This document shows, piece by piece, positions 1 through 64,000 of a stretch of DNA of 64,000 nucleotides. The DNA comes from an uncultured Asticcacaulis sp. (GTDB lineage: Bacteria > Pseudomonadota > Alphaproteobacteria > Caulobacterales > Caulobacteraceae): assembly GCA_936940865.1 (NCBI GenBank), contig CAKZJB010000051.1:62001-126000 (forward strand), given 5' to 3'. The notes beneath the pieces were generated by a model. That model ran no database searches. It was not told the DNA's origin and saw only the letters and a program-made list of their open reading frames with translations. Position numbers and translations under genes: made by a program. Within the stretch, counting starts at the first letter, position 1, and every line of letters starts with the position of its first letter.

Positions 1-82
1 GGGGATATTTCCAGTTACATAGCGTCAAATCGGATCACCGCCACGGGCCGCGTTCGCCCTTGGTTTTTTGGGGTTTCGCGGC

Positions 83-2035
83 ATGCGTCACACGCCTTTG
101 CGCGCCTTTTCGCCCCTTCGGCGTCTTGCAGCCCTGGCGCTTGCCTGCCTGGGCCTCAGCCTCGGTCTGGGCGCGGTCGTAACCGGCTGCAACCGTCATG
201 AAGCCGCCGACGCCGGGCCGCAGGCCATGGTCGCACGTACGGCCGACGACCATTCCTACGCCCGTCCCCAGGAAGTCCGCGTACGTCATGTCGACCTCGA
301 CCTGACCGCCGATTTCCAGGCGCGCCAGCTCAGGGGCACGGCGACGCTCAAGCTCGAATCCAAGGCCAACGCCAAGCAGGTCGTGCTCGACGTCAAGGAT
401 CTGGCCATCGAGAGGGTGACGGATGCCTCGGGCGCGCCGCTGAAATACGCGCTGGGCAAGACCGATCCGATGATGGGACAGTCGCTGACGGTCGAACTGC
501 CGCAGGGGGCGCAGACGATCGTGGTGCGCTATCACACCGAAAAGAGCGGGTCGGCGCTGCAGTGGCTCGATCCGCAGCAGACCGCCGGCAAGCAGAAGCC
601 CTTTCTGTTCAGCCAAGGCGAGGAAATCAACACCCGCACCTGGATTCCGACACAGGACAGTCCGGCTGTCCGCCAGACCTATTCCGCACGCATAACCGTG
701 CCTTCGGATCTGGTCGCGGTAATGAGCGCCAAGCGCCTGACGCCGGACGGAGAGGCTGTGCCCGGTCATGCCTCGCAGCGCACCTTCCGCTTCGAGATGG
801 ATCAGCCCGTGGCCCCTTACCTGATCGCCCTGGCGGTCGGGGATATCGGCTTCAAGGAAGAGGGCAAGCGTACCGGCGTCTATGCCGAAAAGGCCGTTCT
901 GGACAAGGCGGCGTATGAGTTCGCCGATATGGAACAGATGCTCGACGCCGCCGAGAAGCTCTACGGTCCGTACAAGTGGGGCCGCTACGACGTGTTGGTC
1001 CTGCCGCCGTCCTTCCCCTATGGCGGCATGGAAAACCCGACCCTGACCTTTGCTACGCCGACCGTCCTGGCTGGCGACCGGTCGCTGGTCTCGCTGGTGG
1101 CGCACGAACTGGCCCATTCCTGGTCAGGCAACCTCGTGACCAACGCGACCTGGGAAGACTTCTGGCTGAATGAAGGCTTCACCGTCTATTTCGAGAACCG
1201 CATCATGGAGCAGGTCTATGGCAAGGACCGCGCCGACATGCTCAAGGTGCTGGGCTACAACGACCTGCTGACCGACATGAAGCAGATCGAGGCCGACGGC
1301 CATCCCGAATTCACCAGGCTCCATCCCGACCTGAAGGGCATCGATCCGGACGACTACTTCTCGGATGTGCCGTACGAAAAGGGCGCCGCCTTCCTGCGCA
1401 TGCTGGAGCAGCGCTTCGGCCGCAAAAAGCTCGATGCCTATCTCAAGGGCTATTTCAGCCGCTATGCCTTCCAAAGCATGACGACCGAAGCCTTCCTGGC
1501 CGACCTGCGCCAGCACCTGCTGCACAATGACAGCGATCTGGAAAAGCAGCTGAAGATCAACGACTGGCTCTACGGCACCGGTCTGCCCGACAACGTCGTG
1601 GTTCCGACTTCGCCGTTGCTCGACCAGGTGTCGCAGCAGATCAGCGCCTTTGCCGGCGGGGCCGACGCCAAGGCGCTGGATACCAAGGACTATGCCTATC
1701 CGCAGTGGGTCTATTTCCTCAGCCATATGCCGGATAGCCTGACGGTCGACCGGATGGCGGCGCTGGACAGCGCCTTCGACTTTACCCATTCCCACAATTC
1801 GGAAATCGAGTTCGCCTGGCTGATGCTGGCCGTGCAGCACCACTACACGCCCGCCCTGCCCACCTTGCGGGAATTCCTGATCGGGCAGGGACGCGGCAAG
1901 TTCTGCACGCCGCTGTACCGGGCGTTGATGCAGCAGCCGGGCTGGGGACTGGACCTTGCGCATCGCATCTATAACGAGGCGCGCCCGGGCTATCATGAAC
2001 TGACGCGGGCCCAGGTCGACAAGGTGATGAAATAA
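83..2035 (+). CDS. M1-family zinc aminopeptidase, putative lipoprotein
   Basis: GGMENPTL exopeptidase motif and HELAHSWSGN...NEGFTVYFE zinc motif; N-terminal hydrophobic segment ending VVTGC (lipobox-like). ORF opens at 68; ATG 83 is an alternative start. Confidence 0.93.
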   Translation: MRHTPLRAFSPLRRLAALALACLGLSLGLGAVVTGCNRHEAADAGPQAMVARTADDHSYARPQEVRVRHVDLDLTADFQARQLRGTATLKLESKANAKQVVLDVKDLAIERVTDASGAPLKYALGKTDPMMGQSLTVELPQGAQTIVVRYHTEKSGSALQWLDPQQTAGKQKPFLFSQGEEINTRTWIPTQDSPAVRQTYSARITVPSDLVAVMSAKRLTPDGEAVPGHASQRTFRFEMDQPVAPYLIALAVGDIGFKEEGKRTGVYAEKAVLDKAAYEFADMEQMLDAAEKLYGPYKWGRYDVLVLPPSFPYGGMENPTLTFATPTVLAGDRSLVSLVAHELAHSWSGNLVTNATWEDFWLNEGFTVYFENRIMEQVYGKDRADMLKVLGYNDLLTDMKQIEADGHPEFTRLHPDLKGIDPDDYFSDVPYEKGAAFLRMLEQRFGRKKLDAYLKGYFSRYAFQSMTTEAFLADLRQHLLHNDSDLEKQLKINDWLYGTGLPDNVVVPTSPLLDQVSQQISAFAGGADAKALDTKDYAYPQWVYFLSHMPDSLTVDRMAALDSAFDFTHSHNSEIEFAWLMLAVQHHYTPALPTLREFLIGQGRGKFCTPLYRALMQQPGWGLDLAHRIYNEARPGYHELTRAQVDKVMK

Positions 2036-2036
2036 G

Positions 2037-2065
2037 AAAAGCCGGTCTCGTGGACCGGCTTTTTC
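2037..2065. terminator. Rho-independent terminator (bidirectional) after aminopeptidase
   Basis: AAAAGCCGGTC-TCGTG-GACCGGCTTTTT hairpin with A/T flanks, between convergent genes. Confidence 0.85.
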
Positions 2066-2085
2066 CATTATCCTCCCGGCAGATC

Positions 2086-3129
2086 TTACCGTTTCACGTC
2101 GAAGCTGCCGCCCGACAGGAAGTCGACCAGTTCAAGATGCGTCGCCAGGCTGATATCGCCGGGCTGGCCGTGTTTCAGGCAGCCGCAGGCGATGCCGTAA
2201 TTCAGCGCCGTCTGGTCGTCCTCGCCCAGGATCAGGCCGTGCAAGACGCCCGTGGCAAAGGCGTCGCCGCCGCCGATGCGGTCGACAATGCCGGCGATAT
2301 CGTAGGTTTCCGTCTCCAGTGCGCGTTCGCGGGTAAACATCTGGCCCGACAGCCTGTTATGGTCGGCGCTGACCTGGGTGCGGCGCGTCGAGACCATGCG
2401 CTTCAGATGCGGAAACTGCGCGAAGGCGAAGTCGGCGGCGTTGTGCTCGCGCACCGGAGTCGCGTCGGCGCCGTCGAACTTGCGCCCAAATACGAGCTCG
2501 ATATCGCGGTGGCCGCCGAACATCAGGTCGGCCTCGGCCATCAGGCCGCGGATCAGGGTCGGCGCGTCGCCGCCCCAGGCCTGCCACAGGGTGGGGCGAT
2601 AGTTGCAGTCGAAGGAAACGTTGACGCCCAGCTTGCGCGCGGTCTGCATCGCCTTGAGCGCGGCGGCGACGCTGTTGGGGCCGAGCGCGGCCGTGACGCC
2701 CGACACGTGCAGCCAGCTCGCGCCTTTCACGAGCTTCGTCCAGTTGAAGCGCGAGAAGCGCGCCGTGGCAAAGGCCGAGCCCGCGCGATCGTAGACGATG
2801 TCGGAGCGACGGTGGATGGCGCCGGGCGTCAGGAAATACAGCCCCATGCGGCCGGGCGCGGTGAAGACGCTGCCGGTTTCGACGCCCCAGCGGCGCAGTT
2901 CGTTGACCGCGCCCTGGCCCAGCGCGTTTTCCGGCACGACGCTGATCATCCTGGCCGCGTGGCCGAGACGGGCAAGGCCGACGGCGACATTGGCCTCCGC
3001 GCCGCCGACGAAGGGCTCGATCAGCGGCAATTCATCGAGCAGGCGGCCGCCCGTGGCGGTCATGCGCAGCAGGAGCTCGCCAAAGGCGACGAAAGGGGCG
3101 GAAGGCGCGGAAGCGGGAGCGTTGGACAT
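2086..3129 (-). CDS. kdgK: PfkB-family sugar kinase, probable 2-keto-3-deoxygluconate kinase
   Basis: N-terminal GGAEANVAVGLARLG and C-terminal DRIGGGDAFATG PfkB motifs; context with kdu/uxa genes. Start taken at MSNAPAS. Confidence 0.88.
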   Translation of the reverse strand: MSNAPASAPSAPFVAFGELLLRMTATGGRLLDELPLIEPFVGGAEANVAVGLARLGHAARMISVVPENALGQGAVNELRRWGVETGSVFTAPGRMGLYFLTPGAIHRRSDIVYDRAGSAFATARFSRFNWTKLVKGASWLHVSGVTAALGPNSVAAALKAMQTARKLGVNVSFDCNYRPTLWQAWGGDAPTLIRGLMAEADLMFGGHRDIELVFGRKFDGADATPVREHNAADFAFAQFPHLKRMVSTRRTQVSADHNRLSGQMFTRERALETETYDIAGIVDRIGGGDAFATGVLHGLILGEDDQTALNYGIACGCLKHGQPGDISLATHLELVDFLSGGSFDVKR

Positions 3130-3177
3130 GGGGTAATTCTTTGCAGACTTTGCGGTCTTTGCAATCCTGGGCATGAA

Positions 3178-3191
3178 TGACACCGGTGTTT
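3178..3191. promoter_or_regulatory. Putative hexuronate regulon operator upstream of kdgK
   Basis: TGACACCGGTGTTT, near-perfect match to the recurrent TGACACCGGTGTCA palindrome, about 50 bp upstream of the kdgK start. Confidence 0.7.
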
Positions 3192-3247
3192 CTAACGATT
3201 GGGTGGCCTCAGGTCGAGGCGCGGGTGGCGAAAAAATGAAGGCTGAC

Positions 3248-3280
3248 AAAAAAAGTGGGCGCCGGACGAATCCGGCGCCC
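3248..3280 (-). terminator. Rho-independent terminator of TonB-dependent receptor gene
   Basis: On the minus strand GGGCGCCGGATTCGTCCGGCGCCC followed by ACTTTTTTT. Confidence 0.8.
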
Positions 3281-3306
3281 CGAGGCGGCCTTAAAGGCGG
3301 AAAGCT

Positions 3307-6306
3307 TTAGTACTTGTAGCGCGCGCCCAGATAATAGGTGCGGCCGGGATGCGAATAGTCGAGCAGCAGGTTCTGACCGGTATTGCCTTGGGCAGTATTG
3401 TACTGGTCGTTGCGGTCGTCGTACTGGTCGGTAAGGTTCAGGCCTTCGAAGACGAAGGTCCAGTTTTTGTTGAACTTCCACGTGGCCTGGGTATCGACAT
3501 TGGTCGTGCCGTTCTTGCCCTGGAAATCGGCGCCCGAACCCGGAAGGATGAGCGATTCATACTCCGAGCGGTGGGCCACCGAGACCCGGGCGGAGAAGCG
3601 CGAGTCTTCGTAGTACAGGGTAGTGTTCCAGGATTCCGGCGACAGGCCCAGTAGCGGCGCGGTCCGATAGGTATAGGTGACCGTATGAGTCGTCGCGTTC
3701 GAGGTCGAAGCCGTAACATACTGGATGTTCGATTCGACATGCGTGTAGTTCACGATGCCGCCGAAGTGCTTCAGGAAGCCCGGCAGGAAGGTGAACGGCT
3801 TCTGCATCGACAGTTCGTAACCCTTCAGCGTGCCGCCCGGCGTGTTGATCGGCTGGGTGACCAGGTACAGGGTCGAAGCGTCCTGGCCGGTGCCGGCCAG
3901 GATGCTGGTGTCGAAGCCCGTATCACCGAAGGTCTTGTAGCTGGCGGCCGTCTGGATATAGGACTTGATGTCCTTCTGGAACAGGGCTGCCGAGAACAGG
4001 GTTTCCTTGTCCGGATACCATTCGATGCTGAGGTCGGCGGTGTTGGCCCGAACCGGGTTGAGGTACGGGTTGCCCACGCTCAGCATCTGGCTGCTGGTCG
4101 TGATCGAGCCGCCCGGCGTCAGGCTTTGCAGGGTGGGACGCGACATCGTCTTGGCCGCGGCGATACGGACGTAGAGGTTGTCCAGCGGCTGGATCGAGAC
4201 GTTCAGGGCCGGCAGGGTATCGGTGTAGCTGCGGTTGATCGTCGTGAGCACCGCCGATGTGCCCTTGCCGACCAGGCCGGTCGAGGTCTCATCGGTCTTG
4301 ACCACGCGGACGCCGATATTTCCACGCACCGGCATGTTGAACAGGTCATGGTGGAAGTCGACCTGGAAGTAGCTGGCGGCATCTTCCTCGGTCGCGCTGC
4401 GATTATTGGCGCGCGAAGACGAGTTGGTGTTGTTGAGCGTGAAGGTGCCGTAGCTGTTGGTGCAGCCGCAGGTATAGTCGGTCGTCGAGCGGATCAGGTC
4501 GAGGTTCGGCGTCAGGAAGGTGTTGCCGGCCAGGGATACTGTCTGGGAATATTTGCCAATATCGCCGTTAAGCAGGGCATTCATGCCGGCCGAATAAAGC
4601 GTCGACGCCGATTCATCCCGTGAAGGAACGCCGGTCGCGGGCACGTACGTCACGCGGCCGAATTCCGTCGACGTGAAGTCGTAGCGCTTTTTCGAGACGC
4701 CGGCCTTCAGCACGAAGGTGTCATTGAGCTCGTAGTTGAAATCAACCTTGGCAGTGGCGAACTGGTTGTCGACGCTTTGCGGGCGCAGACGGATCAGTGA
4801 GGCATCACCCGTCGTCGTGGCGGTGGTAAGGTTGTTCGAGCCGGGCGTCGAAGTCGAGTTGGCCGGTATGTTGGGCGAGAACGACCAGTAGCAGGCCTGG
4901 CTGACGTTGCAGCCGGTCGGCGACGTGCCGTAATTGAACACCGGATGGCGGCTGTCGGTGAAGTCGTACGAGTATCCGGTGACGTTGTACGAATCCCAGT
5001 CGAAAGTCGTCTGTTCGGGGTTGCCCTGGAACGAGTCGGAGGCGCCGATCAGGACCTTCATCTTCAGCTTGTCGCCGATGTTCTGGTCCCAGCCGAGGTT
5101 GACCTGCTTGAAGATCGTCTTCAGCGCATCATAGCGGTGTTCCGCACGGATATCGACGTTGTCAAACGTGCCCTTGTAAAGCGTGCCTTCGCTGTCGATC
5201 GCATAATTGTAGATCTTCGTCTTCGGCAGGCCTGCACCCGAGCGGCTGAAAGAGATGGCTTCCAGGTCGTACTCGTCACGATTGGCGGTGAATTCCGCAT
5301 ACATGGCGTCGAGGGTGATCAGGGTGTCGGGGTTCGGCCGCATCTGGAACGAGCCCGTCATGCCGAGGCGGGTCTGGTCGGTGATGAAGCGGGAATAACG
5401 CGGAATGCGCGGGTGCAGCGCGTTCGAGATCTTGAGCGCTTCGGGATCGGTGATAGTGCCGCTGGCCGGAATTGCCGTAAAGGTCGTGCCGCCATTAGTC
5501 GAATAGGAAGCGAACCGGCCCACCGTCGACGGGCTGAAGGCGTTTTCCCAGCGCGTCGTGTTGGGACCTTCCTCCTGGATGGTGTTGTGGCCGTAGGCGA
5601 CCGAGAACAGCGCGCCCAGCTTGCCGTCGGCCCAGCGGTTGGACACCAGGAACGAGCCGCGGCCACCGGGCTTCTTGCTCAGGTCGTTATACGACGCCTG
5701 GGCGCTGCCAGCCATGGTGAAGCCCTTGTAGTCGAAGGGGCGGGCGGTCTGCAGGTCGACCGTGGCGCCGAGGCTGCCTTCTTCGATCTCGGCCGACAGC
5801 GACTTGCGGATGGTGATCGAGTTGAACAGATCGGACGCAAAGACGTTGAAGTCGAAGCCGCGGCCGCGGTTGGCGCCGCCGGACGAGTCCTTGCCGCCGG
5901 TCGTCGCCTGGGCCTCGAGGCCGTTGAGGCGGACGCGCGTGAAGTCGGAGTTGAGGCCGCGGACGGTGATGGTGCGGCCTTCGCCGCCATCGCGGTCGAT
6001 GGCGACGCCCGGAATGCGCTGAATCGATTCGGCGAGGTTGAGGTCGGGAAACTGCGCGATGTCCTCGGACTTGATGACATCGACGATCATGTCTTCCTTT
6101 TTCTTCGCGTTGATCGCCGTTTGCAGCGAACCGCGGAAGCCGGTGACGATGACGACGTCGTTGTCGGCGGGCTTGGCGGCAGCCGGTGCGGTCTGTGCGA
6201 ACGTCGGAGCGGCGGTCAACAGCGCGCCGCAGGACACACCGAGCGCCAGAAGCGCGCGGCGCCGGAATTGAGGCGCAGTTGTAGCGTTGGCGGATTTGGT
6301 ACTCAT
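3307..6306 (-). CDS. TonB-dependent receptor (pectin/oligogalacturonide-locus type)
   Basis: 999 aa; signal peptide; VIVTGFRGSLQTA TonB-box-like region; plug motif SIQRIPGVAIDRDGGEGRTITVRGL; C-terminal YYLGARYKY beta-barrel end. Confidence 0.93.
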   Translation of the reverse strand: MSTKSANATTAPQFRRRALLALGVSCGALLTAAPTFAQTAPAAAKPADNDVVIVTGFRGSLQTAINAKKKEDMIVDVIKSEDIAQFPDLNLAESIQRIPGVAIDRDGGEGRTITVRGLNSDFTRVRLNGLEAQATTGGKDSSGGANRGRGFDFNVFASDLFNSITIRKSLSAEIEEGSLGATVDLQTARPFDYKGFTMAGSAQASYNDLSKKPGGRGSFLVSNRWADGKLGALFSVAYGHNTIQEEGPNTTRWENAFSPSTVGRFASYSTNGGTTFTAIPASGTITDPEALKISNALHPRIPRYSRFITDQTRLGMTGSFQMRPNPDTLITLDAMYAEFTANRDEYDLEAISFSRSGAGLPKTKIYNYAIDSEGTLYKGTFDNVDIRAEHRYDALKTIFKQVNLGWDQNIGDKLKMKVLIGASDSFQGNPEQTTFDWDSYNVTGYSYDFTDSRHPVFNYGTSPTGCNVSQACYWSFSPNIPANSTSTPGSNNLTTATTTGDASLIRLRPQSVDNQFATAKVDFNYELNDTFVLKAGVSKKRYDFTSTEFGRVTYVPATGVPSRDESASTLYSAGMNALLNGDIGKYSQTVSLAGNTFLTPNLDLIRSTTDYTCGCTNSYGTFTLNNTNSSSRANNRSATEEDAASYFQVDFHHDLFNMPVRGNIGVRVVKTDETSTGLVGKGTSAVLTTINRSYTDTLPALNVSIQPLDNLYVRIAAAKTMSRPTLQSLTPGGSITTSSQMLSVGNPYLNPVRANTADLSIEWYPDKETLFSAALFQKDIKSYIQTAASYKTFGDTGFDTSILAGTGQDASTLYLVTQPINTPGGTLKGYELSMQKPFTFLPGFLKHFGGIVNYTHVESNIQYVTASTSNATTHTVTYTYRTAPLLGLSPESWNTTLYYEDSRFSARVSVAHRSEYESLILPGSGADFQGKNGTTNVDTQATWKFNKNWTFVFEGLNLTDQYDDRNDQYNTAQGNTGQNLLLDYSHPGRTYYLGARYKY

Positions 6307-6421
6307 CTCTTTTTTACTCCCCGTTGGCCGATTTATCGCGGTGCCTTATCCCGCGGCATCGGAATTGTGGTTAAAGGTCGCCTGTAAAGGTCAATTTTTA
6401 CTTATTGGATATTGATCCAAC

Positions 6422-6435
6422 TGACACCGGTGTCA
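6422..6435. promoter_or_regulatory. Putative operator (perfect palindrome) upstream of TonB-dependent receptor
   Basis: TGACACCGGTGTCA, perfect 14-bp palindrome; an adjacent inverted repeat TTGGAT-ATTG-ATCCAA lies at 6405-6420. Confidence 0.78.
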
Positions 6436-6508
6436 TTAGCGCGAAGGCACTTATGGCACTGAATGTGTCGGGAATTAGACATAAAAAAAATCCGGGGACA
6501 AGGCAATA

Positions 6509-6522
6509 AGACACCGGTAGCA
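6509..6522. promoter_or_regulatory. Putative operator copy (degenerate)
   Basis: AGACACCGGTAGCA, shares the ACACCGGT core. Confidence 0.5.
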
Positions 6523-6560
6523 CCGGCGATTTGCAGTTAACCACACCAGTGCGCTATTTT

Positions 6561-6574
6561 TGCCACCGGTGTCA
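6561..6574. promoter_or_regulatory. Putative operator copy
   Basis: TGCCACCGGTGTCA, 13/14 match to the consensus. Confidence 0.68.
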
Positions 6575-6593
6575 AACCACATTGTGGAACTGT

Positions 6594-7439
6594 TCAGGCC
6601 AATTCCGCCGTTTTGGGCGTTGCGGGCGCCGTCTTGAGCTGGAGCACTGGCGAGGCGAGGGGGCCCGAGAAGGTGACGACCGAGGATTGCCCCGGGAGTA
6701 TGTCGTGGATACCGGTGGTGGCGCCGGACGAGATCAGCTGGCCGCGCTTCAGGGGGCGGCCGCGCGCCGCCAGATGGCCGGCCAGCCAGGCAATCGCCTT
6801 GAGCGGTCCACCGGGCATGGTGAACAGACCGCCGCTGCCGACGACCTGGCCGTCGATTTCCGTGCGGGCGGTAAACCCTTTTACGGCATGTTCGTTCAGC
6901 ACGTTGACGGTCGAGTCGGAATCGAACTCAGCCAGTTTCTCACCGAGGATCAGGCCGAAATTGTTGCCGAAGTCCGATGCGACGACGGTCGGACCCAGTG
7001 CGTTGATTGTGGGCAGCGGCGATCCGGCCATTTCGATGCCGGCGAATACCGCGTCGATCAGGCGCAGCGCCTCTTCGTCCGAGTATTCGGTCTTGGCGGG
7101 GTCGGCATCATGGTCGATGCGGAAGACGAACTCGGCCTCGACGGCCGCGAAGCCGCCGACGAAGACCGGCAGGGTCACCGGGCCGGTATAGTCCTTGAAG
7201 GTTGGCGCGAAGATCGGTCCGGCCAGGCGCTCGGTATTGTGTTCCGCCTGCTTGTCCGGCGCCAGGCGGCCGATCTTCCAGCCGATGACGGGCTGGTTCC
7301 ACAGGGCTATGGCGCGTTCCTGGATGGCGTAGGAGTCCTCCAGCCGCGAGGGAATGTCACCGGGATAGGCATTAAGCGCTTTGGCCGCGCGGCGGGCGGC
7401 TACGAAGCGTTGCGCAATGTCGTCATGGGTCATGGTCAT
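6594..7439 (-). CDS. Fumarylacetoacetate hydrolase-superfamily / 2-keto-4-pentenoate hydratase-like protein
   Basis: Motifs GWKIGRLAPDKQAEHN, VEAEFVFRIDHDADP and AIAWLAGHLAARGRPLKRGQLISSGATTG are typical of MhpD-like hydratases. Start taken at MTMTHDD. Confidence 0.82.
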   Translation of the reverse strand: MTMTHDDIAQRFVAARRAAKALNAYPGDIPSRLEDSYAIQERAIALWNQPVIGWKIGRLAPDKQAEHNTERLAGPIFAPTFKDYTGPVTLPVFVGGFAAVEAEFVFRIDHDADPAKTEYSDEEALRLIDAVFAGIEMAGSPLPTINALGPTVVASDFGNNFGLILGEKLAEFDSDSTVNVLNEHAVKGFTARTEIDGQVVGSGGLFTMPGGPLKAIAWLAGHLAARGRPLKRGQLISSGATTGIHDILPGQSSVVTFSGPLASPVLQLKTAPATPKTAELA

Positions 7440-7475
7440 CTCCCGGGACAGTCCTGAAGGGTCATGCCTCCTACA

Positions 7476-7489
7476 GGAAACCGGTGTCA
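7476..7489. promoter_or_regulatory. Putative operator upstream of FAH-family gene
   Basis: GGAAACCGGTGTCA about 40 bp upstream of the start codon. Confidence 0.65.
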
Positions 7490-7757
7490 GGATGCAAGGG
7501 GATAACGGCGATTGACAGTGGCCCGATCTTTGGCCGCCCGATGGCAGGTTGACATGCGGGCGGATCGGTTCGGCGCCCTGCCTGTACGCCCCAGGTCGCA
7601 GACCTGTTTCTGCCGCTGCTCGGGGCGTCCGGAGCGCTAAATCTTGAAAAAATAGTGAAGAGGGCATGCTGCCTGACGGGGGAAAGGGAGATGTGCTTCC
7701 GTCGGGCGAAGCTGTACGCGCCCTCTTCAACCCGGACAAAGGGCGGCGACCTGAAGC

Positions 7758-7800
7758 CTCATGCCGAAAAGTGGAGGCCACTTTTCGGATTAACATGAGG
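7758..7800. repeat. Intergenic nested palindrome, REP-like element
   Basis: CCTCATG / CCGAAAAGTGG-AGG-CCACTTTTCGG / CATGAGG: 11-bp perfect arms nested in 7-bp outer arms. Confidence 0.7.
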
Positions 7801-7844
7801 CGTTACAAATAGTCGGCCGCCGGGCCGGGATTTGATTACTCGCG

Positions 7845-8603
7845 TTAACGCGCCAGCCAGCCGCCATCGACGGGGATGACCGCGCCGTTGACATAGTCCG
7901 AAGCCGCCGCGGCCAGGAAGACGGCCGTGCCGCCGAGGTCGGACGGCAGGCCCCAGCGGCCGGCGGGGATACGGTCGAGGATGGCCTTTTCGCGTGCCTC
8001 GTCGGCGCGGATCTGCGCCGTGTTGTCGGTCGCCATGTAGCCAGGGGCGATGGCGTTGATGTTGAGGCCTTTATTGGCCCATTCGTTGGCCAGAAGGCGC
8101 GTGATGCCGGCGATGCCCGACTTCGACGCGGTGTAGCTGGGCACGCGGATGCCGCCCTGGAAGCTCAGCATCGAGGCGATGTTGATGATCTTGCCGCGGC
8201 CCTGGGCGATCATGTGGCGGCCGGCGGCCTGGGCCATGAAGAAGGCGCCCTTGATGTTGACGTTCATGACGTCGTCCCAATCCTTTTCGGAGAAGTCGAC
8301 GGCATCCTGGCGGCGGATCAGGCCGGCATTGTTGACGAGGATGTCGAGGCCGCCGAGGCCTTCGACCGTTTCCCTGACGATGCGCTCGACCGGCTCGATG
8401 GTGATCAGGTTGGCGTCGATATTGAGAAAGCGGCGGCCAAGCGCCTTGACCTTCTCGCCGGTTTCGTCGGCCGGCACGATGCCGGCGGCGGCGATGTCGG
8501 CGCCGGCTTCGGCCAGGGCCAGCGCGATGCCCTGTCCCAGGCCGGTATTGGCGCCGGTGACGAGAGCGACCCTGCCGCTCAGATCGAATGCATTGAGAGC
8601 CAT
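7845..8603 (-). CDS. kduD: 2-dehydro-3-deoxy-D-gluconate 5-dehydrogenase (SDR family)
   Basis: SDR motifs VTGANTGLGQGIA, NNAG, YTASK; C-terminal YVNGAVIPVDGGWLAR; adjacent to kduI. Confidence 0.9.
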   Translation of the reverse strand: MALNAFDLSGRVALVTGANTGLGQGIALALAEAGADIAAAGIVPADETGEKVKALGRRFLNIDANLITIEPVERIVRETVEGLGGLDILVNNAGLIRRQDAVDFSEKDWDDVMNVNIKGAFFMAQAAGRHMIAQGRGKIINIASMLSFQGGIRVPSYTASKSGIAGITRLLANEWANKGLNINAIAPGYMATDNTAQIRADEAREKAILDRIPAGRWGLPSDLGGTAVFLAAAASDYVNGAVIPVDGGWLAR

Positions 8604-8626
8604 TTTTATATTTCCCTGTAGGCGCT

Positions 8627-9490
8627 TTACGCGAGCTGGCAGATGTCGAGGACGTTCATGTCCGTGTAGTCGAGGTTTTCGCCGCCCATGGCCCAGATGA
8701 AGGCATAGTTCGACGTGCCGGCGCCCATATGGATCGACCACGGGGGCGAGACGACGGCTTCGTTGTTCTGCATGACGATGTGACGCGCCTTGTCGGGTTC
8801 GCCCATGAAGTGGAAGACGCGGTCGTTTTCGCCGAGGTTGAAGTAGAAATAGACTTCCGAACGGCGGTCGTGCAGGTGCGGCGGCATGGTGTTCCACACG
8901 CTGCCCGGGGCCAGGATGGTCAGGCCCAGCAGCAGCTTGCACGATTTCGCGGTGGTGGGCACGATGTATTGATAGATGACGCGCTGGTTGGACGTTTCCA
9001 GCGAACCGCGCTCAAGCGGCACGGCCTTGTCGATCGAGATCTTCACCGTCTCGTAGCGGGCGTGAGCCGGCGTCGAGGTCAGGTAGAAAAGGGCAGGGGT
9101 ACCGGTGTCATTTGACGAAAAAAGCACCTCCTTGGTGCCCATCGGAATGTAGAGGCCGTCCTTCGGCGCCAGGTCGTAGTCGACGCCATCGACCTTTACC
9201 TTGCCGGCGCCTGACCCGACGTTGATCACGCCCAGTTCGCGGCGTTCCAGGAAGGGATGGCCGGCGGCCGAGGCCGGCTCTGTCTGGTCGGGCAGCTTCA
9301 CCGTGCCGGTGGTGGGCGCCACGCCGCCGACGACGAAGCGTTCGAAGTGGGTGTAGTTGAGCACGACCTGGCCCGGCTGGAACAGCCCGCTCATCAGGTA
9401 CTTGTCACGCAGACCTTCAGTGTCCGCGCCCTGCATCATGTCGGGATGCGTGGCGTGGTAGATTTTTTTATAGAGCGAGGTTTGACACAT
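8627..9490 (-). CDS. kduI: 5-dehydro-4-deoxy-D-glucuronate isomerase
   Basis: KduI-characteristic sequences [22 protein letters not shown] and [25 protein letters not shown]; neighbour of kduD. Confidence 0.93.
9097..9110. promoter_or_regulatory. Operator-like sequence inside kduI coding region
   Basis: GGGTACCGGTGTCA matches the CCGGTGTCA half plus core. Confidence 0.4.
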
Positions 9491-9562
9491 GGTCGGTAGT
9501 CTCCGGGAAGGTCGATAGCCGTTTTGATCATTAACAATCAAAACGACTCAAATTCAAGCGTC

Positions 9563-11002
9563 TTAAAGCTTGTAAGCGGCTTTCGGCAGGGTATAGGTCA
9601 GGTCCTTGATGGTGTCGGCGGCGTCATCGAGCGCGATGCGGTGCTCGGCCACCAGGCGGGCCAGGAAGGCGCTGTCGACGCGACGGGCGACGTCGTGGCG
9701 CGCCGGGATCGACAGGAAGGCGCGGGTGTCGTCGTTGAAGCCGACCGTATTGTAGAAGCCGGCCGTCTCGGTGACCTGCTCGCGGAAACGCATCATGCCT
9801 TCCGGGCTGTCGTGGAACCACCACGAGGGGCCGAGTTTCAGGATCGGATAGTGGCCGGCCAGCGGCGCCAGCTCGCGCGCATAGTTGGTCTCATCCAGCG
9901 TGAACAGGATGACCGTCAGGCCCTTTTCGTTGCCGAAGGCGTCGAGCAGCGGCTTCAGCGCATGCACGTAGTTGGTTGGCAGGGGGATGTCGCAGCCCTT
10001 GTCCCGGCCGTACTTTTCGAAGACCTTGAGATTGTGGTTGCGGAACGAGCCCGGGTGGATCTGCATGGTCATGCCGTCGTCGAGGCTCATGCGCGCCATC
10101 TCGGTCAGCATCTGGGCGCGGAACAGCTCGGCATCCTCCGCGGTGACGTTCGGGGCCAGGATGCGCTTGAACAGGGCTTCCGCGTCCGCGGGCGACAGGT
10201 TGGCGGTCTGCGCCGTCGGATGGCCGTGGTCGGAAGAGGTCGCGCCCATGGTGGCGAAAAAGGCGCGGCGGACGCGGTGGGCGCGCAGGTAGCCCTGCCA
10301 GTTATAAACGTCCTCACCCGACAGGTTGGCGAAGACCTTCATCTTGGCGTGAAAATCCTCGTGCTCCGGATCGATTACGGGGTCGGGGCGGTAAGCTGTA
10401 ACCACACGCCCGGCCCATCCCGACGCCTTGATCGCCTGGTGGTGTTCGAGCGTGTCGGTGGGCGATTCGGTCGTAGCCAGCAGTTCGATGTTGAAGCGCT
10501 CGAACAGGGCGCGCGGGCGGTAGGCGTCGGATGCCAGGAGTTCGCCGATCCGGTCGAAATAGTGGTCGGCGGTCGAGGCGTCGAGCTGGACGTCGAAACC
10601 CATGATCTCGCCGAAGACATGGCTCATCCACATCGCGGTCGGCGTCCCCCGGAACAGGTGCTGGTTCCTCGCGAAGACGCGCCAGGCCTCGCGCGGGTCC
10701 GCTCCCGACGGACCGGCCTTGGAGCCGACGCCGACATCGTCCATGGCGATGCCCTGCGAATAGAGCATGCGGTAGATGTAATGGTCGGGGCTGAGGAACA
10801 GCGCCGTGGCGTTCTCGAACGGCTCGTTCGTGGCGAACCATGCGGGGTCCGTGTGCCCATGCGGCGACAGGATTGGATAGTCCTTGACCAGCGCATAGAG
10901 CTCGCGCGCGATAGCGCGCTGCGCCGGGTCGCTGGGGAACAGCCGGTCGGGGTTCACGGTCAAGGGCTTGCTGCCGGTAGGTTGAAGCATCGGCTCGGTC
11001 AT
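9563..11002 (-). CDS. uxaC: Glucuronate isomerase
   Basis: 479 aa; SPHGHTDPAWFA, ALFERFNIELLATTESPTDTLEHH and MQIHPGSFRNHN match the UxaC family. Confidence 0.94.
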   Translation of the reverse strand: MTEPMLQPTGSKPLTVNPDRLFPSDPAQRAIARELYALVKDYPILSPHGHTDPAWFATNEPFENATALFLSPDHYIYRMLYSQGIAMDDVGVGSKAGPSGADPREAWRVFARNQHLFRGTPTAMWMSHVFGEIMGFDVQLDASTADHYFDRIGELLASDAYRPRALFERFNIELLATTESPTDTLEHHQAIKASGWAGRVVTAYRPDPVIDPEHEDFHAKMKVFANLSGEDVYNWQGYLRAHRVRRAFFATMGATSSDHGHPTAQTANLSPADAEALFKRILAPNVTAEDAELFRAQMLTEMARMSLDDGMTMQIHPGSFRNHNLKVFEKYGRDKGCDIPLPTNYVHALKPLLDAFGNEKGLTVILFTLDETNYARELAPLAGHYPILKLGPSWWFHDSPEGMMRFREQVTETAGFYNTVGFNDDTRAFLSIPARHDVARRVDSAFLARLVAEHRIALDDAADTIKDLTYTLPKAAYKL

Positions 11003-11085
11003 CTCTGTTCAGGTGAAAAGGGGAGGCCGCCAGTGTGCCCCCAGACAGTTCCGGCTGCATCCCCTTTTTTGTCGTTGGCGCCATA

Positions 11086-11099
11086 GGTAACCGGTGTCA
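11086..11099. promoter_or_regulatory. Putative operator upstream of uxaC
   Basis: GGTAACCGGTGTCA about 85 bp upstream of the uxaC start. Confidence 0.65.
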
Positions 11100-11159
11100 T
11101 GGCTTTTGACAACAGATTTTTTGCGAAATTTCGGCGAAAATCGCTCACGAAAGGCTTGC

Positions 11160-12266
11160 TTAACCTTTGGGCGCGGGGCCGGACGAGCCGCGGATCATCA
11201 GCTTGGCCTGGAAAACGATCGACGTATCGTCGGTCATTTCACCGTTCATCAGGCTTTCGGCGGCCGTTCGGGCCATATCGCGCGTCGGCAGGCGGACTGT
11301 GGTCAGCGGCGGGTAGATTCGCGTGGCGACATCGGCGTCGTCGAAGCCGACAATGGTCACATCGGCCGGGATTTTCAGGCCGGCCTCATAGGCGGCGTGA
11401 TAGGCGCCGGCGGCCATCTGGTCGTTCGAAGCGATGATGGCCGTCGGACGCCGGGGGGCGGACAGGATTTGCCGGGCGGCCCTGTAACCCGAGTCGAAGC
11501 TGTAATCGCCCGGCATGTCGAGTTCCGGAGGAATCGTGATGCCGTGGCGCGCCAGACCTTCTTCGAAGCCGGCGCGACGTTCGTGCGCCGATGGATATTG
11601 CAGGTTGCCCTGGATGAAGCCGATGCGCTTGTGCCCCAGCGACACCAGGTGCTCGGCCGCTTCGGCGCAGCCTTCGCGGTCGCGCGACACGATCTGGGCG
11701 GTCCGGATGGGCGGATCGTTGAGATCGCCTGGACGGGCCGTAACGCGAATGAAGGGAATATCGAGTTCTTCCATCAGATCGAGCAGCCGGCGGTCGTCGG
11801 CGATAGGCGGCAGCAGGATGACGCCGGCCAGGCGCTGGACCTCGATGAACTCGCGGATATCGTCGACAAAGGTCTCGGACAGGCGGTCGCACGGGTGCAC
11901 GACCAGTTCGGTGCCGGTGCCGCGCAGACCGTCAAGGGCGCCGGTCTGCATGTTGACGATGTACTGGGCGTTGGGATTGTCGTAGATCAGCCCGATCAGG
12001 AACGAGCGGCGGAAGGCCAGGCCCCGCGCCTGCGGATCGGGGCGGAAGCCGATGCGCGCGATGATCGCGTTGACCTGATCGCGGGTATCGGGCTTGACCG
12101 ACGGCGAATTGTTGATGACCCGCGACACCGTCTTCTTCGATACGCGCGCCAGGTTGGCGACGTCGTTGATCGTCGCCTTCTTGCGGCGGCGAATGAATTC
12201 TTCGACGGCGTCGATGCCGCCTTCACGAGGGGCGGTGGCGGCTGTAGCGAGAGGGGTTCGGGCCAT
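11160..12266 (-). CDS. LacI-family transcriptional regulator (candidate hexuronate regulator)
   Basis: N-terminal HTH ATINDVANLARVSKKTVSRVINN, hinge and periplasmic-binding-like effector domain; sits among the uxa/kdu genes. Confidence 0.93.
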   Translation of the reverse strand: MARTPLATAATAPREGGIDAVEEFIRRRKKATINDVANLARVSKKTVSRVINNSPSVKPDTRDQVNAIIARIGFRPDPQARGLAFRRSFLIGLIYDNPNAQYIVNMQTGALDGLRGTGTELVVHPCDRLSETFVDDIREFIEVQRLAGVILLPPIADDRRLLDLMEELDIPFIRVTARPGDLNDPPIRTAQIVSRDREGCAEAAEHLVSLGHKRIGFIQGNLQYPSAHERRAGFEEGLARHGITIPPELDMPGDYSFDSGYRAARQILSAPRRPTAIIASNDQMAAGAYHAAYEAGLKIPADVTIVGFDDADVATRIYPPLTTVRLPTRDMARTAAESLMNGEMTDDTSIVFQAKLMIRGSSGPAPKG

Positions 12267-12488
12267 AGGGTATTTCAGACTGCGACGGATGGGACTATAC
12301 GACGAAAAGCATCACGAAAACCGGAATCACCGAATGATCGGCGTCTTTGGTCTGGTAGCGGGTATTTCATCGCCTGAATAGTCGTTTGCAAATTGCGCCG
12401 CCTTATCTCATATATGGCATGAATTTTTATGGAGCGGAAAGCTTAACGTTTCAGTATTTTTGCGCATGCCGCCCCTCATCCCTTGCCA

Positions 12489-12522
12489 ACGGACCGGTAT
12501 CAGGATTATGACACCGGTTACC
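12489..12522. promoter_or_regulatory. Tandem putative operators upstream of uxaA
   Basis: ACGGACCGGTATCA and TGACACCGGTTACC about 20 bp apart. Confidence 0.65.
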
Positions 12523-12572
12523 ATAGCCGGATTCCGGCGAATTGCACGCATTATTTTACGGAGTATGCCGCC

Positions 12573-14114
12573 ATGGCGGATGAAGTGTCCTGTTCGCCGC
12601 TCGCGAAAGCGTCCGAAAGCGCCATTGATACCCTGCGCGTATCACAGCGCGACCAGGTCGCCACGGCCATGCGCGATCTGCCCGCCGGCCTGGAGCTGAC
12701 GGTAGATGGTCTCGCACTCACGCTGAAAAACGACGTTCCCAAGGGCCACAAGCTGGCCGTCCTGCCCGTGATAGCCGGCGAACCCGTGTTGAAGTTCGGC
12801 TTCCCGATCGGCAAGGCCACGCAGGACATCGCGGTGGGTGAGCACGTCCACGTCCACAATATGGCGACGGGCCTGAGCGGGATCGAAGACTATGTCTATC
12901 AGCCTGTCCCGCAGGCACCGCATGCTCCGGCGCCGGATCAGACGTTCGTGGGCTATCGCCGCGATTGGGGCGGTCCCGGCGGCCGCGTCGGCATCCGCAA
13001 CGAAATCTGGATCCTGTGCACGGTCGGCTGCGTGGCGCGCACTTCGGAACGCCTGGCCAAGATAGCGTCGGAACGCTTCAAAGGCCGGATCGACGGCGTC
13101 TATGCGCTGACGCATCCGCTCGGCTGCTCGCAACTTGGCGATGACCTCAGCCATACACGGTCGCTGCTGGCCTCGCTGGCCATGCATCCCAATGCCGGCG
13201 GCGTGCTGATCGTCGGTTTGGGCTGTGAGAACAATCAGCTGTCCAATCTCCTGAAGGAGATAGACCGCCCGGCCGACCGCCTGAAATATTTCGCCGCCCA
13301 GATGGTCGAGGACGAGACCGAGGCCGGTCTTGAGGCGCTTGAGGAACTGGTCGCGGTGATCGAAAAGGACCGGCGCGAGGAATGCCACGTCTCCGACCTG
13401 GCGATCGGCGTGAAGTGCGGCGGTTCGGACGGATTTTCGGGCCTGACCGCCAATCCGCTTGTCGGCCGTATTGCCGATCGGGTCGCCTTCGCCGGCGGCC
13501 GGTCGATCATGACCGAAATTCCGGAAATCTTCGGCGCCGAGCGTATACTGATGGCGCGGGCGAGGGACGAAGCCGTGTTCAGGGGCGTGGTCGACGTCGT
13601 CAACGACTTCAAAAACTACTTCCTGGAACACAAGCAGCCCGTGTTCGAAAATCCGTCGCCGGGCAACAAGGCGGGCGGCATCACCACGCTCGAAGAAAAG
13701 TCGCTGGGCGCCGTGCAGAAGGGCGGCACCAGCCCGCTGAACGAAGTCCTGCGCTACGGCGAACGCGCCCATGAAAAGGGTTTGAGCCTGCTTGAGGCGC
13801 CCGGCAACGACGCGGTATCGTCGACCGCGCTGACGGCGGCCGGCGCGGTCATCGTGCTGTTCACAACGGGGCGCGGCACGCCGCTCGGCTTCCCGGCCCC
13901 GACAATCAAGATCGCGTCGAACTCGGCGCTGGCCGCCAGGAAACCGCACTGGATCGATTTCAACGCCGGGCAGGTCGTCGAAGGCCGTTCGCTTGACGAC
14001 ACGGCGGATGATCTTATGAAGTTGATCCTTGCCACGGCGTCGGGTCAGCCGACGTGCAACGAAAAGAATGAAGAGCGCGAAATCGCGATCTGGAAGAATG
14101 GAGTCACCCTGTGA
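12573..14114 (+). CDS. uxaA: Altronate dehydratase (UxaA family)
   Basis: SAF-like N-terminus, GYRRDWGGPGGRVGIRNEIWILCTVGCV, HPLGCSQLGDD, GVKCGGSDGFSGLTANPLVG. Start placed at MADEVSC after ACGGAG. Confidence 0.92.
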   Translation: MADEVSCSPLAKASESAIDTLRVSQRDQVATAMRDLPAGLELTVDGLALTLKNDVPKGHKLAVLPVIAGEPVLKFGFPIGKATQDIAVGEHVHVHNMATGLSGIEDYVYQPVPQAPHAPAPDQTFVGYRRDWGGPGGRVGIRNEIWILCTVGCVARTSERLAKIASERFKGRIDGVYALTHPLGCSQLGDDLSHTRSLLASLAMHPNAGGVLIVGLGCENNQLSNLLKEIDRPADRLKYFAAQMVEDETEAGLEALEELVAVIEKDRREECHVSDLAIGVKCGGSDGFSGLTANPLVGRIADRVAFAGGRSIMTEIPEIFGAERILMARARDEAVFRGVVDVVNDFKNYFLEHKQPVFENPSPGNKAGGITTLEEKSLGAVQKGGTSPLNEVLRYGERAHEKGLSLLEAPGNDAVSSTALTAAGAVIVLFTTGRGTPLGFPAPTIKIASNSALAARKPHWIDFNAGQVVEGRSLDDTADDLMKLILATASGQPTCNEKNEEREIAIWKNGVTL

Positions 14115-15544
14115 AGCGCCTAAACCTGGAAACCCTGCCGACCGTCACCGCCGAGCGTCCGCCCTACGATCCGGCTTCCGTTCAGGTCGGCGTGGTGCAC
14201 TTCGGTCCGGGCGCGTTTCACCGCGCGCACCAGGCGGCCTATCTCGACGCGTTGGCGGCGATCGATCCGCGTTGGGGCATCTGCGGCGTGTCGCTGCATT
14301 CGGCCGGCGTGCGTGATGCGCTGAAACCGCAGGACGGCCTCTATACCCTGGCCATCCTCGACGAGGAGATCCGCTACCAGGTCCTGGGCTCGATGCGTGA
14401 AGTCCTGGTGGCCGGCGACAGCATCGAAGCCGTGTTCGAACGCCTGGTTCGGCCGTCGGTCGGCATCGTCACCTCGACCGTGACGGAAAAAGGCTATTGC
14501 CTGGCGCCAGACTGGACGCTCGACTTCAACCATGCCGACGTCGTCCACGACCTGGCCAATCCCACGGCGCCCAGGTCGTTTATCGGCTACGTCGCCGAGG
14601 GCTTGCGGCGCCGTAAGGCGGCGGGCCTTGCGCCCTTCGTGCTGATCCCGTGCGACAACCTGCCGAAGAACGGCGAGCGCCTCAAAGCCGCCGTCATCGC
14701 CTTTGCCGCGCGTGTGGACCAGGGCGTTGCCGACTGGATTTCGGCCAATCTGCAATGTCCGTGCACCATGGTCGATTCGATCACGCCGGCGACCGACGAC
14801 GCCCTGCGCGCCCGCGTCGCCGAGGTGATCGGCGCCGAAGACGCCTGGCCGATCCAGCGCGAAGCCTTTACGCAATGGGTGATCGAAAACCACATTCATC
14901 CGAACGGCCCCGACTGGGCGGCGGTCGGTGTGACGCTGACCGACAATGTTCCGGCCTATGAGCGCGCCAAGCTGCGCCTGTTGAACGGTCCGCATTCGAC
15001 GCTCGCCTATGCCGGCCTGCACCGCGGCTATGAGAGCGTATCGCAGGCGATGAACGATCCGGAGCTGGCGGCCCTGGTGCGCGATATCATGCTGAAGGAC
15101 GTCGTGCCGCTGCTCGAAGCGCCGGCCGGCATGGACCTGCCCGCCTATTGCGAAGCCATTCTGAAGCGCTTCCGCAACCCGGCCATCAAGCATTTCCTGT
15201 CGCAGATCGCCTGGGACGGCTCGCAGAAGCTGCCGATCCGGATACTGAGCTCCCTGTCCGAGGCGCTTGCCCGTGGCAACGACATCTCGCGCCTGTGCGT
15301 GCCGCTGGCGGCGTGGATGCGCTTTATCCGCATGAAGGCGGTCCGTCAGGAGGCCATTACCGATCCGCTGGCGGCCGAGCTGCTGGCGCTCGGCGGCAGC
15401 CTCAAGGACGAGGTGGCGGACGTGAAGTCGGTGCTGCAACTGCGCGCTGTGTTCCCGGACAGCCTCGCCAACGATCCGCGTGTCATCGCCGGCATCGAGG
15501 CGGCATATGCTGACCTGCTCAAGGCCGAGGCCGTCGCGGCGTAA
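14111..15544 (+). CDS. Mannitol dehydrogenase-family oxidoreductase (fructuronate/tagaturonate reductase-like)
   Basis: GVVHFGPGAFHRAHQAAYLD, IVTSTVTEKGYC, PCDNLPKNGERLKAAV, FTQWVIENHI; overlaps the uxaA stop. Confidence 0.88.
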   Translation: MKRLNLETLPTVTAERPPYDPASVQVGVVHFGPGAFHRAHQAAYLDALAAIDPRWGICGVSLHSAGVRDALKPQDGLYTLAILDEEIRYQVLGSMREVLVAGDSIEAVFERLVRPSVGIVTSTVTEKGYCLAPDWTLDFNHADVVHDLANPTAPRSFIGYVAEGLRRRKAAGLAPFVLIPCDNLPKNGERLKAAVIAFAARVDQGVADWISANLQCPCTMVDSITPATDDALRARVAEVIGAEDAWPIQREAFTQWVIENHIHPNGPDWAAVGVTLTDNVPAYERAKLRLLNGPHSTLAYAGLHRGYESVSQAMNDPELAALVRDIMLKDVVPLLEAPAGMDLPAYCEAILKRFRNPAIKHFLSQIAWDGSQKLPIRILSSLSEALARGNDISRLCVPLAAWMRFIRMKAVRQEAITDPLAAELLALGGSLKDEVADVKSVLQLRAVFPDSLANDPRVIAGIEAAYADLLKAEAVAA

Positions 15545-15630
15545 GCGATAGAGTTGATGATTCGGCCCTCCCTGCGGAGCGGGGAGGGCCAGGTTGGTTT
15601 AAATCCGCAATAATATACGCGACGCTTTTG

Positions 15631-17226
15631 TTAAGTGCCCTGCTGAATAAACGGTACCTTGGCGAACAGCCGGCGCTCGTCGCCGCGCGGGTCGGACGCC
15701 AGTTCCGGCTTTACGTCCATCAGCATGGTTTCGCGCTTGTCGAGGCTGTATGGTTTCCATTCCGGCAGGGCGGCGGTCTGCGGCGAGCCTGTGCGCGCAA
15801 AGGCGATAAAGGCGTCCGACAGGATGTCCGCCATCGCCCGCGCGTCCGGCGTATCCTTCATATAGACGTACGGCACCTGGGTGTTGTGGAAGGCCAGCGG
15901 AATGTCGACGGTGTGCGGCGCGCCGTATTTTACAGGATCGGTCGGGGCACGGAAATTGACCTGGTAGGTCCAGGTCGGGGCGCCCTGGCGCGCCCGCGCC
16001 TCCAGTTCCTCGACGGCGCCACGCCACGACCGTCCGGCCGTGGTCGCGGCGAAGAAGACGTCGGACGGCGACATTTGCGGATAGAGTTTGCGATAGGTCT
16101 CGACGACCAGATAGGGGTCGATGTCGATGCGATAGTCGTCAGGCAGCCGGCCCGGCAGTTCGTCCCAGGTCAGGGTGTAGTTTTTCGGATTGCCGCTTAA
16201 GAAAGCGCGCGTTTCATCGTGCGTATTGCCGATGATCATTGGAATGGCGCGCGACTGCTCGGGCGCATCGGGCCAGAACGGATGGCGGAACAGGACGGTC
16301 TCATCCAGCACCGGCCCCATGTAGACGCCGCCCTTGCCGATGACCGGATCGGTGGTCTTCAGCGCCGCGACCAGATCGGCCACGGGCAGGGTGCGCAGTT
16401 TGGCCAGCGCGTCGGCATCGGTCCCCAAGCCCAGCGTCTTGAGGCAGGCCAGGGTACGCACAGTGGCATTGCCGGGGCCGGACGCCGTCACCTGCTGGCC
16501 GCTCATGGTGACGGCGCGGTGGAACAGTCCCCTGGCCTGAAGCGTCGCCATCATGGTGGCGATCTTGGCGCCGCCGCCCGACTGTCCGAAGACCATGACG
16601 CAGTTGGGATCGCCGCCGAAATTGCGGATATTGTCGCGCACCCATTCGAGCGCCATGTGCAGGTCGAGCTGCCCGCAATTGCCCGAATAAGCCAGGGTCC
16701 GGTCGCCGCCGGCCTGCTTTTCCAGCCGCGCCAGGTACAGATATCCAAATACGTTGAGGCGGTGATTGACCGTCACCACGACGACGTCGCCGCGCAAGGC
16801 AAGGTTGGTGCCGTCGTAGAGGGCGTCGCCGCCCGAACCGCCGCTATAGGCGCCGCCGTGGATATAGAACATCACGGGACGCAGTTTTTTGGGGCTGGCC
16901 TCGGGCGTCCAGACATTGAGGAACAGGCAGTCTTCCGACTGGCCCCACGGATCGGGGGCGCCCGGCTGCGGCGCGGCCTTGCCGTAATGGTCGGCGGCGG
17001 CGATGTCCTTCCACGGCTCGGGCTTCACCGGCGGCTGGAACCGGCGCAGGCCCGTATCCTGGCCATAGCGCAGGCCAAGGAACACCTGGACCCCGCCCTT
17101 CATTTGCCCCGATACGCGGCCGGCGGCCGTGGTCACGACCGGTCCCGCGGCGGCACGAGATGGCACCGGTGTCATGGCTGCGGCAGCGGAGGCGGTCAGG
17201 CCGATAAGAGCGTCACGGCGGTTCAT
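15631..17226 (-). CDS. Type-B carboxylesterase, exported
   Basis: Signal peptide MNRRDALIGLTASAAAAMTPVPSRAAA; VMFYIHGGAYSGGSG oxyanion region; VFGQSGGGAK nucleophile elbow. Confidence 0.9.
   Translation of the reverse strand: MNRRDALIGLTASAAAAMTPVPSRAAAGPVVTTAAGRVSGQMKGGVQVFLGLRYGQDTGLRRFQPPVKPEPWKDIAAADHYGKAAPQPGAPDPWGQSEDCLFLNVWTPEASPKKLRPVMFYIHGGAYSGGSGGDALYDGTNLALRGDVVVVTVNHRLNVFGYLYLARLEKQAGGDRTLAYSGNCGQLDLHMALEWVRDNIRNFGGDPNCVMVFGQSGGGAKIATMMATLQARGLFHRAVTMSGQQVTASGPGNATVRTLACLKTLGLGTDADALAKLRTLPVADLVAALKTTDPVIGKGGVYMGPVLDETVLFRHPFWPDAPEQSRAIPMIIGNTHDETRAFLSGNPKNYTLTWDELPGRLPDDYRIDIDPYLVVETYRKLYPQMSPSDVFFAATTAGRSWRGAVEELEARARQGAPTWTYQVNFRAPTDPVKYGAPHTVDIPLAFHNTQVPYVYMKDTPDARAMADILSDAFIAFARTGSPQTAALPEWKPYSLDKRETMLMDVKPELASDPRGDERRLFAKVPFIQQGT
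17161..17174. promoter_or_regulatory. Operator-like sequence embedded in carboxylesterase signal-peptide codons
   Basis: TGGCACCGGTGTCA, 13/14 match to the regulon palindrome. Confidence 0.55.
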
Positions 17227-17342
17227 GAAAGCGTCCCTGTATGTCTGATTGTAATGCGATTGTGAGCTTGAAGCCGCTGGAAGTAAAGGCGTCTTGCCAA
17301 GGCTGTCTTGTGATCGAACGCGGCGGCGGTTACATTACACGC

Positions 17343-18377
17343 ATGGCTGCCGTGTCTCCGTCTCCGCTTGTCGATGCTTTCGGGCGCCGCATCTCTTATG
17401 TCCGGCTGTCGGTTACCGACCGCTGCGACTTGCGCTGCACCTATTGCATGTCGGAGCATCAGACCTTCCTGCCGCGCAAGGACCTGCTGACCTGGGAAGA
17501 GATGCTGCGTTTGTCGCGCTTCCTGATCGGACGCGGAGTCGATCGCCTGCGCATCACCGGCGGTGAGCCCCTGGTGCGCAAGGGGGTGCTCGACTTCCTG
17601 CGTGAGCTCGGGACCGAAGTCCATGCCGGGCGACTGAACGAACTGACGCTGACCACCAACGGCACGCTGCTGAAGGACGCCGTGCCGGCCCTGGCCGAGG
17701 CGGGCATCCGCCGCATCAACGTGTCGTGCGATACGCTGAAGCCCGATGTCTATCGCCGCGTCACGCGTGGCGGCGACCTGTCCAAGGTGCTCGACGGCAT
17801 CGAAGCCGCGCAGGCCGCCGGCATCAAGGTCAAGCTCAACGTCGTCGCGCTTCAACAGGACAATCGCGCCGAGCTGCACGACATCATCACCTTTGCCCAT
17901 AAGCGTGGAATCGGCGTGTCGCTGATCGAGACCATGCCTCTGGGCGACGAGATTGCCGGCCGTGAGGCGCAGTTCGTGTCGCTGAAGGATGTGCTGGGCG
18001 ACCTGCAAAGTTTCTGGCAGGTGGTGCCGGCGGCGGAAACGACCGGCGGGCCGGCGCGGTACTATCGTGTGGCCGAGACCGGCGGATTGCTGGGGCTGAT
18101 CACCCCGCTCAGCCATAATTTCTGCGATACCTGCAACCGTGTACGGATTACCTGTACCGGGCGGCTCTATATGTGCCTGGGCCAGGACGACCAGGTCGAC
18201 CTGCGTGAGCCCTTGCGTGCCGATGCAACGGACGCGGGACTGAGTGCCGCGCTCGACACGGCGCTGGCCTTGAAGCCGCGCCGCCACGACTTCTTTATCG
18301 CCTCGGACGCCTTGCCCGAACACGACGGCCAGCGTATTCACCGGCCTGCGCGAACCATGTCGCTGACGGGCGGATAA
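17343..18377 (+). CDS. moaA: GTP 3',8-cyclase (radical SAM)
   Basis: CxxxCxxC motif RCDLRCTYCMSEH; C-terminal CDTCNRVRITCTGRLYMCLGQ. Confidence 0.95.
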   Translation: MAAVSPSPLVDAFGRRISYVRLSVTDRCDLRCTYCMSEHQTFLPRKDLLTWEEMLRLSRFLIGRGVDRLRITGGEPLVRKGVLDFLRELGTEVHAGRLNELTLTTNGTLLKDAVPALAEAGIRRINVSCDTLKPDVYRRVTRGGDLSKVLDGIEAAQAAGIKVKLNVVALQQDNRAELHDIITFAHKRGIGVSLIETMPLGDEIAGREAQFVSLKDVLGDLQSFWQVVPAAETTGGPARYYRVAETGGLLGLITPLSHNFCDTCNRVRITCTGRLYMCLGQDDQVDLREPLRADATDAGLSAALDTALALKPRRHDFFIASDALPEHDGQRIHRPARTMSLTGG

Positions 18378-18392
18378 CCGGGAGAATTTAAA

Positions 18393-18956
18393 ATGAGCGC
18401 CGACAACGACTTCCCCAATCTCGGCGGCGGGCGGATCGATACCGACCGGCCGTTTCGCAGCGTCAATATCGCTGTCCTGACCGTATCGGACAGCCGCACG
18501 CGCGAAACCGATACGTCAGGCGACGTCCTGGCCAAACGCATCGAGGCGGCCGGTCACCACGTGGCGGCGCGCGAACTGGTGCGCGACGACATCGATCATA
18601 TCCGCCACGTCGTGAAGAACTGGGTCAGCTCAGGCAATGTCGACGCCATCATTTCGACCGGCGGCACCGGTATTACCGGGCGCGACGTAACGCCCGAGGC
18701 GGTCGAACCCCTGCTGTCGAAGCGCATCGAAGGCTTTTCGACCATCTTCCACATGCTGAGCTACCAGACGGTCGGCCTGTCGACCCTGCAGTCGCGCGCC
18801 CTGGCGGGCATTATCGACGGCGTTTTCATCTTCTGCCTGCCCGGCTCGAACGGCGCGGTCAAGGACGGCTGGGACAAGGTCATCCGCTGGCAGCTCGACA
18901 GCCGTCATGGCCCCTGCAACATGGTCGAGCTGATGCCCAGGTTAAAAGAAGTCTGA
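18393..18956 (+). CDS. moaB: Molybdenum cofactor biosynthesis protein MoaB/MogA family
   Basis: VLTVSDSRTRETDTSGD, ISTGGTGITGRDVTPEA, LPGSNGAVKDGWD. Confidence 0.93.
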   Translation: MSADNDFPNLGGGRIDTDRPFRSVNIAVLTVSDSRTRETDTSGDVLAKRIEAAGHHVAARELVRDDIDHIRHVVKNWVSSGNVDAIISTGGTGITGRDVTPEAVEPLLSKRIEGFSTIFHMLSYQTVGLSTLQSRALAGIIDGVFIFCLPGSNGAVKDGWDKVIRWQLDSRHGPCNMVELMPRLKEV

Positions 18957-20167
18957 TGGACGCCCGGAAGAACGTCCCTGTCGCCGAAGCGGTCGATATC
19001 GTCCGTGCGGCGTCGCTGATCGCCGAGTCCCGGAAGGTTTCCCTGAAAAAGGCCCACGGCCGCGTGCTGCTTGAGACGATCCCGGCCACGCGCGACCAGC
19101 CGCCGTTCGCCGCCTCGGCCATGGACGGCTATGCCATCCGCCGCGAGAGCCTTGGCGCGGAGACCTTGGCCGTTATCGGCGAAAGTGCCGCCGGCGCGCG
19201 GTTCAAGGGAGAGGTCCGCCTGGGCGAGGCCGTGCGCATTTTCACGGGCGCGCCGGTGCCCGATGGTTGCGACCTTGTCGTCATCCAGGAGAACGTGACT
19301 CGCGAAGGCGACGTCATCCGTTTGTTGGCCGACGCGAAAAAGGGCGGCGACAATATTCGCCCCGCCGCTCAGGACTTTGCCGCCGGAGACGTCTTGCTGG
19401 ACGCCGGCCTGCGCCTCGATCCGTGGCGGCTGTCCCTGGTGGCGGCGTCGGGCCGCGATCGTGTAAAGGTTGCCCGCAGGCCGAAAATCGCGCTGCTGTG
19501 CACGGGGGACGAACTGGTGCCGCCGGGGGATAAGCCGTCCGCCGACCAGATTTTCGAGTCGGCGTCCTTCGCCCTGATGGCGTTGATCGAACAATGGGGC
19601 GGCAAGGCGGAAGCCCTTGGCGTCGAAGGCGACAGCGAAAAGGCCATCGTCAAGGCGTTGAAGAATGCAAAGGCTGATATCGTCGTCACGGTCGGCGGCG
19701 CCAGCGTCGGCGACCGCGACCTGGTCAAGCCGGCCCTGTCGCAACTGGGCCTGGCACTCGATTTCCAGAGCCTCAGTCTTCGCCCGGGCAAGCCGACAGC
19801 CTTTGGACGCCTGGCCGACGGGCGCCGGGTCTTGAGCCTGCCCGGCAATCCGGCGTCGGCCTTCGTCGTGGCGCAACTGTTGCTGAAAGCCTGGATCGAG
19901 GCTTCGCTGGGCATGCCGTTGATTTCGCCCTTCCTGACCGCGAAACTGGCCGTGCCCCTGCCGGCCACCGGGCCGCGCGAAACCTATCTGCGGGCGCGAA
20001 CGGGCATATCCAGCGACGGACAGTTCGAGGTGGCGCCCTTCCCGCAGCAGGATTCGTCGCTGGTCGGCGTCTTTGCCCGTGCCGATGCGCTGGTGCGCCT
20101 GCCGGCGGGCGCGCCGGCCATGGCCGCGGGCGACACCGTAGATGTGTTGCCGCTCGACCGCCTGTAG
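18956..20167 (+). CDS. moeA: Molybdopterin molybdotransferase
   Basis: PPFAASAMDGYAI, FTGAPVPDGCD, LLCTGDELV, VTVGGASVGDRD, LPGNPASAFV. Confidence 0.95.
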   Translation: MDARKNVPVAEAVDIVRAASLIAESRKVSLKKAHGRVLLETIPATRDQPPFAASAMDGYAIRRESLGAETLAVIGESAAGARFKGEVRLGEAVRIFTGAPVPDGCDLVVIQENVTREGDVIRLLADAKKGGDNIRPAAQDFAAGDVLLDAGLRLDPWRLSLVAASGRDRVKVARRPKIALLCTGDELVPPGDKPSADQIFESASFALMALIEQWGGKAEALGVEGDSEKAIVKALKNAKADIVVTVGGASVGDRDLVKPALSQLGLALDFQSLSLRPGKPTAFGRLADGRRVLSLPGNPASAFVVAQLLLKAWIEASLGMPLISPFLTAKLAVPLPATGPRETYLRARTGISSDGQFEVAPFPQQDSSLVGVFARADALVRLPAGAPAMAAGDTVDVLPLDRL

Positions 20168-20175
20168 AAATTACG

Positions 20176-20189
20176 TGTTAGCGCTACAA
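20176..20189. promoter_or_regulatory. LacI-type operator-like palindrome upstream of MFS gene
   Basis: TGTTAGCGCTACAA fits the general TGNTANCGNTANCA-like LacI-family operator form. Confidence 0.45.
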
Positions 20190-20293
20190 CTTTCGCCAAC
20201 CCTGGGCGGCGAATGCGCTTGTCGTGACGTCACCCCTGTGTCATCTGTCTGTGCGAGAGAGAGGCAATCTCCAAACCGACAGGGGTAGAACAC

Positions 20294-21949
20294 ATGGCCG
20301 GCCAAGGTCCGGGCGCCGCTGCGCCCAAAGCATCCAGCATGTTCCTGGTGATCGGAGCGTCTTCGCTCGGCACCGTTTTCGAGTGGTTCGATTTCTTCGT
20401 CTTCGCGACGCTGGCGCCCGTGATCAGCACGAAGTTCTTCGAAGTCGAAGGCATCAATTCGACGACCGCATTCATCTTCGCGCTGCTGGCCTTCGCCGCC
20501 GGCTTCATCGTGCGCCCGCTCGGCGCCTTCATCTTCGGTCATATCGGCGACCGTGTCGGCCGCAAGACGACCTTCCTGCTGACCATGATCATCATGGGCC
20601 TGTCGACCTTCGCGGTCGGCCTGCTGCCCGACTACAAGCAGATCGGTATGGCGGCGCCCAGTATCCTGATCGGCCTGCGCCTTCTGCAGGGCCTGGCGCT
20701 GGGGGGAGAGTACGGCGGCGCGGCGACCTATGTCGCCGAGCATTCGCCGCATAACCGCCGCGGCCTGATGACCTCGTGGATCCAGACGACCGCGACTTTC
20801 GGCCTCCTGCTGTCGCTGGTGCTGATCAGCGTCACGCGCACGAATCTCGGCGAAGACGTCTTCAAGGACTGGGGCTGGCGCGTGCCGTTCCTGTCGTCGA
20901 TCGTCCTGCTGCTGGTCTCGGTGTGGATCCGCATGCAGCTCAACGAAAGCCCGGTCTTCCAGGCGATGAAGGATGAAGGCAGCCTGTCCAAGGCGCCGTT
21001 CAGCGAGGCCTTCCTGCAATGGAAGAACCTGAAGGTCGTGCTGCTGGCGCTGTTCGGCCTTGTCGCCGGCCAGGGCGTGGTGTGGTACGCCGGCCAGTTC
21101 TACGCCCTGTTCTTCCTGCAGAACCTGCTGCACGTCGATGCCAATACGGCTTACTTCCTGATCGGCGCGGCCCTGGTCATCGCCACGCCCTTCTTCCTGG
21201 TTTTCGGCTGGCTGTCCGACATGTGGGGCCGCAAGCCGATCATCCTGGCCGGCCTGCTGCTGGCCTGTGTCGGCTACATTCCGCTCTTCCACGCCTTGAC
21301 TGATGCCGTCAATCCGGCGTTGGGCAAGGCCCAGGCGACGTCGCCGGTCACGGTCGTCGCCGACCCGAACGCCTGCGCCCTGCAGTTCGATCCTGTGGGT
21401 AAGGCCAAGTTCCTGCAGTCCTGCGATATCGCCAAGTCGGCCCTGGCCAAGGGCGGCATTTCCTATGGCAACGTCGCCGCGCCTGTCGGGACGGTGGCCA
21501 GCATCCATGTCGGCCAGACCGTGGTCGAATCCTACGAGGGCACCAAGCTGACCGGCGACGCCGCCAAGGCCGCCGCGGCCGACTTCAAGAAGCGCCTCGG
21601 CGCCGCGCTCAAGACAGCGGGATATCCCGAAAAGGCCGATGCGAAGGCGATCGACACGCCCAAGGCCCTGACGATCCTGACCCTGCTGGTCATCCTGGTG
21701 ACCATGGTCTATGCCCCGATGGCGGCGGCCCTGGTCGAACTGTTCCCGGCGCGCATCCGCTACTCGGCCATGTCGGCGCCGTATCACTTCGGCAACGGCT
21801 GGTTCGGCGGCCTGCTGCCCTTCATCGCCTTCACCATCATCGCGACGACGGGGGGCATTTATGACGGGCTGTGGTATCCGATTATTATCTCGGGCATCAC
21901 ATTCGTCATCGGCTTCTTCTTCTACAAGGAAAAGAAGACGGACGACTAA
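20294..21949 (+). CDS. MFS transporter, metabolite:H+ symporter-like
   Basis: 12-TM-type ORF, FEWFDFFVFATLAP start and GHIGDRVGRKTT MFS motif; hydrophilic insert around 21300-21660. Confidence 0.88.
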   Translation: MAGQGPGAAAPKASSMFLVIGASSLGTVFEWFDFFVFATLAPVISTKFFEVEGINSTTAFIFALLAFAAGFIVRPLGAFIFGHIGDRVGRKTTFLLTMIIMGLSTFAVGLLPDYKQIGMAAPSILIGLRLLQGLALGGEYGGAATYVAEHSPHNRRGLMTSWIQTTATFGLLLSLVLISVTRTNLGEDVFKDWGWRVPFLSSIVLLLVSVWIRMQLNESPVFQAMKDEGSLSKAPFSEAFLQWKNLKVVLLALFGLVAGQGVVWYAGQFYALFFLQNLLHVDANTAYFLIGAALVIATPFFLVFGWLSDMWGRKPIILAGLLLACVGYIPLFHALTDAVNPALGKAQATSPVTVVADPNACALQFDPVGKAKFLQSCDIAKSALAKGGISYGNVAAPVGTVASIHVGQTVVESYEGTKLTGDAAKAAAADFKKRLGAALKTAGYPEKADAKAIDTPKALTILTLLVILVTMVYAPMAAALVELFPARIRYSAMSAPYHFGNGWFGGLLPFIAFTIIATTGGIYDGLWYPIIISGITFVIGFFFYKEKKTDD

Positions 21950-21980
21950 TCAACAATAACTCCGTTATCACGAAAACGTG

Positions 21981-22013
21981 GCCCCCGGTCTGATTGATCG
22001 GGGGTTTCTTTTT
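21981..22013 (+). terminator. Rho-independent terminator after MFS gene
   Basis: CCCCCGGTC-TGATT-GATCGGGGG followed by TTTCTTTTT. Confidence 0.82.
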
Positions 22014-22064
22014 GGCCATCCTCGGCCCGGGTTTCATACCGAAGCCATAGCTGGGGTGTCCGTC

Positions 22065-23258
22065 ATGACCGATATCGTATCCCGGCCCGCATCTGCAGGC
22101 CTTATTGCCCGCGTTCAGAATATCCTGCTCAAGCCGTCGCCAACCTGGGACGAAATCGCGACCGAACCATCAAGCATTCGGTCTGTCTATATGGGCTATG
22201 TCCTGCCGTTGGCCGCCATAGGTCCGGTGGCGGCGGCCGTCGGGAGCTCGGTTTTCGGCATCAACGCCTTCTTCGCGGTCTACCGCATGCCGGTCGTCTG
22301 GGCCGTCAGCCAGGCGATCGTCAGCTATGTCCTGACCCTCGTCCTCGTCTACATCCAGGCCCTGATCATCGATGCCCTGGCGCCCAGCTTCGGCGGCACG
22401 AAGGACCGGCTGGCCGCGTTCAAGGTTTCGGCCTATTCGTGGACGGCCGCCTGGGTCGCCGGTATCTTCGCTATCTTTCCATTACTGGGGATTCTCGGTC
22501 TTCTCGGCTTCTATAGCCTCTACCTCATGTATCGGGGGCTGCCGCGGCTGATGAAGGCGCCGGACGACAAGGCTATCGGCTATACGGCGGTGGTCGTCAT
22601 CATCTCGATCGTCATGGCCATGGTCGCCGGCGCGATTGCAGGCACGGTCGGCGGGATCGGCATGATGGGCGCGCATGGTCCCATGGCGACCGCATCCAGG
22701 GTGTCCGGAACCGCTGTCGTGCCGGGCGTCGGGTCGGTCGATCTGGGCAAGATGCAGGCGGCGACCGAACAGATGGCCGCGCAGGCGTCGGCCATGCATG
22801 ACGGCAAGACAACCGAAAAAGCCGCCGATCCGCAGGCCCTGCTGGCCCTGATGCCCGCGAGTTTCATGGGCGCGGCGCGCAGCGATACCTCGACCGATTC
22901 CGGCGGCGCCGGCGGCATGGCCGTGGCCAATGCCCAGGCCACCTATGCGGTGAACGGCGGCTCGGTTCGTCTCAAGATCACCGATATGGGCAGTATGAGC
23001 GGCTTCGGCGCCATGGCCCAGGCCATGAACGTCAATCACACCCAGACCACCGAAACCGGCTATGAAAAGGTCGAGTCGAAGGACGGCCGCATGATCAGCG
23101 AAAAATACGACAACCAGGCTAGGTCGGGCAGCTATTCCGTCCTGGCCGGATCGCGGATTTCGGTCGAGGCCGAAGGCAACGGCGTCGACATGGCGACGCT
23201 GAAAAACCTGGTCAATGCGATCGATATGAACCGGGCGCAGGCGCTGGTGGCGGGGTGA
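22065..23258 (+). CDS. Yip1-domain integral membrane protein
   Basis: N-terminal ARVQNILLKPSPTWDEIATEP and multiple TM segments typical of Yip1-domain proteins. Confidence 0.7.
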   Translation: MTDIVSRPASAGLIARVQNILLKPSPTWDEIATEPSSIRSVYMGYVLPLAAIGPVAAAVGSSVFGINAFFAVYRMPVVWAVSQAIVSYVLTLVLVYIQALIIDALAPSFGGTKDRLAAFKVSAYSWTAAWVAGIFAIFPLLGILGLLGFYSLYLMYRGLPRLMKAPDDKAIGYTAVVVIISIVMAMVAGAIAGTVGGIGMMGAHGPMATASRVSGTAVVPGVGSVDLGKMQAATEQMAAQASAMHDGKTTEKAADPQALLALMPASFMGAARSDTSTDSGGAGGMAVANAQATYAVNGGSVRLKITDMGSMSGFGAMAQAMNVNHTQTTETGYEKVESKDGRMISEKYDNQARSGSYSVLAGSRISVEAEGNGVDMATLKNLVNAIDMNRAQALVAG

Positions 23259-24105
23259 TTACAAGCGTGGGATCCAGGTCCTCGTCCTTGAGGCCCAGGA
23301 ACTGCCAGTAGCGGGGATAGGCGCCGTCGCGCGTCAGCGTGTTGTGTTCGGAATTCGGCATGGCGACAAAGGTTTTCGGACCGTTCGCCATGCCGAACAG
23401 GCGTTTGCCGTCGCAGAACGGGATGACGCTGTCGCGTGTGCCGTGGATGACCAGCAGCGGCATGTGAACGTCCTTGATGCGCGTCCGGCTTTCGAACTTG
23501 TCGTGCATCAGCAGCGATACCGGGATGAAGGGGTAGCGTTCGGAGGCAACGTCCGAGGCGGCCGTGAACGGCGCCTCGAGGATCAGGGCGCGAGCCGGCC
23601 GCTTCGTCGCCACATAGGTCGCAACGCCGGTACCCAGGCTGTGACCGTGGATGACGATGTCCCGATCGCGGAACCCCTGGCTTTTCAGCCAGTCGTAGGC
23701 CGCCAGCCCGTCGATGAGCAGTCCCTGTTCCGTCGGATGTCCCGTCGAGCCCGAAAAGCCGCGATAGGCCAGGGCCAGGTAACCCACCCCTTCCTTGTGC
23801 ATTCGGATGTAGCGCCATTTTCCCATTTCCAGCGTTCCGCTCTGGCCGTGGAAAAACAGGATGACCGGCTTGCCCGGCCGGGGCGGCTCATACCAGGCCT
23901 GCAGTGTCTCACCATCCGGTGTATGGATGGTGATATCCCGGATGGCCAGGCCGTGAATGTCCGGCGTCTCGTGGCCGGGCTTGGCTTCAAACAACATCTG
24001 GCGCTGGTTGAAATAGAGATAGCCGAGCACGCCGATATAGGCGATCGCTACCGTTGCGACGATCGCGATAAGGGCGATCCGCAGGGCGGTCCATAACCGT
24101 TTCAT
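23212..24105 (-). CDS. Alpha/beta hydrolase, membrane-anchored
   Basis: N-terminal TM; PVILFFHGQSG, VIHGHSLGTGVA nucleophile elbow, LVIHGTRDSVIPF. Overlaps the 3' end of the convergent Yip1 gene by about 47 bp. Confidence 0.88.
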   Translation of the reverse strand: MKRLWTALRIALIAIVATVAIAYIGVLGYLYFNQRQMLFEAKPGHETPDIHGLAIRDITIHTPDGETLQAWYEPPRPGKPVILFFHGQSGTLEMGKWRYIRMHKEGVGYLALAYRGFSGSTGHPTEQGLLIDGLAAYDWLKSQGFRDRDIVIHGHSLGTGVATYVATKRPARALILEAPFTAASDVASERYPFIPVSLLMHDKFESRTRIKDVHMPLLVIHGTRDSVIPFCDGKRLFGMANGPKTFVAMPNSEHNTLTRDGAYPRYWQFLGLKDEDLDPTLVITPPPAPAPGSYRSH

Positions 24106-24728
24106 CAGAAAAACCCGGCCTGTTCGGTGCTGGTGACATGGGCCACCATGGCGCGCGAAAGCCGGGCCGCCAGCCGGATGCCGAAGGCTGCGGCGGAGCC
24201 GATAAAGACCGTCAGCATGCCCATCCAGACCGGCGTTTCGCGATCGGCGTCGTTGCCGAACACGAGGATACACGCAATCAGCAACAGAAAGCCGCCAAGG
24301 AAGGTCGTCGTCAGGCGCAGCGACCAGAAAGCCACGACGAGCACGCGCAATGCGCCGTCCCGGGGCGCGGCTTCGTGGGCCAGGCTGCGGAGCACCAGGG
24401 CCGGGGCGACATAGCAGGCTCCGGGAATGAGAAAGCCCAGCCAGGCCCACAGGCGTGTGCCGTCCCCCTTGCGCGGCGGCCGCGCGGCGGCAACGGCCGC
24501 GGTCCAGACGGGAAGAACCAGCATGGCGGTCAGATAGGGCAGGGCGCCGGCGACGCAGGCCACGACGGCCAGGGAAACATAGGGAACATCGCTCTTGTGG
24601 ATGAAAAGCGCGGCCAGCCAGAGCGCGGCGGCCAAGCCCTCCAGTGCGATGACAATCCAGAACAGAATCTGCAGGGTGATGGTCAGGCCCCTCAGCCACC
24701 TGAAACGCGCCGCGCCCTTGTCCGCCAT
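24105..24728 (-). CDS. Hypothetical multi-pass membrane protein
   Basis: ORF with several hydrophobic segments, translationally adjacent to the downstream hydrolase. Confidence 0.65.
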   Translation of the reverse strand: MADKGAARFRWLRGLTITLQILFWIVIALEGLAAALWLAALFIHKSDVPYVSLAVVACVAGALPYLTAMLVLPVWTAAVAAARPPRKGDGTRLWAWLGFLIPGACYVAPALVLRSLAHEAAPRDGALRVLVVAFWSLRLTTTFLGGFLLLIACILVFGNDADRETPVWMGMLTVFIGSAAAFGIRLAARLSRAMVAHVTSTEQAGFF

Positions 24729-25011
24729 GTCTTTCGTCCCCTCCGGCGGGGCGACTATCGACGGTCGCCGTCCCTCGCGCAAGACGAATTCAAATAAACA
24801 AGTTTACAAATTAAACCGTTTGGGCTATGGGGATAGGATCGGCGAATGACCAGGGAGAGAGCCCGATGATGTCCTCATTCCAGCTTCAGTGTCCGGCCTT
24901 GCCGGGAATGGGCCTGTTGAGCTTTACGCCGGCCGTGGGCTACACTCCGGTCCGCACGATTCTCTGTGGCCGCCGCCGGGGCGCGGGCCTGCAGACCCGG
25001 GAGGCGATGGC

Positions 25012-25635
25012 ATGACGGACGCGGAGAACGAAACCCTGCACGATAACCTGACCTTCGTGCGCGCGCTCGTCTCGGAAGGCGGGCAGGTCCAGGCGTCGGC
25101 CGGTGCGGCCTTTCTGACGGGCGGCCTGTGCTATGGCGTGCAATGCCTGTTGAACTGGGCGCAGATCATGGGCTGGCTGCCCGGCGGCACCGGGCCCAGC
25201 CTGTTTGTCGGTATTGCGCCGACGGTCATTTTCCTGGTCGCCATCTGCATCCTTTTCTGGCGGGACCGCAAGAACCGGCAGGAGGGGGTGGCGACGCGCG
25301 CGCTCAGCGCCGCCTTCGGAAGCGCCGGCCTGGCCAATATCTTCATGGTGGCGGTCTTCGGCTATAACGCCTTTCTCGAAAAGAGCCTGACCGTCTGGCT
25401 GTTTTACCCGGTGGTGGTCTGTGCTTTTCAGGGCGCTGTCTGGTACATCGCCTACATGATCCGACGCAAGCTGTGGCTGGCCGGGGTCTCGGCGGGCTGG
25501 TTCGCGACAACCCTGGCGCTGGGGCTGCTGGTCCACCAGACGCAATCCTACATTCTGATCCTGGGGCTGGCCTTGCTGGTTATCATGGGAGGCTCGGGCT
25601 ACGGCCTGCTGCAATCGGCGCGGAAAAGGATCTGA
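25012..25635 (+). CDS. Hypothetical multi-pass membrane protein
   Basis: MTDAENETLHDNLTFVRALVSEGG start, TM segments; followed directly by a regulator gene. Confidence 0.68.
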   Translation: MTDAENETLHDNLTFVRALVSEGGQVQASAGAAFLTGGLCYGVQCLLNWAQIMGWLPGGTGPSLFVGIAPTVIFLVAICILFWRDRKNRQEGVATRALSAAFGSAGLANIFMVAVFGYNAFLEKSLTVWLFYPVVVCAFQGAVWYIAYMIRRKLWLAGVSAGWFATTLALGLLVHQTQSYILILGLALLVIMGGSGYGLLQSARKRI

Positions 25636-25640
25636 GACCC

Positions 25641-25940
25641 GTGCCAGGATTCGACGTTACCCGTCTCGATGACGCCATCCATGGCCGGCTCAGGCTTGGC
25701 ATCATGGCGTACCTGATGGATGTCGAGGCGGCCGACTTCACCGAGCTCAAAACGGTTCTCGACGCTACTCAGGGCAACCTGTCGGTACACCTGCGCAAGC
25801 TGGAAGAGGCCGGCTATGTCGAAATCGTCAAGAGTTTCCAGGGGCGCAAGCCGCTGACGCGCGTGCACGTGACGGCGCAGGGGCGGAAGGCTTTCGCCGA
25901 CTATCTCGATGCGCTGGCGGGCCTGGTCGTAAAGCGCTGA
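25641..25940 (+). CDS. Winged-helix (MarR/ArsR-like, HTH_34-type) transcriptional regulator
   Basis: RLRLGIMAYL...DFTELKTVLDATQGNLSVHLRKLEEAGYVEIVKSFQGRKPLTRVHVTAQGRKAF; GTG start. Confidence 0.82.
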   Translation: MPGFDVTRLDDAIHGRLRLGIMAYLMDVEAADFTELKTVLDATQGNLSVHLRKLEEAGYVEIVKSFQGRKPLTRVHVTAQGRKAFADYLDALAGLVVKR

Positions 25941-25951
25941 CTGTTTGACGG

Positions 25952-26143
25952 CTACTGTTGGGCGGTAATCGCCGACGTGTGGCCCATGTTGTGGATCTTG
26001 TGGGCCGCGACGACGCCAACGGTCAGGATGACCGCCCACATGGCGGCGGAGAGCGTAAAGCCATACAGCCAGCCGAAAGGATTGCGGAGGACGAGTATGG
26101 GCGCCGGGTCGCCCATCGGCCCGGACCTGGATACCACTGTCAT
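25952..26143 (-). CDS. Small hypothetical membrane protein (63 aa)
   Basis: ORF with one strong TM segment, downstream of AT-rich palindromes. Confidence 0.4.
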   Translation of the reverse strand: MTVVSRSGPMGDPAPILVLRNPFGWLYGFTLSAAMWAVILTVGVVAAHKIHNMGHTSAITAQQ

Positions 26144-26208
26144 AAGCGTCTACGCCCCGTAATATGTGACCGCATTTATAGGCCGCGGCCATTGTTGTAC
26201 TGAGTTCC

Positions 26209-26276
26209 TCATATAAACTTTATATGACATTGCCGCAAGGTTTCCAGGGGGCGTTATCCTTAAAATATAAGGATAA
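26209..26276. promoter_or_regulatory. Two AT-rich perfect inverted repeats
   Basis: TCATATAAA-C-TTTATATGA (26209-26227) and TTATCCTTA-AAATA-TAAGGATAA (26254-26276). Confidence 0.55.
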
Positions 26277-26289
26277 TGTAATCAGTTTC

Positions 26290-27216
26290 TTAAGTGCTCA
26301 GAGGTGTTTTATTGCGGCGCAGCAAGTTGTTGAGCCAGTAACGGTACCCGCTTGTGCGGGCCGTTTCTGATTCGGGCGCCCTGGGCGGCATGATCAGGGC
26401 GACGGTCACGAAACTGATGATCAGCAGCAGGCCCCAGGCCCCCATCTTCTGCAGGGACACAAGATGCCATCCGTTTCCGGGGTAGGCCCAGGTATGGGTT
26501 ACGGTTCCGATATTTTCCGCCAGCCAGAGGAAGAAGGCGGTCAGCGTCCCGGCCAGCAGGAAAGGCATGGCGTGTACGCGCCGGTCGATGCGGAACCAGA
26601 CGAAGGTCCGCAGATATAGCGTCGCGGTGGCCGCGAATATGAGGTTGCGCAGGTCCCATATATAGTGGTGGGTGAAGAAGTTGATATAGATGGCGGCCGC
26701 CAGCATCCATGTCTTCCAGGCTTTCGGATAAAACGAAAAGCGCATGTCGAAGACGCGGATGGCGCGGGCGATGAACGAGCCGACGCTTCCGTACATGAAA
26801 CCGGTGAACAGGGGCACGCCGCCGATATGGAAGATCGAGGGCTCCGGGTAGATCCACGATCCGACATGCGTCTTGAAGATCTCCATCACCGTGCCGATCA
26901 GGTGATAGAGAAGGATGACCTTCATTTCATCGAGGGTTTCCAGCCGCGTCCACAGCATCAGGGCCTGGATGACCAGCGCGCACAGCAGCAGGAAATCGTA
27001 GCGGTGGAGCGGTGCATGGTGCGGCCAGACCAGGTGTGTGACGATCATCAGGCTGAGCATGGCGGCACCGAACAGGCAGGACCATGCCATCTTGAGCCCG
27101 AACAGGACGAATTCGCGCGGGCCTTCCGGCAGGCGCAGCAGCGTGCGGCGAATCCATCGCCGTGCCGGCTGAAGGAACGGGGCCAGGGGGTGGTTTACCG
27201 GTGCGGGCGATGTCAT
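26290..27216 (-). CDS. DUF817-family integral membrane protein
   Basis: REFVLFGLKMAWSCLFGA...GTVMEIFKTHVGSWIYPEP...GGVPLFTGFMYGSVGSF is characteristic of this family. Confidence 0.8.
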   Translation of the reverse strand: MTSPAPVNHPLAPFLQPARRWIRRTLLRLPEGPREFVLFGLKMAWSCLFGAAMLSLMIVTHLVWPHHAPLHRYDFLLLCALVIQALMLWTRLETLDEMKVILLYHLIGTVMEIFKTHVGSWIYPEPSIFHIGGVPLFTGFMYGSVGSFIARAIRVFDMRFSFYPKAWKTWMLAAAIYINFFTHHYIWDLRNLIFAATATLYLRTFVWFRIDRRVHAMPFLLAGTLTAFFLWLAENIGTVTHTWAYPGNGWHLVSLQKMGAWGLLLIISFVTVALIMPPRAPESETARTSGYRYWLNNLLRRNKTPLST

Positions 27217-27322
27217 GGATATCCCTCGGAAGGCACTTTCCCGCAGGATCTTCGAAAGATCAAATCATTGTTCGGACTATTTATCCTTGCTAAGAGAAGG
27301 CCTCGCCAACATATGAGCCTGC

Positions 27323-28315
27323 ATGACCAAGCCTCTGCCCCGACTTTCCGACAGCGCCGATACCGCCGGCATTCTGGCTACCGGTGCGCGCGTAATGCGC
27401 ACCGAAGGTGAGGCGCTCTTGAGCTTTGCCGGGCAGCTGTCGCAAAGTTTCGTTGATGCGGTCGAGGTGCTCTATGCCGCGAAGGGCCGCGTCATCATGT
27501 CGGGCATGGGCAAGTCGGGCCATATCGCGCGCAAGATCGCCGCGACCCTGGCCTCGACCGGAACGCCTGCCTATTTCGTCCATCCCGCCGAAGCCAGCCA
27601 TGGCGATCTCGGCATGATCACCCAGGACGATGTCTGCGTCGTCCTGTCGAATTCCGGCGAAACGTCGGAGCTGTCCGACATCATCGCCCATACGCGCCGT
27701 TTTTCCATTCCTTTGATCGGCGTGGCCTCGCGCCCGGATTCGACCTTGCTCAAGGCCGCCGATATCGCCTTGGTCCTGCCTGATGCGCCCGAAGCCTGCG
27801 CCATCGGTATGGCGCCGACAACCTCGACGACCATGACCCTGGCGCTCGGTGATGCGCTGGCCGTCGCCGTCATGGAAAAGCGCGGCTTCAAGCCGCACGA
27901 TTTCCGCACCTTCCATCCGGGCGGCAAGCTGGGCGCGCAACTTTTGAGCGTCTCCGCCCTGATGCATTCGGGCGATGCCCTGCCGCTGATCCCCGAAAAC
28001 ACGCCGATGAGCGACGCGCTCCTGGTCATGACGGCCAAGAGCTTCGGCGTCGTCGGTATCACGGGCGTGGACGGGCAACTTACCGGCATCATCACCGATG
28101 GCGACCTGCGCCGCAATATGAACGGCCTGATGGACAAGACGGCCGCCGAGGTCATGCACAAGGGGCCGCGGACCATCCGGCCCGACGCCCTGGCCGCTGA
28201 GGCGCTGGGCGTCATGAACGCCAAGAAGATCACCTGCCTGTTCGCCGTCGACAGCGATGGCAAGCCGGTCGGCCTGATCCATATCCACGACTGCCTGCGG
28301 GCCGGGGTGCAGTAA
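27323..28315 (+). CDS. kdsD: D-arabinose-5-phosphate isomerase (KpsF/GutQ family)
   Basis: SIS domain GRVIMSGMGKSGHIARKIAATLASTGTPAYFVHPAEASHGDLGM plus two CBS domains. Confidence 0.93.
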   Translation: MTKPLPRLSDSADTAGILATGARVMRTEGEALLSFAGQLSQSFVDAVEVLYAAKGRVIMSGMGKSGHIARKIAATLASTGTPAYFVHPAEASHGDLGMITQDDVCVVLSNSGETSELSDIIAHTRRFSIPLIGVASRPDSTLLKAADIALVLPDAPEACAIGMAPTTSTTMTLALGDALAVAVMEKRGFKPHDFRTFHPGGKLGAQLLSVSALMHSGDALPLIPENTPMSDALLVMTAKSFGVVGITGVDGQLTGIITDGDLRRNMNGLMDKTAAEVMHKGPRTIRPDALAAEALGVMNAKKITCLFAVDSDGKPVGLIHIHDCLRAGVQ

Positions 28316-28318
28316 TCT

Positions 28319-29086
28319 ATGAAGACGATCATCATCATTCCCGCCCGCTATGCGTCGAGCCGCTATCCCGGAAAGCCGCTGGTCATGCTCAAGGGCAAGT
28401 CGCTGATCCAGCGCTCATGGGAAGCCGCCATGGCCGTCGAAGGCGTCTCGGCGGTCTACGTCGCCACCGACGACGACCGTATCCGCGAGGCTGCCGAGGC
28501 TTTTGGGGCCAAGGTGGTGATGACGGCGGAATCCTGCGCCAACGGCACCGAGCGCCTGGCCGATGCCTTGCCCAACCTGCCGGAAGCCGCCGACCTCTAT
28601 GTCAACCTGCAGGGCGACGCACCCTTGACGCCTGCCTGGTTCGTCGAGGACCTGATCCGCGAGATGGTCGCCAACCCCGAAGTCCAGATGGCGACGCCGG
28701 TTCTGCGCTGCGACGCGCAGACCTATGCCAACTTCGTCGAGGACCGCAAGAATGACCGCGTCGGCGGCACGACGGCCGTCTTCGACCGCAACCGCAATGC
28801 CTTGTACTTCTCCAAGGAAGTCATCCCATATACCGGCAAGACGTTCGGCGAAGGTGACGACATTCCGGTCTTCCATCACGTCGGCGTCTATGCCTATCGC
28901 CCTGAGGCGCTTCTGGCCTATGGTTCGTGGCCGGTCGGACCGCTGGAGCGTTTCGAAGGCCTAGAACAGCTTCGTTTCCTGGAAAACGGCATGCCGATCC
29001 GCTGCGTCGAGGTCGACGGCAAGGGCCGGGTGTTCTGGGAACTCAACAACCCCGTCGATGTGGCGCGTATTGAAAGTGTAATCTGA
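28319..29086 (+). CDS. kdsB: 3-deoxy-manno-octulosonate cytidylyltransferase
   Basis: [31 protein letters not shown]. Confidence 0.93.
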
Positions 29087-29934
29087 TGTCCATAGCTCCG
29101 CAGCATGTCAAAACCCGCGTCATCGAAGTCGGTGGCATTCAAATTGGTGGCGACGAGCCCTACGCCCTGATCGCCGGCCCGTGCCAGATCGAAAGCCGCG
29201 ACCACGCGCTGATGATGGCCGAAAAGATTGCCGAAGCCTGCCAGCCCACGGGCACGAAGTTCATTTACAAGTCGAGCTACGACAAGGCCAACCGCTCATC
29301 GATCGGCACGGCGCGCGGCATCGGCATGGAAGAAGGCCTGTCGATCCTGGCCGAGGTGCGGGCGCAGTTCGGCTGCCCGGTCCTGACGGACGTGCACGAC
29401 GCGCATCAGTGCGCCCCCGTCGGCGAAGTCGTCGACGTGCTGCAGATCCCGGCCTTCCTGTGTCGCCAGACCGACCTGCTGCTGGCCGCCGGCGCCACGG
29501 GCCGCGCCATCAACGTCAAGAAGGGCCAGTTTCTGGCGCCGTGGGACATGGCCAATGTCGCCAAGAAGATCGCCAGCACAGGCAATGAGCGCATCATGTT
29601 GTGCGATCGCGGCACCTCGTTCGGCTACAACACCCTGGTGACCGATTTCCGCGGCCTGCCGACCATGGCGCAGACGGGGTATCCCATCGTGTTCGACGCC
29701 ACGCATTCGGTGCAACAGCCGGGCGGCATGGGCGCGACGTCGGGCGGCCAGCGCGAATTCGCGCCGGTGCTGGCGCGCGCCGCGTGCGCTGTCGGCGTTT
29801 CGGCGGTGTTTATCGAGACGCACCAGGACCCGGACCACGCGCCGTCGGACGGTCCGAATATGATCCGCATCGAGGAAATGAAGGCGCTGATCGGCACGCT
29901 GCGCGCGTTCGACGACCTGGCCAAGGGGAAGTAA
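29086..29934 (+). CDS. kdsA: 3-deoxy-8-phosphooctulonate synthase
   Basis: [65 protein letters not shown]. Confidence 0.95.
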
Positions 29935-29968
29935 AAATTCTCCTCCCCACGCTTCGCGCAGGGAGGAG
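29933..29968 (-). terminator. Rho-independent terminator of SDR gene
   Basis: Minus strand: CTCCTCCC...GGGAGGAG hairpin followed by AATTTTTAC. Confidence 0.7.
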
Positions 29969-29977
29969 CAAAGCTGC

Positions 29978-30817
29978 CTACCCCTCCAAATACGCCTTGA
30001 ACGCCTCGGCATAATCCGGATGCCAGCGCGACAGCGGCGGGCGGTTTTCGATAATGTCGCCGATCGCCCACGCCATGCGCTTTTCGTCGAGCGCGCGGCT
30101 TACGTCATTGTCCGGGCACAGGATGTAGAAGTCGCCGTGCGCGAGACTTTCCAGCATGAAGTCCGCCACCTGTTCCGGCTCCCACGCGCCGGCGGGCTTT
30201 TGCGCGCGGTCGCCGCGCGTCAGGCCCGTCCAGACGAAGCCAGGGATCAAGAGATGCGCCGTCACCTTCGGGTTCGGTCCGTTGCGCAGTTCGTGCTGAA
30301 GCGCTTCGGTGAAGGCCTTCACGCCGGCCTTGGCGACGTTATAGGCCGGATTGCCGGGCGGCGTCGTGATGCCCTGTTTCGAGCCAGTATTGATAATCAG
30401 TCCCGGCTTGCCGCTCTCGACCATCGCTGGCGCAAAGGCCTGCGTGCCGTGGACTACGCCCCACAGATTGACGTCGAGCATGGCTTGCCAATTGGCGCCG
30501 TCGAGCACCGAGGTCGGCGGGCTGATGGCGGCATTGTTGATCAGGACATCGACGGGGCGGGTTAAAGACTGCGCGAACGCCGCCAGGGCGTCACGGTCCG
30601 AGACGTCGACATCGTGGCCGTCAACCGCGACATCCACCCCCGGCCGCCCCGCGTCGACCAGATAGTCGACCGCCGCCTTGATGCGCTCTTCGTCGCGATC
30701 CAGGATCGTGACATTCAGTTCCATCTCGACGAAACGCCGCGCGATCGCCAATCCTATCCCCGATGCTCCACCGGTAATCAGTGCATGGTTGCCGACGAGC
30801 AGGGCAGGATGGGACAT
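29978..30817 (-). CDS. SDR-family oxidoreductase
   Basis: ALITGGASGIGLAIARRF, NNAA, YNVAK motifs. Confidence 0.9.
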   Translation of the reverse strand: MSHPALLVGNHALITGGASGIGLAIARRFVEMELNVTILDRDEERIKAAVDYLVDAGRPGVDVAVDGHDVDVSDRDALAAFAQSLTRPVDVLINNAAISPPTSVLDGANWQAMLDVNLWGVVHGTQAFAPAMVESGKPGLIINTGSKQGITTPPGNPAYNVAKAGVKAFTEALQHELRNGPNPKVTAHLLIPGFVWTGLTRGDRAQKPAGAWEPEQVADFMLESLAHGDFYILCPDNDVSRALDEKRMAWAIGDIIENRPPLSRWHPDYAEAFKAYLEG

Positions 30818-30829
30818 GGTTGTGTTTCC

Positions 30830-32407
30830 TCAGATCGGTGAATCCGCCAGCACCGATTTATAGGGAACGAAGGCCTGCGAACAATCCCGAAGCTTGGGAG
30901 AAAAGCGTGTTTCGACAAACGAAACCGTGACGTCGTTTTCCGGCGAATCCTTCAGCAGCGGCCGGGCGAAATCCGCGGCGTTCGGCCCGACCGAAATATG
31001 GGCGGCGAACGGGTCGTCCTTGCCCTTACCGCCATTGACGGTGGGCTGGGCGCCGTCCCACTGTACTGTATCGAGGAAGAGATCGAGCGGCAGGGTCTGG
31101 CCGTCTTCCTTGAAACCCCGCAGGTCCAGGATGCCTCCACCGTACTTGCCGCCGCTGATATAGTGGAAGTCGCGCACCACGATGCCGGTGAAGCTGGGAT
31201 AGAAGGTGCCGGTCTTGTCGCTGTAATGGGTGTCGAAAACCATGGGATAATGGGTGTTACGCATGCAGACGCCGTCATAAATGATGTTGGCGACCGGCCC
31301 GCCGCGCGTCGAATCCGACTTTATGCGCAGGCCGTTGCCCGAGGGACTGTCGTAACCGTCGAGCACCAGGTCGGTGATCAGGAACTTTTCGGCGCCGCCA
31401 TTGGTTTCCGAACCGATCGACATGCCGTGGCCGTAATAGAAATGGTTGTGGGCATAGACCTGGTTCTTCGATACCAGGCCCTTGCCAGCCTTGACCGCGA
31501 CATTGTCGTCGCCGGTCGATATCCAGGAATAGGCCAGCAGCACATTGCTGGAATTGGCCGGATCGAAGCCATCGGTGTTTTTGACCGTGTCGGGCGTGAA
31601 GCAGGTGGCGGGCGTCAGCTTGTCGGGCGTGGTGCCTTCCGGGCACGCATAACCGGGCTTCGTATAGACCAGCGACGGCGTCAGGATTTTGATGCCCCAG
31701 GCGGTGATGCCGTTGAAGCTGCCGGGCACCAGGTGGAAGTTCGGGCTGTTGGCGAAGGTGATGCGGTACAGCGTCAAGTTCTCGCCACCGTCGAGCTGGA
31801 CCAGGCGGAAGACGTGCTGGGTCAGACCCTGTTTCGACTGCCAGGCCACATCCCACCATGACCGCTTGCCGGCATTGGGGCCGCTGAGGATCATCGAGCC
31901 GCCACGGCCGTCGATGCGGCCTTCACCGACGATGCCGGAGTTTTTCAATGCCCGGCCTTCGATCAGAGAATGGCATGACTTGTGGCGTTCCTGGTTGGCG
32001 ACGCCGCAGTCGCCGGGGCCGTTTTCATAATCCTTGGGGTCGCGCGAGGCATAGAGCGTAGCCCCCTTGTCGACCCAAAGCGTCACACCGCTTTTCAGCG
32101 TGATCGGGCCGGTCAGGAAGCCGTCCTCGCCCTTGGCGCCGACGGTCAGCTTGACCGCCCCGTCGGAGCAAGCGTCGATCGCTTGCTGGATACGGTCGTG
32201 GTCGGGATGGGTGGATTTGCCGTCGGCATCAAAATAGTCGATCGAGCCGTCTTTGGTGACGATATCGCCGCCCAGCGTGGCGCACACCTTGGCCGGGTAG
32301 GCGGGCTCGGATATCTTGCCCCACATGGTATCGACCGGTGCCTCGGCATGGGCGGAAACCGCCGCCATCAGGGTGAGGATGGAAACCGGTGTCATAATAT
32401 GGCGCAT
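30830..32407 (-). CDS. GH28-family glycoside hydrolase (polygalacturonase-like), exported
   Basis: NTDGFDPANSSNVLLAYSWISTGDDNVAVK, NHFYYGHGMSIGSE and GLRIKSDSTRGG are GH28 catalytic motifs; signal peptide. Confidence 0.94.
   Translation of the reverse strand: MRHIMTPVSILTLMAAVSAHAEAPVDTMWGKISEPAYPAKVCATLGGDIVTKDGSIDYFDADGKSTHPDHDRIQQAIDACSDGAVKLTVGAKGEDGFLTGPITLKSGVTLWVDKGATLYASRDPKDYENGPGDCGVANQERHKSCHSLIEGRALKNSGIVGEGRIDGRGGSMILSGPNAGKRSWWDVAWQSKQGLTQHVFRLVQLDGGENLTLYRITFANSPNFHLVPGSFNGITAWGIKILTPSLVYTKPGYACPEGTTPDKLTPATCFTPDTVKNTDGFDPANSSNVLLAYSWISTGDDNVAVKAGKGLVSKNQVYAHNHFYYGHGMSIGSETNGGAEKFLITDLVLDGYDSPSGNGLRIKSDSTRGGPVANIIYDGVCMRNTHYPMVFDTHYSDKTGTFYPSFTGIVVRDFHYISGGKYGGGILDLRGFKEDGQTLPLDLFLDTVQWDGAQPTVNGGKGKDDPFAAHISVGPNAADFARPLLKDSPENDVTVSFVETRFSPKLRDCSQAFVPYKSVLADSPI
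32381..32394. promoter_or_regulatory. Operator-like sequence embedded in GH28 signal-peptide codons
   Basis: GGAAACCGGTGTCA; within MRHIMTPVSIL coding region. Confidence 0.55.
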
Positions 32408-32484
32408 GGTCGTGTCCCTGGAGTATTTTTGGGGGGTGTTTTGGTTTTACGGCAGATCCCGACCATAACCGTCGTCTAAGGCGC

Positions 32485-33486
32485 TCACAACAGGTAATCG
32501 CGTGCGATCGTCTTGCTGATGAGCCACATGACGGCGATCGACATGGCGCCGCCGAGTACAGTGGCGTAGATGCGTTGTTCGGCGCCGATGACCGCCGACT
32601 GATGCGCGGTGAACAGCAGCATGACGGCGGTGAAGCTGACCGAGAAGGAAAAGGCGGCGTAGCGCGCCTTGATCAGGCCGTAGGCGCCTGCAGAACCCAC
32701 AATGCAGAGCACGGTGTCGAACCAGGCCAGCGGCGGCAGGCACACGGCGATCAGCGTGGCCAGGGCGCAGCCGGCGACGTTGCCGAAGAGGCGCTCGAAG
32801 CCGCGCTGCCGCGTAAGATGGTATTTGGGCTTAAGCACGATCAGGGCCGTCATCGGCGCCCAGTAGGCTTTATCCAGCCGGACGGCGTGCGCCAGCAGCA
32901 GCGCGCCGGCCACGCTCAAGGCTGCCACCAGGCCATACAGCATCAGGGCGCGTCTCGTGGCAGGTATGGGGACATTGGGAGCGGGCTTGGGGTGGCCCAT
33001 GGGGATCAGGCGGTTGAGTAGCAGGACAAGGCCGGCTTGCGCGATGCCAGCGATGAGAACGATGCCGCCGCGCATCGCGGCGCCGTGAAAATCGGCCGTA
33101 TAGTGGCTGGCCAACAGCAGGGCGATCGTCGCCTGCAAGGCTACCCACCAACTGTCGTCGTCGACCAGGGCCAGCATGGCGCAGCCGGCTGCCGCGGCTG
33201 CCACGACAATTGTAAACAGGATAAGATTGCCGCTGATCAGGGAGCCGACGACGGCGGCCATCGTCATCAGCACGGCCGCGCCCGGCATCGACAGCCTTTC
33301 ACGGTAACGCCTGAGGCCGAAGCCGACCGAAAAGGCGCTGCCGGCGGCGATGGCTGCGGTCACCGTGTCGTGGCTGACCAAGCCATAGGTCAGGCAGGCG
33401 GCCATGCCGGGCGCACTGACAGCCGAATGGTGCCAGTCGAAAGGCTGGAAATAGCTGGGGAATTTGCGAAGCCAGTCCTGGATCAC
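32485..33486 (-). CDS. FUSC-family (aromatic acid exporter-like) membrane protein
   Basis: Repeated TM pattern, RLDKAYWAPMTALIVLKPKYHLTRQRGFERLFGNVAGC. Confidence 0.82.
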   Translation of the reverse strand: MIQDWLRKFPSYFQPFDWHHSAVSAPGMAACLTYGLVSHDTVTAAIAAGSAFSVGFGLRRYRERLSMPGAAVLMTMAAVVGSLISGNLILFTIVVAAAAAGCAMLALVDDDSWWVALQATIALLLASHYTADFHGAAMRGGIVLIAGIAQAGLVLLLNRLIPMGHPKPAPNVPIPATRRALMLYGLVAALSVAGALLLAHAVRLDKAYWAPMTALIVLKPKYHLTRQRGFERLFGNVAGCALATLIAVCLPPLAWFDTVLCIVGSAGAYGLIKARYAAFSFSVSFTAVMLLFTAHQSAVIGAEQRIYATVLGGAMSIAVMWLISKTIARDYLL

Positions 33487-33608
33487 ACCGAACCTCCGTG
33501 ACGCGTGACTAGCACCGCTTGCCGACTTCAGCCAAGGTCCAATTGGAATTTCATACCGCGTCTTTATGCCGTGCCGGGCCTGTGTTAGTCCGGCTGCCGG
33601 AGGGGCCG

Positions 33609-35621
33609 ATGAGACATGCCGTATCGCTGATCGTCTTGTTGGTAGCCGCGCCAGCTGTGGCCGAGCCTACCGAAGTCGTCGTCCATTCCAGCCGGCTTCC
33701 CGCCTATCAGGGCGACAGCGCCTTTGCGGCCACCAATCTCAACCGCGATGCGCTCGACGGTTCGAGCCTCGACCAGAGTCTGAAGCGGGAAGTGCAGGCC
33801 GCGCTGTTCCGCCGGCAATCGAGCCTGACCGCCAATCCGACCGTCCAAGGCATCGGCCTGCGCGCCATCGGTCCGTCGGGGGCGGGCCGGGCGCTGGTGA
33901 CGCTCGACGGCGTGCCGCAGAATGATCCTTTCGGCAACTGGGTTATCTGGGCGGCCCTGCCCGAGGACGAAATCATCCACGCCCACGTCGTCAAGGGGGC
34001 CGGTGGCGGCGCCTATGGGGCAGGCGCCCTGACGGGCGTCATCGATCTGTCGCTGGAGCCGCCGCAGCGCGGTGCGGCCTTCGTTTCCGCCATGGCAAGC
34101 GAAGGCGGGGGCAGCGATGCCCGCGGCGGTGTGACCGTGGGGCCGGTGACGCTTTATGCCGCCGGCGGCACCGTGACGGGCGATGTCCCCGTGCGCCTTG
34201 GCCAGGGACCAGCCGATGTCGCGACGTTTGGACGAGACCGAGCCTTGTTCGCGCATACGCGGCTTTCGTTGTTCGGCGGCGATCTGGCTGCAATGGCCGG
34301 TAGCTATGACAGCCGCCGCGACACGGGCCTGCGCAGTGCCACGGCGACCTCATCCGGCGACCAGGTGGCGATTAGCCTGACGCGGCAACCGTCGGCGCAG
34401 GATCTCGGCTGGCGGCTGCAGGCCTGGCATCGCGATTCCGACCTGTCGAACGTTTCGGTCTCGGTTCAGCCCGGGCGCACAGGCACGACGCTCGCCAACA
34501 ATCAGGTCGCCACGCCAGCTACCGGCGACGGCTTCAACGCGGCGCTTCGGCGCGGGAGTGGCGGGATCGAATGGGAAATCGGCGCAGATGCCCGCCGCTT
34601 CGAAGGGGAATCGCGCGAATTCTTTCGCTATGTCGCCGGCAGCCCTACGCGCTACCGCGTGTCGGGCGGCAGCGAAACCGTGTCCGGCCTCTATGCCGAA
34701 GGCTCGCGCGATTTCGGCCGGACCTTGATCAGCGGCGCCATCCGCGCCGACATCTGGAAGACGCAGGACGGCCACCGCGCAGAAAGCGATGCGGCGACGG
34801 GGGCGCAAACGCTAGCCCTGACGTTTCAGGAGCACGGCGGCACCGTGGTGTCGGGGCGTGTCGGCGCCACGCGGGATCTTGGCGGCATGACCGCCCGCGC
34901 CGCTGCCTATACGGGCTTCCGCCCGCCGTCGTTGAATGAGCTTTATCGCCCCTTCCGCGTCGGCAACGACGTCACCGACGCCAATGCCGATCTTGTGCCC
35001 GAACACCTGGCGGGTGCCGAGCTGGGCCTGCGTGCCGGAGATGCCCGGTGCTTTCTTGATGTCGGGGTGTTCGCCAACCGGCTCGACCATCCGATCACCA
35101 ATGTCACGATCGCTGCCGGGCCATTCTCCTCACCGACGGCGGGCTTCATTCCGGCCGGCGGCACCTTGCGTCAGCGCCGGAACCAGGGCCAGATCCGCGC
35201 CTACGGTTTGGAGATGCGCGGGCGGTACGAACTGAATGCCGGGTTGGCGCTCGAAAGTGCGGTGACCCTGACCCATGCCCGGGTGGCGCGCGCCAATCCC
35301 GCCGTCAACGGCCTGCGCCCAGCCGAGGCGCCTGACTATTCAGGGGCGTTCGGCATCGAAGCCCACATCGCCCGCGCCGCCATTCATGCCGACCTGATGT
35401 TCGAGGGTGAGACCTTCGACGACGATCTGAATACCCTGCCTTTGAAAGCGTCGCGCAACCTGTCCTTGCGTCTCGATTATCCGCTGCTGCGGCAGGTAAC
35501 TTTGACGGCGGCGGTGACCAATGCGCTTGACGCCGCCATTCCCGTCACCCATGCCGGCGACGGCACGATCGGCTACGACACGGGCCGGCGGATAAGCATC
35601 GGGCTGATCTGGCGGCGATAG
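33609..35621 (+). CDS. TonB-dependent receptor
   Basis: Signal peptide, TEVVVHSSRLPA, VQGIGLRAIGPSGAGRALVTLDGVPQNDPFGNWV plug domain, C-terminal ISIGLIWRR. Confidence 0.9.
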   Translation: MRHAVSLIVLLVAAPAVAEPTEVVVHSSRLPAYQGDSAFAATNLNRDALDGSSLDQSLKREVQAALFRRQSSLTANPTVQGIGLRAIGPSGAGRALVTLDGVPQNDPFGNWVIWAALPEDEIIHAHVVKGAGGGAYGAGALTGVIDLSLEPPQRGAAFVSAMASEGGGSDARGGVTVGPVTLYAAGGTVTGDVPVRLGQGPADVATFGRDRALFAHTRLSLFGGDLAAMAGSYDSRRDTGLRSATATSSGDQVAISLTRQPSAQDLGWRLQAWHRDSDLSNVSVSVQPGRTGTTLANNQVATPATGDGFNAALRRGSGGIEWEIGADARRFEGESREFFRYVAGSPTRYRVSGGSETVSGLYAEGSRDFGRTLISGAIRADIWKTQDGHRAESDAATGAQTLALTFQEHGGTVVSGRVGATRDLGGMTARAAAYTGFRPPSLNELYRPFRVGNDVTDANADLVPEHLAGAELGLRAGDARCFLDVGVFANRLDHPITNVTIAAGPFSSPTAGFIPAGGTLRQRRNQGQIRAYGLEMRGRYELNAGLALESAVTLTHARVARANPAVNGLRPAEAPDYSGAFGIEAHIARAAIHADLMFEGETFDDDLNTLPLKASRNLSLRLDYPLLRQVTLTAAVTNALDAAIPVTHAGDGTIGYDTGRRISIGLIWRR

Positions 35622-35674
35622 TCACAGGATAGCCGTTGACGACGCGCCCGCGCCTGTGGCATCAGCGGAAGCAT

Positions 35675-35748
35675 GCGGGTGTAGCTCAATGGTAGAGCAG
35701 GAGCTTCCCAAGCTCACGACGAGGGTTCGATTCCCTTCACCCGCTCCA
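35675..35748 (+). tRNA. tRNA-Gly (anticodon CCC)
   Basis: GCGGGTG...CACCCGC acceptor stem, GCTC/GAGC D stem, anticodon loop TTCCCAA, GGTTCGATTCC T arm, encoded CCA. Confidence 0.92.
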
Positions 35749-35955
35749 AACTCCCCGGATTTCGAATATTTTTGACCGCGAAATGCGCCTGACGCGCGTA
35801 TTTCCGGCGCCATGGCATGCGGGCCGGAATCCCCTGGCGGGCGTATTGCTTCCAGGCCGGATCTGGCTGCGGCTCGGGCATTGCCTGTAACGGACATGGA
35901 CGCAACTTTGCTGCCGGTGTTAGGAGACACAAGGGTTTGGAGTGCCTGAGGTACC

Positions 35956-35990
35956 GGGATTATGCGGGACCAGGCGGGATTTCGTGGGAC
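35956..35990. repeat. Four GGGAY repeats with exact 10-bp period
   Basis: GGGATTATGC GGGACCAGGC GGGATTTCGT GGGACGGGGC. Confidence 0.6.
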
Positions 35991-35993
35991 GGG

Positions 35994-36019
35994 GCCGTTG
36001 TTTCTCAACGGCTTTTTTT
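35994..36019 (+). terminator. Rho-independent terminator
   Basis: GCCGTTG-TTTCT-CAACGGC-TTTTTTT. Confidence 0.88.
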
Positions 36020-36271
36020 GTGGCTCGGCCGCGGGCGGCGTCCAAAAGCTGTGTCTAGAGTCATCGGCATTTTAGACGGTCGACGCCTGTGGCGTGTGTC
36101 GCCAGAGGCGGTCTAAGCCCGTGGCCTTTAATGAGGCCTTAAGCGGGCTCCAGGATGGGCTTAACGAGGGGCTTAAGCCTTGTCGGCTTTGGGATCGGGT
36201 TTGGACTTCAGGGGCCATGGCGGGCGTTTCTACCGGCGGTGCGGTGGCCGGCATTTGCTGGCGACGACATG

Positions 36272-36397
36272 GCGAACTGACCGGATAGGTCGGTCAGTTC
36301 GGGATTTCTCCGGTCAGTTTCGCAACCGGCCAAAAAATAAGGGGAACACATAATTTAATGTGCTCCCCGTTTCGGATAACGGCGGTCGAACTGACCG
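36272..36397. repeat. Four CGAACTGACCGG repeats near the prophage left end
   Basis: Copies at about 36273 (+), 36290 (-), 36310 (-, one extra base), 36386 (+). Confidence 0.65.
36332..36368 (-). terminator. Rho-independent terminator of the 36409-37032 gene
   Basis: Minus strand GGGGAGCACAT-TAAATT-ATGTGTTCCCC then TTATTTTTT. Confidence 0.85.
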
Positions 36398-36408
36398 GAA
36401 ATTTTCGG

Positions 36409-37032
36409 CTATCGCAGCGCCACCTGGCAGAGGGCCGGCGCCCGGTTGGCTGGGTTAGCGCACCAGGACAGGACGGCGTTTCGACCGACCAGGTCGAGCT
36501 TCGCCGCCTGGACCAGGTTGAGCGCCTCAGCGTTGGTCAGATTGTCCCATTGCGCATTTTTGAAGTCGCTGGCCTGGAAGCCCAGGACCAGGGCCTGCGA
36601 TGTAAGCTGGTGGCCCAGCCTGTCCTTCTCCAAGGCGTCGAAGTGGATGACAATCTTTGTGGCATTCCCAACTTCCGGCGCACCTTTTCCGATCGCAGTT
36701 CCGATCTTGTGAACCATCGCGCCGGCGGAGTTCACCAAGTCGGTCTCATTCGCGGGGTTCATGTCATGGACATGGATCTGCAGCACGCCGTCCGCGACAT
36801 GGACATTATAGATGGAAGGGTCGGCATTCACGATGCTCGGAGGCTTGGCCGCTTCAGCTGCAGCAGAGGCAGAATATGAAGCATCCTTGGCAGCCTGGGT
36901 AGCGGCGGCATCATGCGATTCCTCCCGGTTGGCAGCGAAGGAAATTACGATCGCCAGGGCCAAAACAGCCATTGACCCGAAAAGGAAATATTTTCCGATC
37001 TTGCGACCGGTGGGCGTCGTCGTGGTTTCCAT
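36409..37032 (-). CDS. Hypothetical membrane-anchored protein at prophage left end
   Basis: N-terminal TM (YFLFGSMAVLALAIVISFA), soluble C-terminus; own terminator. Confidence 0.72.
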   Translation of the reverse strand: METTTTPTGRKIGKYFLFGSMAVLALAIVISFAANREESHDAAATQAAKDASYSASAAAEAAKPPSIVNADPSIYNVHVADGVLQIHVHDMNPANETDLVNSAGAMVHKIGTAIGKGAPEVGNATKIVIHFDALEKDRLGHQLTSQALVLGFQASDFKNAQWDNLTNAEALNLVQAAKLDLVGRNAVLSWCANPANRAPALCQVALR

Positions 37033-37136
37033 AAAAGCCCCTCCAATGCCTCTTAATATGCGTTAACCCATGGCACCCGTAAAGCGGGCGTGACGATTTC
37101 GTTAAGAAGCCCCTCTTGACAGGATGCGTAAAACTA

Positions 37137-37151
37137 GAACAAAAAGAGAAC
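37137..37151. promoter_or_regulatory. LexA-box-like sequence (GAAC-N7-GAAC)
   Basis: GAACAAAAAGAGAAC matches the alphaproteobacterial SOS box GTTCN7GTTC on the reverse strand; TTGACA at 37115. Confidence 0.6.
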
Positions 37152-37179
37152 ATCTGGGATCGGGCATAAGGAGGTTAGA

Positions 37180-37461
37180 ATGGCCGAACAGTTGAGACGC
37201 GTTGCAGAAGCACATGAATTTATTGATGAAAGACCGAGTGAAGAGGCCGGGCGGTATGTTCCGCTTCGGAAATTTCCCGGTACTGCGTCAATCAGGGGAC
37301 GGTGTTGCGACTGCGGTCTGGAACAGACTCACACAATCGGGGCGCTGCTCAAGTCGGGCATCAGTCCGATGACGACCGTCAATAACCTGGAGCGGACGGA
37401 AAAGTGTCTGCGCATGGGCTGCGGCGGTGATATGCAGTTCGACATTGAAATACCGGAATAG
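37180..37461 (+). CDS. Small Cys-rich hypothetical protein (93 aa), zinc-ribbon-like
   Basis: CCDCG and CLRMGCGG cysteine pairs; convergent with the repressor gene. Confidence 0.7.
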   Translation: MAEQLRRVAEAHEFIDERPSEEAGRYVPLRKFPGTASIRGRCCDCGLEQTHTIGALLKSGISPMTTVNNLERTEKCLRMGCGGDMQFDIEIPE

Positions 37462-37476
37462 CACCGGCGGGCGGGC

Positions 37477-38148
37477 CTACAGGATAGTGCCCGCCCATAA
37501 CGCCCGGCCAAGAACCTCGAAGTGTTGCATGACTTCGCCTTCAAGGCGCTCGGGCGCATAGATCGGATTCTCGGAGATGGCTTCCACGCCGCCCAGGCCG
37601 ATCGGGCGAAGCCGCTTGATGCGCAGCTGGTCGCCGAGGCGGAACGCATAGATGCCCTCGGTGAGGCGGTTATCCTTCTTATCGCTTAAGCAGATCAGCA
37701 CGCGGGCGCCATCCGAGATCCGCGGCATCATCGAATCGCCTTCAGCCTGAACGACGCCGAGTCCCTCAGCACTGGACAAGCCCAGGCTCCGCAAAAAGGC
37801 GCCATCGACCGGCATTTCTCCGATGCGCTTTTCACGTTCCAGGAAGGTGCCGCTGCCAGCAGCCAGGCGCACGTCATAGATTGGAATTCGAAACTGATCT
37901 CCGTCGTTCGAAGCGGGCGAATCACCTTTCCCCAAAATGAGCCAATCCATGCTCGATCGTGTAGCCTCGCATATACGAGCGACTACATCCACACTCGGAT
38001 TCAGCTCCTCTCGACCCGCCAAATACTTATTCAAAACGGACAGGCTAATGCCTGCGCGGTCGGCAAAATGTCCTAATTTTTCAGGGTGTATAAGGTCGCG
38101 CAGGCGCGTCGAAAATCCGGAAGGATCGAATAGGCGTTCACTGTCCAT
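37477..38148 (-). CDS. Phage repressor: N-terminal HTH plus S24 (LexA-like) C-terminal domain
   Basis: HTH HFADRAGISLSVLNKYLAGREELN; cleavage-like RLAAGSGTF; GDSMMP serine region; RIKRL lysine region. Start at MDSERLFD. Confidence 0.9.
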   Translation of the reverse strand: MDSERLFDPSGFSTRLRDLIHPEKLGHFADRAGISLSVLNKYLAGREELNPSVDVVARICEATRSSMDWLILGKGDSPASNDGDQFRIPIYDVRLAAGSGTFLEREKRIGEMPVDGAFLRSLGLSSAEGLGVVQAEGDSMMPRISDGARVLICLSDKKDNRLTEGIYAFRLGDQLRIKRLRPIGLGGVEAISENPIYAPERLEGEVMQHFEVLGRALWAGTIL

Positions 38149-38560
38149 GTTCGTGCATGGCCCGACTTGCAATAAGTTCACGTTCGTGTACATTGTCATT
38201 CTCATTCGTGAACAATGCGATGTATGATCATGAGCGCCGCGAGACGCAAAGCTAAGCAAGACTGGCCCGCCTTAAAGATACGGTACGAAATCCACCGCAC
38301 CGGTGTAACACTGACTGAACTCGCCGTTAAAAACGGCTTGTCTGAAAGTGCATGCAGGAAGGCGCTTACCTCGGCGACGCCGCGCGCAGATCAGGTCATC
38401 GCTGACCAGTTGGGCAAATCCCTTCATGAGCTGTGGCCGAGCCGCTACGACGAGCAAAACCGGCGCGTTATAATTCACGTTCGTGAAAATCGTACCCGCG
38501 ATTGTGCACGTTCGCAACGTCTATCGGAGGCGTGCGAATAAACATGTCTACGAACGTGGA
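38146..38560. promoter_or_regulatory. Early switch operator array, ACGTTCGTG motif x6
   Basis: ATGTTCGTGCAT 38147, ACGTTCGTG 38180, CATTCGTGAAC 38203, ACGTTCGTG 38477, ACGTTCGC 38508, inverted CGAACGT 38551. Confidence 0.7.
38224..38541 (+). CDS. Ner/Nlp-like winged-helix DNA-binding protein
   Basis: DWPALKIRYEIHRTGVTLTELAVKNGLSESACRKALTSATPRADQVIADQLGKSLHELWPSRY is Ner-like; divergent from the repressor. Confidence 0.85.
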   Translation: MIMSAARRKAKQDWPALKIRYEIHRTGVTLTELAVKNGLSESACRKALTSATPRADQVIADQLGKSLHELWPSRYDEQNRRVIIHVRENRTRDCARSQRLSEACE

Positions 38561-39482
38561 TACGCCGTTGACCGTGCAGGGCAATTCGGCCCCCGCCGCC
38601 TCCGAAAATACCTTTGCTCCGCTAAGCATTCTCGCCGTAAGCGAGATCGATGACAGCGGCCGGCTTCGCCCGGTCGATGCGGTCGCGGCGCAGGGTATTG
38701 CCGCTAGCATGGCGCGCGACGGCTTGTTGAACCCGATCGACGTCTGCCAGTTGCCCGGTAAGAAAGGGTTCCGTCTCGTCGCCGGCGGTCATCGCCTGGC
38801 CGCAGCCCGTATGCTGGGCTGGACAGAAATCCCAGCCTTCATCCGCTCGGCCAATGCGCTTGATCGCAAGGCGCGCGAGATCGCGGAGAACTTCTACAAG
38901 GCGGATATGAGCCCCATCGACCAGGCGCGCTTTATCGCGGAACTGATCGAGACGGAAAAGGCGCGCCTTGGCATCGCCCCGGAAAAAGACGGGCGGCAGG
39001 ACAACAAGCGCGGCGGAAAAGTCGATAAAAAACAACTGTCTGATGATTTATGCACTTTGCATAAATCAATCGGGTTGCAGGAGGCCGTTGCTACTCGGCT
39101 CGGGCTCAATCAGTCCTCCGTTAGCCGTCACCTCGCCCTCAACGGTATCGCGGCGTCGCTCCTGGAGCGCGTCCGCGTCCTTCCGATCGGCGACAATGCG
39201 TCGGCCTTGCGGAAGCTGGCCGGGCTCGATGTCAAGAAGCAGGAGCGGGTTGTCTCGCTGCTGGAGGAAGGCGCAGCCAAGACAGTCCCGGCGGCGCTGG
39301 GCATCATCGAAAAGAAGCCCCCGGTCGATGCAGCTAAGAAGCGCCTGAGCGCCTTCACCGATGCCTATAGCCGCATGTCCAAGCGCGAACAGCGGGACGC
39401 GCTGCGCGTCCTCAGCCGGATGCTGCCGGCTGGCGTGATCGAGATCGTCTTCGACGACGAAGTCAAGGTGGCTGCAGAATGA
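38544..39482 (+). CDS. ParB/Spo0J-family DNA-binding protein
   Basis: SMARDGLLNPIDVCQLPGKKGFRLVAGGHRLAAARMLGWTEIPAFI (ParB N-domain) and LGLNQSSVSRHLALNGI HTH. Confidence 0.88.
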   Translation: MSTNVDTPLTVQGNSAPAASENTFAPLSILAVSEIDDSGRLRPVDAVAAQGIAASMARDGLLNPIDVCQLPGKKGFRLVAGGHRLAAARMLGWTEIPAFIRSANALDRKAREIAENFYKADMSPIDQARFIAELIETEKARLGIAPEKDGRQDNKRGGKVDKKQLSDDLCTLHKSIGLQEAVATRLGLNQSSVSRHLALNGIAASLLERVRVLPIGDNASALRKLAGLDVKKQERVVSLLEEGAAKTVPAALGIIEKKPPVDAAKKRLSAFTDAYSRMSKREQRDALRVLSRMLPAGVIEIVFDDEVKVAAE

Positions 39483-40318
39483 CCCGCCGCGCTCAACGCA
39501 CTGAAACGCTCCGCCACGAGCAGCTGCTCGATCGGCTCGATCTCTTGACCGAAACCATGGCGGACGTCCTAGACGGAGCGTTGCGCCTGGCTGCCCACCC
39601 GCTGGTCGTCACAGACCTCGGCGCTGCGGATGACTCGCGGCTGAAGGCGGCATTGGACCATCTGACGGAGGCGCTCGACGCCGAAAAGATGTCGAACGCA
39701 CAGCTGTTCTCAGCCATGTACGCCCAGGAACAACGGGCTGAAATGTACAGGTCTGGACTACGCCGAGCCGTGGCCATGATCCGGCGCCAGCGCGCAGAGT
39801 TCCTGACAAGTCGTTGCCGTTATAGCGAACTCGTGGATGCCTTTGGCGGCCAGGTGGCCGATTTGAAGGCACAGCTTGCGGCCGTTTCCACGACGCGGCA
39901 CCTAGAAACCATCTCCTCGCTTCGCACCGACGTGGGCCGTCTCACCCAAGAACTGGCCCACGAACGCGCCACCGTGGAGACGCTACGGCAGCAGCTGAAG
40001 GCGGAGCAGGCCGAGGCTGCCAGTCTGCGGACCGACCTGCGCCGCGCGGCGCAGGCGCAAGTGTTTTCCGAAGTCGCCACGTCGTCGAACAGCCGCGAAG
40101 CCGTGCTGAAGGCCGCTGTCGAAAAACAGAAAGACGCGCGGACCGAAGGTCAAGTCCGCCAGTACGGCAATAACGTCAGGGCTCTTTGGAGCCAGGGCAT
40201 CATGCCGGCCGAAATTGCCCGCAGGGTCAATCGGGATCTCGGTCTGAGCAAGAGTGCGTTGTCGTCCTATGACGTGACGCGGATGGCCGCGGCGATGGGC
40301 CTGGGAGCGCAAGCATGA
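39479..40318 (+). CDS. Coiled-coil protein with C-terminal HTH-like region
   Basis: Long heptad-like central region, C-terminal LWSQGIMPAEIARRVNRDLGLSKSALSSYDVTRMAAAM. Confidence 0.7.
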   Translation: MTRRAQRTETLRHEQLLDRLDLLTETMADVLDGALRLAAHPLVVTDLGAADDSRLKAALDHLTEALDAEKMSNAQLFSAMYAQEQRAEMYRSGLRRAVAMIRRQRAEFLTSRCRYSELVDAFGGQVADLKAQLAAVSTTRHLETISSLRTDVGRLTQELAHERATVETLRQQLKAEQAEAASLRTDLRRAAQAQVFSEVATSSNSREAVLKAAVEKQKDARTEGQVRQYGNNVRALWSQGIMPAEIARRVNRDLGLSKSALSSYDVTRMAAAMGLGAQA

Positions 40319-41040
40319 CCGCGCCCGGCCGCCACAAGCTCCATACCCAGGAAGGCAAAAACCGCCAGTTCAAGGCGGATCATGGCCAGATGATCCTCGT
40401 TGACCTAAGCGCCCAGGAGAAGGCGCAGCGCGCGCTTTACAAGACGCTGAACTTCTTCCCGACGCCGCCCTGGGCGACGCGGGCCATCGTCGAAATGATC
40501 CCGGAACTCCGGGACAATATCGACGACCTGGACATCCTGGAGCCGGCGGCGGGTCGTGGCCACATTGTCGATACGCTGCTGGCGAAGGGCGCCAACGTCT
40601 ACGCCATCGATATCCACGACTACGGCATGGGCTATATCCAGGACGATTTCCTGACGGCCCGTTTCCACACGCCATTCGACTGGGTCGTCATGAACCCGCC
40701 GTTCTCCGAGGACTCGGATCGGCCAGGAAAGCCGACCATCGCAGACAAGTTCATAGCCAAGGCCCTGACCCTGGCCCCGAACGTGCTGGTCTTCGCGCGC
40801 CTCGGCTTCATGACCCCGGTCGGCCGGTACAAGCTGATCACCGATCACTGCGACGCCATCTATGTTTTCTGCGAGCGCGTGCCGATCGCGCTGGGCCGGA
40901 TCAGCAAGAAGTCGGGCGCCACCGACTATGCCTGGTACCATTTCAAGCGCGATGCCGACCCGTTGTCGCACCCGGCGACCATTCTTATTCCGCCGGGCAC
41001 GCGCGCTCGCCTGACCATGCCGGGAGATAACCGGCGATGA
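40315..41040 (+). CDS. SAM-dependent DNA methyltransferase-like protein (NPPF motif)
   Basis: ILEPAAGRGHIVDTLLAKGANVYAIDI (SAM region) and DWVVMNPPFSED (motif IV). Confidence 0.8.
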   Translation: MTAPGRHKLHTQEGKNRQFKADHGQMILVDLSAQEKAQRALYKTLNFFPTPPWATRAIVEMIPELRDNIDDLDILEPAAGRGHIVDTLLAKGANVYAIDIHDYGMGYIQDDFLTARFHTPFDWVVMNPPFSEDSDRPGKPTIADKFIAKALTLAPNVLVFARLGFMTPVGRYKLITDHCDAIYVFCERVPIALGRISKKSGATDYAWYHFKRDADPLSHPATILIPPGTRARLTMPGDNRR

Positions 41041-41273
41041 TCCTAGACGTCCACCAATTCGACCTGTTGACCGCTATCGCCGGCAATCCGGATGCGCTGA
41101 TGGCCAGCGCGTTGCCGGACCATATCGCGGGCCCGGCCATGCGACGGCTTATCAGCCTCCGTGTCATCGTGCCAGCATCCGCGCCGACGGGGTGGTCAGT
41201 CACGCAATTCGGCCAGGATCTGATCAAACTCTACTTACCGATCGTGGCGATGGCGGAGGCCCGCTATGCGTAA
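41037..41273 (+). CDS. Hypothetical phage early protein
   Basis: ATGA overlap with upstream gene, compact operon. Confidence 0.55.
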   Translation: MILDVHQFDLLTAIAGNPDALMASALPDHIAGPAMRRLISLRVIVPASAPTGWSVTQFGQDLIKLYLPIVAMAEARYA

Positions 41274-41760
41274 GCGCCGCCCCGCCTTTGATCCCAACCA
41301 GGGCATGTTTCATTTCGAGGCGCCGATCCTGCGCGCGCCCGAAGTCCGCCAGATCCCGCACGTCGAAGGCCAGTTGGAAGGCCTGGACCGGCGCGTCGCG
41401 TCGGCGGTCGGGCATATCCTGGCCGAGGCCAGCCGGGCCGGCCGGACGCGCTACGACGTCGCCGGCGGCGTCTCCGAACTGCTGGGCGACGACGTGTCGA
41501 AGATGATGCTGGACGCCTATGCCAGCGAGTCGCGCGAAGGCCATAACATCAGCTTCGGGCGGTTCCTCGCCCTGGTTGCGGATACTCATTCGTACGGCGT
41601 GCTGAACGCCCTGCTGGCCGAGATCGGCGCGACTATCGTCGTCGGCGAAGAGATCGCCACCGTCGAACTGGGCCACGTCCAGGCACAGATGCGCGACTTG
41701 AAGGTCCGTGAGCAGCAGCTGCTGAAGGTGGTCAAGCCGATCACACGAGGTGGCGAATGA
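41266..41760 (+). CDS. Hypothetical phage early protein
   Basis: In-operon ORF with overlaps at both ends. Confidence 0.6.
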   Translation: MRKRRPAFDPNQGMFHFEAPILRAPEVRQIPHVEGQLEGLDRRVASAVGHILAEASRAGRTRYDVAGGVSELLGDDVSKMMLDAYASESREGHNISFGRFLALVADTHSYGVLNALLAEIGATIVVGEEIATVELGHVQAQMRDLKVREQQLLKVVKPITRGGE

Positions 41761-42059
41761 CAAAGGTCTATCGCTCCGAAATGGACTTCCAGGGCATTCC
41801 TTGCGCCCTGGTCCTGATGTTCACCGAGACGGGCCGCTTCGACGCGTTCCGGCTCGACCCGCAGATCACGCTTGGCGGCTGGGCTGAAATGACCCTCCGC
41901 CGCACCTGTCACATCTTCACCCGGAACATACGCGCCTGCCTCCGCAGCGGCATCTCGGCCGCGACGATGGCTGCCGAATGCCCCGAAGGCACCCCGGAGA
42001 AGACGATCCTGTCGGCGATCGCATTGGTCGACGCCAATCCCGATGGAGTCGCGCAATGA
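41757..42059 (+). CDS. Hypothetical phage early protein
   Basis: ATGA overlap. Confidence 0.55.
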   Translation: MTKVYRSEMDFQGIPCALVLMFTETGRFDAFRLDPQITLGGWAEMTLRRTCHIFTRNIRACLRSGISAATMAAECPEGTPEKTILSAIALVDANPDGVAQ

Positions 42060-42397
42060 CCGCCGTCCATTACATCGATATCGCAGCCCCGATCGATGCC
42101 CGAGTTGAAGTCTACCTGGAAGACAGCGGGCGGGTTGCCGGGATCGTCACCCATCCCTTCGGCGCAACGTCGATTGAGCAGCACATGGCCGTCCAGCGCG
42201 CCGCGATGTTCGCCACCTACCTGATCGGCAAGGCCGAAAGCCAGGGCAAGCTCAGCGAGGATGTCGTCCGCCACCTCAAAGCCCTGGGGGGATTTGACCT
42301 GGAATACGCGGTAGCCAAGGCGGTCATGGAGCTGCAGGCGACCGTGATCGCCGCGGCGACCTCAAAACTCTTCACCACAAAACGGGGGGCTGCATGA
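42056..42397 (+). CDS. Hypothetical phage early protein
   Basis: ATGA overlap with upstream and downstream genes. Confidence 0.55.
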   Translation: MTAVHYIDIAAPIDARVEVYLEDSGRVAGIVTHPFGATSIEQHMAVQRAAMFATYLIGKAESQGKLSEDVVRHLKALGGFDLEYAVAKAVMELQATVIAAATSKLFTTKRGAA

Positions 42398-44451
42398 CGG
42401 CAAAGGCGATGCTTGAGGCTGGGGCGCCGACGTCTGTGACCAAGATGTGCTTCTCCGCTTCCGAATTGGCAGACCTGGACCTGCCGGGCCTGAGCCCGAA
42501 CCGCAACCGCGTGGTCGAAATGGCCATGCAGGGGCGCTGGGCTGACCAGGTCGACGCCGCCGGCAACGCCCTGGCCAGGCCGCGGGCCGGCCGCGGCGGT
42601 GGGTGGGAGTACCATTTCAGCCTTTTGCCGATCCCGGCCCAGCTGGAACTGGTCAAAAGGGGCGCCTTAAGCCCGGCTCAAGTCGACCTTAAGGCGCCGG
42701 AAGATGCCTCGGTCGCGACCTGGTCGTGGTTCGAAAAGCAGCCCGACAAGGTCAAGGCCGAGGCGCAAGCCCGGCTGGAGGTGTTGAACGCCGTCGAAGC
42801 CTATAACCGGTCCGGTCTGACCTTCAATGCCGCGGTCGCCATGGCCGCGTCGGAAAAGGGCATCGCGCCCTCCTCGATCTGGGGCTGGAAGAAGCTGGTC
42901 AAGGGGGTCTCGGCCCACGATTGGCTGCCGGCGCTGGCGCCGAGGCGCAAGGGCGGCGGCGTCAAAGCCGATATCGACGAACGCATCCTGACCTATTTCA
43001 AGAGCTTCTACCTGCGCCCGTCGCCCATGGGCTTCGAGGAGTGCTATCGCCAGACGGTCAAGGAAGCGAAGCGCCTGGGCGTGGTTCTGCCCTGCACGAA
43101 GACATTGATCCGCCGGCTGCGGGCCGAAGTGCCGCAGGAGGTCATTCTCCTGAAGCGCCACGGCATCGACGCCGTTGTCGAGACCGTTCCGGCCCAGCGC
43201 CGGACGCGGGCCCATCTGCACGCCCTGGAAGCGGTCAATATCGACGGCCACAAATGGGACGTCTTCGTGCGTTTTCCGGAGGCCAACGGCGAACCGGAAC
43301 GGGTACAGCGCCCGATCTCGGTGGTTATCCAGGACCTGTATTCCAACAAGATCGTCGCCTGGCGCACCGGCCGCACCGAATCCGCACTGATGACCCGTCT
43401 GGCCTTTGGCGACCTGTTCCGCGAATGGGGCATCCCGACCCGCGTCACGCTCGACAATGGCCGTGGCTTCGCCAGCAAATGGCTCACAGGCGGGGCGAAG
43501 ACACGCTTCCGCTTCAAGATCAAGGATGGCGACCCGCTGGGCCTGCTGACCCAGCTGCAGGTAAAGACGCACTGGGCGAAGCCGGCCCACGGCCAGGCCA
43601 AGCCGATCGAGCGCGCCTTCGGCGACCTGGAAGAGATCATCTGCATGGGCCCGGTGTGCCAGGGCGCCTACACCGGCCACCATCCGGACGCCAAGCCTGA
43701 GGATTACGGCACCCGCGCCATCCCGCTCGACGTGTTCGAGGCCGAGTTGGCGCGCGGCATCGCCGAATATAACGCCCGTCAGGGCCGCCGCACCGAAAAT
43801 GCCAAGGGTCGGAGCTTCGACGAGATCTTCTTCACCTCCTATGCCACCGCGCCGATCGGCAAGGCGACGGACGAGCAACTGCGCCTGGCGCTGCTGACGG
43901 CCGATCAGATCCGCGCGCACAAGAAGACGGGCGCGGTCACGCTTTACGGCAACACCTACTACGATCGGGCGCTCTATGCCCATGCCGGCCAGATGGTCAC
44001 GGTCCGCTTCGATCCCGAAGACCTGATGAAAGAGGTCTTTGTCTATCGCGAGACCGGCGAGCTGATCTGCGCGGCGCCGATCCAGGCCGCTGTCGGCTTC
44101 TACGATGTCGAAGCGGCCAAGGCGCGCGCGCGCCTGGAGGCGGACCTGAAGAAGAGCGTCCGCGCCGCTGCCAAGTTGCAGAGCCTGATCAGCGCCGCGG
44201 ATCTCGCCGCCCAGCAGCTGGCCGCGCCGGTACCTGCGCCCGCCGACGCCCCGACCCCGTCGGTCCTCCGGCCGATCCGCGCCCGCGGCGCCGGCGCCGC
44301 GGCCAAGATCGCGAGCCCCGACCGGGCCGCTTATTCCGACCGTTTCACGGCCGCCATGGAGCGCGTTTCCGCGGCGCAGGAGCGGCCGAAACTTACCCTT
44401 TTGGATGGTGGGCTAGCCCCGCAATCAGAGCCAGAAAGGCCGAAAACATAA
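42394..44451 (+). CDS. MuA-like DDE transposase
   Basis: N-terminal Mu DNA-binding region; catalytic context VNIDGHKWDVFVRF, TLDNGRGFASKWLTGG, PIERAFGDLE. Confidence 0.95.
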   Translation: MTAKAMLEAGAPTSVTKMCFSASELADLDLPGLSPNRNRVVEMAMQGRWADQVDAAGNALARPRAGRGGGWEYHFSLLPIPAQLELVKRGALSPAQVDLKAPEDASVATWSWFEKQPDKVKAEAQARLEVLNAVEAYNRSGLTFNAAVAMAASEKGIAPSSIWGWKKLVKGVSAHDWLPALAPRRKGGGVKADIDERILTYFKSFYLRPSPMGFEECYRQTVKEAKRLGVVLPCTKTLIRRLRAEVPQEVILLKRHGIDAVVETVPAQRRTRAHLHALEAVNIDGHKWDVFVRFPEANGEPERVQRPISVVIQDLYSNKIVAWRTGRTESALMTRLAFGDLFREWGIPTRVTLDNGRGFASKWLTGGAKTRFRFKIKDGDPLGLLTQLQVKTHWAKPAHGQAKPIERAFGDLEEIICMGPVCQGAYTGHHPDAKPEDYGTRAIPLDVFEAELARGIAEYNARQGRRTENAKGRSFDEIFFTSYATAPIGKATDEQLRLALLTADQIRAHKKTGAVTLYGNTYYDRALYAHAGQMVTVRFDPEDLMKEVFVYRETGELICAAPIQAAVGFYDVEAAKARARLEADLKKSVRAAAKLQSLISAADLAAQQLAAPVPAPADAPTPSVLRPIRARGAGAAAKIASPDRAAYSDRFTAAMERVSAAQERPKLTLLDGGLAPQSEPERPKT

Positions 44452-44507
44452 GGCGCGGAAGGCTGCAACCTTCCACGCCCTGGAACAATGCCGGACTGCA
44501 ATCCGGC
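44452..44507 (+). repeat. Two tandem hairpins with identical CTGCAA loops between A and B genes
   Basis: GGAAGG-CTGCAA-CCTTCC (44457-44474) and GCCGGA-CTGCAA-TCCGGC (44490-44507). Confidence 0.65.
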
Positions 44508-44529
44508 CGCATGACCAAAGGACAGTAGC

Positions 44530-45492
44530 ATGACTGACGATAAAATCAAATTCACCCAGGGCGCGCTGGAGGCGTTGCGGGTTCGTATCAAAGAACAAAA
44601 GGAGGCCGGGAACCACACCTGGAAGGTTTTGGCGGGCATGATGGGCGTGGGTGAAAGCACGCTTGAAGCCTTCAGCCGCGGTACCTATCGCGGCGACAAC
44701 CAGGCTCTGGCGGAGGAAATCGCCAAATGGTTCCGCACCGAAGAGGAGCAGGAACTGTTCGGTCACCACCTTCTGGTCCCGGGCTTCGTACCTACAACGA
44801 CCGCCAAGTACGTCCAGGGCATCCTCACCTTCGCCAAGCTCGGCAACATGGCGACCATCATGGGTGAGCCCGGCGTGGGCAAGACCATGGCGATAGCCGA
44901 TTTCAGCCGCCATCACAGCCACGTCTTTGTGGTCACGGCGTCGCCGCTGTTCGCCACCCCCAACGCCTTCATGGGCAAGGTGCTGGAGGCCATGAACATG
45001 TCGCTCGGAGGCCGGTCGGGCTGGCATCTGTCGGACCGTATCCGCAAGGTTCTCCGGGCCCGGAAGGACCCGCTGCTCTGCATCGATGAAGCCCAGCACC
45101 TGGGTGAAAAGATGCTGGAGGAACTGCGGTCGATCCATGACGATACCGGCTGCGGAATCGTCTTCATCGGAAACCGCGAAGTCACACGCACCGTTGACGG
45201 TACGCGAACGGCGAACTTCGCCCAACGCGCCTCGCGGATCGGCAAGCGCGCGGATCTCACCGGCCCCATGGGCCATGACGTGAAGCTCCTGCTCGAAGCC
45301 TGGGACGTGGTCGATGCCCGCGAGGCTCAGTTCCTGACGGATATCGCCATGCGGCCGGGCGGCGGCGCCCTGCGCCAGATGTCGAAGGTGCTGGAGCAGG
45401 CCACCATCGTCGCCAATGCCGAGAAGGTGAAGCGCAGCCTGGCGCACCTGAAGGACGCGGCCGACGACCTGACGGCGGGGATTGCGGCATGA
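44530..45492 (+). CDS. MuB-like AAA+ ATPase transposition protein
   Basis: N-terminal HTH; Walker A GEPGVGKTMA; Walker B LLCIDEAQHL. Confidence 0.94.
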   Translation: MTDDKIKFTQGALEALRVRIKEQKEAGNHTWKVLAGMMGVGESTLEAFSRGTYRGDNQALAEEIAKWFRTEEEQELFGHHLLVPGFVPTTTAKYVQGILTFAKLGNMATIMGEPGVGKTMAIADFSRHHSHVFVVTASPLFATPNAFMGKVLEAMNMSLGGRSGWHLSDRIRKVLRARKDPLLCIDEAQHLGEKMLEELRSIHDDTGCGIVFIGNREVTRTVDGTRTANFAQRASRIGKRADLTGPMGHDVKLLLEAWDVVDAREAQFLTDIAMRPGGGALRQMSKVLEQATIVANAEKVKRSLAHLKDAADDLTAGIAA

Positions 45493-45887
45493 GCCATATC
45501 CTCGAAACCGGAAAGCTTGTCCGGACGCTTCGGCGCTGGATGCTGCAGACGCTTCAGGCCGGGAAGCCGATCGTCGAGTCGCACGTCCGTACCTGGGCGG
45601 AAGCGCTCGGCGATATCGACGTCGAACTCGATCAGCGCGACCGCGACGCCGCCAACACCCTGCCTGTCACGGGCGTCGACAGGCTCGATGCAATCTATGC
45701 CGAAAACATGCTCCGCGAATCCATCTTCGCGCTGGAACGGACATGCCTGCTTGCCGCGGCAAATGCGGAACCGGCGATCGCCGCCAAGGTTCGCGCCGAT
45801 GTGCGGCTGATCCTGGACACGCTCGAGGCGCTGGCGCTCGGCGTTGCGCGTCCTTCCTTCAATCCCACCCAAGGCCGAGGAGGCTAA
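45489..45887 (+). CDS. Hypothetical phage protein
   Basis: ATGA overlap with MuB. Confidence 0.55.
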   Translation: MSHILETGKLVRTLRRWMLQTLQAGKPIVESHVRTWAEALGDIDVELDQRDRDAANTLPVTGVDRLDAIYAENMLRESIFALERTCLLAAANAEPAIAAKVRADVRLILDTLEALALGVARPSFNPTQGRGG

Positions 45888-45889
45888 CC

Positions 45890-46546
45890 ATGGATGATCT
45901 GTCCCAAACCAAAGCTCTTACGGGCACTGAGGACGTCAACGGCGTCCAATACATGCGCGACGGCAAGGGCGCCCTGATGCCGGTCCAGAACATCCCGGCG
46001 CCGAAACTGATGCAGGATCAGACGACGCGCCGGCTCTTCGCCATGGCGGAGTCCTTGTCGTCGCAGGTCCAGGCGTTCCGGGCCCAGGCCCTGGCCGATA
46101 TCGACGCCTTCGTCGAGCTGCTCCGCGAGAACTATGGTGCGTCGCGCGGTGGCCAGAAGGGCAACGTTATCCTGATGACCTATGACCAGCTCTACAAGAT
46201 AGAGCGGTCCGTCGGCGAATTCATCGACTTCGGGCCCGAACTGGAGACGGCGAAGGTGCTGGTGACCGAGCTGCTTCAGGAATGGTCCGAGGGCGCGAAC
46301 GTCAACCTGAAATCCATCGTCGAGCGCGCCTTCCAGGTCGACAAGAAGGGCAAGATCCGCCGCACGGATCTCCTGTCGCTTCTGACGCTGGAGATCGATG
46401 ACGAGCGCTGGAAGAACGCCATGAAGGCGCTCTCGGACTCGATCCTGCCGCGTGGCACGAAGGAATACGTTCGGTTCTATCGGCGCGCCACTGTCCGCGA
46501 CAACTGGACGGCCGTGCCGATCGATATGGCTTCGGGAGGCGCGTGA
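45890..46546 (+). CDS. DUF3164-like Mu-phage protein
   Basis: MKALSDSI..GTKEYVRFYRR and overall pattern typical of Mu-like early proteins. Confidence 0.78.
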   Translation: MDDLSQTKALTGTEDVNGVQYMRDGKGALMPVQNIPAPKLMQDQTTRRLFAMAESLSSQVQAFRAQALADIDAFVELLRENYGASRGGQKGNVILMTYDQLYKIERSVGEFIDFGPELETAKVLVTELLQEWSEGANVNLKSIVERAFQVDKKGKIRRTDLLSLLTLEIDDERWKNAMKALSDSILPRGTKEYVRFYRRATVRDNWTAVPIDMASGGA

Positions 46547-46716
46547 TGGTCTCGCAACGCACTCTTATGCGCCGCCGTCGCCGCTTCGGTCCCGTCCGCA
46601 TCTGCCCGCGTCGCGTCGCCGCCTGGTCCACTCTGGTCGGCGTCTGCGCGGCCATCTCCTATGCCGTTGTCAGCGGCCTGGTCGGTTTCGTCCACCTCCT
46701 GGAAAGGGCGTTCTGA
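46546..46716 (+). CDS. Small TM protein (56 aa)
   Basis: Read directly: MVSQRTLMRRRRRFGPVR...GVCAAISYAVVSGLVGFVHLLERAF; overlaps neighbours. Below the provided ORF cutoff. Confidence 0.5.
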   Translation: MVSQRTLMRRRRRFGPVRICPRRVAAWSTLVGVCAAISYAVVSGLVGFVHLLERAF

Positions 46717-46949
46717 TGGCCAGCATGGCGCTCACCGACTCCATGTTCAAGCTGGCCACCCGAACGGTTCAGCTTGCCACACAGGCTCCGGGCATTCTGT
46801 CCGTCCTGGAAGCCGAGACCTTGTACCTGGTCGTCGACCGGGGCCTTGATTTCGGCCCGGAGGCCCGTGTCACGGCCGAAGAATGGGCCATGATCACGGA
46901 CGTCCATTGCGCCCTGGTCAAGCACCTGGCCGACGAGGTGCCGGCATGA
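46716..46949 (+). CDS. Hypothetical phage protein
   Basis: ATGA overlap, in operon. Confidence 0.5.
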   Translation: MASMALTDSMFKLATRTVQLATQAPGILSVLEAETLYLVVDRGLDFGPEARVTAEEWAMITDVHCALVKHLADEVPA

Positions 46950-47158
46950 CGTCTCTCTATTTCGGCCAACATGCCCGCCTCAAATCCTATGGCGCGACCA
47001 CCAAGGGCGAAAAGACGATCGTCAAGATCGAGGTCGAAAGTTCCGACAACTACGAGGTGGCCGGCCTGCTTAACGATCTGCGCGCCATGCAGGCCGTTCA
47101 GAAGCCGGCTGCCAAAGCCAAGCGCTTGGCCATCCCGGATCTCCGGGAGGTGAAGTGA
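46946..47158 (+). CDS. Hypothetical phage protein
   Basis: MTSLYFGQHARLKSYG..., ATGA overlap. Confidence 0.5.
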   Translation: MTSLYFGQHARLKSYGATTKGEKTIVKIEVESSDNYEVAGLLNDLRAMQAVQKPAAKAKRLAIPDLREVK

Positions 47159-47227
47159 CGGCGCAACAGCGAGGCCGAAACGCCCGACCGGGCGTCTGAC
47201 CGTTAGGCGGTCACTGATGAGGCCAAA

Positions 47228-47425
47228 ATGACGACCAACACCACACATATCGCGGTGAAGTTTCGCGACGGCACCGAGCGCGCCTTCAGCAGCGCCGAGG
47301 GAGACCTGTCACTGACTACCTATGGGCCGTTCGTCACCATCATGACCGCGGACGAGCACGTTTACCTGCCACAGGAAGACGTGGCGATGATCGTCGCCAA
47401 GGCAACGGCGCGAGGCCGCTCATGA
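47228..47425 (+). CDS. Hypothetical phage protein
   Basis: 65-aa ORF overlapping the next start. Confidence 0.5.
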   Translation: MTTNTTHIAVKFRDGTERAFSSAEGDLSLTTYGPFVTIMTADEHVYLPQEDVAMIVAKATARGRS

Positions 47426-47961
47426 CCATCTCCGCCGAAACCCGCCTGAAACACGAGCGCGAGACGCTCGAAGCCATCCGGCGCATCAGCCACCGCGGTG
47501 AAAGGCCAAGTCTCAACAAGATCGCCGCCGAGCTGGGGATGTCGGGCAGCGGTGCCGTGCACTACCGGGTGCAGGCCCTGGTCGACCGGGGCTTGGTCTA
47601 TCGGACGGAACGACGGACGGTCGCACTCTCCGAAACCGGAGATACCGCTCGCTTTGTGGAACGTCTTGCGGCCTGCGGTGTTGCTCGCGCCGATGACTAC
47701 ACCGACTTGAACCGCGCGATGGCCGACCGCCTGCGCGCCATCCGCATCGATCGGAAGCTCACGGACTGCCAATTGGCGAAAGCACTAGGCATTCGCGTCA
47801 CGCGATATCGCCGCCTCGAATGGGGCGTGGACTGGATCAATGCCGTCCATATCGCGGTTCTCGCGCGCGTCCTGGCCGTCCCGGCCGACTACTTCACCGC
47901 CGATCGCCACGCCGGCGCGGCCCTGGCGAAGATTCTCGATCTCTCGGAGGAACTGACATGA
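47422..47961 (+). CDS. Two-HTH phage regulatory protein (winged-helix plus Cro/CI-like)
   Basis: SLNKIAAELGMSGSGAVHYRVQALVDRGLVYR and LTDCQLAKALGIRVTRYRRLEWG. Confidence 0.7.
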   Translation: MTISAETRLKHERETLEAIRRISHRGERPSLNKIAAELGMSGSGAVHYRVQALVDRGLVYRTERRTVALSETGDTARFVERLAACGVARADDYTDLNRAMADRLRAIRIDRKLTDCQLAKALGIRVTRYRRLEWGVDWINAVHIAVLARVLAVPADYFTADRHAGAALAKILDLSEELT

Positions 47962-48575
47962 CACGCGCCGCCATCGCCAAAGTCCAAATCGCCCGCAAGG
48001 AGCTGGGCCTGGAAGACGACGACTACCGGGCCACGTTGCAGCGCCTGACCGGACAAACCTCGGCCAAGGATTGCAGCGAAGCGCAACTGGGCATCGTCCT
48101 CGACGAATTCAAGCGCCGCGGCTGGCAACCTCGCGTCGTCGCCGGCAGCAAGGTCGCCGCGCCGGCAGCGGCGAAGCCGGCGCAAAGCCCGGCCGCGAAG
48201 AAGGCCCGCGCCCTGTGGCTGAGCCTCTGGCATCTGGGCGCCGTTCGCGAGCGCTCGGAGTCCGCGCTCGAAGCCTTCGCCAAACGCCAGCTCCGCACAG
48301 ACAAGCTGGCCTGGGCCGACCAGCAGCAGATCTTCCGGCTGATCGAGGCGCTGAAAGCCATGGCCACCCGCCATGGCTGGGACCAGGACATGACGGGCAT
48401 CGGGATATCTGTCCAGGTCGTCGTCCTAAAGCGCCGTCTGGTCCATGCGCAGTGCGCCCGCATCGGCTGCTCCGTGCCGTACAGCGCGCGCTCGGCCACC
48501 GAACACGAACTGGACACCATGATCCGGGAGTTCGGCGAGCTGGTCCGCGAAAAACTGCCCATCGCGGAGGACTGA
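47958..48575 (+). CDS. gemA: GemA/gp16-family regulatory protein
   Basis: AKVQIARKELGLEDDDYRATLQRLTGQTSAKDCSEAQLGIVLDEFKRRGW is the gp16/GemA signature. Confidence 0.9.
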   Translation: MTRAAIAKVQIARKELGLEDDDYRATLQRLTGQTSAKDCSEAQLGIVLDEFKRRGWQPRVVAGSKVAAPAAAKPAQSPAAKKARALWLSLWHLGAVRERSESALEAFAKRQLRTDKLAWADQQQIFRLIEALKAMATRHGWDQDMTGIGISVQVVVLKRRLVHAQCARIGCSVPYSARSATEHELDTMIREFGELVREKLPIAED

Positions 48576-48576
48576 C

Positions 48577-48819
48577 ATGTCCAAGCCGGCCGCCCACGCA
48601 CCGACGCTTTTCGAACACGCCGACATCGTCGCGGCGCGTGAGGCGGCGCGTGAGGCGGTGCGTGCGGCGGAGGAAGGCCGCGACCTGGCCGAACGCAAGG
48701 TCAAATGCGCCCCGCACGGTACCCATAAGGCTCGGCTCCGGGCCTTTGCCGACGCCACCCATCAGCTGCTCCAGGCCGAAGGCCGGTTGAAGCGCTTGCT
48801 GCGGGAGAACGGGCAGTGA
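48577..48819 (+). CDS. Hypothetical phage protein
   Basis: 80-aa ORF between gemA and mor-like genes. Confidence 0.5.
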   Translation: MSKPAAHAPTLFEHADIVAAREAAREAVRAAEEGRDLAERKVKCAPHGTHKARLRAFADATHQLLQAEGRLKRLLRENGQ

Positions 48820-49181
48820 TCCAGGAAGAACGCCTGATCGACCAGGTCCGCGACGTGATCGGTGCCGACGCGATGACGGCGCTGCTGGCGAAGCTGGGCG
48901 GGCGTCGGCTGGTTATCCCCAAGAAAATGGGCGAGCATCATCCGATCAGTGACGCCATCGGCCACGATGCGGCGCTTCGCCTGGCCGAGGAACTGGCTGG
49001 CGCGACGCTGGATGTCCCGGTCACAGCCATGAAGCGCGCCCAAATCGCCGAGGCGCTGGCGCAGAATATGAAGCCCGACGAAATCGTCAGGCGCTATTTG
49101 TGCTCGCGCCGATTTGTGTTTAAGGTCCAGGCCGAGATGCGGGCCGGAGACGACGAGCCCAAGCAGATGGGGCTTTTCTGA
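48816..49181 (+). CDS. Mor/C-family transcriptional activator of middle/late phage genes
   Basis: LGGRRLVIPKKMGEHHPISDAIGHDAALRLAEELAGATLDVPV...KPDEIVRRYLCSRRFVFKVQAEM matches Mor/C architecture; position after gemA and before endolysin. Confidence 0.82.
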   Translation: MIQEERLIDQVRDVIGADAMTALLAKLGGRRLVIPKKMGEHHPISDAIGHDAALRLAEELAGATLDVPVTAMKRAQIAEALAQNMKPDEIVRRYLCSRRFVFKVQAEMRAGDDEPKQMGLF

Positions 49182-49183
49182 GG

Positions 49184-49208
49184 GGTGCACCGGTGCACCA
49201 TAGATAGC
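49184..49208 (+). promoter_or_regulatory. Candidate late-promoter control element, copy 1 (Plys position)
   Basis: GGTGCACCGGTGCACCATAGATAGC, identical to copy 2 at 62153; includes a perfect 16-bp palindrome. Confidence 0.75.
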
Positions 49209-49236
49209 ACCTGATGCTGCGCCCATTGTGCCCCTT

Positions 49237-49872
49237 ATGGCACAGGGGCAAAATCCTTTCGACACTCCGCAATATGCGGCCGGCAGCCGGTTTGAAACGG
49301 TAGCCAAGCACGTCCTCGGCATAGAGGGCGGCTTCAGCGACAATGCGTCAGACCGTGGCGGCACGACCAATCACGGCATTTCGCTTCGTTTCCTCAGGGC
49401 CGAGGGCAAGTTCGACCTCGATCACAACGGACATCCGGACCTCGATCTCGATTTCGACGGCGATCTGGACGGCCACGACATCCGCCTCCTGACAGCGCAG
49501 CAATCCCTTAATCTGTTCTACCTGTGCTTCTGGCATCGCTTCGATCTCGACCGCCTGCCGGTGCCGATCGACGGCGCGGTCTTTGACCAGGCCGTCAACG
49601 GCGGCGCCGTCGCCGCGGTCAAGATGCTTCAGCGCGCCCTTAATCGCCTGGCGGTGGCCTCCGGTGACTTGAAGGTCGACGGTGTCCTGGGCAACCAGAC
49701 GATCGGCCGGGTCTTCACGGCCGGGCGTGTCCGGCAGGGCTATGGCTCGCTGGTCATGGCGTACCGGCAGGAAGCCGAGGCCCGTTACAACGCCATCGTT
49801 CGCGCCGACAGTAGCCAGGTGGTGAACCTGGCAGGCTGGGTCGCCCGCGCCCGGAGGCTTGGCGATGTGTGA
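49237..49872 (+). CDS. Endolysin, GH108-type with peptidoglycan-binding-like C-terminus
   Basis: GIEGGFSDNASDRGGTTNHGISL catalytic region; VDGVLGNQTIGRVFT. GTG 49228 is an alternative start. Confidence 0.9.
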   Translation: MAQGQNPFDTPQYAAGSRFETVAKHVLGIEGGFSDNASDRGGTTNHGISLRFLRAEGKFDLDHNGHPDLDLDFDGDLDGHDIRLLTAQQSLNLFYLCFWHRFDLDRLPVPIDGAVFDQAVNGGAVAAVKMLQRALNRLAVASGDLKVDGVLGNQTIGRVFTAGRVRQGYGSLVMAYRQEAEARYNAIVRADSSQVVNLAGWVARARRLGDV

Positions 49873-50101
49873 TCCGCAGAACAGCCTTGAAAGCCGTGTC
49901 GCCCGCTGGACGCGCCCCTACCTGGTCTTCGTGATCGGGTTCATCCTCCTGGTCCACTACGGCATCCTGTCGATGGCGGAGGCCTTCCTGCACGTCACCT
50001 ATACCCACCTGACGGCGGTCGAGCTGGGCATCAGCGTGGCGCCGGCCATGTACTACATCTTCCAGCGCACCTTTGAGAAGGTGAAGGGGCTGGCATCGTG
50101 A
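49865..50101 (+). CDS. Small membrane protein, holin candidate
   Basis: TM segment YLVFVIGFILLVHYGILSMA immediately downstream of endolysin. Confidence 0.65.
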   Translation: MCDPQNSLESRVARWTRPYLVFVIGFILLVHYGILSMAEAFLHVTYTHLTAVELGISVAPAMYYIFQRTFEKVKGLAS

Positions 50102-50607
50102 GCGGCTTCAGCAGCATCCCCCTCTTCATCGCGATTGTCGCCGCGGCCGCCGGCGTCGGCGGCGTGTTCGCCGCCGTCAAGGAACACGACCAGGTCGTCG
50201 CGCAGCAAACCCAGATCGACCGCCAGGCGCAGTGTGTCATAGCGCTGGGGACGAGGGATGGCCGGGCCGTATCCCACGAATGCGACCCGGCCATCATCCT
50301 CTATTTTAACGGCGCGCAAGCCGCGTCGACCTGCGACCAGGCCCTGGTCATGGGCGGCGTGGTACCGGAATGCTCGCCTGTCGTCGCCCAGCTGCAGGGC
50401 GCCAACGTCCTTCTCAAATCCCAACTGTCCGCCACGGTCGTCGATCGTGACGCCGCCATTGCCCGCGCCGAAAAGCGCGCGGCCGACCTCAATCAAAGGA
50501 AAGCCCAAGATGCCGCTGCGCTCGCTCATGCGCCTCGCCAGCCTGACGGTCTCGTTGTTTGCGACACTCACTGCCTGCGCGCCCGCTTCGAAGCCCCTGG
50601 ACCTTAA
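50098..50607 (+). CDS. Rz-like inner-membrane spanin candidate
   Basis: N-terminal TM then hydrophilic coiled region ADLNQRKAQDAAALAHAPR; contains the nested Rz1 ORF. Confidence 0.65.
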   Translation: MSGFSSIPLFIAIVAAAAGVGGVFAAVKEHDQVVAQQTQIDRQAQCVIALGTRDGRAVSHECDPAIILYFNGAQAASTCDQALVMGGVVPECSPVVAQLQGANVLLKSQLSATVVDRDAAIARAEKRAADLNQRKAQDAAALAHAPRQPDGLVVCDTHCLRARFEAPGP

Positions 50608-50818
50608 GGGGCCGGCGCCGGCCGTCGTCACGCGCACCGAAACGGTGACGGCTTGTCCGGCCGAGCTGAAGGCCGATCCCGGCCGCCCGCCGGCCGTGCC
50701 CGACGGTGCGGTCATCCAGGCGAACGACGCCGGCCAGGGCTGGCTTTCGGCGCTCTACGAGTATGCCAACGGCTTAAGCCGACGTTTCACCGACGCGCAG
50801 AAGGCGTGCCCCAAATGA
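50510..50818 (+). CDS. Rz1-like outer-membrane lipoprotein spanin, nested in another frame of Rz
   Basis: MPLRSLMRLASLTVSLFATLTACAPASKPLDLKGPAPAVV: signal peptide with LTAC lipobox, Pro-rich; SD AAAGGA. Confidence 0.75.
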   Translation: MPLRSLMRLASLTVSLFATLTACAPASKPLDLKGPAPAVVTRTETVTACPAELKADPGRPPAVPDGAVIQANDAGQGWLSALYEYANGLSRRFTDAQKACPK

Positions 50819-51042
50819 CCGACTTCATGGACCGGGCGCAGGCGCTGGAGCAGCGGCTGCGCGACCAAGCCCTGACCGTCACGACCGAAGGCCTGGCACT
50901 GCCGGGCCTGACCGTTTGCGAGGACTGCGGCTTCCCCATCAGTGCGGCGCGCCTTGAGGCGCTCCCCTCGGCCCGGCGTTGCGTGCCGTGTCAGGACCAA
51001 GCGGAGCGTCTTGCCCGCGGTTATCTCGGAAAGGGCGCGTAA
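50815..51042 (+). CDS. TraR/DksA-type C4 zinc-finger protein
   Basis: VCEDCGFPISAARLEALPSARRCVPCQDQAER. Confidence 0.9.
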   Translation: MTDFMDRAQALEQRLRDQALTVTTEGLALPGLTVCEDCGFPISAARLEALPSARRCVPCQDQAERLARGYLGKGA

Positions 51043-51407
51043 TGAACCAGCTGCCATTGATCTTCCTCGTCGCTTCCTTGTTGGTTTCGACGATCGCGCT
51101 GGCCTTCTCCGCAGCGACGTTTTACCGCGCCGGGCGCTGGAAGGATTCCGAGGAAGGTAAGGAACTGGAGCGCCGTCTGAGCGCCGCTGAAAAGTGGGAG
51201 CGATCGCCGGCGGCCGTGGCCCTGATCGAGCTTGTCAACGAACACTCGGAACGACTGGCCGCTGGAGAAGAGCGCTTCGAAAATCTGGCGACGAAGTCCG
51301 ATGTCGCCGGCGTCCAAGCCGAGGTGCGAGGCCTGGAGAAGGCCTTGGACCGCGTCGATGCCGGCGTTGTCCGTATCGAAAAAATCTTGATGGAGCACAA
51401 CCGGTGA
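51042..51407 (+). CDS. DUF2730 (Mu gp25-like) protein
   Basis: N-terminal TM then coiled coil; position between TraR and gp26-like genes. Confidence 0.78.
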   Translation: MNQLPLIFLVASLLVSTIALAFSAATFYRAGRWKDSEEGKELERRLSAAEKWERSPAAVALIELVNEHSERLAAGEERFENLATKSDVAGVQAEVRGLEKALDRVDAGVVRIEKILMEHNR

Positions 51408-51715
51408 CCGCCCTTTCCGATGCGATCGACCACGATCTGCGCCTTGCCATCCTGCAACTGCTGTCCGACCAGGTCGGCTACCAGGCCAACAGCCGCGTCC
51501 TTCACAGCGGCGTTCAAGCCCTGCGCTTCCGCGTGAGCCTGGACAAGGTCATTACCGAGATCGACTGGCTGGCAGAGCAGCGCCTTGTCGAATCCGAGGA
51601 CATCGGGAGCGGTGTCATTCTGGCGATCGCAACCCAGCGCGGCCGCGACGCAGCCGCCGGCCTGATCGCCGTGCGCGGCGTCGCGCAACCCGATCCTCTT
51701 GCCAAGAAGGGCTGA
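51404..51715 (+). CDS. Mu gp26-like winged-helix protein
   Basis: LRLAILQLLSDQVGYQANSRVLHSGVQALRFRVSLDKVITEIDWLAEQRLV; GTG start overlapping gp25. Confidence 0.75.
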   Translation: MTALSDAIDHDLRLAILQLLSDQVGYQANSRVLHSGVQALRFRVSLDKVITEIDWLAEQRLVESEDIGSGVILAIATQRGRDAAAGLIAVRGVAQPDPLAKKG

Positions 51716-51716
51716 C

Positions 51717-52298
51717 ATGGCCCGCTACCGTCCCTCCAGCATCGACAAGCTTCCTCCGGCGATCAAGGAAACGATCGGCCGATTGATTGCGTCCAACTTC
51801 ACCCTGGACCAGATCATAGCGCACCTCCGCGACATGGAGGCGACGGTTGAGGAGGATTTCGATACGCCGTCGAGATCCGCGGTCGGCCGTTACGCCGAGC
51901 GGCTGAGAGCGGCTCAACAGAAGATGTCTCAGGGCCGGGCGATCGCGGAGGCCCTTGTTCCGCAGCTGGGCGAAAATCCCGTTACCCAGGTCGGCCGTGT
52001 CGCCAGTGAACTGCTCCAGGGCGTAGTGTTCGACCTGCTGACGGCGGTGGAAACTGACGAGGAAACGGGCCAGGCGAAACCCGTCCAAATAGACCCGAAG
52101 ACCGCCGGCGTCCTGGCTGGTGTGCTCCGAGACGTTGCCGCCGCTCAGAAGACTGACTCCGACCGCATGGCCAAGGAGCGGGAGCAGTATGCCAAGGAGG
52201 CGGCAAAGGCTGTCCAAAAGGTGGCCAAGGCCAAGGGGCTGACGCAGGAAACTGCCGACGAAATCGCCTTTGCCGTTCTGGGGATCGCCAAGCAATGA
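51717..52298 (+). CDS. DUF3486 (Mu gp27-like, small terminase-associated)
   Basis: RYRPSSIDKLPPAIKETIGRLIASNFTLDQIIAHL. Confidence 0.88.
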   Translation: MARYRPSSIDKLPPAIKETIGRLIASNFTLDQIIAHLRDMEATVEEDFDTPSRSAVGRYAERLRAAQQKMSQGRAIAEALVPQLGENPVTQVGRVASELLQGVVFDLLTAVETDEETGQAKPVQIDPKTAGVLAGVLRDVAAAQKTDSDRMAKEREQYAKEAAKAVQKVAKAKGLTQETADEIAFAVLGIAKQ

Positions 52299-53818
52299 AG
52301 CTGCGCCCCAAAACTGCGGATGAGGAGTTCGAAGAAGCGCTGGCCGCAATGCCGGCCGATGACCGGACGGTCTTCGTCAAGTCGAAGCCCGAGCTGGCGC
52401 CGGCCTTGGCCAGGTTGCCGCGCGGCAACCTGCTGCTGCCCTATCAGCAAAAGGCCATCATGGCGGCCAAGGACAACAACGTCCTGGTCGTCGAGAAGTC
52501 ACGCCGTATTGGCTTGACCTGGGGGCTGGGCTCGCATGCCGCTCTGACGGCCGCGAAGACGCGCAGCGCCGGCGGCATGGACGTCTTCTACATGGGCTAT
52601 GAGAAGGAGATGGCCCGCGAATTCATCGACGTCTGCGGCATGTGGGCCAAGGCTTTCGGTGTAGCGGCCGGAGAAGCGGAAGAGTTCGTTCTGGACGACG
52701 ACACGAACCCGGAAAAGAGCATCAAGGCGTTCCGCATTCAGTTCGCGTCCGGCTTCGAAATCGTCGCCCTGCCGTCCAAGCCGCGCGCCTTCCGGGGCAA
52801 GCAGGGCATGGTCATCATGGACGAGGCCGCCTTCATGGACGATGTCCAGGAGGCGATCGACGCTGCCATGGCGTTGCTGATGTGGGGCGGCAGCATCATC
52901 ATCGTCTCGACACACTTCGGCGTCGATAATCCGTTCAATACCTTGATCAACGAGATCCGATCGGGCGAACGCGCCGGCGCCGTCATGACGATCACGTTTA
53001 ACGACGCGATCGCGGATGGGCTTTATGAGCGCGTCGCCCTGGTGGCGCCGAAGGCCATCCTGCCAAAAGAGCAGTGGATTGCCGACATCCGCAAGAAGTA
53101 CGGCGCGGCCGCCGCCCAGGAATTGGACTGCATCCCCTCGATCGGGGGCAATCCGTGGATCGATCCGGCGCACCTTACGGCTTGCTCACACCCGGATGCG
53201 GGAAAGCCAGAGCTGTATCAGAAGGGGCCGGCCTTCCATGGCTATGACGTGGCTCGCCGGCGCGACGGCATCATTCAATGGACCTTCGAAGAAGTCGGCG
53301 GAATCCTGTGGCTTAGGGAAAAGTGGGAGGCGGTCAACGAGACCTTCCGCGTCCAGCGCGAGCACTTCGACTATGTCATGAAGACCTATCGTGTCCTCGG
53401 CGCCGGCATCGATCAGACCGGCATGGGCGAAGTCCAGACCGAGCTGCTCCAGGACAAGTATGGTGCCGTGGTCGAAGGTTTCATCCTGTCGGCGCCGACG
53501 CGCCTGGTCCTGGCAACCATGCTGCGCGAGCGCTTTGAGGAAGGCACAATCCGCATCGATTGCAGCGCAGAGACGCGCACGGACCTTCTCGCGCTTAAGC
53601 GGGCCGGACCGAAGGGCAAGGCCCTGGTCGAAAACAAGGTTCACCCCGACCGCTTTTGGGCGGCCGCCCTCGCGGTCGCCAAGGCTGCTGGCGTGCGCAT
53701 CGAATACGCCTACGAGGCGGTCGGCAACCGGAGCCACGATGCTGACGAGGACGAACGCTTCAGGCAGTCCGATAGCGGCTCCACCCGAAACGGAATGTCG
53801 CGCGGAGGCGCATGGTAA
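52295..53818 (+). CDS. Terminase large subunit (Mu gp28-like)
   Basis: VVEKSRRIGLTWGL Walker A-like, MVIMDEAAFMDD Walker B, IDQTGMGEVQTELLQDKYG nuclease region. Confidence 0.92.
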   Translation: MKLRPKTADEEFEEALAAMPADDRTVFVKSKPELAPALARLPRGNLLLPYQQKAIMAAKDNNVLVVEKSRRIGLTWGLGSHAALTAAKTRSAGGMDVFYMGYEKEMAREFIDVCGMWAKAFGVAAGEAEEFVLDDDTNPEKSIKAFRIQFASGFEIVALPSKPRAFRGKQGMVIMDEAAFMDDVQEAIDAAMALLMWGGSIIIVSTHFGVDNPFNTLINEIRSGERAGAVMTITFNDAIADGLYERVALVAPKAILPKEQWIADIRKKYGAAAAQELDCIPSIGGNPWIDPAHLTACSHPDAGKPELYQKGPAFHGYDVARRRDGIIQWTFEEVGGILWLREKWEAVNETFRVQREHFDYVMKTYRVLGAGIDQTGMGEVQTELLQDKYGAVVEGFILSAPTRLVLATMLRERFEEGTIRIDCSAETRTDLLALKRAGPKGKALVENKVHPDRFWAAALAVAKAAGVRIEYAYEAVGNRSHDADEDERFRQSDSGSTRNGMSRGGAW

Positions 53819-55500
53819 TGGTAAAGCGCGCTTCATCCCTCATTGACCCCTCGACCGGTAAGCCGATCGTCTACGACGATCTCACGCGCGAGATCGCCGG
53901 TCCGACCATGGGCGGCGTCCGTTCCATCCTTTCCGGCCATCCGGCCCAGGGCCTCGATCCGGCGCGCCTGGCGCGGATCCTGCGATCGGCCGAGGAGGGT
54001 AATGCCGAGGATCAGTTCGCCCTGGCCGAGGAGATCGAGGAGAAGTACCTCCATTACCAAGGCACGCTCGGCACCCGCAAACGCGCGGTATCGCAGCTGG
54101 AGATCACGGTTGAAGCGGGCAGCGATGCGCCCGACGACCAGGACCGCGCCCAGTTCATCCGCGACTGGCTGGCTCGGGATACGCTCGAGGAAGAACTGTT
54201 CGACATCCTGGACGCAGTCGGAAAGGGTGTGTCGTTCACCGAGGTAGCGTGGGACCTGTCCGGAAACTACTGGCTGCCGGCGCGCCTGGAGAACAGGGAC
54301 GGCCGCTGGTTCGAGTTCGACCGGATCGACGGCAAAACGCCACGGCTCAGGGGCGGGCCTGACGGCATGTCAGGCACGCCGACCGATCTGCCGCCCTTCC
54401 GCTTCATCGTCCACCATCACCCGGCCAAGACGGGCCTGCCTTTACGCGGCGGCCTGATCCGCGGCGTCGCCTGGGCATACCTGTTCCAAAACTTCGCCGT
54501 GAAGGATTGGGTCATCTTCGCCGAAGTGTACGGCATGCCGGTTCGTCTCGGTCGCTATGGCCCGAACGCGACGGCCGATGAGAAGCGGATCCTGCTGCGG
54601 GCTGTGACCAATCTTGCGACCGATGCGGCCGCCATCATTCCCGACTCGATGAAGGTCGAGTTCGCCGAGGCCCAGGCCTCTGGTAATTACGAAGTCTATG
54701 AGCGCCTCTGCCAGTACCTGGATCAACAGGTCTCGAAAGCGGTGCTCGGCCAGACGGCGACGACCGATGCCGTCGCCGGCGGCCTGGGTGGAAGCCAGGG
54801 CAACGTGCACAACGACGTGCGTGAGGACATCCAGCGGGCCGACGCGAAGAAGCTGGCGGCTACGCTGAACACCGGCCTTGTCCGATGGATGATCGACTTC
54901 AACTTCGGGGCGCCGGCGTCTGGTCGCTATCCTCGCATCAACATCGGCCAGTCCGAGAAGTTCGGCAAGGAGGAGATGGCCCTGGTCGAGACCTTCGTCG
55001 CGCTCGGCGGTCGGGTCGAAGAGTCGGTCATCCGCGATAAGCTGGCCCTGCCCGATCCTCCGGAAACGGGGGCCGATGGTCAGCCCGTGCGCCTCCTCAA
55101 GGCGAAGGTTTCGGCCGCGCAAAATCCGGCGCCCGCTGACACCATTCCCCCGATCGCTGCCCCTGGTGTCGCGGTTGCCGCGTCTTCGGCCTCAGTGGCG
55201 GGCTTAGAGGGGCTTATGAGGGGCTTAAAGATCGGGGCGGCCTCGTCCCTGGCGGCGGCATCGACGATGGACGCGATCGACGCCGCGGTGGCCGATATGG
55301 CCGACCAGTGGCAGCCCGTCACGGTGCCGATGTTCGACCCGCTACAAAAGGCGTTCGATGCGTCGGCATCCTACGAAGACCTGAAGGTACGCCTGCTGGC
55401 GGCCCTCGACAAGATGGACGTGCGCGCGATGGCCGAACTGCTGGCCGAGGCGACGTTCATGGCGCGCCTGGCAGGGGAGAGCGGAAATGCCCTCCAATAG
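53812..55500 (+). CDS. Portal protein, DUF935 (Mu gp29-like)
   Basis: RGLIRGVAWAYLFQNFAVKDWVIFAEVYGMPVRLGRYGPNATADEKRILLRAV. Confidence 0.93.
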   Translation: MVMVKRASSLIDPSTGKPIVYDDLTREIAGPTMGGVRSILSGHPAQGLDPARLARILRSAEEGNAEDQFALAEEIEEKYLHYQGTLGTRKRAVSQLEITVEAGSDAPDDQDRAQFIRDWLARDTLEEELFDILDAVGKGVSFTEVAWDLSGNYWLPARLENRDGRWFEFDRIDGKTPRLRGGPDGMSGTPTDLPPFRFIVHHHPAKTGLPLRGGLIRGVAWAYLFQNFAVKDWVIFAEVYGMPVRLGRYGPNATADEKRILLRAVTNLATDAAAIIPDSMKVEFAEAQASGNYEVYERLCQYLDQQVSKAVLGQTATTDAVAGGLGGSQGNVHNDVREDIQRADAKKLAATLNTGLVRWMIDFNFGAPASGRYPRINIGQSEKFGKEEMALVETFVALGGRVEESVIRDKLALPDPPETGADGQPVRLLKAKVSAAQNPAPADTIPPIAAPGVAVAASSASVAGLEGLMRGLKIGAASSLAAASTMDAIDAAVADMADQWQPVTVPMFDPLQKAFDASASYEDLKVRLLAALDKMDVRAMAELLAEATFMARLAGESGNALQ

Positions 55501-55999
55501 TGGAACCTTTGCCGAGCTGTTCGCTTTCAGCCGCGATCGCGCGGCGCCTTTCGTTGATGGCAATGGCAATGCGGAGACGGCGGCGATCGACGTACCGCGC
55601 CTGGATCATGACGAAGCCGGCATCGTCAAAGGGCTGCTAATCGAGGGCCGGCCGCAAACCCTGCAGGCCGATGTGGTGGTATTGCAGGCTAATCTGCCCG
55701 GTGCGCCGGTCCAGGGCACCGTGCTTCACGACTACATCGATGCCGGCGGCGATCGCTGGCAACGCGCCATCTACACACGATCCCCTCGCGCCACGGTCGA
55801 AGGATGCTTGGCCTTGAAGGGATGGCATCGGCGTATCGGCTTCTTTCCCGCGTTCCTGCCCCGATCGGAAGACCATGGTCCTACTCGGCCGGTCCGATAC
55901 GAAGGCGAGTCCTGGGAGATGTGCGCCTTTGTCGTCGATGTTGACGGCCAGGCGATCGACATCGGCGACGTGTTTCACTCCATTCTGATAGAGGCATAG
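55487..55999 (+). CDS. Phage spike/fiber-like protein
   Basis: FAELFAFSRDRAAPFVDGNGNAETAAIDVPRLDHDEAGIVKGLLIEGR resembles the recurrent phage spike motif FTFTRASTATYVDADG...PRFDYDP...GLLIEE. Confidence 0.65.
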   Translation: MPSNSGTFAELFAFSRDRAAPFVDGNGNAETAAIDVPRLDHDEAGIVKGLLIEGRPQTLQADVVVLQANLPGAPVQGTVLHDYIDAGGDRWQRAIYTRSPRATVEGCLALKGWHRRIGFFPAFLPRSEDHGPTRPVRYEGESWEMCAFVVDVDGQAIDIGDVFHSILIEA

Positions 56000-58486
56000 A
56001 TGGCCGATCCGGACATCATCACAAAGACCCCGGCGCAGCTCGGCCAGATCACCGGCCTTCAGGACGGCGACCGCATCATCGTCATGCGCGACGGCGTGCC
56101 GCTGACCACGATCGACGCCCAGGTCCTGATTACGGCTGTCAACCAGGGCTTGGCCGACGGCATTGCCGCAATCGTGGGCACCACGGGTTTGACGATCGAC
56201 GAACTTCGGGTCGCGATCCAGAGCGCCGCTGCCGATGCCGAAGCGGCCGCAGCTTCCGTCGCCGGCGTCGCGAATATGGGGCTGTTCAAATCGATCCCGC
56301 TTCTCAGCGGTTATGACGCCGGTGGCATCCAGTCGATCGGCCAGGGCGACCTTGTGGTATCGACCGGGCTGACGCAGGCCAGCATTGTCTGGAATATCGA
56401 TAACGTCCAGGTCGGAGACAAGGTCACCCTGGAACTGTGTGTCGCACCGACTGAAAACGTCGTGGCCTATCTGGCCGATGGCAACTCGGCGCCGAAGGGA
56501 CCTTCGGTCGCCCTTGCGGAAGATTCCGTCTATCACGTCGTCACTCTCCAGGCGACCACAGGCATAGCCTCCCGACTGGTCCTGTTGCAAAACCCTGCGG
56601 TTCCTGGTCATCACTTCACCTTCTGGGCCAGCGGCGTCGTCGGAGACCAGGCCGCGACCGGCCTTCAGCAGAATAAGCTGCTGACCGCGCAACTGGCTCG
56701 CATGCGGGTGCTCCAGGCGGCTTTCGCTGGCGTCGAGACAGCCAGGTCGGCATTGAGCGCGCGGACGGAAGGCTTGGGCGGCATCACGGGCCAGCCGACA
56801 TCGACCAGCTACACCAACTTCACGGTCACCGACACCGGCAAGGTATCGGGAACCGCGCCCGCGGCCGCCGGCCAGGTGGCCGTGCGCTGGCCCATGAAGA
56901 TGGCGCTGGGCGAAAAGAAGACCGTGCTCTATGCCTTCACCCGGACAGGCGCAACGCTGCAGATGTTCCTGGACCATGGCGACGGCACATCGGCGACGGT
57001 CGGCGGCGCCAAGAACATGGTCGCGGATGGGAAGTTCCATCCTCAAGTGCTCGAAGCCAGCGATACGGTCCAGTACCTGGACGTCATGCAGACGACAGGC
57101 GTGCTGAGCACAATGAGCGGCCGGTTGTTGACGATCGACGGTGACATTACCGCCCTTCTGCCCAAGAATGCGCTACATGCCTTCCTGGCCATGCTGACCA
57201 GCATGTTCGCCGACAACGCCGCCCAGACGGATAGTCGCCTTAACCTGGCCGAAGCGCGGATCGCCGGCTTGATGGACAGCATGGGCGCGACAGGGCGTTT
57301 CTCGGCCGTCGGCGCCCGCAACTTCTTCCCGCGCGCGTGGACGACCACGCCCAACGCGCACAGCGTCACCCGAACGGTCCGCAATGGGACCGGCGACGCC
57401 AATAATGTCAGGGTGTTCATCGCCAACAGCATTTTGGCGACGGCCGGCGACATCCTGGCGCAGTTGCCGAACGCCAACGGCATCCGGGGCCACTATACGA
57501 TCGAGTATCCGATCGGCACGGCGCCCGTGCCGCTGAAGCGAAACGGAAGTGCCGACATCTGGTTCAAGCGCAGCGAGCTTGGCGGCTGGATCTTCCCCGA
57601 TCCCGGAGCCCTGAGCATCCCGGGTGGTGCGCTCTACAAGCGCCATGTCAGGTTCTATCCTGTCGATGACGCCGGCAATCTCCTGGCTGGCGGCACCTTG
57701 CCTTGCTCGCAATTCGCCGTCAGTACGGACCACTACAACGTCAATTCAACGGTCGACCGCACTTCGACTATCGGCGGCGAGACGGCGGCCTTCGCCGGCG
57801 GCCAGGATCTGTTCGACGGCGCCGTCGTGGCGTGCGACGAAAAAGCCTATCCGACCATCGTCGTACCGACCGACTCGCAAGGCTATGGCTTCGCGGAAAA
57901 TCTCTCCGGTACCGGCGACGCCGATGGCAATACGGGGCCGTGGGGACGCTGGTATGGCAAATACCACATGGACGCGGTCATCTTCGGCCTGCCCAGCTCC
58001 ACGCTCTCGCAATGGGCACTGTCCCTGTCCGGCCGGCTTCTGCCTTCGGTCGGCCAGTTGCTGGCCTGCATGGGACGCCACTACCAGGTTAGCCTGGGGC
58101 GCAACAGCCTGGGCGCCGGTGCGACCGCCGCCCAGATGTTGGCCCAGCTCGACTGCATCGAGGCGTATCTGATCGCCACCGGCCGCACCGGTCGATGCGC
58201 GACTGTCACGCCCCATCCGACCGCCACCACGGACAACTGGGCCAGCTTCGATCATATGACGGCTGAAACCGGCGCGATCCAGGCAGAGCGCGTTTCGTTC
58301 AACACAGCCGCGATCAGCCGCGGCGCTGTCGATTTCGGCGGACTGCTCGAAGATCCGGCGCACCCCGGATGCTGCGTCACCAACGGTGCGGCGTTCGGCT
58401 TCATGCAGGACGGCACCCACTACAACGCCGGCGGCCATGCGCTCTTTGCCAATACCGCCCCAGATCCCACTCAACTGTACACTTAG
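56000..58486 (+). CDS. Large spike/fiber-like protein with C-terminal SGNH-hydrolase-like domain
   Basis: VVPTDSQGYG (block I-like), DGTHYNAGGH (block V-like); coiled N-terminal half. Confidence 0.68.
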   Translation: MADPDIITKTPAQLGQITGLQDGDRIIVMRDGVPLTTIDAQVLITAVNQGLADGIAAIVGTTGLTIDELRVAIQSAAADAEAAAASVAGVANMGLFKSIPLLSGYDAGGIQSIGQGDLVVSTGLTQASIVWNIDNVQVGDKVTLELCVAPTENVVAYLADGNSAPKGPSVALAEDSVYHVVTLQATTGIASRLVLLQNPAVPGHHFTFWASGVVGDQAATGLQQNKLLTAQLARMRVLQAAFAGVETARSALSARTEGLGGITGQPTSTSYTNFTVTDTGKVSGTAPAAAGQVAVRWPMKMALGEKKTVLYAFTRTGATLQMFLDHGDGTSATVGGAKNMVADGKFHPQVLEASDTVQYLDVMQTTGVLSTMSGRLLTIDGDITALLPKNALHAFLAMLTSMFADNAAQTDSRLNLAEARIAGLMDSMGATGRFSAVGARNFFPRAWTTTPNAHSVTRTVRNGTGDANNVRVFIANSILATAGDILAQLPNANGIRGHYTIEYPIGTAPVPLKRNGSADIWFKRSELGGWIFPDPGALSIPGGALYKRHVRFYPVDDAGNLLAGGTLPCSQFAVSTDHYNVNSTVDRTSTIGGETAAFAGGQDLFDGAVVACDEKAYPTIVVPTDSQGYGFAENLSGTGDADGNTGPWGRWYGKYHMDAVIFGLPSSTLSQWALSLSGRLLPSVGQLLACMGRHYQVSLGRNSLGAGATAAQMLAQLDCIEAYLIATGRTGRCATVTPHPTATTDNWASFDHMTAETGAIQAERVSFNTAAISRGAVDFGGLLEDPAHPGCCVTNGAAFGFMQDGTHYNAGGHALFANTAPDPTQLYT

Positions 58487-58494
58487 AGGACTTG

Positions 58495-58992
58495 ATGCTT
58501 ACCTATCTCTTCAATTTCCTCGGCCTTCAGCCCACCGGGAATGGTCCGCAAAAGCGGATGTTCCTGGCTGGAGCCAACGAGGTCGTGGAAGGTGTCGTCG
58601 TCGTCGGCGACGACGGCAATCCGCTCGTTCGCGGCTCGACCGGCCACGACTATACGGCCAATCCGCCAGCAATCCCGAATATCGGCCAGAACTTCGCCAA
58701 CGCTGGGCCGTTTGCCAATTACGTCCTGGTCGCCACCGTAGCCGCCAACCCGTCGCGGGTCTCAATCGACATCGAGAACATGACCGGCGCACAGATTGCC
58801 GTGGTCCGTGATGACGGCACGGCAGCCAACAACGCCGCGCCGGTTGCAGCCTCGGTGTTCGCCCTGGCCGGCGGCGCGGCCGCGGGGCAGCAGGGCGGCA
58901 GCTGGTCGTCGACCACCTTCCGCGGCCGTCTGCAAATCTTTGCGCCTGCGGCCTTGGCCGGCAGCGCTTTCGTCTCGATCATGGAGGACTAA
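58495..58992 (+). CDS. Hypothetical virion-associated protein
   Basis: ATG 58495, Ala/Gly-rich beta-type sequence, between two SGNH-like genes. Confidence 0.6.
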   Translation: MLTYLFNFLGLQPTGNGPQKRMFLAGANEVVEGVVVVGDDGNPLVRGSTGHDYTANPPAIPNIGQNFANAGPFANYVLVATVAANPSRVSIDIENMTGAQIAVVRDDGTAANNAAPVAASVFALAGGAAAGQQGGSWSSTTFRGRLQIFAPAALAGSAFVSIMED

Positions 58993-58993
58993 G

Positions 58994-60352
58994 TTGAAAT
59001 CGTTTCTTGCCCGTCTTCTGCTGGCCGTAACGCTGATTGTCAGCGTCGCCATCGGCGATTCAGCCCTTGCGGGCGGCTCCGGCACATCGGCGCCTCCGCT
59101 GTCGTCGGCGACCATTAAGGCCGCCGGCGGCCTCCTGTTCCGCGACCCGCGCAACCTTCGCTACCCGGTGTCATGCCGCAACGGCTTGATGACGGGCACC
59201 AACGCCAGTTATTCGCAATATGCGATGTCCAACCGGCGCATAAAGCGCAATGGAAAGGTCGCGGTTACCGACCTGCAGGCAGCGATCGGCAACTGGTACG
59301 TCAACAGCGCCTATGCCGTGACGAACGGTCCCAACCGGATCAAGGTCAATTACTCGATCCAGTATCCCCGATCGGGCGGCAAGCAATATCCCTTCTACGT
59401 TAATGGAAGTCGGGACATCTACATCGAGCCAGGCCAGACCGTCCGGGCTGTGGAGCCCACCGGCCTTGTCATCCCCCAATTCGCCAACTTCTACGTCCTG
59501 GAATACGTCACCGCGGTGGACTCGGCCGGCAACCAACTGACCTCCGGCACGTTCCCGTCCGGCCGGTTTACTATCGGGGTCAGCGGCGGCGTGGAAAAAC
59601 AGGCGTTCAACGCCGCTGCCACGGACAAGACGCTGACCCAGGATGGCGAGACGACCGCCATCGTCACCCAGTATAACCTTTTCGATGCGCTCTTGCTGAG
59701 CGGCAAACCGCTATACAGCAATGTTTCAGCTCCAAGCTACGTCCTTGCGGGCGACAGCATTATGTTCGGCCGCCGCGAGGAAGACGCCACCAGCTCGGAT
59801 TCCGACGGCAACGTCGGTCCCATGGAGCGGGCCGTTTGTGCTTCAGGGAACGCCTATGGCGCCATCAATCTTGGCGTCAGCGGCACCAAAGCCAGCGATT
59901 TCAAGGCCATCACGACGGGCAGCAACACCCAGATCGTCGATCTTCTTCGCGATGTCGGGACTCATGTGATCGACGAGTTCGCGGTCAACGATCTTTCGGG
60001 ATCGGCGACGGCGGCACAGCTCGAGTCGGACCAAAACACGATTGGCGACTGGTTCCGAAACACCATGGGCATCCGGCCGATCCTGACCACGGCAACGCCG
60101 GTTGCCTCGAGTATCAGCGTCACCAACTCGGTCTACAACCCGAAGCGCGTGACTTACAATGCGTGGGTTCGTTCGCGATCCTATTCGTCCTCCTTTGTGT
60201 CGTACATCGAACTGTCTGACGTGTACGAGACGGTTAGGGATAGCGGTCTCTGGGGATCTTCGTCCTGGACGACCGACTTTATCCATCCGAACGCGACGTC
60301 AAACGCGCTCGTCCCGACCGCTGTCGGTGACGTTGGACAATACGCGCAGTAA
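58994..60352 (+). CDS. SGNH/GDSL hydrolase with N-terminal signal peptide, TTG start
   Basis: MKSFLARLLLAVTLIVSVAIGDSALAGG; GDSIMFG, NLGVSGTKASDF, EFAVNDL, DFIHPNA blocks; GGAGG upstream. Confidence 0.72.
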   Translation: MKSFLARLLLAVTLIVSVAIGDSALAGGSGTSAPPLSSATIKAAGGLLFRDPRNLRYPVSCRNGLMTGTNASYSQYAMSNRRIKRNGKVAVTDLQAAIGNWYVNSAYAVTNGPNRIKVNYSIQYPRSGGKQYPFYVNGSRDIYIEPGQTVRAVEPTGLVIPQFANFYVLEYVTAVDSAGNQLTSGTFPSGRFTIGVSGGVEKQAFNAAATDKTLTQDGETTAIVTQYNLFDALLLSGKPLYSNVSAPSYVLAGDSIMFGRREEDATSSDSDGNVGPMERAVCASGNAYGAINLGVSGTKASDFKAITTGSNTQIVDLLRDVGTHVIDEFAVNDLSGSATAAQLESDQNTIGDWFRNTMGIRPILTTATPVASSISVTNSVYNPKRVTYNAWVRSRSYSSSFVSYIELSDVYETVRDSGLWGSSSWTTDFIHPNATSNALVPTAVGDVGQYAQ

Positions 60353-62140
60353 ATGCCTGTCAGCCTTCAGCCCCTTAAGCCGAAAGACGCGCTTGCCTAC
60401 TTCCGGCAGAAGGGGCTGAGGACCAGCTTTGCCTATCAGGACGTCTGGCAGGACGAGCATGCCAAGGCCTTCACCGTCGCCAAGGCGATGTCGATGGATG
60501 TCCTGATGGACATTCGCGACGCGCTCGATTCGGCCATGGCGGACGGCAAGACCTTCGAGCAGTTCAAAAAGGAGCTGGCGCCGATCCTCCAGGCCAAGGG
60601 CTGGTGGGGCAAGAAGGAGATGCTTGATCCGCTCACCGGCGAAAAGAAGCTGGTCCAGCTGGGCTCCGATCGGCGCCTAAGGGTCATCTTCAATACCAAT
60701 ATGCGGACGGCCTATAACGTCGGTAACTGGCAACGCAGCTGGGCCACGCGCGCCAGTTTCCCCTATCTCATCTACCACCACGCGGACGGCGAGAAGTTTC
60801 CGCGTCCCGAGCATGTAGCCTGGGACGGCGTCTGTCTGCCGATCGAGCACCCGTTCTGGAAGACGCATTATCCGCAGTGCGCCTGGGGCTGTAAGTGTTC
60901 GACGGAATCCGTCTCGAAGCAGATGCTGGTCGACCGTAAGCTGTCGGTCACTAAGGAAGCCGATATAGCGCGCTTCCCCATGAAGGAATACGTGAATCCC
61001 AGGACCGGGGAGGTCAGCCAGGTTGAGCAGGGCATCGACCCCGCCTGGAACTACAACCCCGGCCAGTCGCCGCTGAAGGGTCTGACGCCACGGCCGGCGC
61101 CGCCGACGCCGGGTGCGCCGCCGCTGGCCGTGCCGCCTCAGCCGCCCACGGATCTCGCCAAGCCATCGGCTACGCCGGCGCCGGCAGCCAAGCCGGCCGA
61201 GACGGCGGCGCCGGCGGCCGAGGTTCAACCTGCGGCCAAGCCGATCGAGACCGCGGTCGAAGGTTTCCTTCAGGTCTTCGATGCCGCTGCCCAGGACAAA
61301 ATAGTCACCGACCGGACGGGCTGGCCCTTGCCGATCGGGCGCGACCTCTTCACCACCACGGACGGCCGGCTGCGGTCGCCGCAATCCGCTCTCGTGCCGT
61401 GGCTGCCTGTGGTGGGACGGGCGTTGAAGGAATACGACCAGGTCGCATGGCACTGGCGCCCGCCGGCGGTGCCGAGCTTTCAGCCGGCCGAGATCCGCGC
61501 GGTCCTGGATGACGCGCAGAAGGGCGTTGACTCACGCCTGGTGGCGCGCTTTGGCAAGGTCCAGGACTGGCTGGTCAAGGTCGCCAAGGATCATGGCCAG
61601 GCGCTCCAGGACTTCGATTATTCGCTGCCGGCGTCCGAGGCGCGGCATATCCTGCTGCGCCACGGTGACGCCGTCGTGGAGGCGGAGCGCAAGCAGGTGG
61701 CTGTGACCCCGGCCGACATCGAGGCGCTGCCTGACCTGGTGGCCAAGGCGAGCCATGTCATCTTCGGCCGCGTGACTAACAAGGGACTGCCGGCCGTCAT
61801 CTTCATCACGCCGAAAGCGGACCTGGTCTATCTGATTGTGATGGAGGTTCGCGCGCGGCGTTGGCAACTGGCAGCGAAGACGATGCGAAAATACCCCGCC
61901 ATAGCCGATGTCAACCGAGCGATCGGTTCCGTCGGCCCCAACGTGCTAAACGATGGCGGGGCTAATGACGGTATAGTCGATATCGCCGCGCTCGGCAAGG
62001 CAGCGACCAAGCTTCCCCGCGACGAGCTGGTCAGGCGCTACAGCAAGCGGCTTGACAAGTTCCTGATCACCGTCGATTTTGCCCGCGACACATGGACCTA
62101 TGATGTCCAGCCCGCTAAGCCGCCCTTAAAGCGGCCTTAA
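60353..62140 (+). CDS. MuF/gp30-like head morphogenesis protein with Pro/Ala-rich linker and C-terminal nuclease-like extension
   Basis: MRTAYNVGNWQRSWATRASFPYLIYHHADGEKFPRPEHVAWDG...HYPQCAWGCKCS MuF core; linker 61080-61260; C-terminal ARHILLRHG and SHVIFGRVTNKGLPAVIFITPKADLVYLIVMEV. Confidence 0.88.
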   Translation: MPVSLQPLKPKDALAYFRQKGLRTSFAYQDVWQDEHAKAFTVAKAMSMDVLMDIRDALDSAMADGKTFEQFKKELAPILQAKGWWGKKEMLDPLTGEKKLVQLGSDRRLRVIFNTNMRTAYNVGNWQRSWATRASFPYLIYHHADGEKFPRPEHVAWDGVCLPIEHPFWKTHYPQCAWGCKCSTESVSKQMLVDRKLSVTKEADIARFPMKEYVNPRTGEVSQVEQGIDPAWNYNPGQSPLKGLTPRPAPPTPGAPPLAVPPQPPTDLAKPSATPAPAAKPAETAAPAAEVQPAAKPIETAVEGFLQVFDAAAQDKIVTDRTGWPLPIGRDLFTTTDGRLRSPQSALVPWLPVVGRALKEYDQVAWHWRPPAVPSFQPAEIRAVLDDAQKGVDSRLVARFGKVQDWLVKVAKDHGQALQDFDYSLPASEARHILLRHGDAVVEAERKQVAVTPADIEALPDLVAKASHVIFGRVTNKGLPAVIFITPKADLVYLIVMEVRARRWQLAAKTMRKYPAIADVNRAIGSVGPNVLNDGGANDGIVDIAALGKAATKLPRDELVRRYSKRLDKFLITVDFARDTWTYDVQPAKPPLKRP

Positions 62141-62152
62141 GCCCGGCCCGAT

Positions 62153-62177
62153 GGTGCACCGGTGCACCATAGATAGC
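62153..62177 (+). promoter_or_regulatory. Candidate late-promoter control element, copy 2 (PI position)
   Basis: GGTGCACCGGTGCACCATAGATAGC; palindrome extends to 20 bp here (ATGGTGCACCGGTGCACCAT). Confidence 0.75.
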
Positions 62178-62196
62178 CTTCGTCACCCCCCGTAAC

Positions 62197-63270
62197 TTGG
62201 CCCCACTCGCAACTGAGCTAGGGGCTTTGACCGTCGTGCCTAAGGGGGCTTCCCGTGAAGATCTGATCGTTTGTGCTTCGGCCGTCCCTGTGGCGGCCGA
62301 AAACGGTCAACCGCTGACGCGCATCCGGCTTCTTCCCGCCGGCGCGGTCAAGCTGAAGGACAGCCGCGGCCCCTACCAATGCGATCCGAGGACTGTCGTC
62401 GCGGCGGCGAAAGCTTACTGGGGCGGCGAGGAAATGCCGCTCGATTACGACCACCAGACCATGGCGACCGCCATGAAGGGCGGCCAGGGCGGCGTAGCGC
62501 CCGCCTCGGCCTGGGTAAAGCCCGCCAATCTGACGGCTGAAGCTGACGGCGTTTACGCGAACGACATCGAATGGACGGCCGCGGCGGCCGCCGCGATCCA
62601 AGCCAAAGAATACAAGTATTTCAGTCCGCTCTTCGCGGTCTCGAAAACGGGCCAGGTCACCGGTCTATTCGGTGGCAGCCTGACCAACGACCCGGCGATC
62701 GGCGGCTTGACTTCCGTCGCCGCGTCCCGCTTCCACCCAAAACAGGAACCCGAAATGGACCTCGCTGCAATTGCGGCTGCGGTCGGCCTTGCCGCGACAG
62801 CGACCGAGGCCGAAATCATCGCCGCCGCCTCGGCGCAGGCAAGCCAACTGGCTCAGCTGCGCACCACCCTCGGCGCGAAGGACGGCGACACATTCGAAAC
62901 CGTCGTCGCGGCCGCCGCCAAGAAAGTCGCCGGCGCCGGCGATGTCATCGTGCCGGCCTCGGCCTGGCAGGACGCGCAAACGCGCCTCGCCGCCCTGGAA
63001 GGCGACAAGGCCGTCGCGGCCGTCGATCAGGCCATCAAGGATGGCAAGATCGTCCCGGCGAGCCGGCAGCCCATGGTCGACTGGGCTCGGCGCGACCTCC
63101 CCAAGTTCCAGGAATATCTCGCCACGGCTCCGGTCATCGTCGGGGCGGGCTCGGTGACCTCCGGCCAAGCGCCGGAGGGCTCGGCCGAGTCCAAGCTGAC
63201 GGCCGATGAGCTGGTCGCCGCCTCGGCGCTCGGCATGACGGCCGAACAGTATCTGGCCGGAAAGGAGTGA
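62197..63270 (+). CDS. Mu I-like prohead protease, with probable internal scaffold start at 62755
   Basis: GAVKLKDSRGPYQCDP, EEMPLDYDHQTM, EYKYFSPLFAVSKTGQVTGLFGGSLTNDPAIGGL; TTG or a slightly downstream start. Confidence 0.88.
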   Translation: MAPLATELGALTVVPKGASREDLIVCASAVPVAAENGQPLTRIRLLPAGAVKLKDSRGPYQCDPRTVVAAAKAYWGGEEMPLDYDHQTMATAMKGGQGGVAPASAWVKPANLTAEADGVYANDIEWTAAAAAAIQAKEYKYFSPLFAVSKTGQVTGLFGGSLTNDPAIGGLTSVAASRFHPKQEPEMDLAAIAAAVGLAATATEAEIIAAASAQASQLAQLRTTLGAKDGDTFETVVAAAAKKVAGAGDVIVPASAWQDAQTRLAALEGDKAVAAVDQAIKDGKIVPASRQPMVDWARRDLPKFQEYLATAPVIVGAGSVTSGQAPEGSAESKLTADELVAASALGMTAEQYLAGKE

Positions 63271-63277
63271 TCGAACC

Positions 63278-63697
63278 ATGACCGCTCTTACCGCAGGCCG
63301 CAAAATCCAACGCCGCGAAAACCGCAACTTCAATTATCCGGTCGCCGCCGGCGTCAAGATTTTTCCCGGCGCCCTGGTTGTCATCACGACCGGTGGCTAC
63401 GCACGCCCGGCTCGTACCAACACGACCGACAAGGTCGTCGGCGTCGCCGAACAGCTGGCCGACAACACGAACGGCGCCAATGGCGATATTCGTGTCAAGA
63501 CCGTGGCTGGCACCTTCAATTTCGTCAACTCGACCGCTGGCGATGCCATCGCGCTCGGTAACGTCGGCGACCCCGCCTACGTCGTGGACGACCAGACCGT
63601 CGCCCTGACGTCGAACACCAACACCCGTATCACCGCCGGCAAGATCATCGACGTCGATAGCGACGGCGTCTGGGTCAATGTCGGCCCCGGCCGCTAA
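63278..63697 (+). CDS. Mu gp33-like / DUF2190-type capsid-associated protein
   Basis: Position between protease and gpT; IFPGALVVITTGGYARPA and Gly-rich beta pattern. Confidence 0.72.
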   Translation: MTALTAGRKIQRRENRNFNYPVAAGVKIFPGALVVITTGGYARPARTNTTDKVVGVAEQLADNTNGANGDIRVKTVAGTFNFVNSTAGDAIALGNVGDPAYVVDDQTVALTSNTNTRITAGKIIDVDSDGVWVNVGPGR

Positions 63698-63712
63698 GCG
63701 AGGAGCTTAAAA

Positions 63713-64000
63713 ATGTTAGTCACTCAAGCCTCGCTCGAAGCCCTGCGGGTCGGGTTCAATTCCCGGTTCAAACAGGGGCTGAGCGCCACGCCCACTGGCT
63801 TTGCGGCCCTGGCGACGACAATCCCGTCGACGACCAAGATCCAGACCTACGGCTGGCTCAATGCGTTCCCGCAGTGGCGCGAATGGATCGGCGAACGTCG
63901 CCTGAAGTCGTTCTCGGAGCGCGTCTACACCCTTCTGAACAGGAAGTGGGAAATGAGCGGGGAAATCCCGCTCGACGACATCCGCGACGACAACCTCGGT
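63713..64000 (+). CDS. Mu gpT-like major head protein (truncated by window end)
   Basis: MLVTQASLEALRVGFNSRFKQGLSATPTGFAALATTIPSTTKIQTYGWLNAFPQWREWIGERRLKS is the gpT family start. Confidence 0.92.
   Translation, partial: MLVTQASLEALRVGFNSRFKQGLSATPTGFAALATTIPSTTKIQTYGWLNAFPQWREWIGERRLKSFSERVYTLLNRKWEMSGEIPLDDIRDDNLG

Follow-up and report, generated by a model that had tools for sequence, protein, structure and literature searches.

The window, by which we refer to the whole 64-kb stretch of DNA analyzed, carries genes of a Mu-like prophage of an Asticcacaulis bacterium, including a gene for a Mor/C-like protein followed by an endolysin gene and, further downstream, a gene for a MuF-like minor head protein followed by the protease I gene (Table 1). 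Two other features of these genes were recorded. The 179-aa protein encoded upstream of the Mor-like gene (47422–47961) has a LexA/MarR-like winged helix-turn-helix (HTH) followed by HTH_3, and the MuF-like protein (60353–62140) has a C-terminal PBECR3 domain (Barnase/EndoU/ColicinE5-D/RelE-like nuclease; PF18812, 1.5e-11); a match to PBECR2 is weak.

Table 1. Genes and putative promoter elements at the two sites (window positions; operators and promoter boxes are inferred)
Feature	Position	Strand	Remarks
Mor/C-like gene, putative late activator, 121 aa, GTG start	48816..49181	+	PF08765, PHROG 836
Codons 97-103 (S R R F V F K), predicted start of recognition helix	49104..49124	+	Residues 97, 98, 99, 102 and 103 covary with operator bases
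Putative Plys operator, perfect 16-bp palindrome GGTGCACCGGTGCACC	49184..49199	.	Dyad center 49191.5; near-conserved in close relative; matched-pair test
Weak −35-like TAGATA of Plys	49201..49206	+	17 bp before −10 box; ATAGATAGC kept in both copies and relative
Inferred −10 box CATTGT of Plys	49224..49229	+	+33 to +38 from dyad center; CATTGT also in Plys of three relatives
GH108 endolysin gene	49237..49872	+	PF05838, 1.9e-17; ATG 7 nt past −10 box
MuF-like minor head protein gene, last before PI site	60353..62140	+	PF04233, 1.9e-15
Putative PI operator, identical 16-bp palindrome	62153..62168	.	Dyad center 62160.5; identical in viral contig 3300003323_001445
Weak −35-like TAGATA of PI	62170..62175	+	Read from sequence
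Inferred −10 box TAACTT of PI	62193..62198	+	+33 spacing; TAACTT also in PI of two relatives
Mu-like protease I gene	62227..63270	+	PF10123, 2.9e-56 on 62197-63270 frame

The 25-bp sequence GGTGCACCGGTGCACCATAGATAGC is present on the + strand at exactly 49184–49208 and 62153–62177, in agreement with the identity of the two copies reported in the initial annotation of this DNA. Their likeness in position to the Mu late promoters Plys and PI also held, with the Mor-like and endolysin genes flanking the first copy and the genes for the MuF-like protein and protease I flanking the second. By simple counting, which gives a rough estimate only, ~2e-6 exact 25-bp repeats are expected within 64 kb. 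The elements had been described as a tandem pair, a description that we replace: the first 16 bp are one self-complementary inverted repeat (GGTGCACC followed by GGTGCACC, the same on both strands), which is followed by the −35-like ATAGATAGC. In the 5.07-Mb host genome, the 16-mer occurs without mismatch only at these two sites, and one site with two mismatches is located elsewhere, on another contig. The sequence flanking the 25 bp is unrelated between the two copies, and they are therefore not part of a duplicated segment. A third copy upstream of the tail module, suggested as the equivalent of Mu PP, was not found in the window or in the next 19 kb of the contig (25-mer scan with up to 8 mismatches, which gave only the two known sites and their reverse-strand matches), and no counterpart of the PP and Pmom sites of a Mu-type late promoter was identified in the assembled prophage.

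The Mor-like protein scores 25.9 bits against the Mor family PF08765, above the curated cutoff of 24.9, and matches the late transcriptional activator family PHROG 836 at 7e-18; PF08765 is matched by 43 of 48 family members (E ≤ 0.001). The family profile matched Mu C (9l0x, 6.3e-5) and Mu Mor (1rr7, 2.9e-4) in the PDB, with similarity spanning the HTH and the C-terminal tail, and hhalign aligned it to Mu C with a probability of 94%. An AlphaFold model of the Mor-like protein has helices at residues 87–94 and 98–112 (pLDDT about 90 across residues 81–110), of which helix 98–112 is predicted to be the recognition helix of a C-terminal HTH. Using the monomer model in a Foldseek search of the PDB, Mu Mor and C were not recovered, and no match at E ≤ 0.001 was obtained. 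In the whole genome, we identified only one Mor/C-like match (E ≤ 0.001) and thus no separate Mor and C proteins of a two-step cascade, which supports the suggestion that a single activator may drive the late genes. Elsewhere in our collection, one prophage fragment (L099 in G806:C177) has tandem Mor-like genes (783–1214 and 1160–1798), a candidate Mor and C pair or a duplication, and L190 and L162 have two Mor-like matches each.

The proposed search of other viral sequences recovered the element from one close relative, while the remaining contigs with GGTGCACCGGTGCACC have unrelated flanks and lack ATAGATAGC. In that relative, viral contig 3300003323_001445, Mor is 88% identical, the PI element is identical, and the Plys element has one change, which is located at the dyad center (GGTGCACCcGTGCACCATAGATAGC). 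The extended 24-mer is absent from the contigs of the other genomes searched. In the unrelated viral contigs L013, L027, L023, and L025, GGTGCACCGGTGCACC is located within longer inverted repeats or beside GAGCTCATGAGC-type repeats. In the close relative 3300003323_001445 (L035, 8811–9087), an extra reading frame lies between mor and the Plys element, and the operator still precedes the lysin gene; thus, the element goes with the lysis gene and not with the end of mor.

Prophages whose Mors are 35–49% identical have a different palindrome, yet the two places again carry a matched pair: ACTGACACCTGTCAGG is present at both the Plys and PI positions in G007, CGGAAATAGTTCCG in G012, and GCTGAAGGATTTCAGC in G045b, while G022 has CCTGAACCTGTTCAGG paired with ACCGAACGTGTTCAGG. 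In G045a (Mor 39% identical), no clear operator was identified. A palindrome scan of whole segments was swamped by GC-rich chance matches, and we therefore searched only the Plys and PI regions, using mispaired combinations as controls. With terminase as bait, we obtained 160 loci, which together with the earlier loci gave 93 non-redundant Mu-like phages with Mor and MuF and Mors <95% identical. For each phage, the best palindromic 16-mer pair common to the region after Mor (region A) and the region after MuF (region B) was determined; in the mispaired control, region A of one phage was combined with region B of another whose Mor was <60% identical. A pair score of ≥28 was reached by 35 of the 93 cognate pairs versus 2.2% of the mispaired ones, and a score of ≥30 by 15 of the 93 versus 0.13%. 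The further palindromes among these phages include CCCGACATCTGTCGGG, TATCCGCCTGCGGATA, GGTGGACCTGTCCACC, CCTCAACCAGTTGAGG, CCGGGACATGTCCCGA, and GGCCCCGCGCGGGGCC. The initial annotation considered that the element may represent a new recognition code, and this turned out to be correct in a stronger sense, i.e., most phage lineages have their own palindrome.

For the covariation analysis below, we used a final set of 45 phages with a shared-palindrome score of ≥26, from which nine pairs had been dropped by eye as coding DNA or unconvincing, a matter of judgement. The remaining 48 of the 93 phages failed this filter, i.e., about half had no clear pair by this method. Extra operator copies were not found in the 45 phages over the stretches examined. 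The sample is biased, as phages were recruited via Mor or terminase similarity. Eight loci (L138 to L141, L143, L144, L146, and L151) are from a single Rhodobacteraceae MAG, CATOSB01, and hold almost identical Mu-like phages on several contigs, which suggests many insertions of one phage.

Adenine at the second and thymine at the sixth position are the two key bases of a −10 hexamer. Among 68 strict sites, 56% have both in the hexamer starting at +33 from the dyad center versus an expected 3.5%, and at every other offset tested (9 to 53) the fraction is ≤10%. In a looser set, only 46 of 90 sites have the two bases. By hand count, 35 bp separate the dyad center from the center of the −10-like hexamer at each of the two sites in G007, G012, G045b, G022, and the window. 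Over the 68 sites, a weak T/A/G/A bias is present at +10 to +13, where a −35 element with a 17-bp spacer would fall. If the −10 box corresponds to −12 to −7, the dyad center is inferred to lie at about −44.5; the start sites are unmapped. At 50 of the 90 sites, an ATG opening a frame of at least 60 codons is located 5–8 nt past the −10 hexamer. Because this is where a sigma-70 start would fall, leaderless late mRNAs are predicted, and judged by this spacing, many late mRNAs in these phages look leaderless, including that of the window endolysin (ATG 49237, hexamer 49224–49229). For protease I, the likely start codon is TTG 62227 or GTG 62236, behind AGGGG (62220–62224), so that the PI mRNA would have a leader.

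To relate operators to activators, we computed mutual information for all pairs of an operator half-site position and a Mor column across the 45 phages, with the 409 columns of the terminase TerL controlling for shared descent. Numbered as in the window protein, the highest-scoring Mor residues for positions 2 to 7 were R98 (z 8.3 versus a TerL maximum of 5.6), F102 (11.2 versus 7.5), R99 (8.0 versus 3.6), S97 (8.2 versus 5.1), K103 (13.1 versus 10.3), and again K103 (7.2 versus 4.3), respectively; for position 1, covariation in the 45 phages was not above the TerL control. These z values overstate significance, as the sequences are related, and the TerL control and the use of low-identity subsets correct for this only partly. 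Independently of any choice of residues, window 96–105 of Mor was the best 10-residue predictor of the operator among Mors <45% identical, with 1.57 mismatches in 6 positions versus 2.95 for random (lowest of 200 permutations, 2.26). TerL similarity did not predict the operator at that distance.

The resulting code is as follows. R98 occurs with G2 in 8 of 8 cases and any other residue with C2 in 36 of 37. At residue 102, Y, F, W, or H occurs with T3 (29 of 30), Q with C, R with G, and E with C or G. R99 goes with G4 (31/32) and A99 with C4 (5/5), T or H at residue 97 with A5 (24/24) and R97 with C5 (4/4), and R103 with C6 (17/17) and K103 with A6 and C7 (11/12 each). Within the 27 Mors that are <45% identical, the Fisher P values are 1e-6 for R98-G2, 2e-6 for aromatic 102-T3, and 1e-6 for R103-C6. 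The Mor-like protein of the window (S97, R98, R99, F102, and K103) agrees with its own half-site, GGTGCAC. Based on these alignments, residues 97, 98, 99, 102, and 103 of the activator appear to largely predict the operator bases used by each virus. A leave-one-out score of 0.61 for the five recognition residues is optimistic because the residues were picked from the same data.

Of five phage isolates not used in deriving the code, three fit it, each at most positions. Alteromonadaceae phage B23 (recognition residues T E R W E) has CCTGAAGGGCTTCAGG and CCTGAACTCCTTCAGG, with TAATCT and TAGTCT as −10 hexamers at +33; RcapMu (S Q R R R) has CCGGACCTGTGTCCGG twice; and ThpS-P1 (T D V S K) has CCAACTTGTTGCGC and CCAACTAGTTGCGC. 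In the Rhodobacteraceae isolates RhkS_P1 and PeaS_P1, the predicted palindrome pair was not found at the Plys and PI gaps. Both gaps of these two phages (L276 and L277) contain a poorly palindromic element, about CCCCGAAACTGCATCCCCGGG, perhaps another type of operator. For the 48 phages outside the code set as a group, the regions of a phage agree better with the prediction from its true Mor than with predictions from permuted Mors (mean z 0.73, versus at most 0.35 in 5,000 permutations), and single cases are often ambiguous. The RcapMu palindromes (L279, gaps 13946–14016 and 22172–22438) look like terminators (CCCCCGGAC..GTCCGGGGGTTTTG, then TTTTG) and yet fit the code; they could possibly have a dual role.

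We considered whether the palindrome could instead be the operator of another regulator, i.e., a phage repressor, the two-HTH protein encoded at 47422–47961, or a host factor, that represses late transcription in lysogens. A perfect palindrome would be typical of a repressor, and the window encodes at least one further HTH protein. However, bases 2–7 covary with the recognition helix of the Mor-like protein above all 409 terminase columns, the code derived from Mor carries over to left-out phages, and the palindrome directly precedes the −35-like element, with its center near −44.5, a position of the activator type; we therefore regard regulation by such a protein as very improbable. We attach still less weight to the possibility that the elements are chance repeats of an intrinsic terminator or an RNA hairpin at the end of a gene. 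They are self-complementary and intergenic, and TTTTG follows the RcapMu counterparts, but neither window copy is followed by a T-run, and, lacking a loop, a palindrome of this kind cannot form a fully paired hairpin. Moreover, a terminator has no place for a fixed −10 hexamer at +33, a spacing to the ATG, or covariation between residues and bases. The least probable possibility, in our view, is that the repeat serves recombination, a transposase, or packaging or arose by recent duplication. Identical copies at a distance of 13 kb in a transposable phage would be in keeping with this, but their flanks are unrelated outside the 25 bp, and many related phages have quite different palindromes at the same two positions and with the same promoter geometry.

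By contrast with these alternatives, the proposal of the initial annotation that the elements are late-promoter operators of a Mor/C-like activator is supported by computational evidence of four kinds: the palindrome pairs of relatives, the fixed −10 spacing, the covariation between operator and recognition helix, and the transfer of the code to left-out phages. We consider it highly likely that the two elements are the operators of Plys and PI, each bound by the Mor/C-like protein as the one activator for both, with binding, activation, and start sites being inferred. The Mor-like protein very probably reads the 16-bp palindrome, because the latter covaries with the recognition helix and because the code fits the window as well as left-out and held-out phages; binding, footprint, or RNA data are not available. 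In the mechanism that we propose, a dimer of the Mor/C-like protein would, upon induction, bind the palindrome GGTGCACCGGTGCACC with one recognition helix per half-site. It would be positioned just upstream of the weak −35 TAGATA and the non-consensus −10 (CATTGT or TAACTT), with the dyad center near −44.5, and would aid the host sigma-70 RNA polymerase in starting transcription, as Mu Mor and C do. Transcription from Plys would cover the lysis, terminase, portal, and MuF genes and transcription from PI the protease, capsid, and tail genes, with one activator serving both promoters; each phage lineage would read its own palindrome via residues 97, 98, 99, 102, and 103. Dimerization, operon extents, and timing are inferences as well.

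In Mu, C is active at lys, I, P, and mom, and Plys and PI have an identical 10-bp stretch in common (PMC4461284). The Mor dimer binds a 16-bp element of Pm that is centered at −43.5, in place of a −35 element (PMC4287176; PMC4390567), and acts at the middle promoter and not at the late ones (PMC4287176). The window sites match the layout of Mu-type late promoters, with a 16-bp dyad by the −35 and a −10 box at +33 (start sites unmapped). As in Mu, the activator gene is located just upstream of the lysis genes, the sites precede lysis and protease I, the protein belongs to the same family, and the −10 and −35 elements are non-consensus. Unlike the four C-dependent late promoters of Mu, those of the window phage number two, and each has as its operator a perfect 16-bp palindrome whose sequence is not that of Mu. 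When the gaps upstream of the Mu lysis and I genes were scanned for palindromes, no clear dyad or comparable operator palindrome was found. Compared with Pm, the likeness is a 16-bp dyad upstream of the −10, centered at −43.5 in Mu and at about −44.5 in the window phage, i.e., ~1 bp apart, and the difference is that the window phage keeps the weak −35-like TAGATA. In contrast to Mu Mor, the single Mor/C-like protein of the window is predicted to act directly on late promoters. In the Rhodobacter transposable phage RcapMu (NC_016165), similarly, the C-like gene RcapMu27 is located upstream of the endolysin gene, and identical palindromes are present at the Plys and PI gaps; however, the record has no promoters annotated there, the palindromes (CCGGACCTGTGTCCGG) are terminator-like, and a −10 at +33 is not clear.

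Specificity has likewise been inferred from residue-base covariation for MerR-type HTH proteins (PMC5045206). In the open literature searched, a similar analysis of the Mor/C family was not found, nor was an earlier readable recognition code for it. Mor/C activators have, to our knowledge, been characterized essentially in Mu, and the sites known to us are imperfect. With the proviso that binding and start sites are unproven, the late-promoter system described here is a variant of the Mu Mor/C system for which no earlier description is known. We think it likely, although with less certainty than for the two window sites, that transposable phages of Alphaproteobacteria and at least one gammaproteobacterial phage have a private, paired late operator per lineage with invariant geometry, a near-deterministic code of five residues, and many leaderless late mRNAs.

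Some 45 sets of an activator and its naturally matched operators, with two sites of fixed spacing per set, provide a testable recognition code for a family of HTH activators. They indicate that late-gene specificity diverges fast between related phages. The code predicts which co-resident Mu-like prophages could cross-activate one another, permits sequence-based annotation of late promoters, and provides small activator-promoter pairs that are orthogonal and could be used in the laboratory. If the proposal is true, transposable phages would represent a natural experiment in regulator specificity, in which operators are predictable from the protein sequence.
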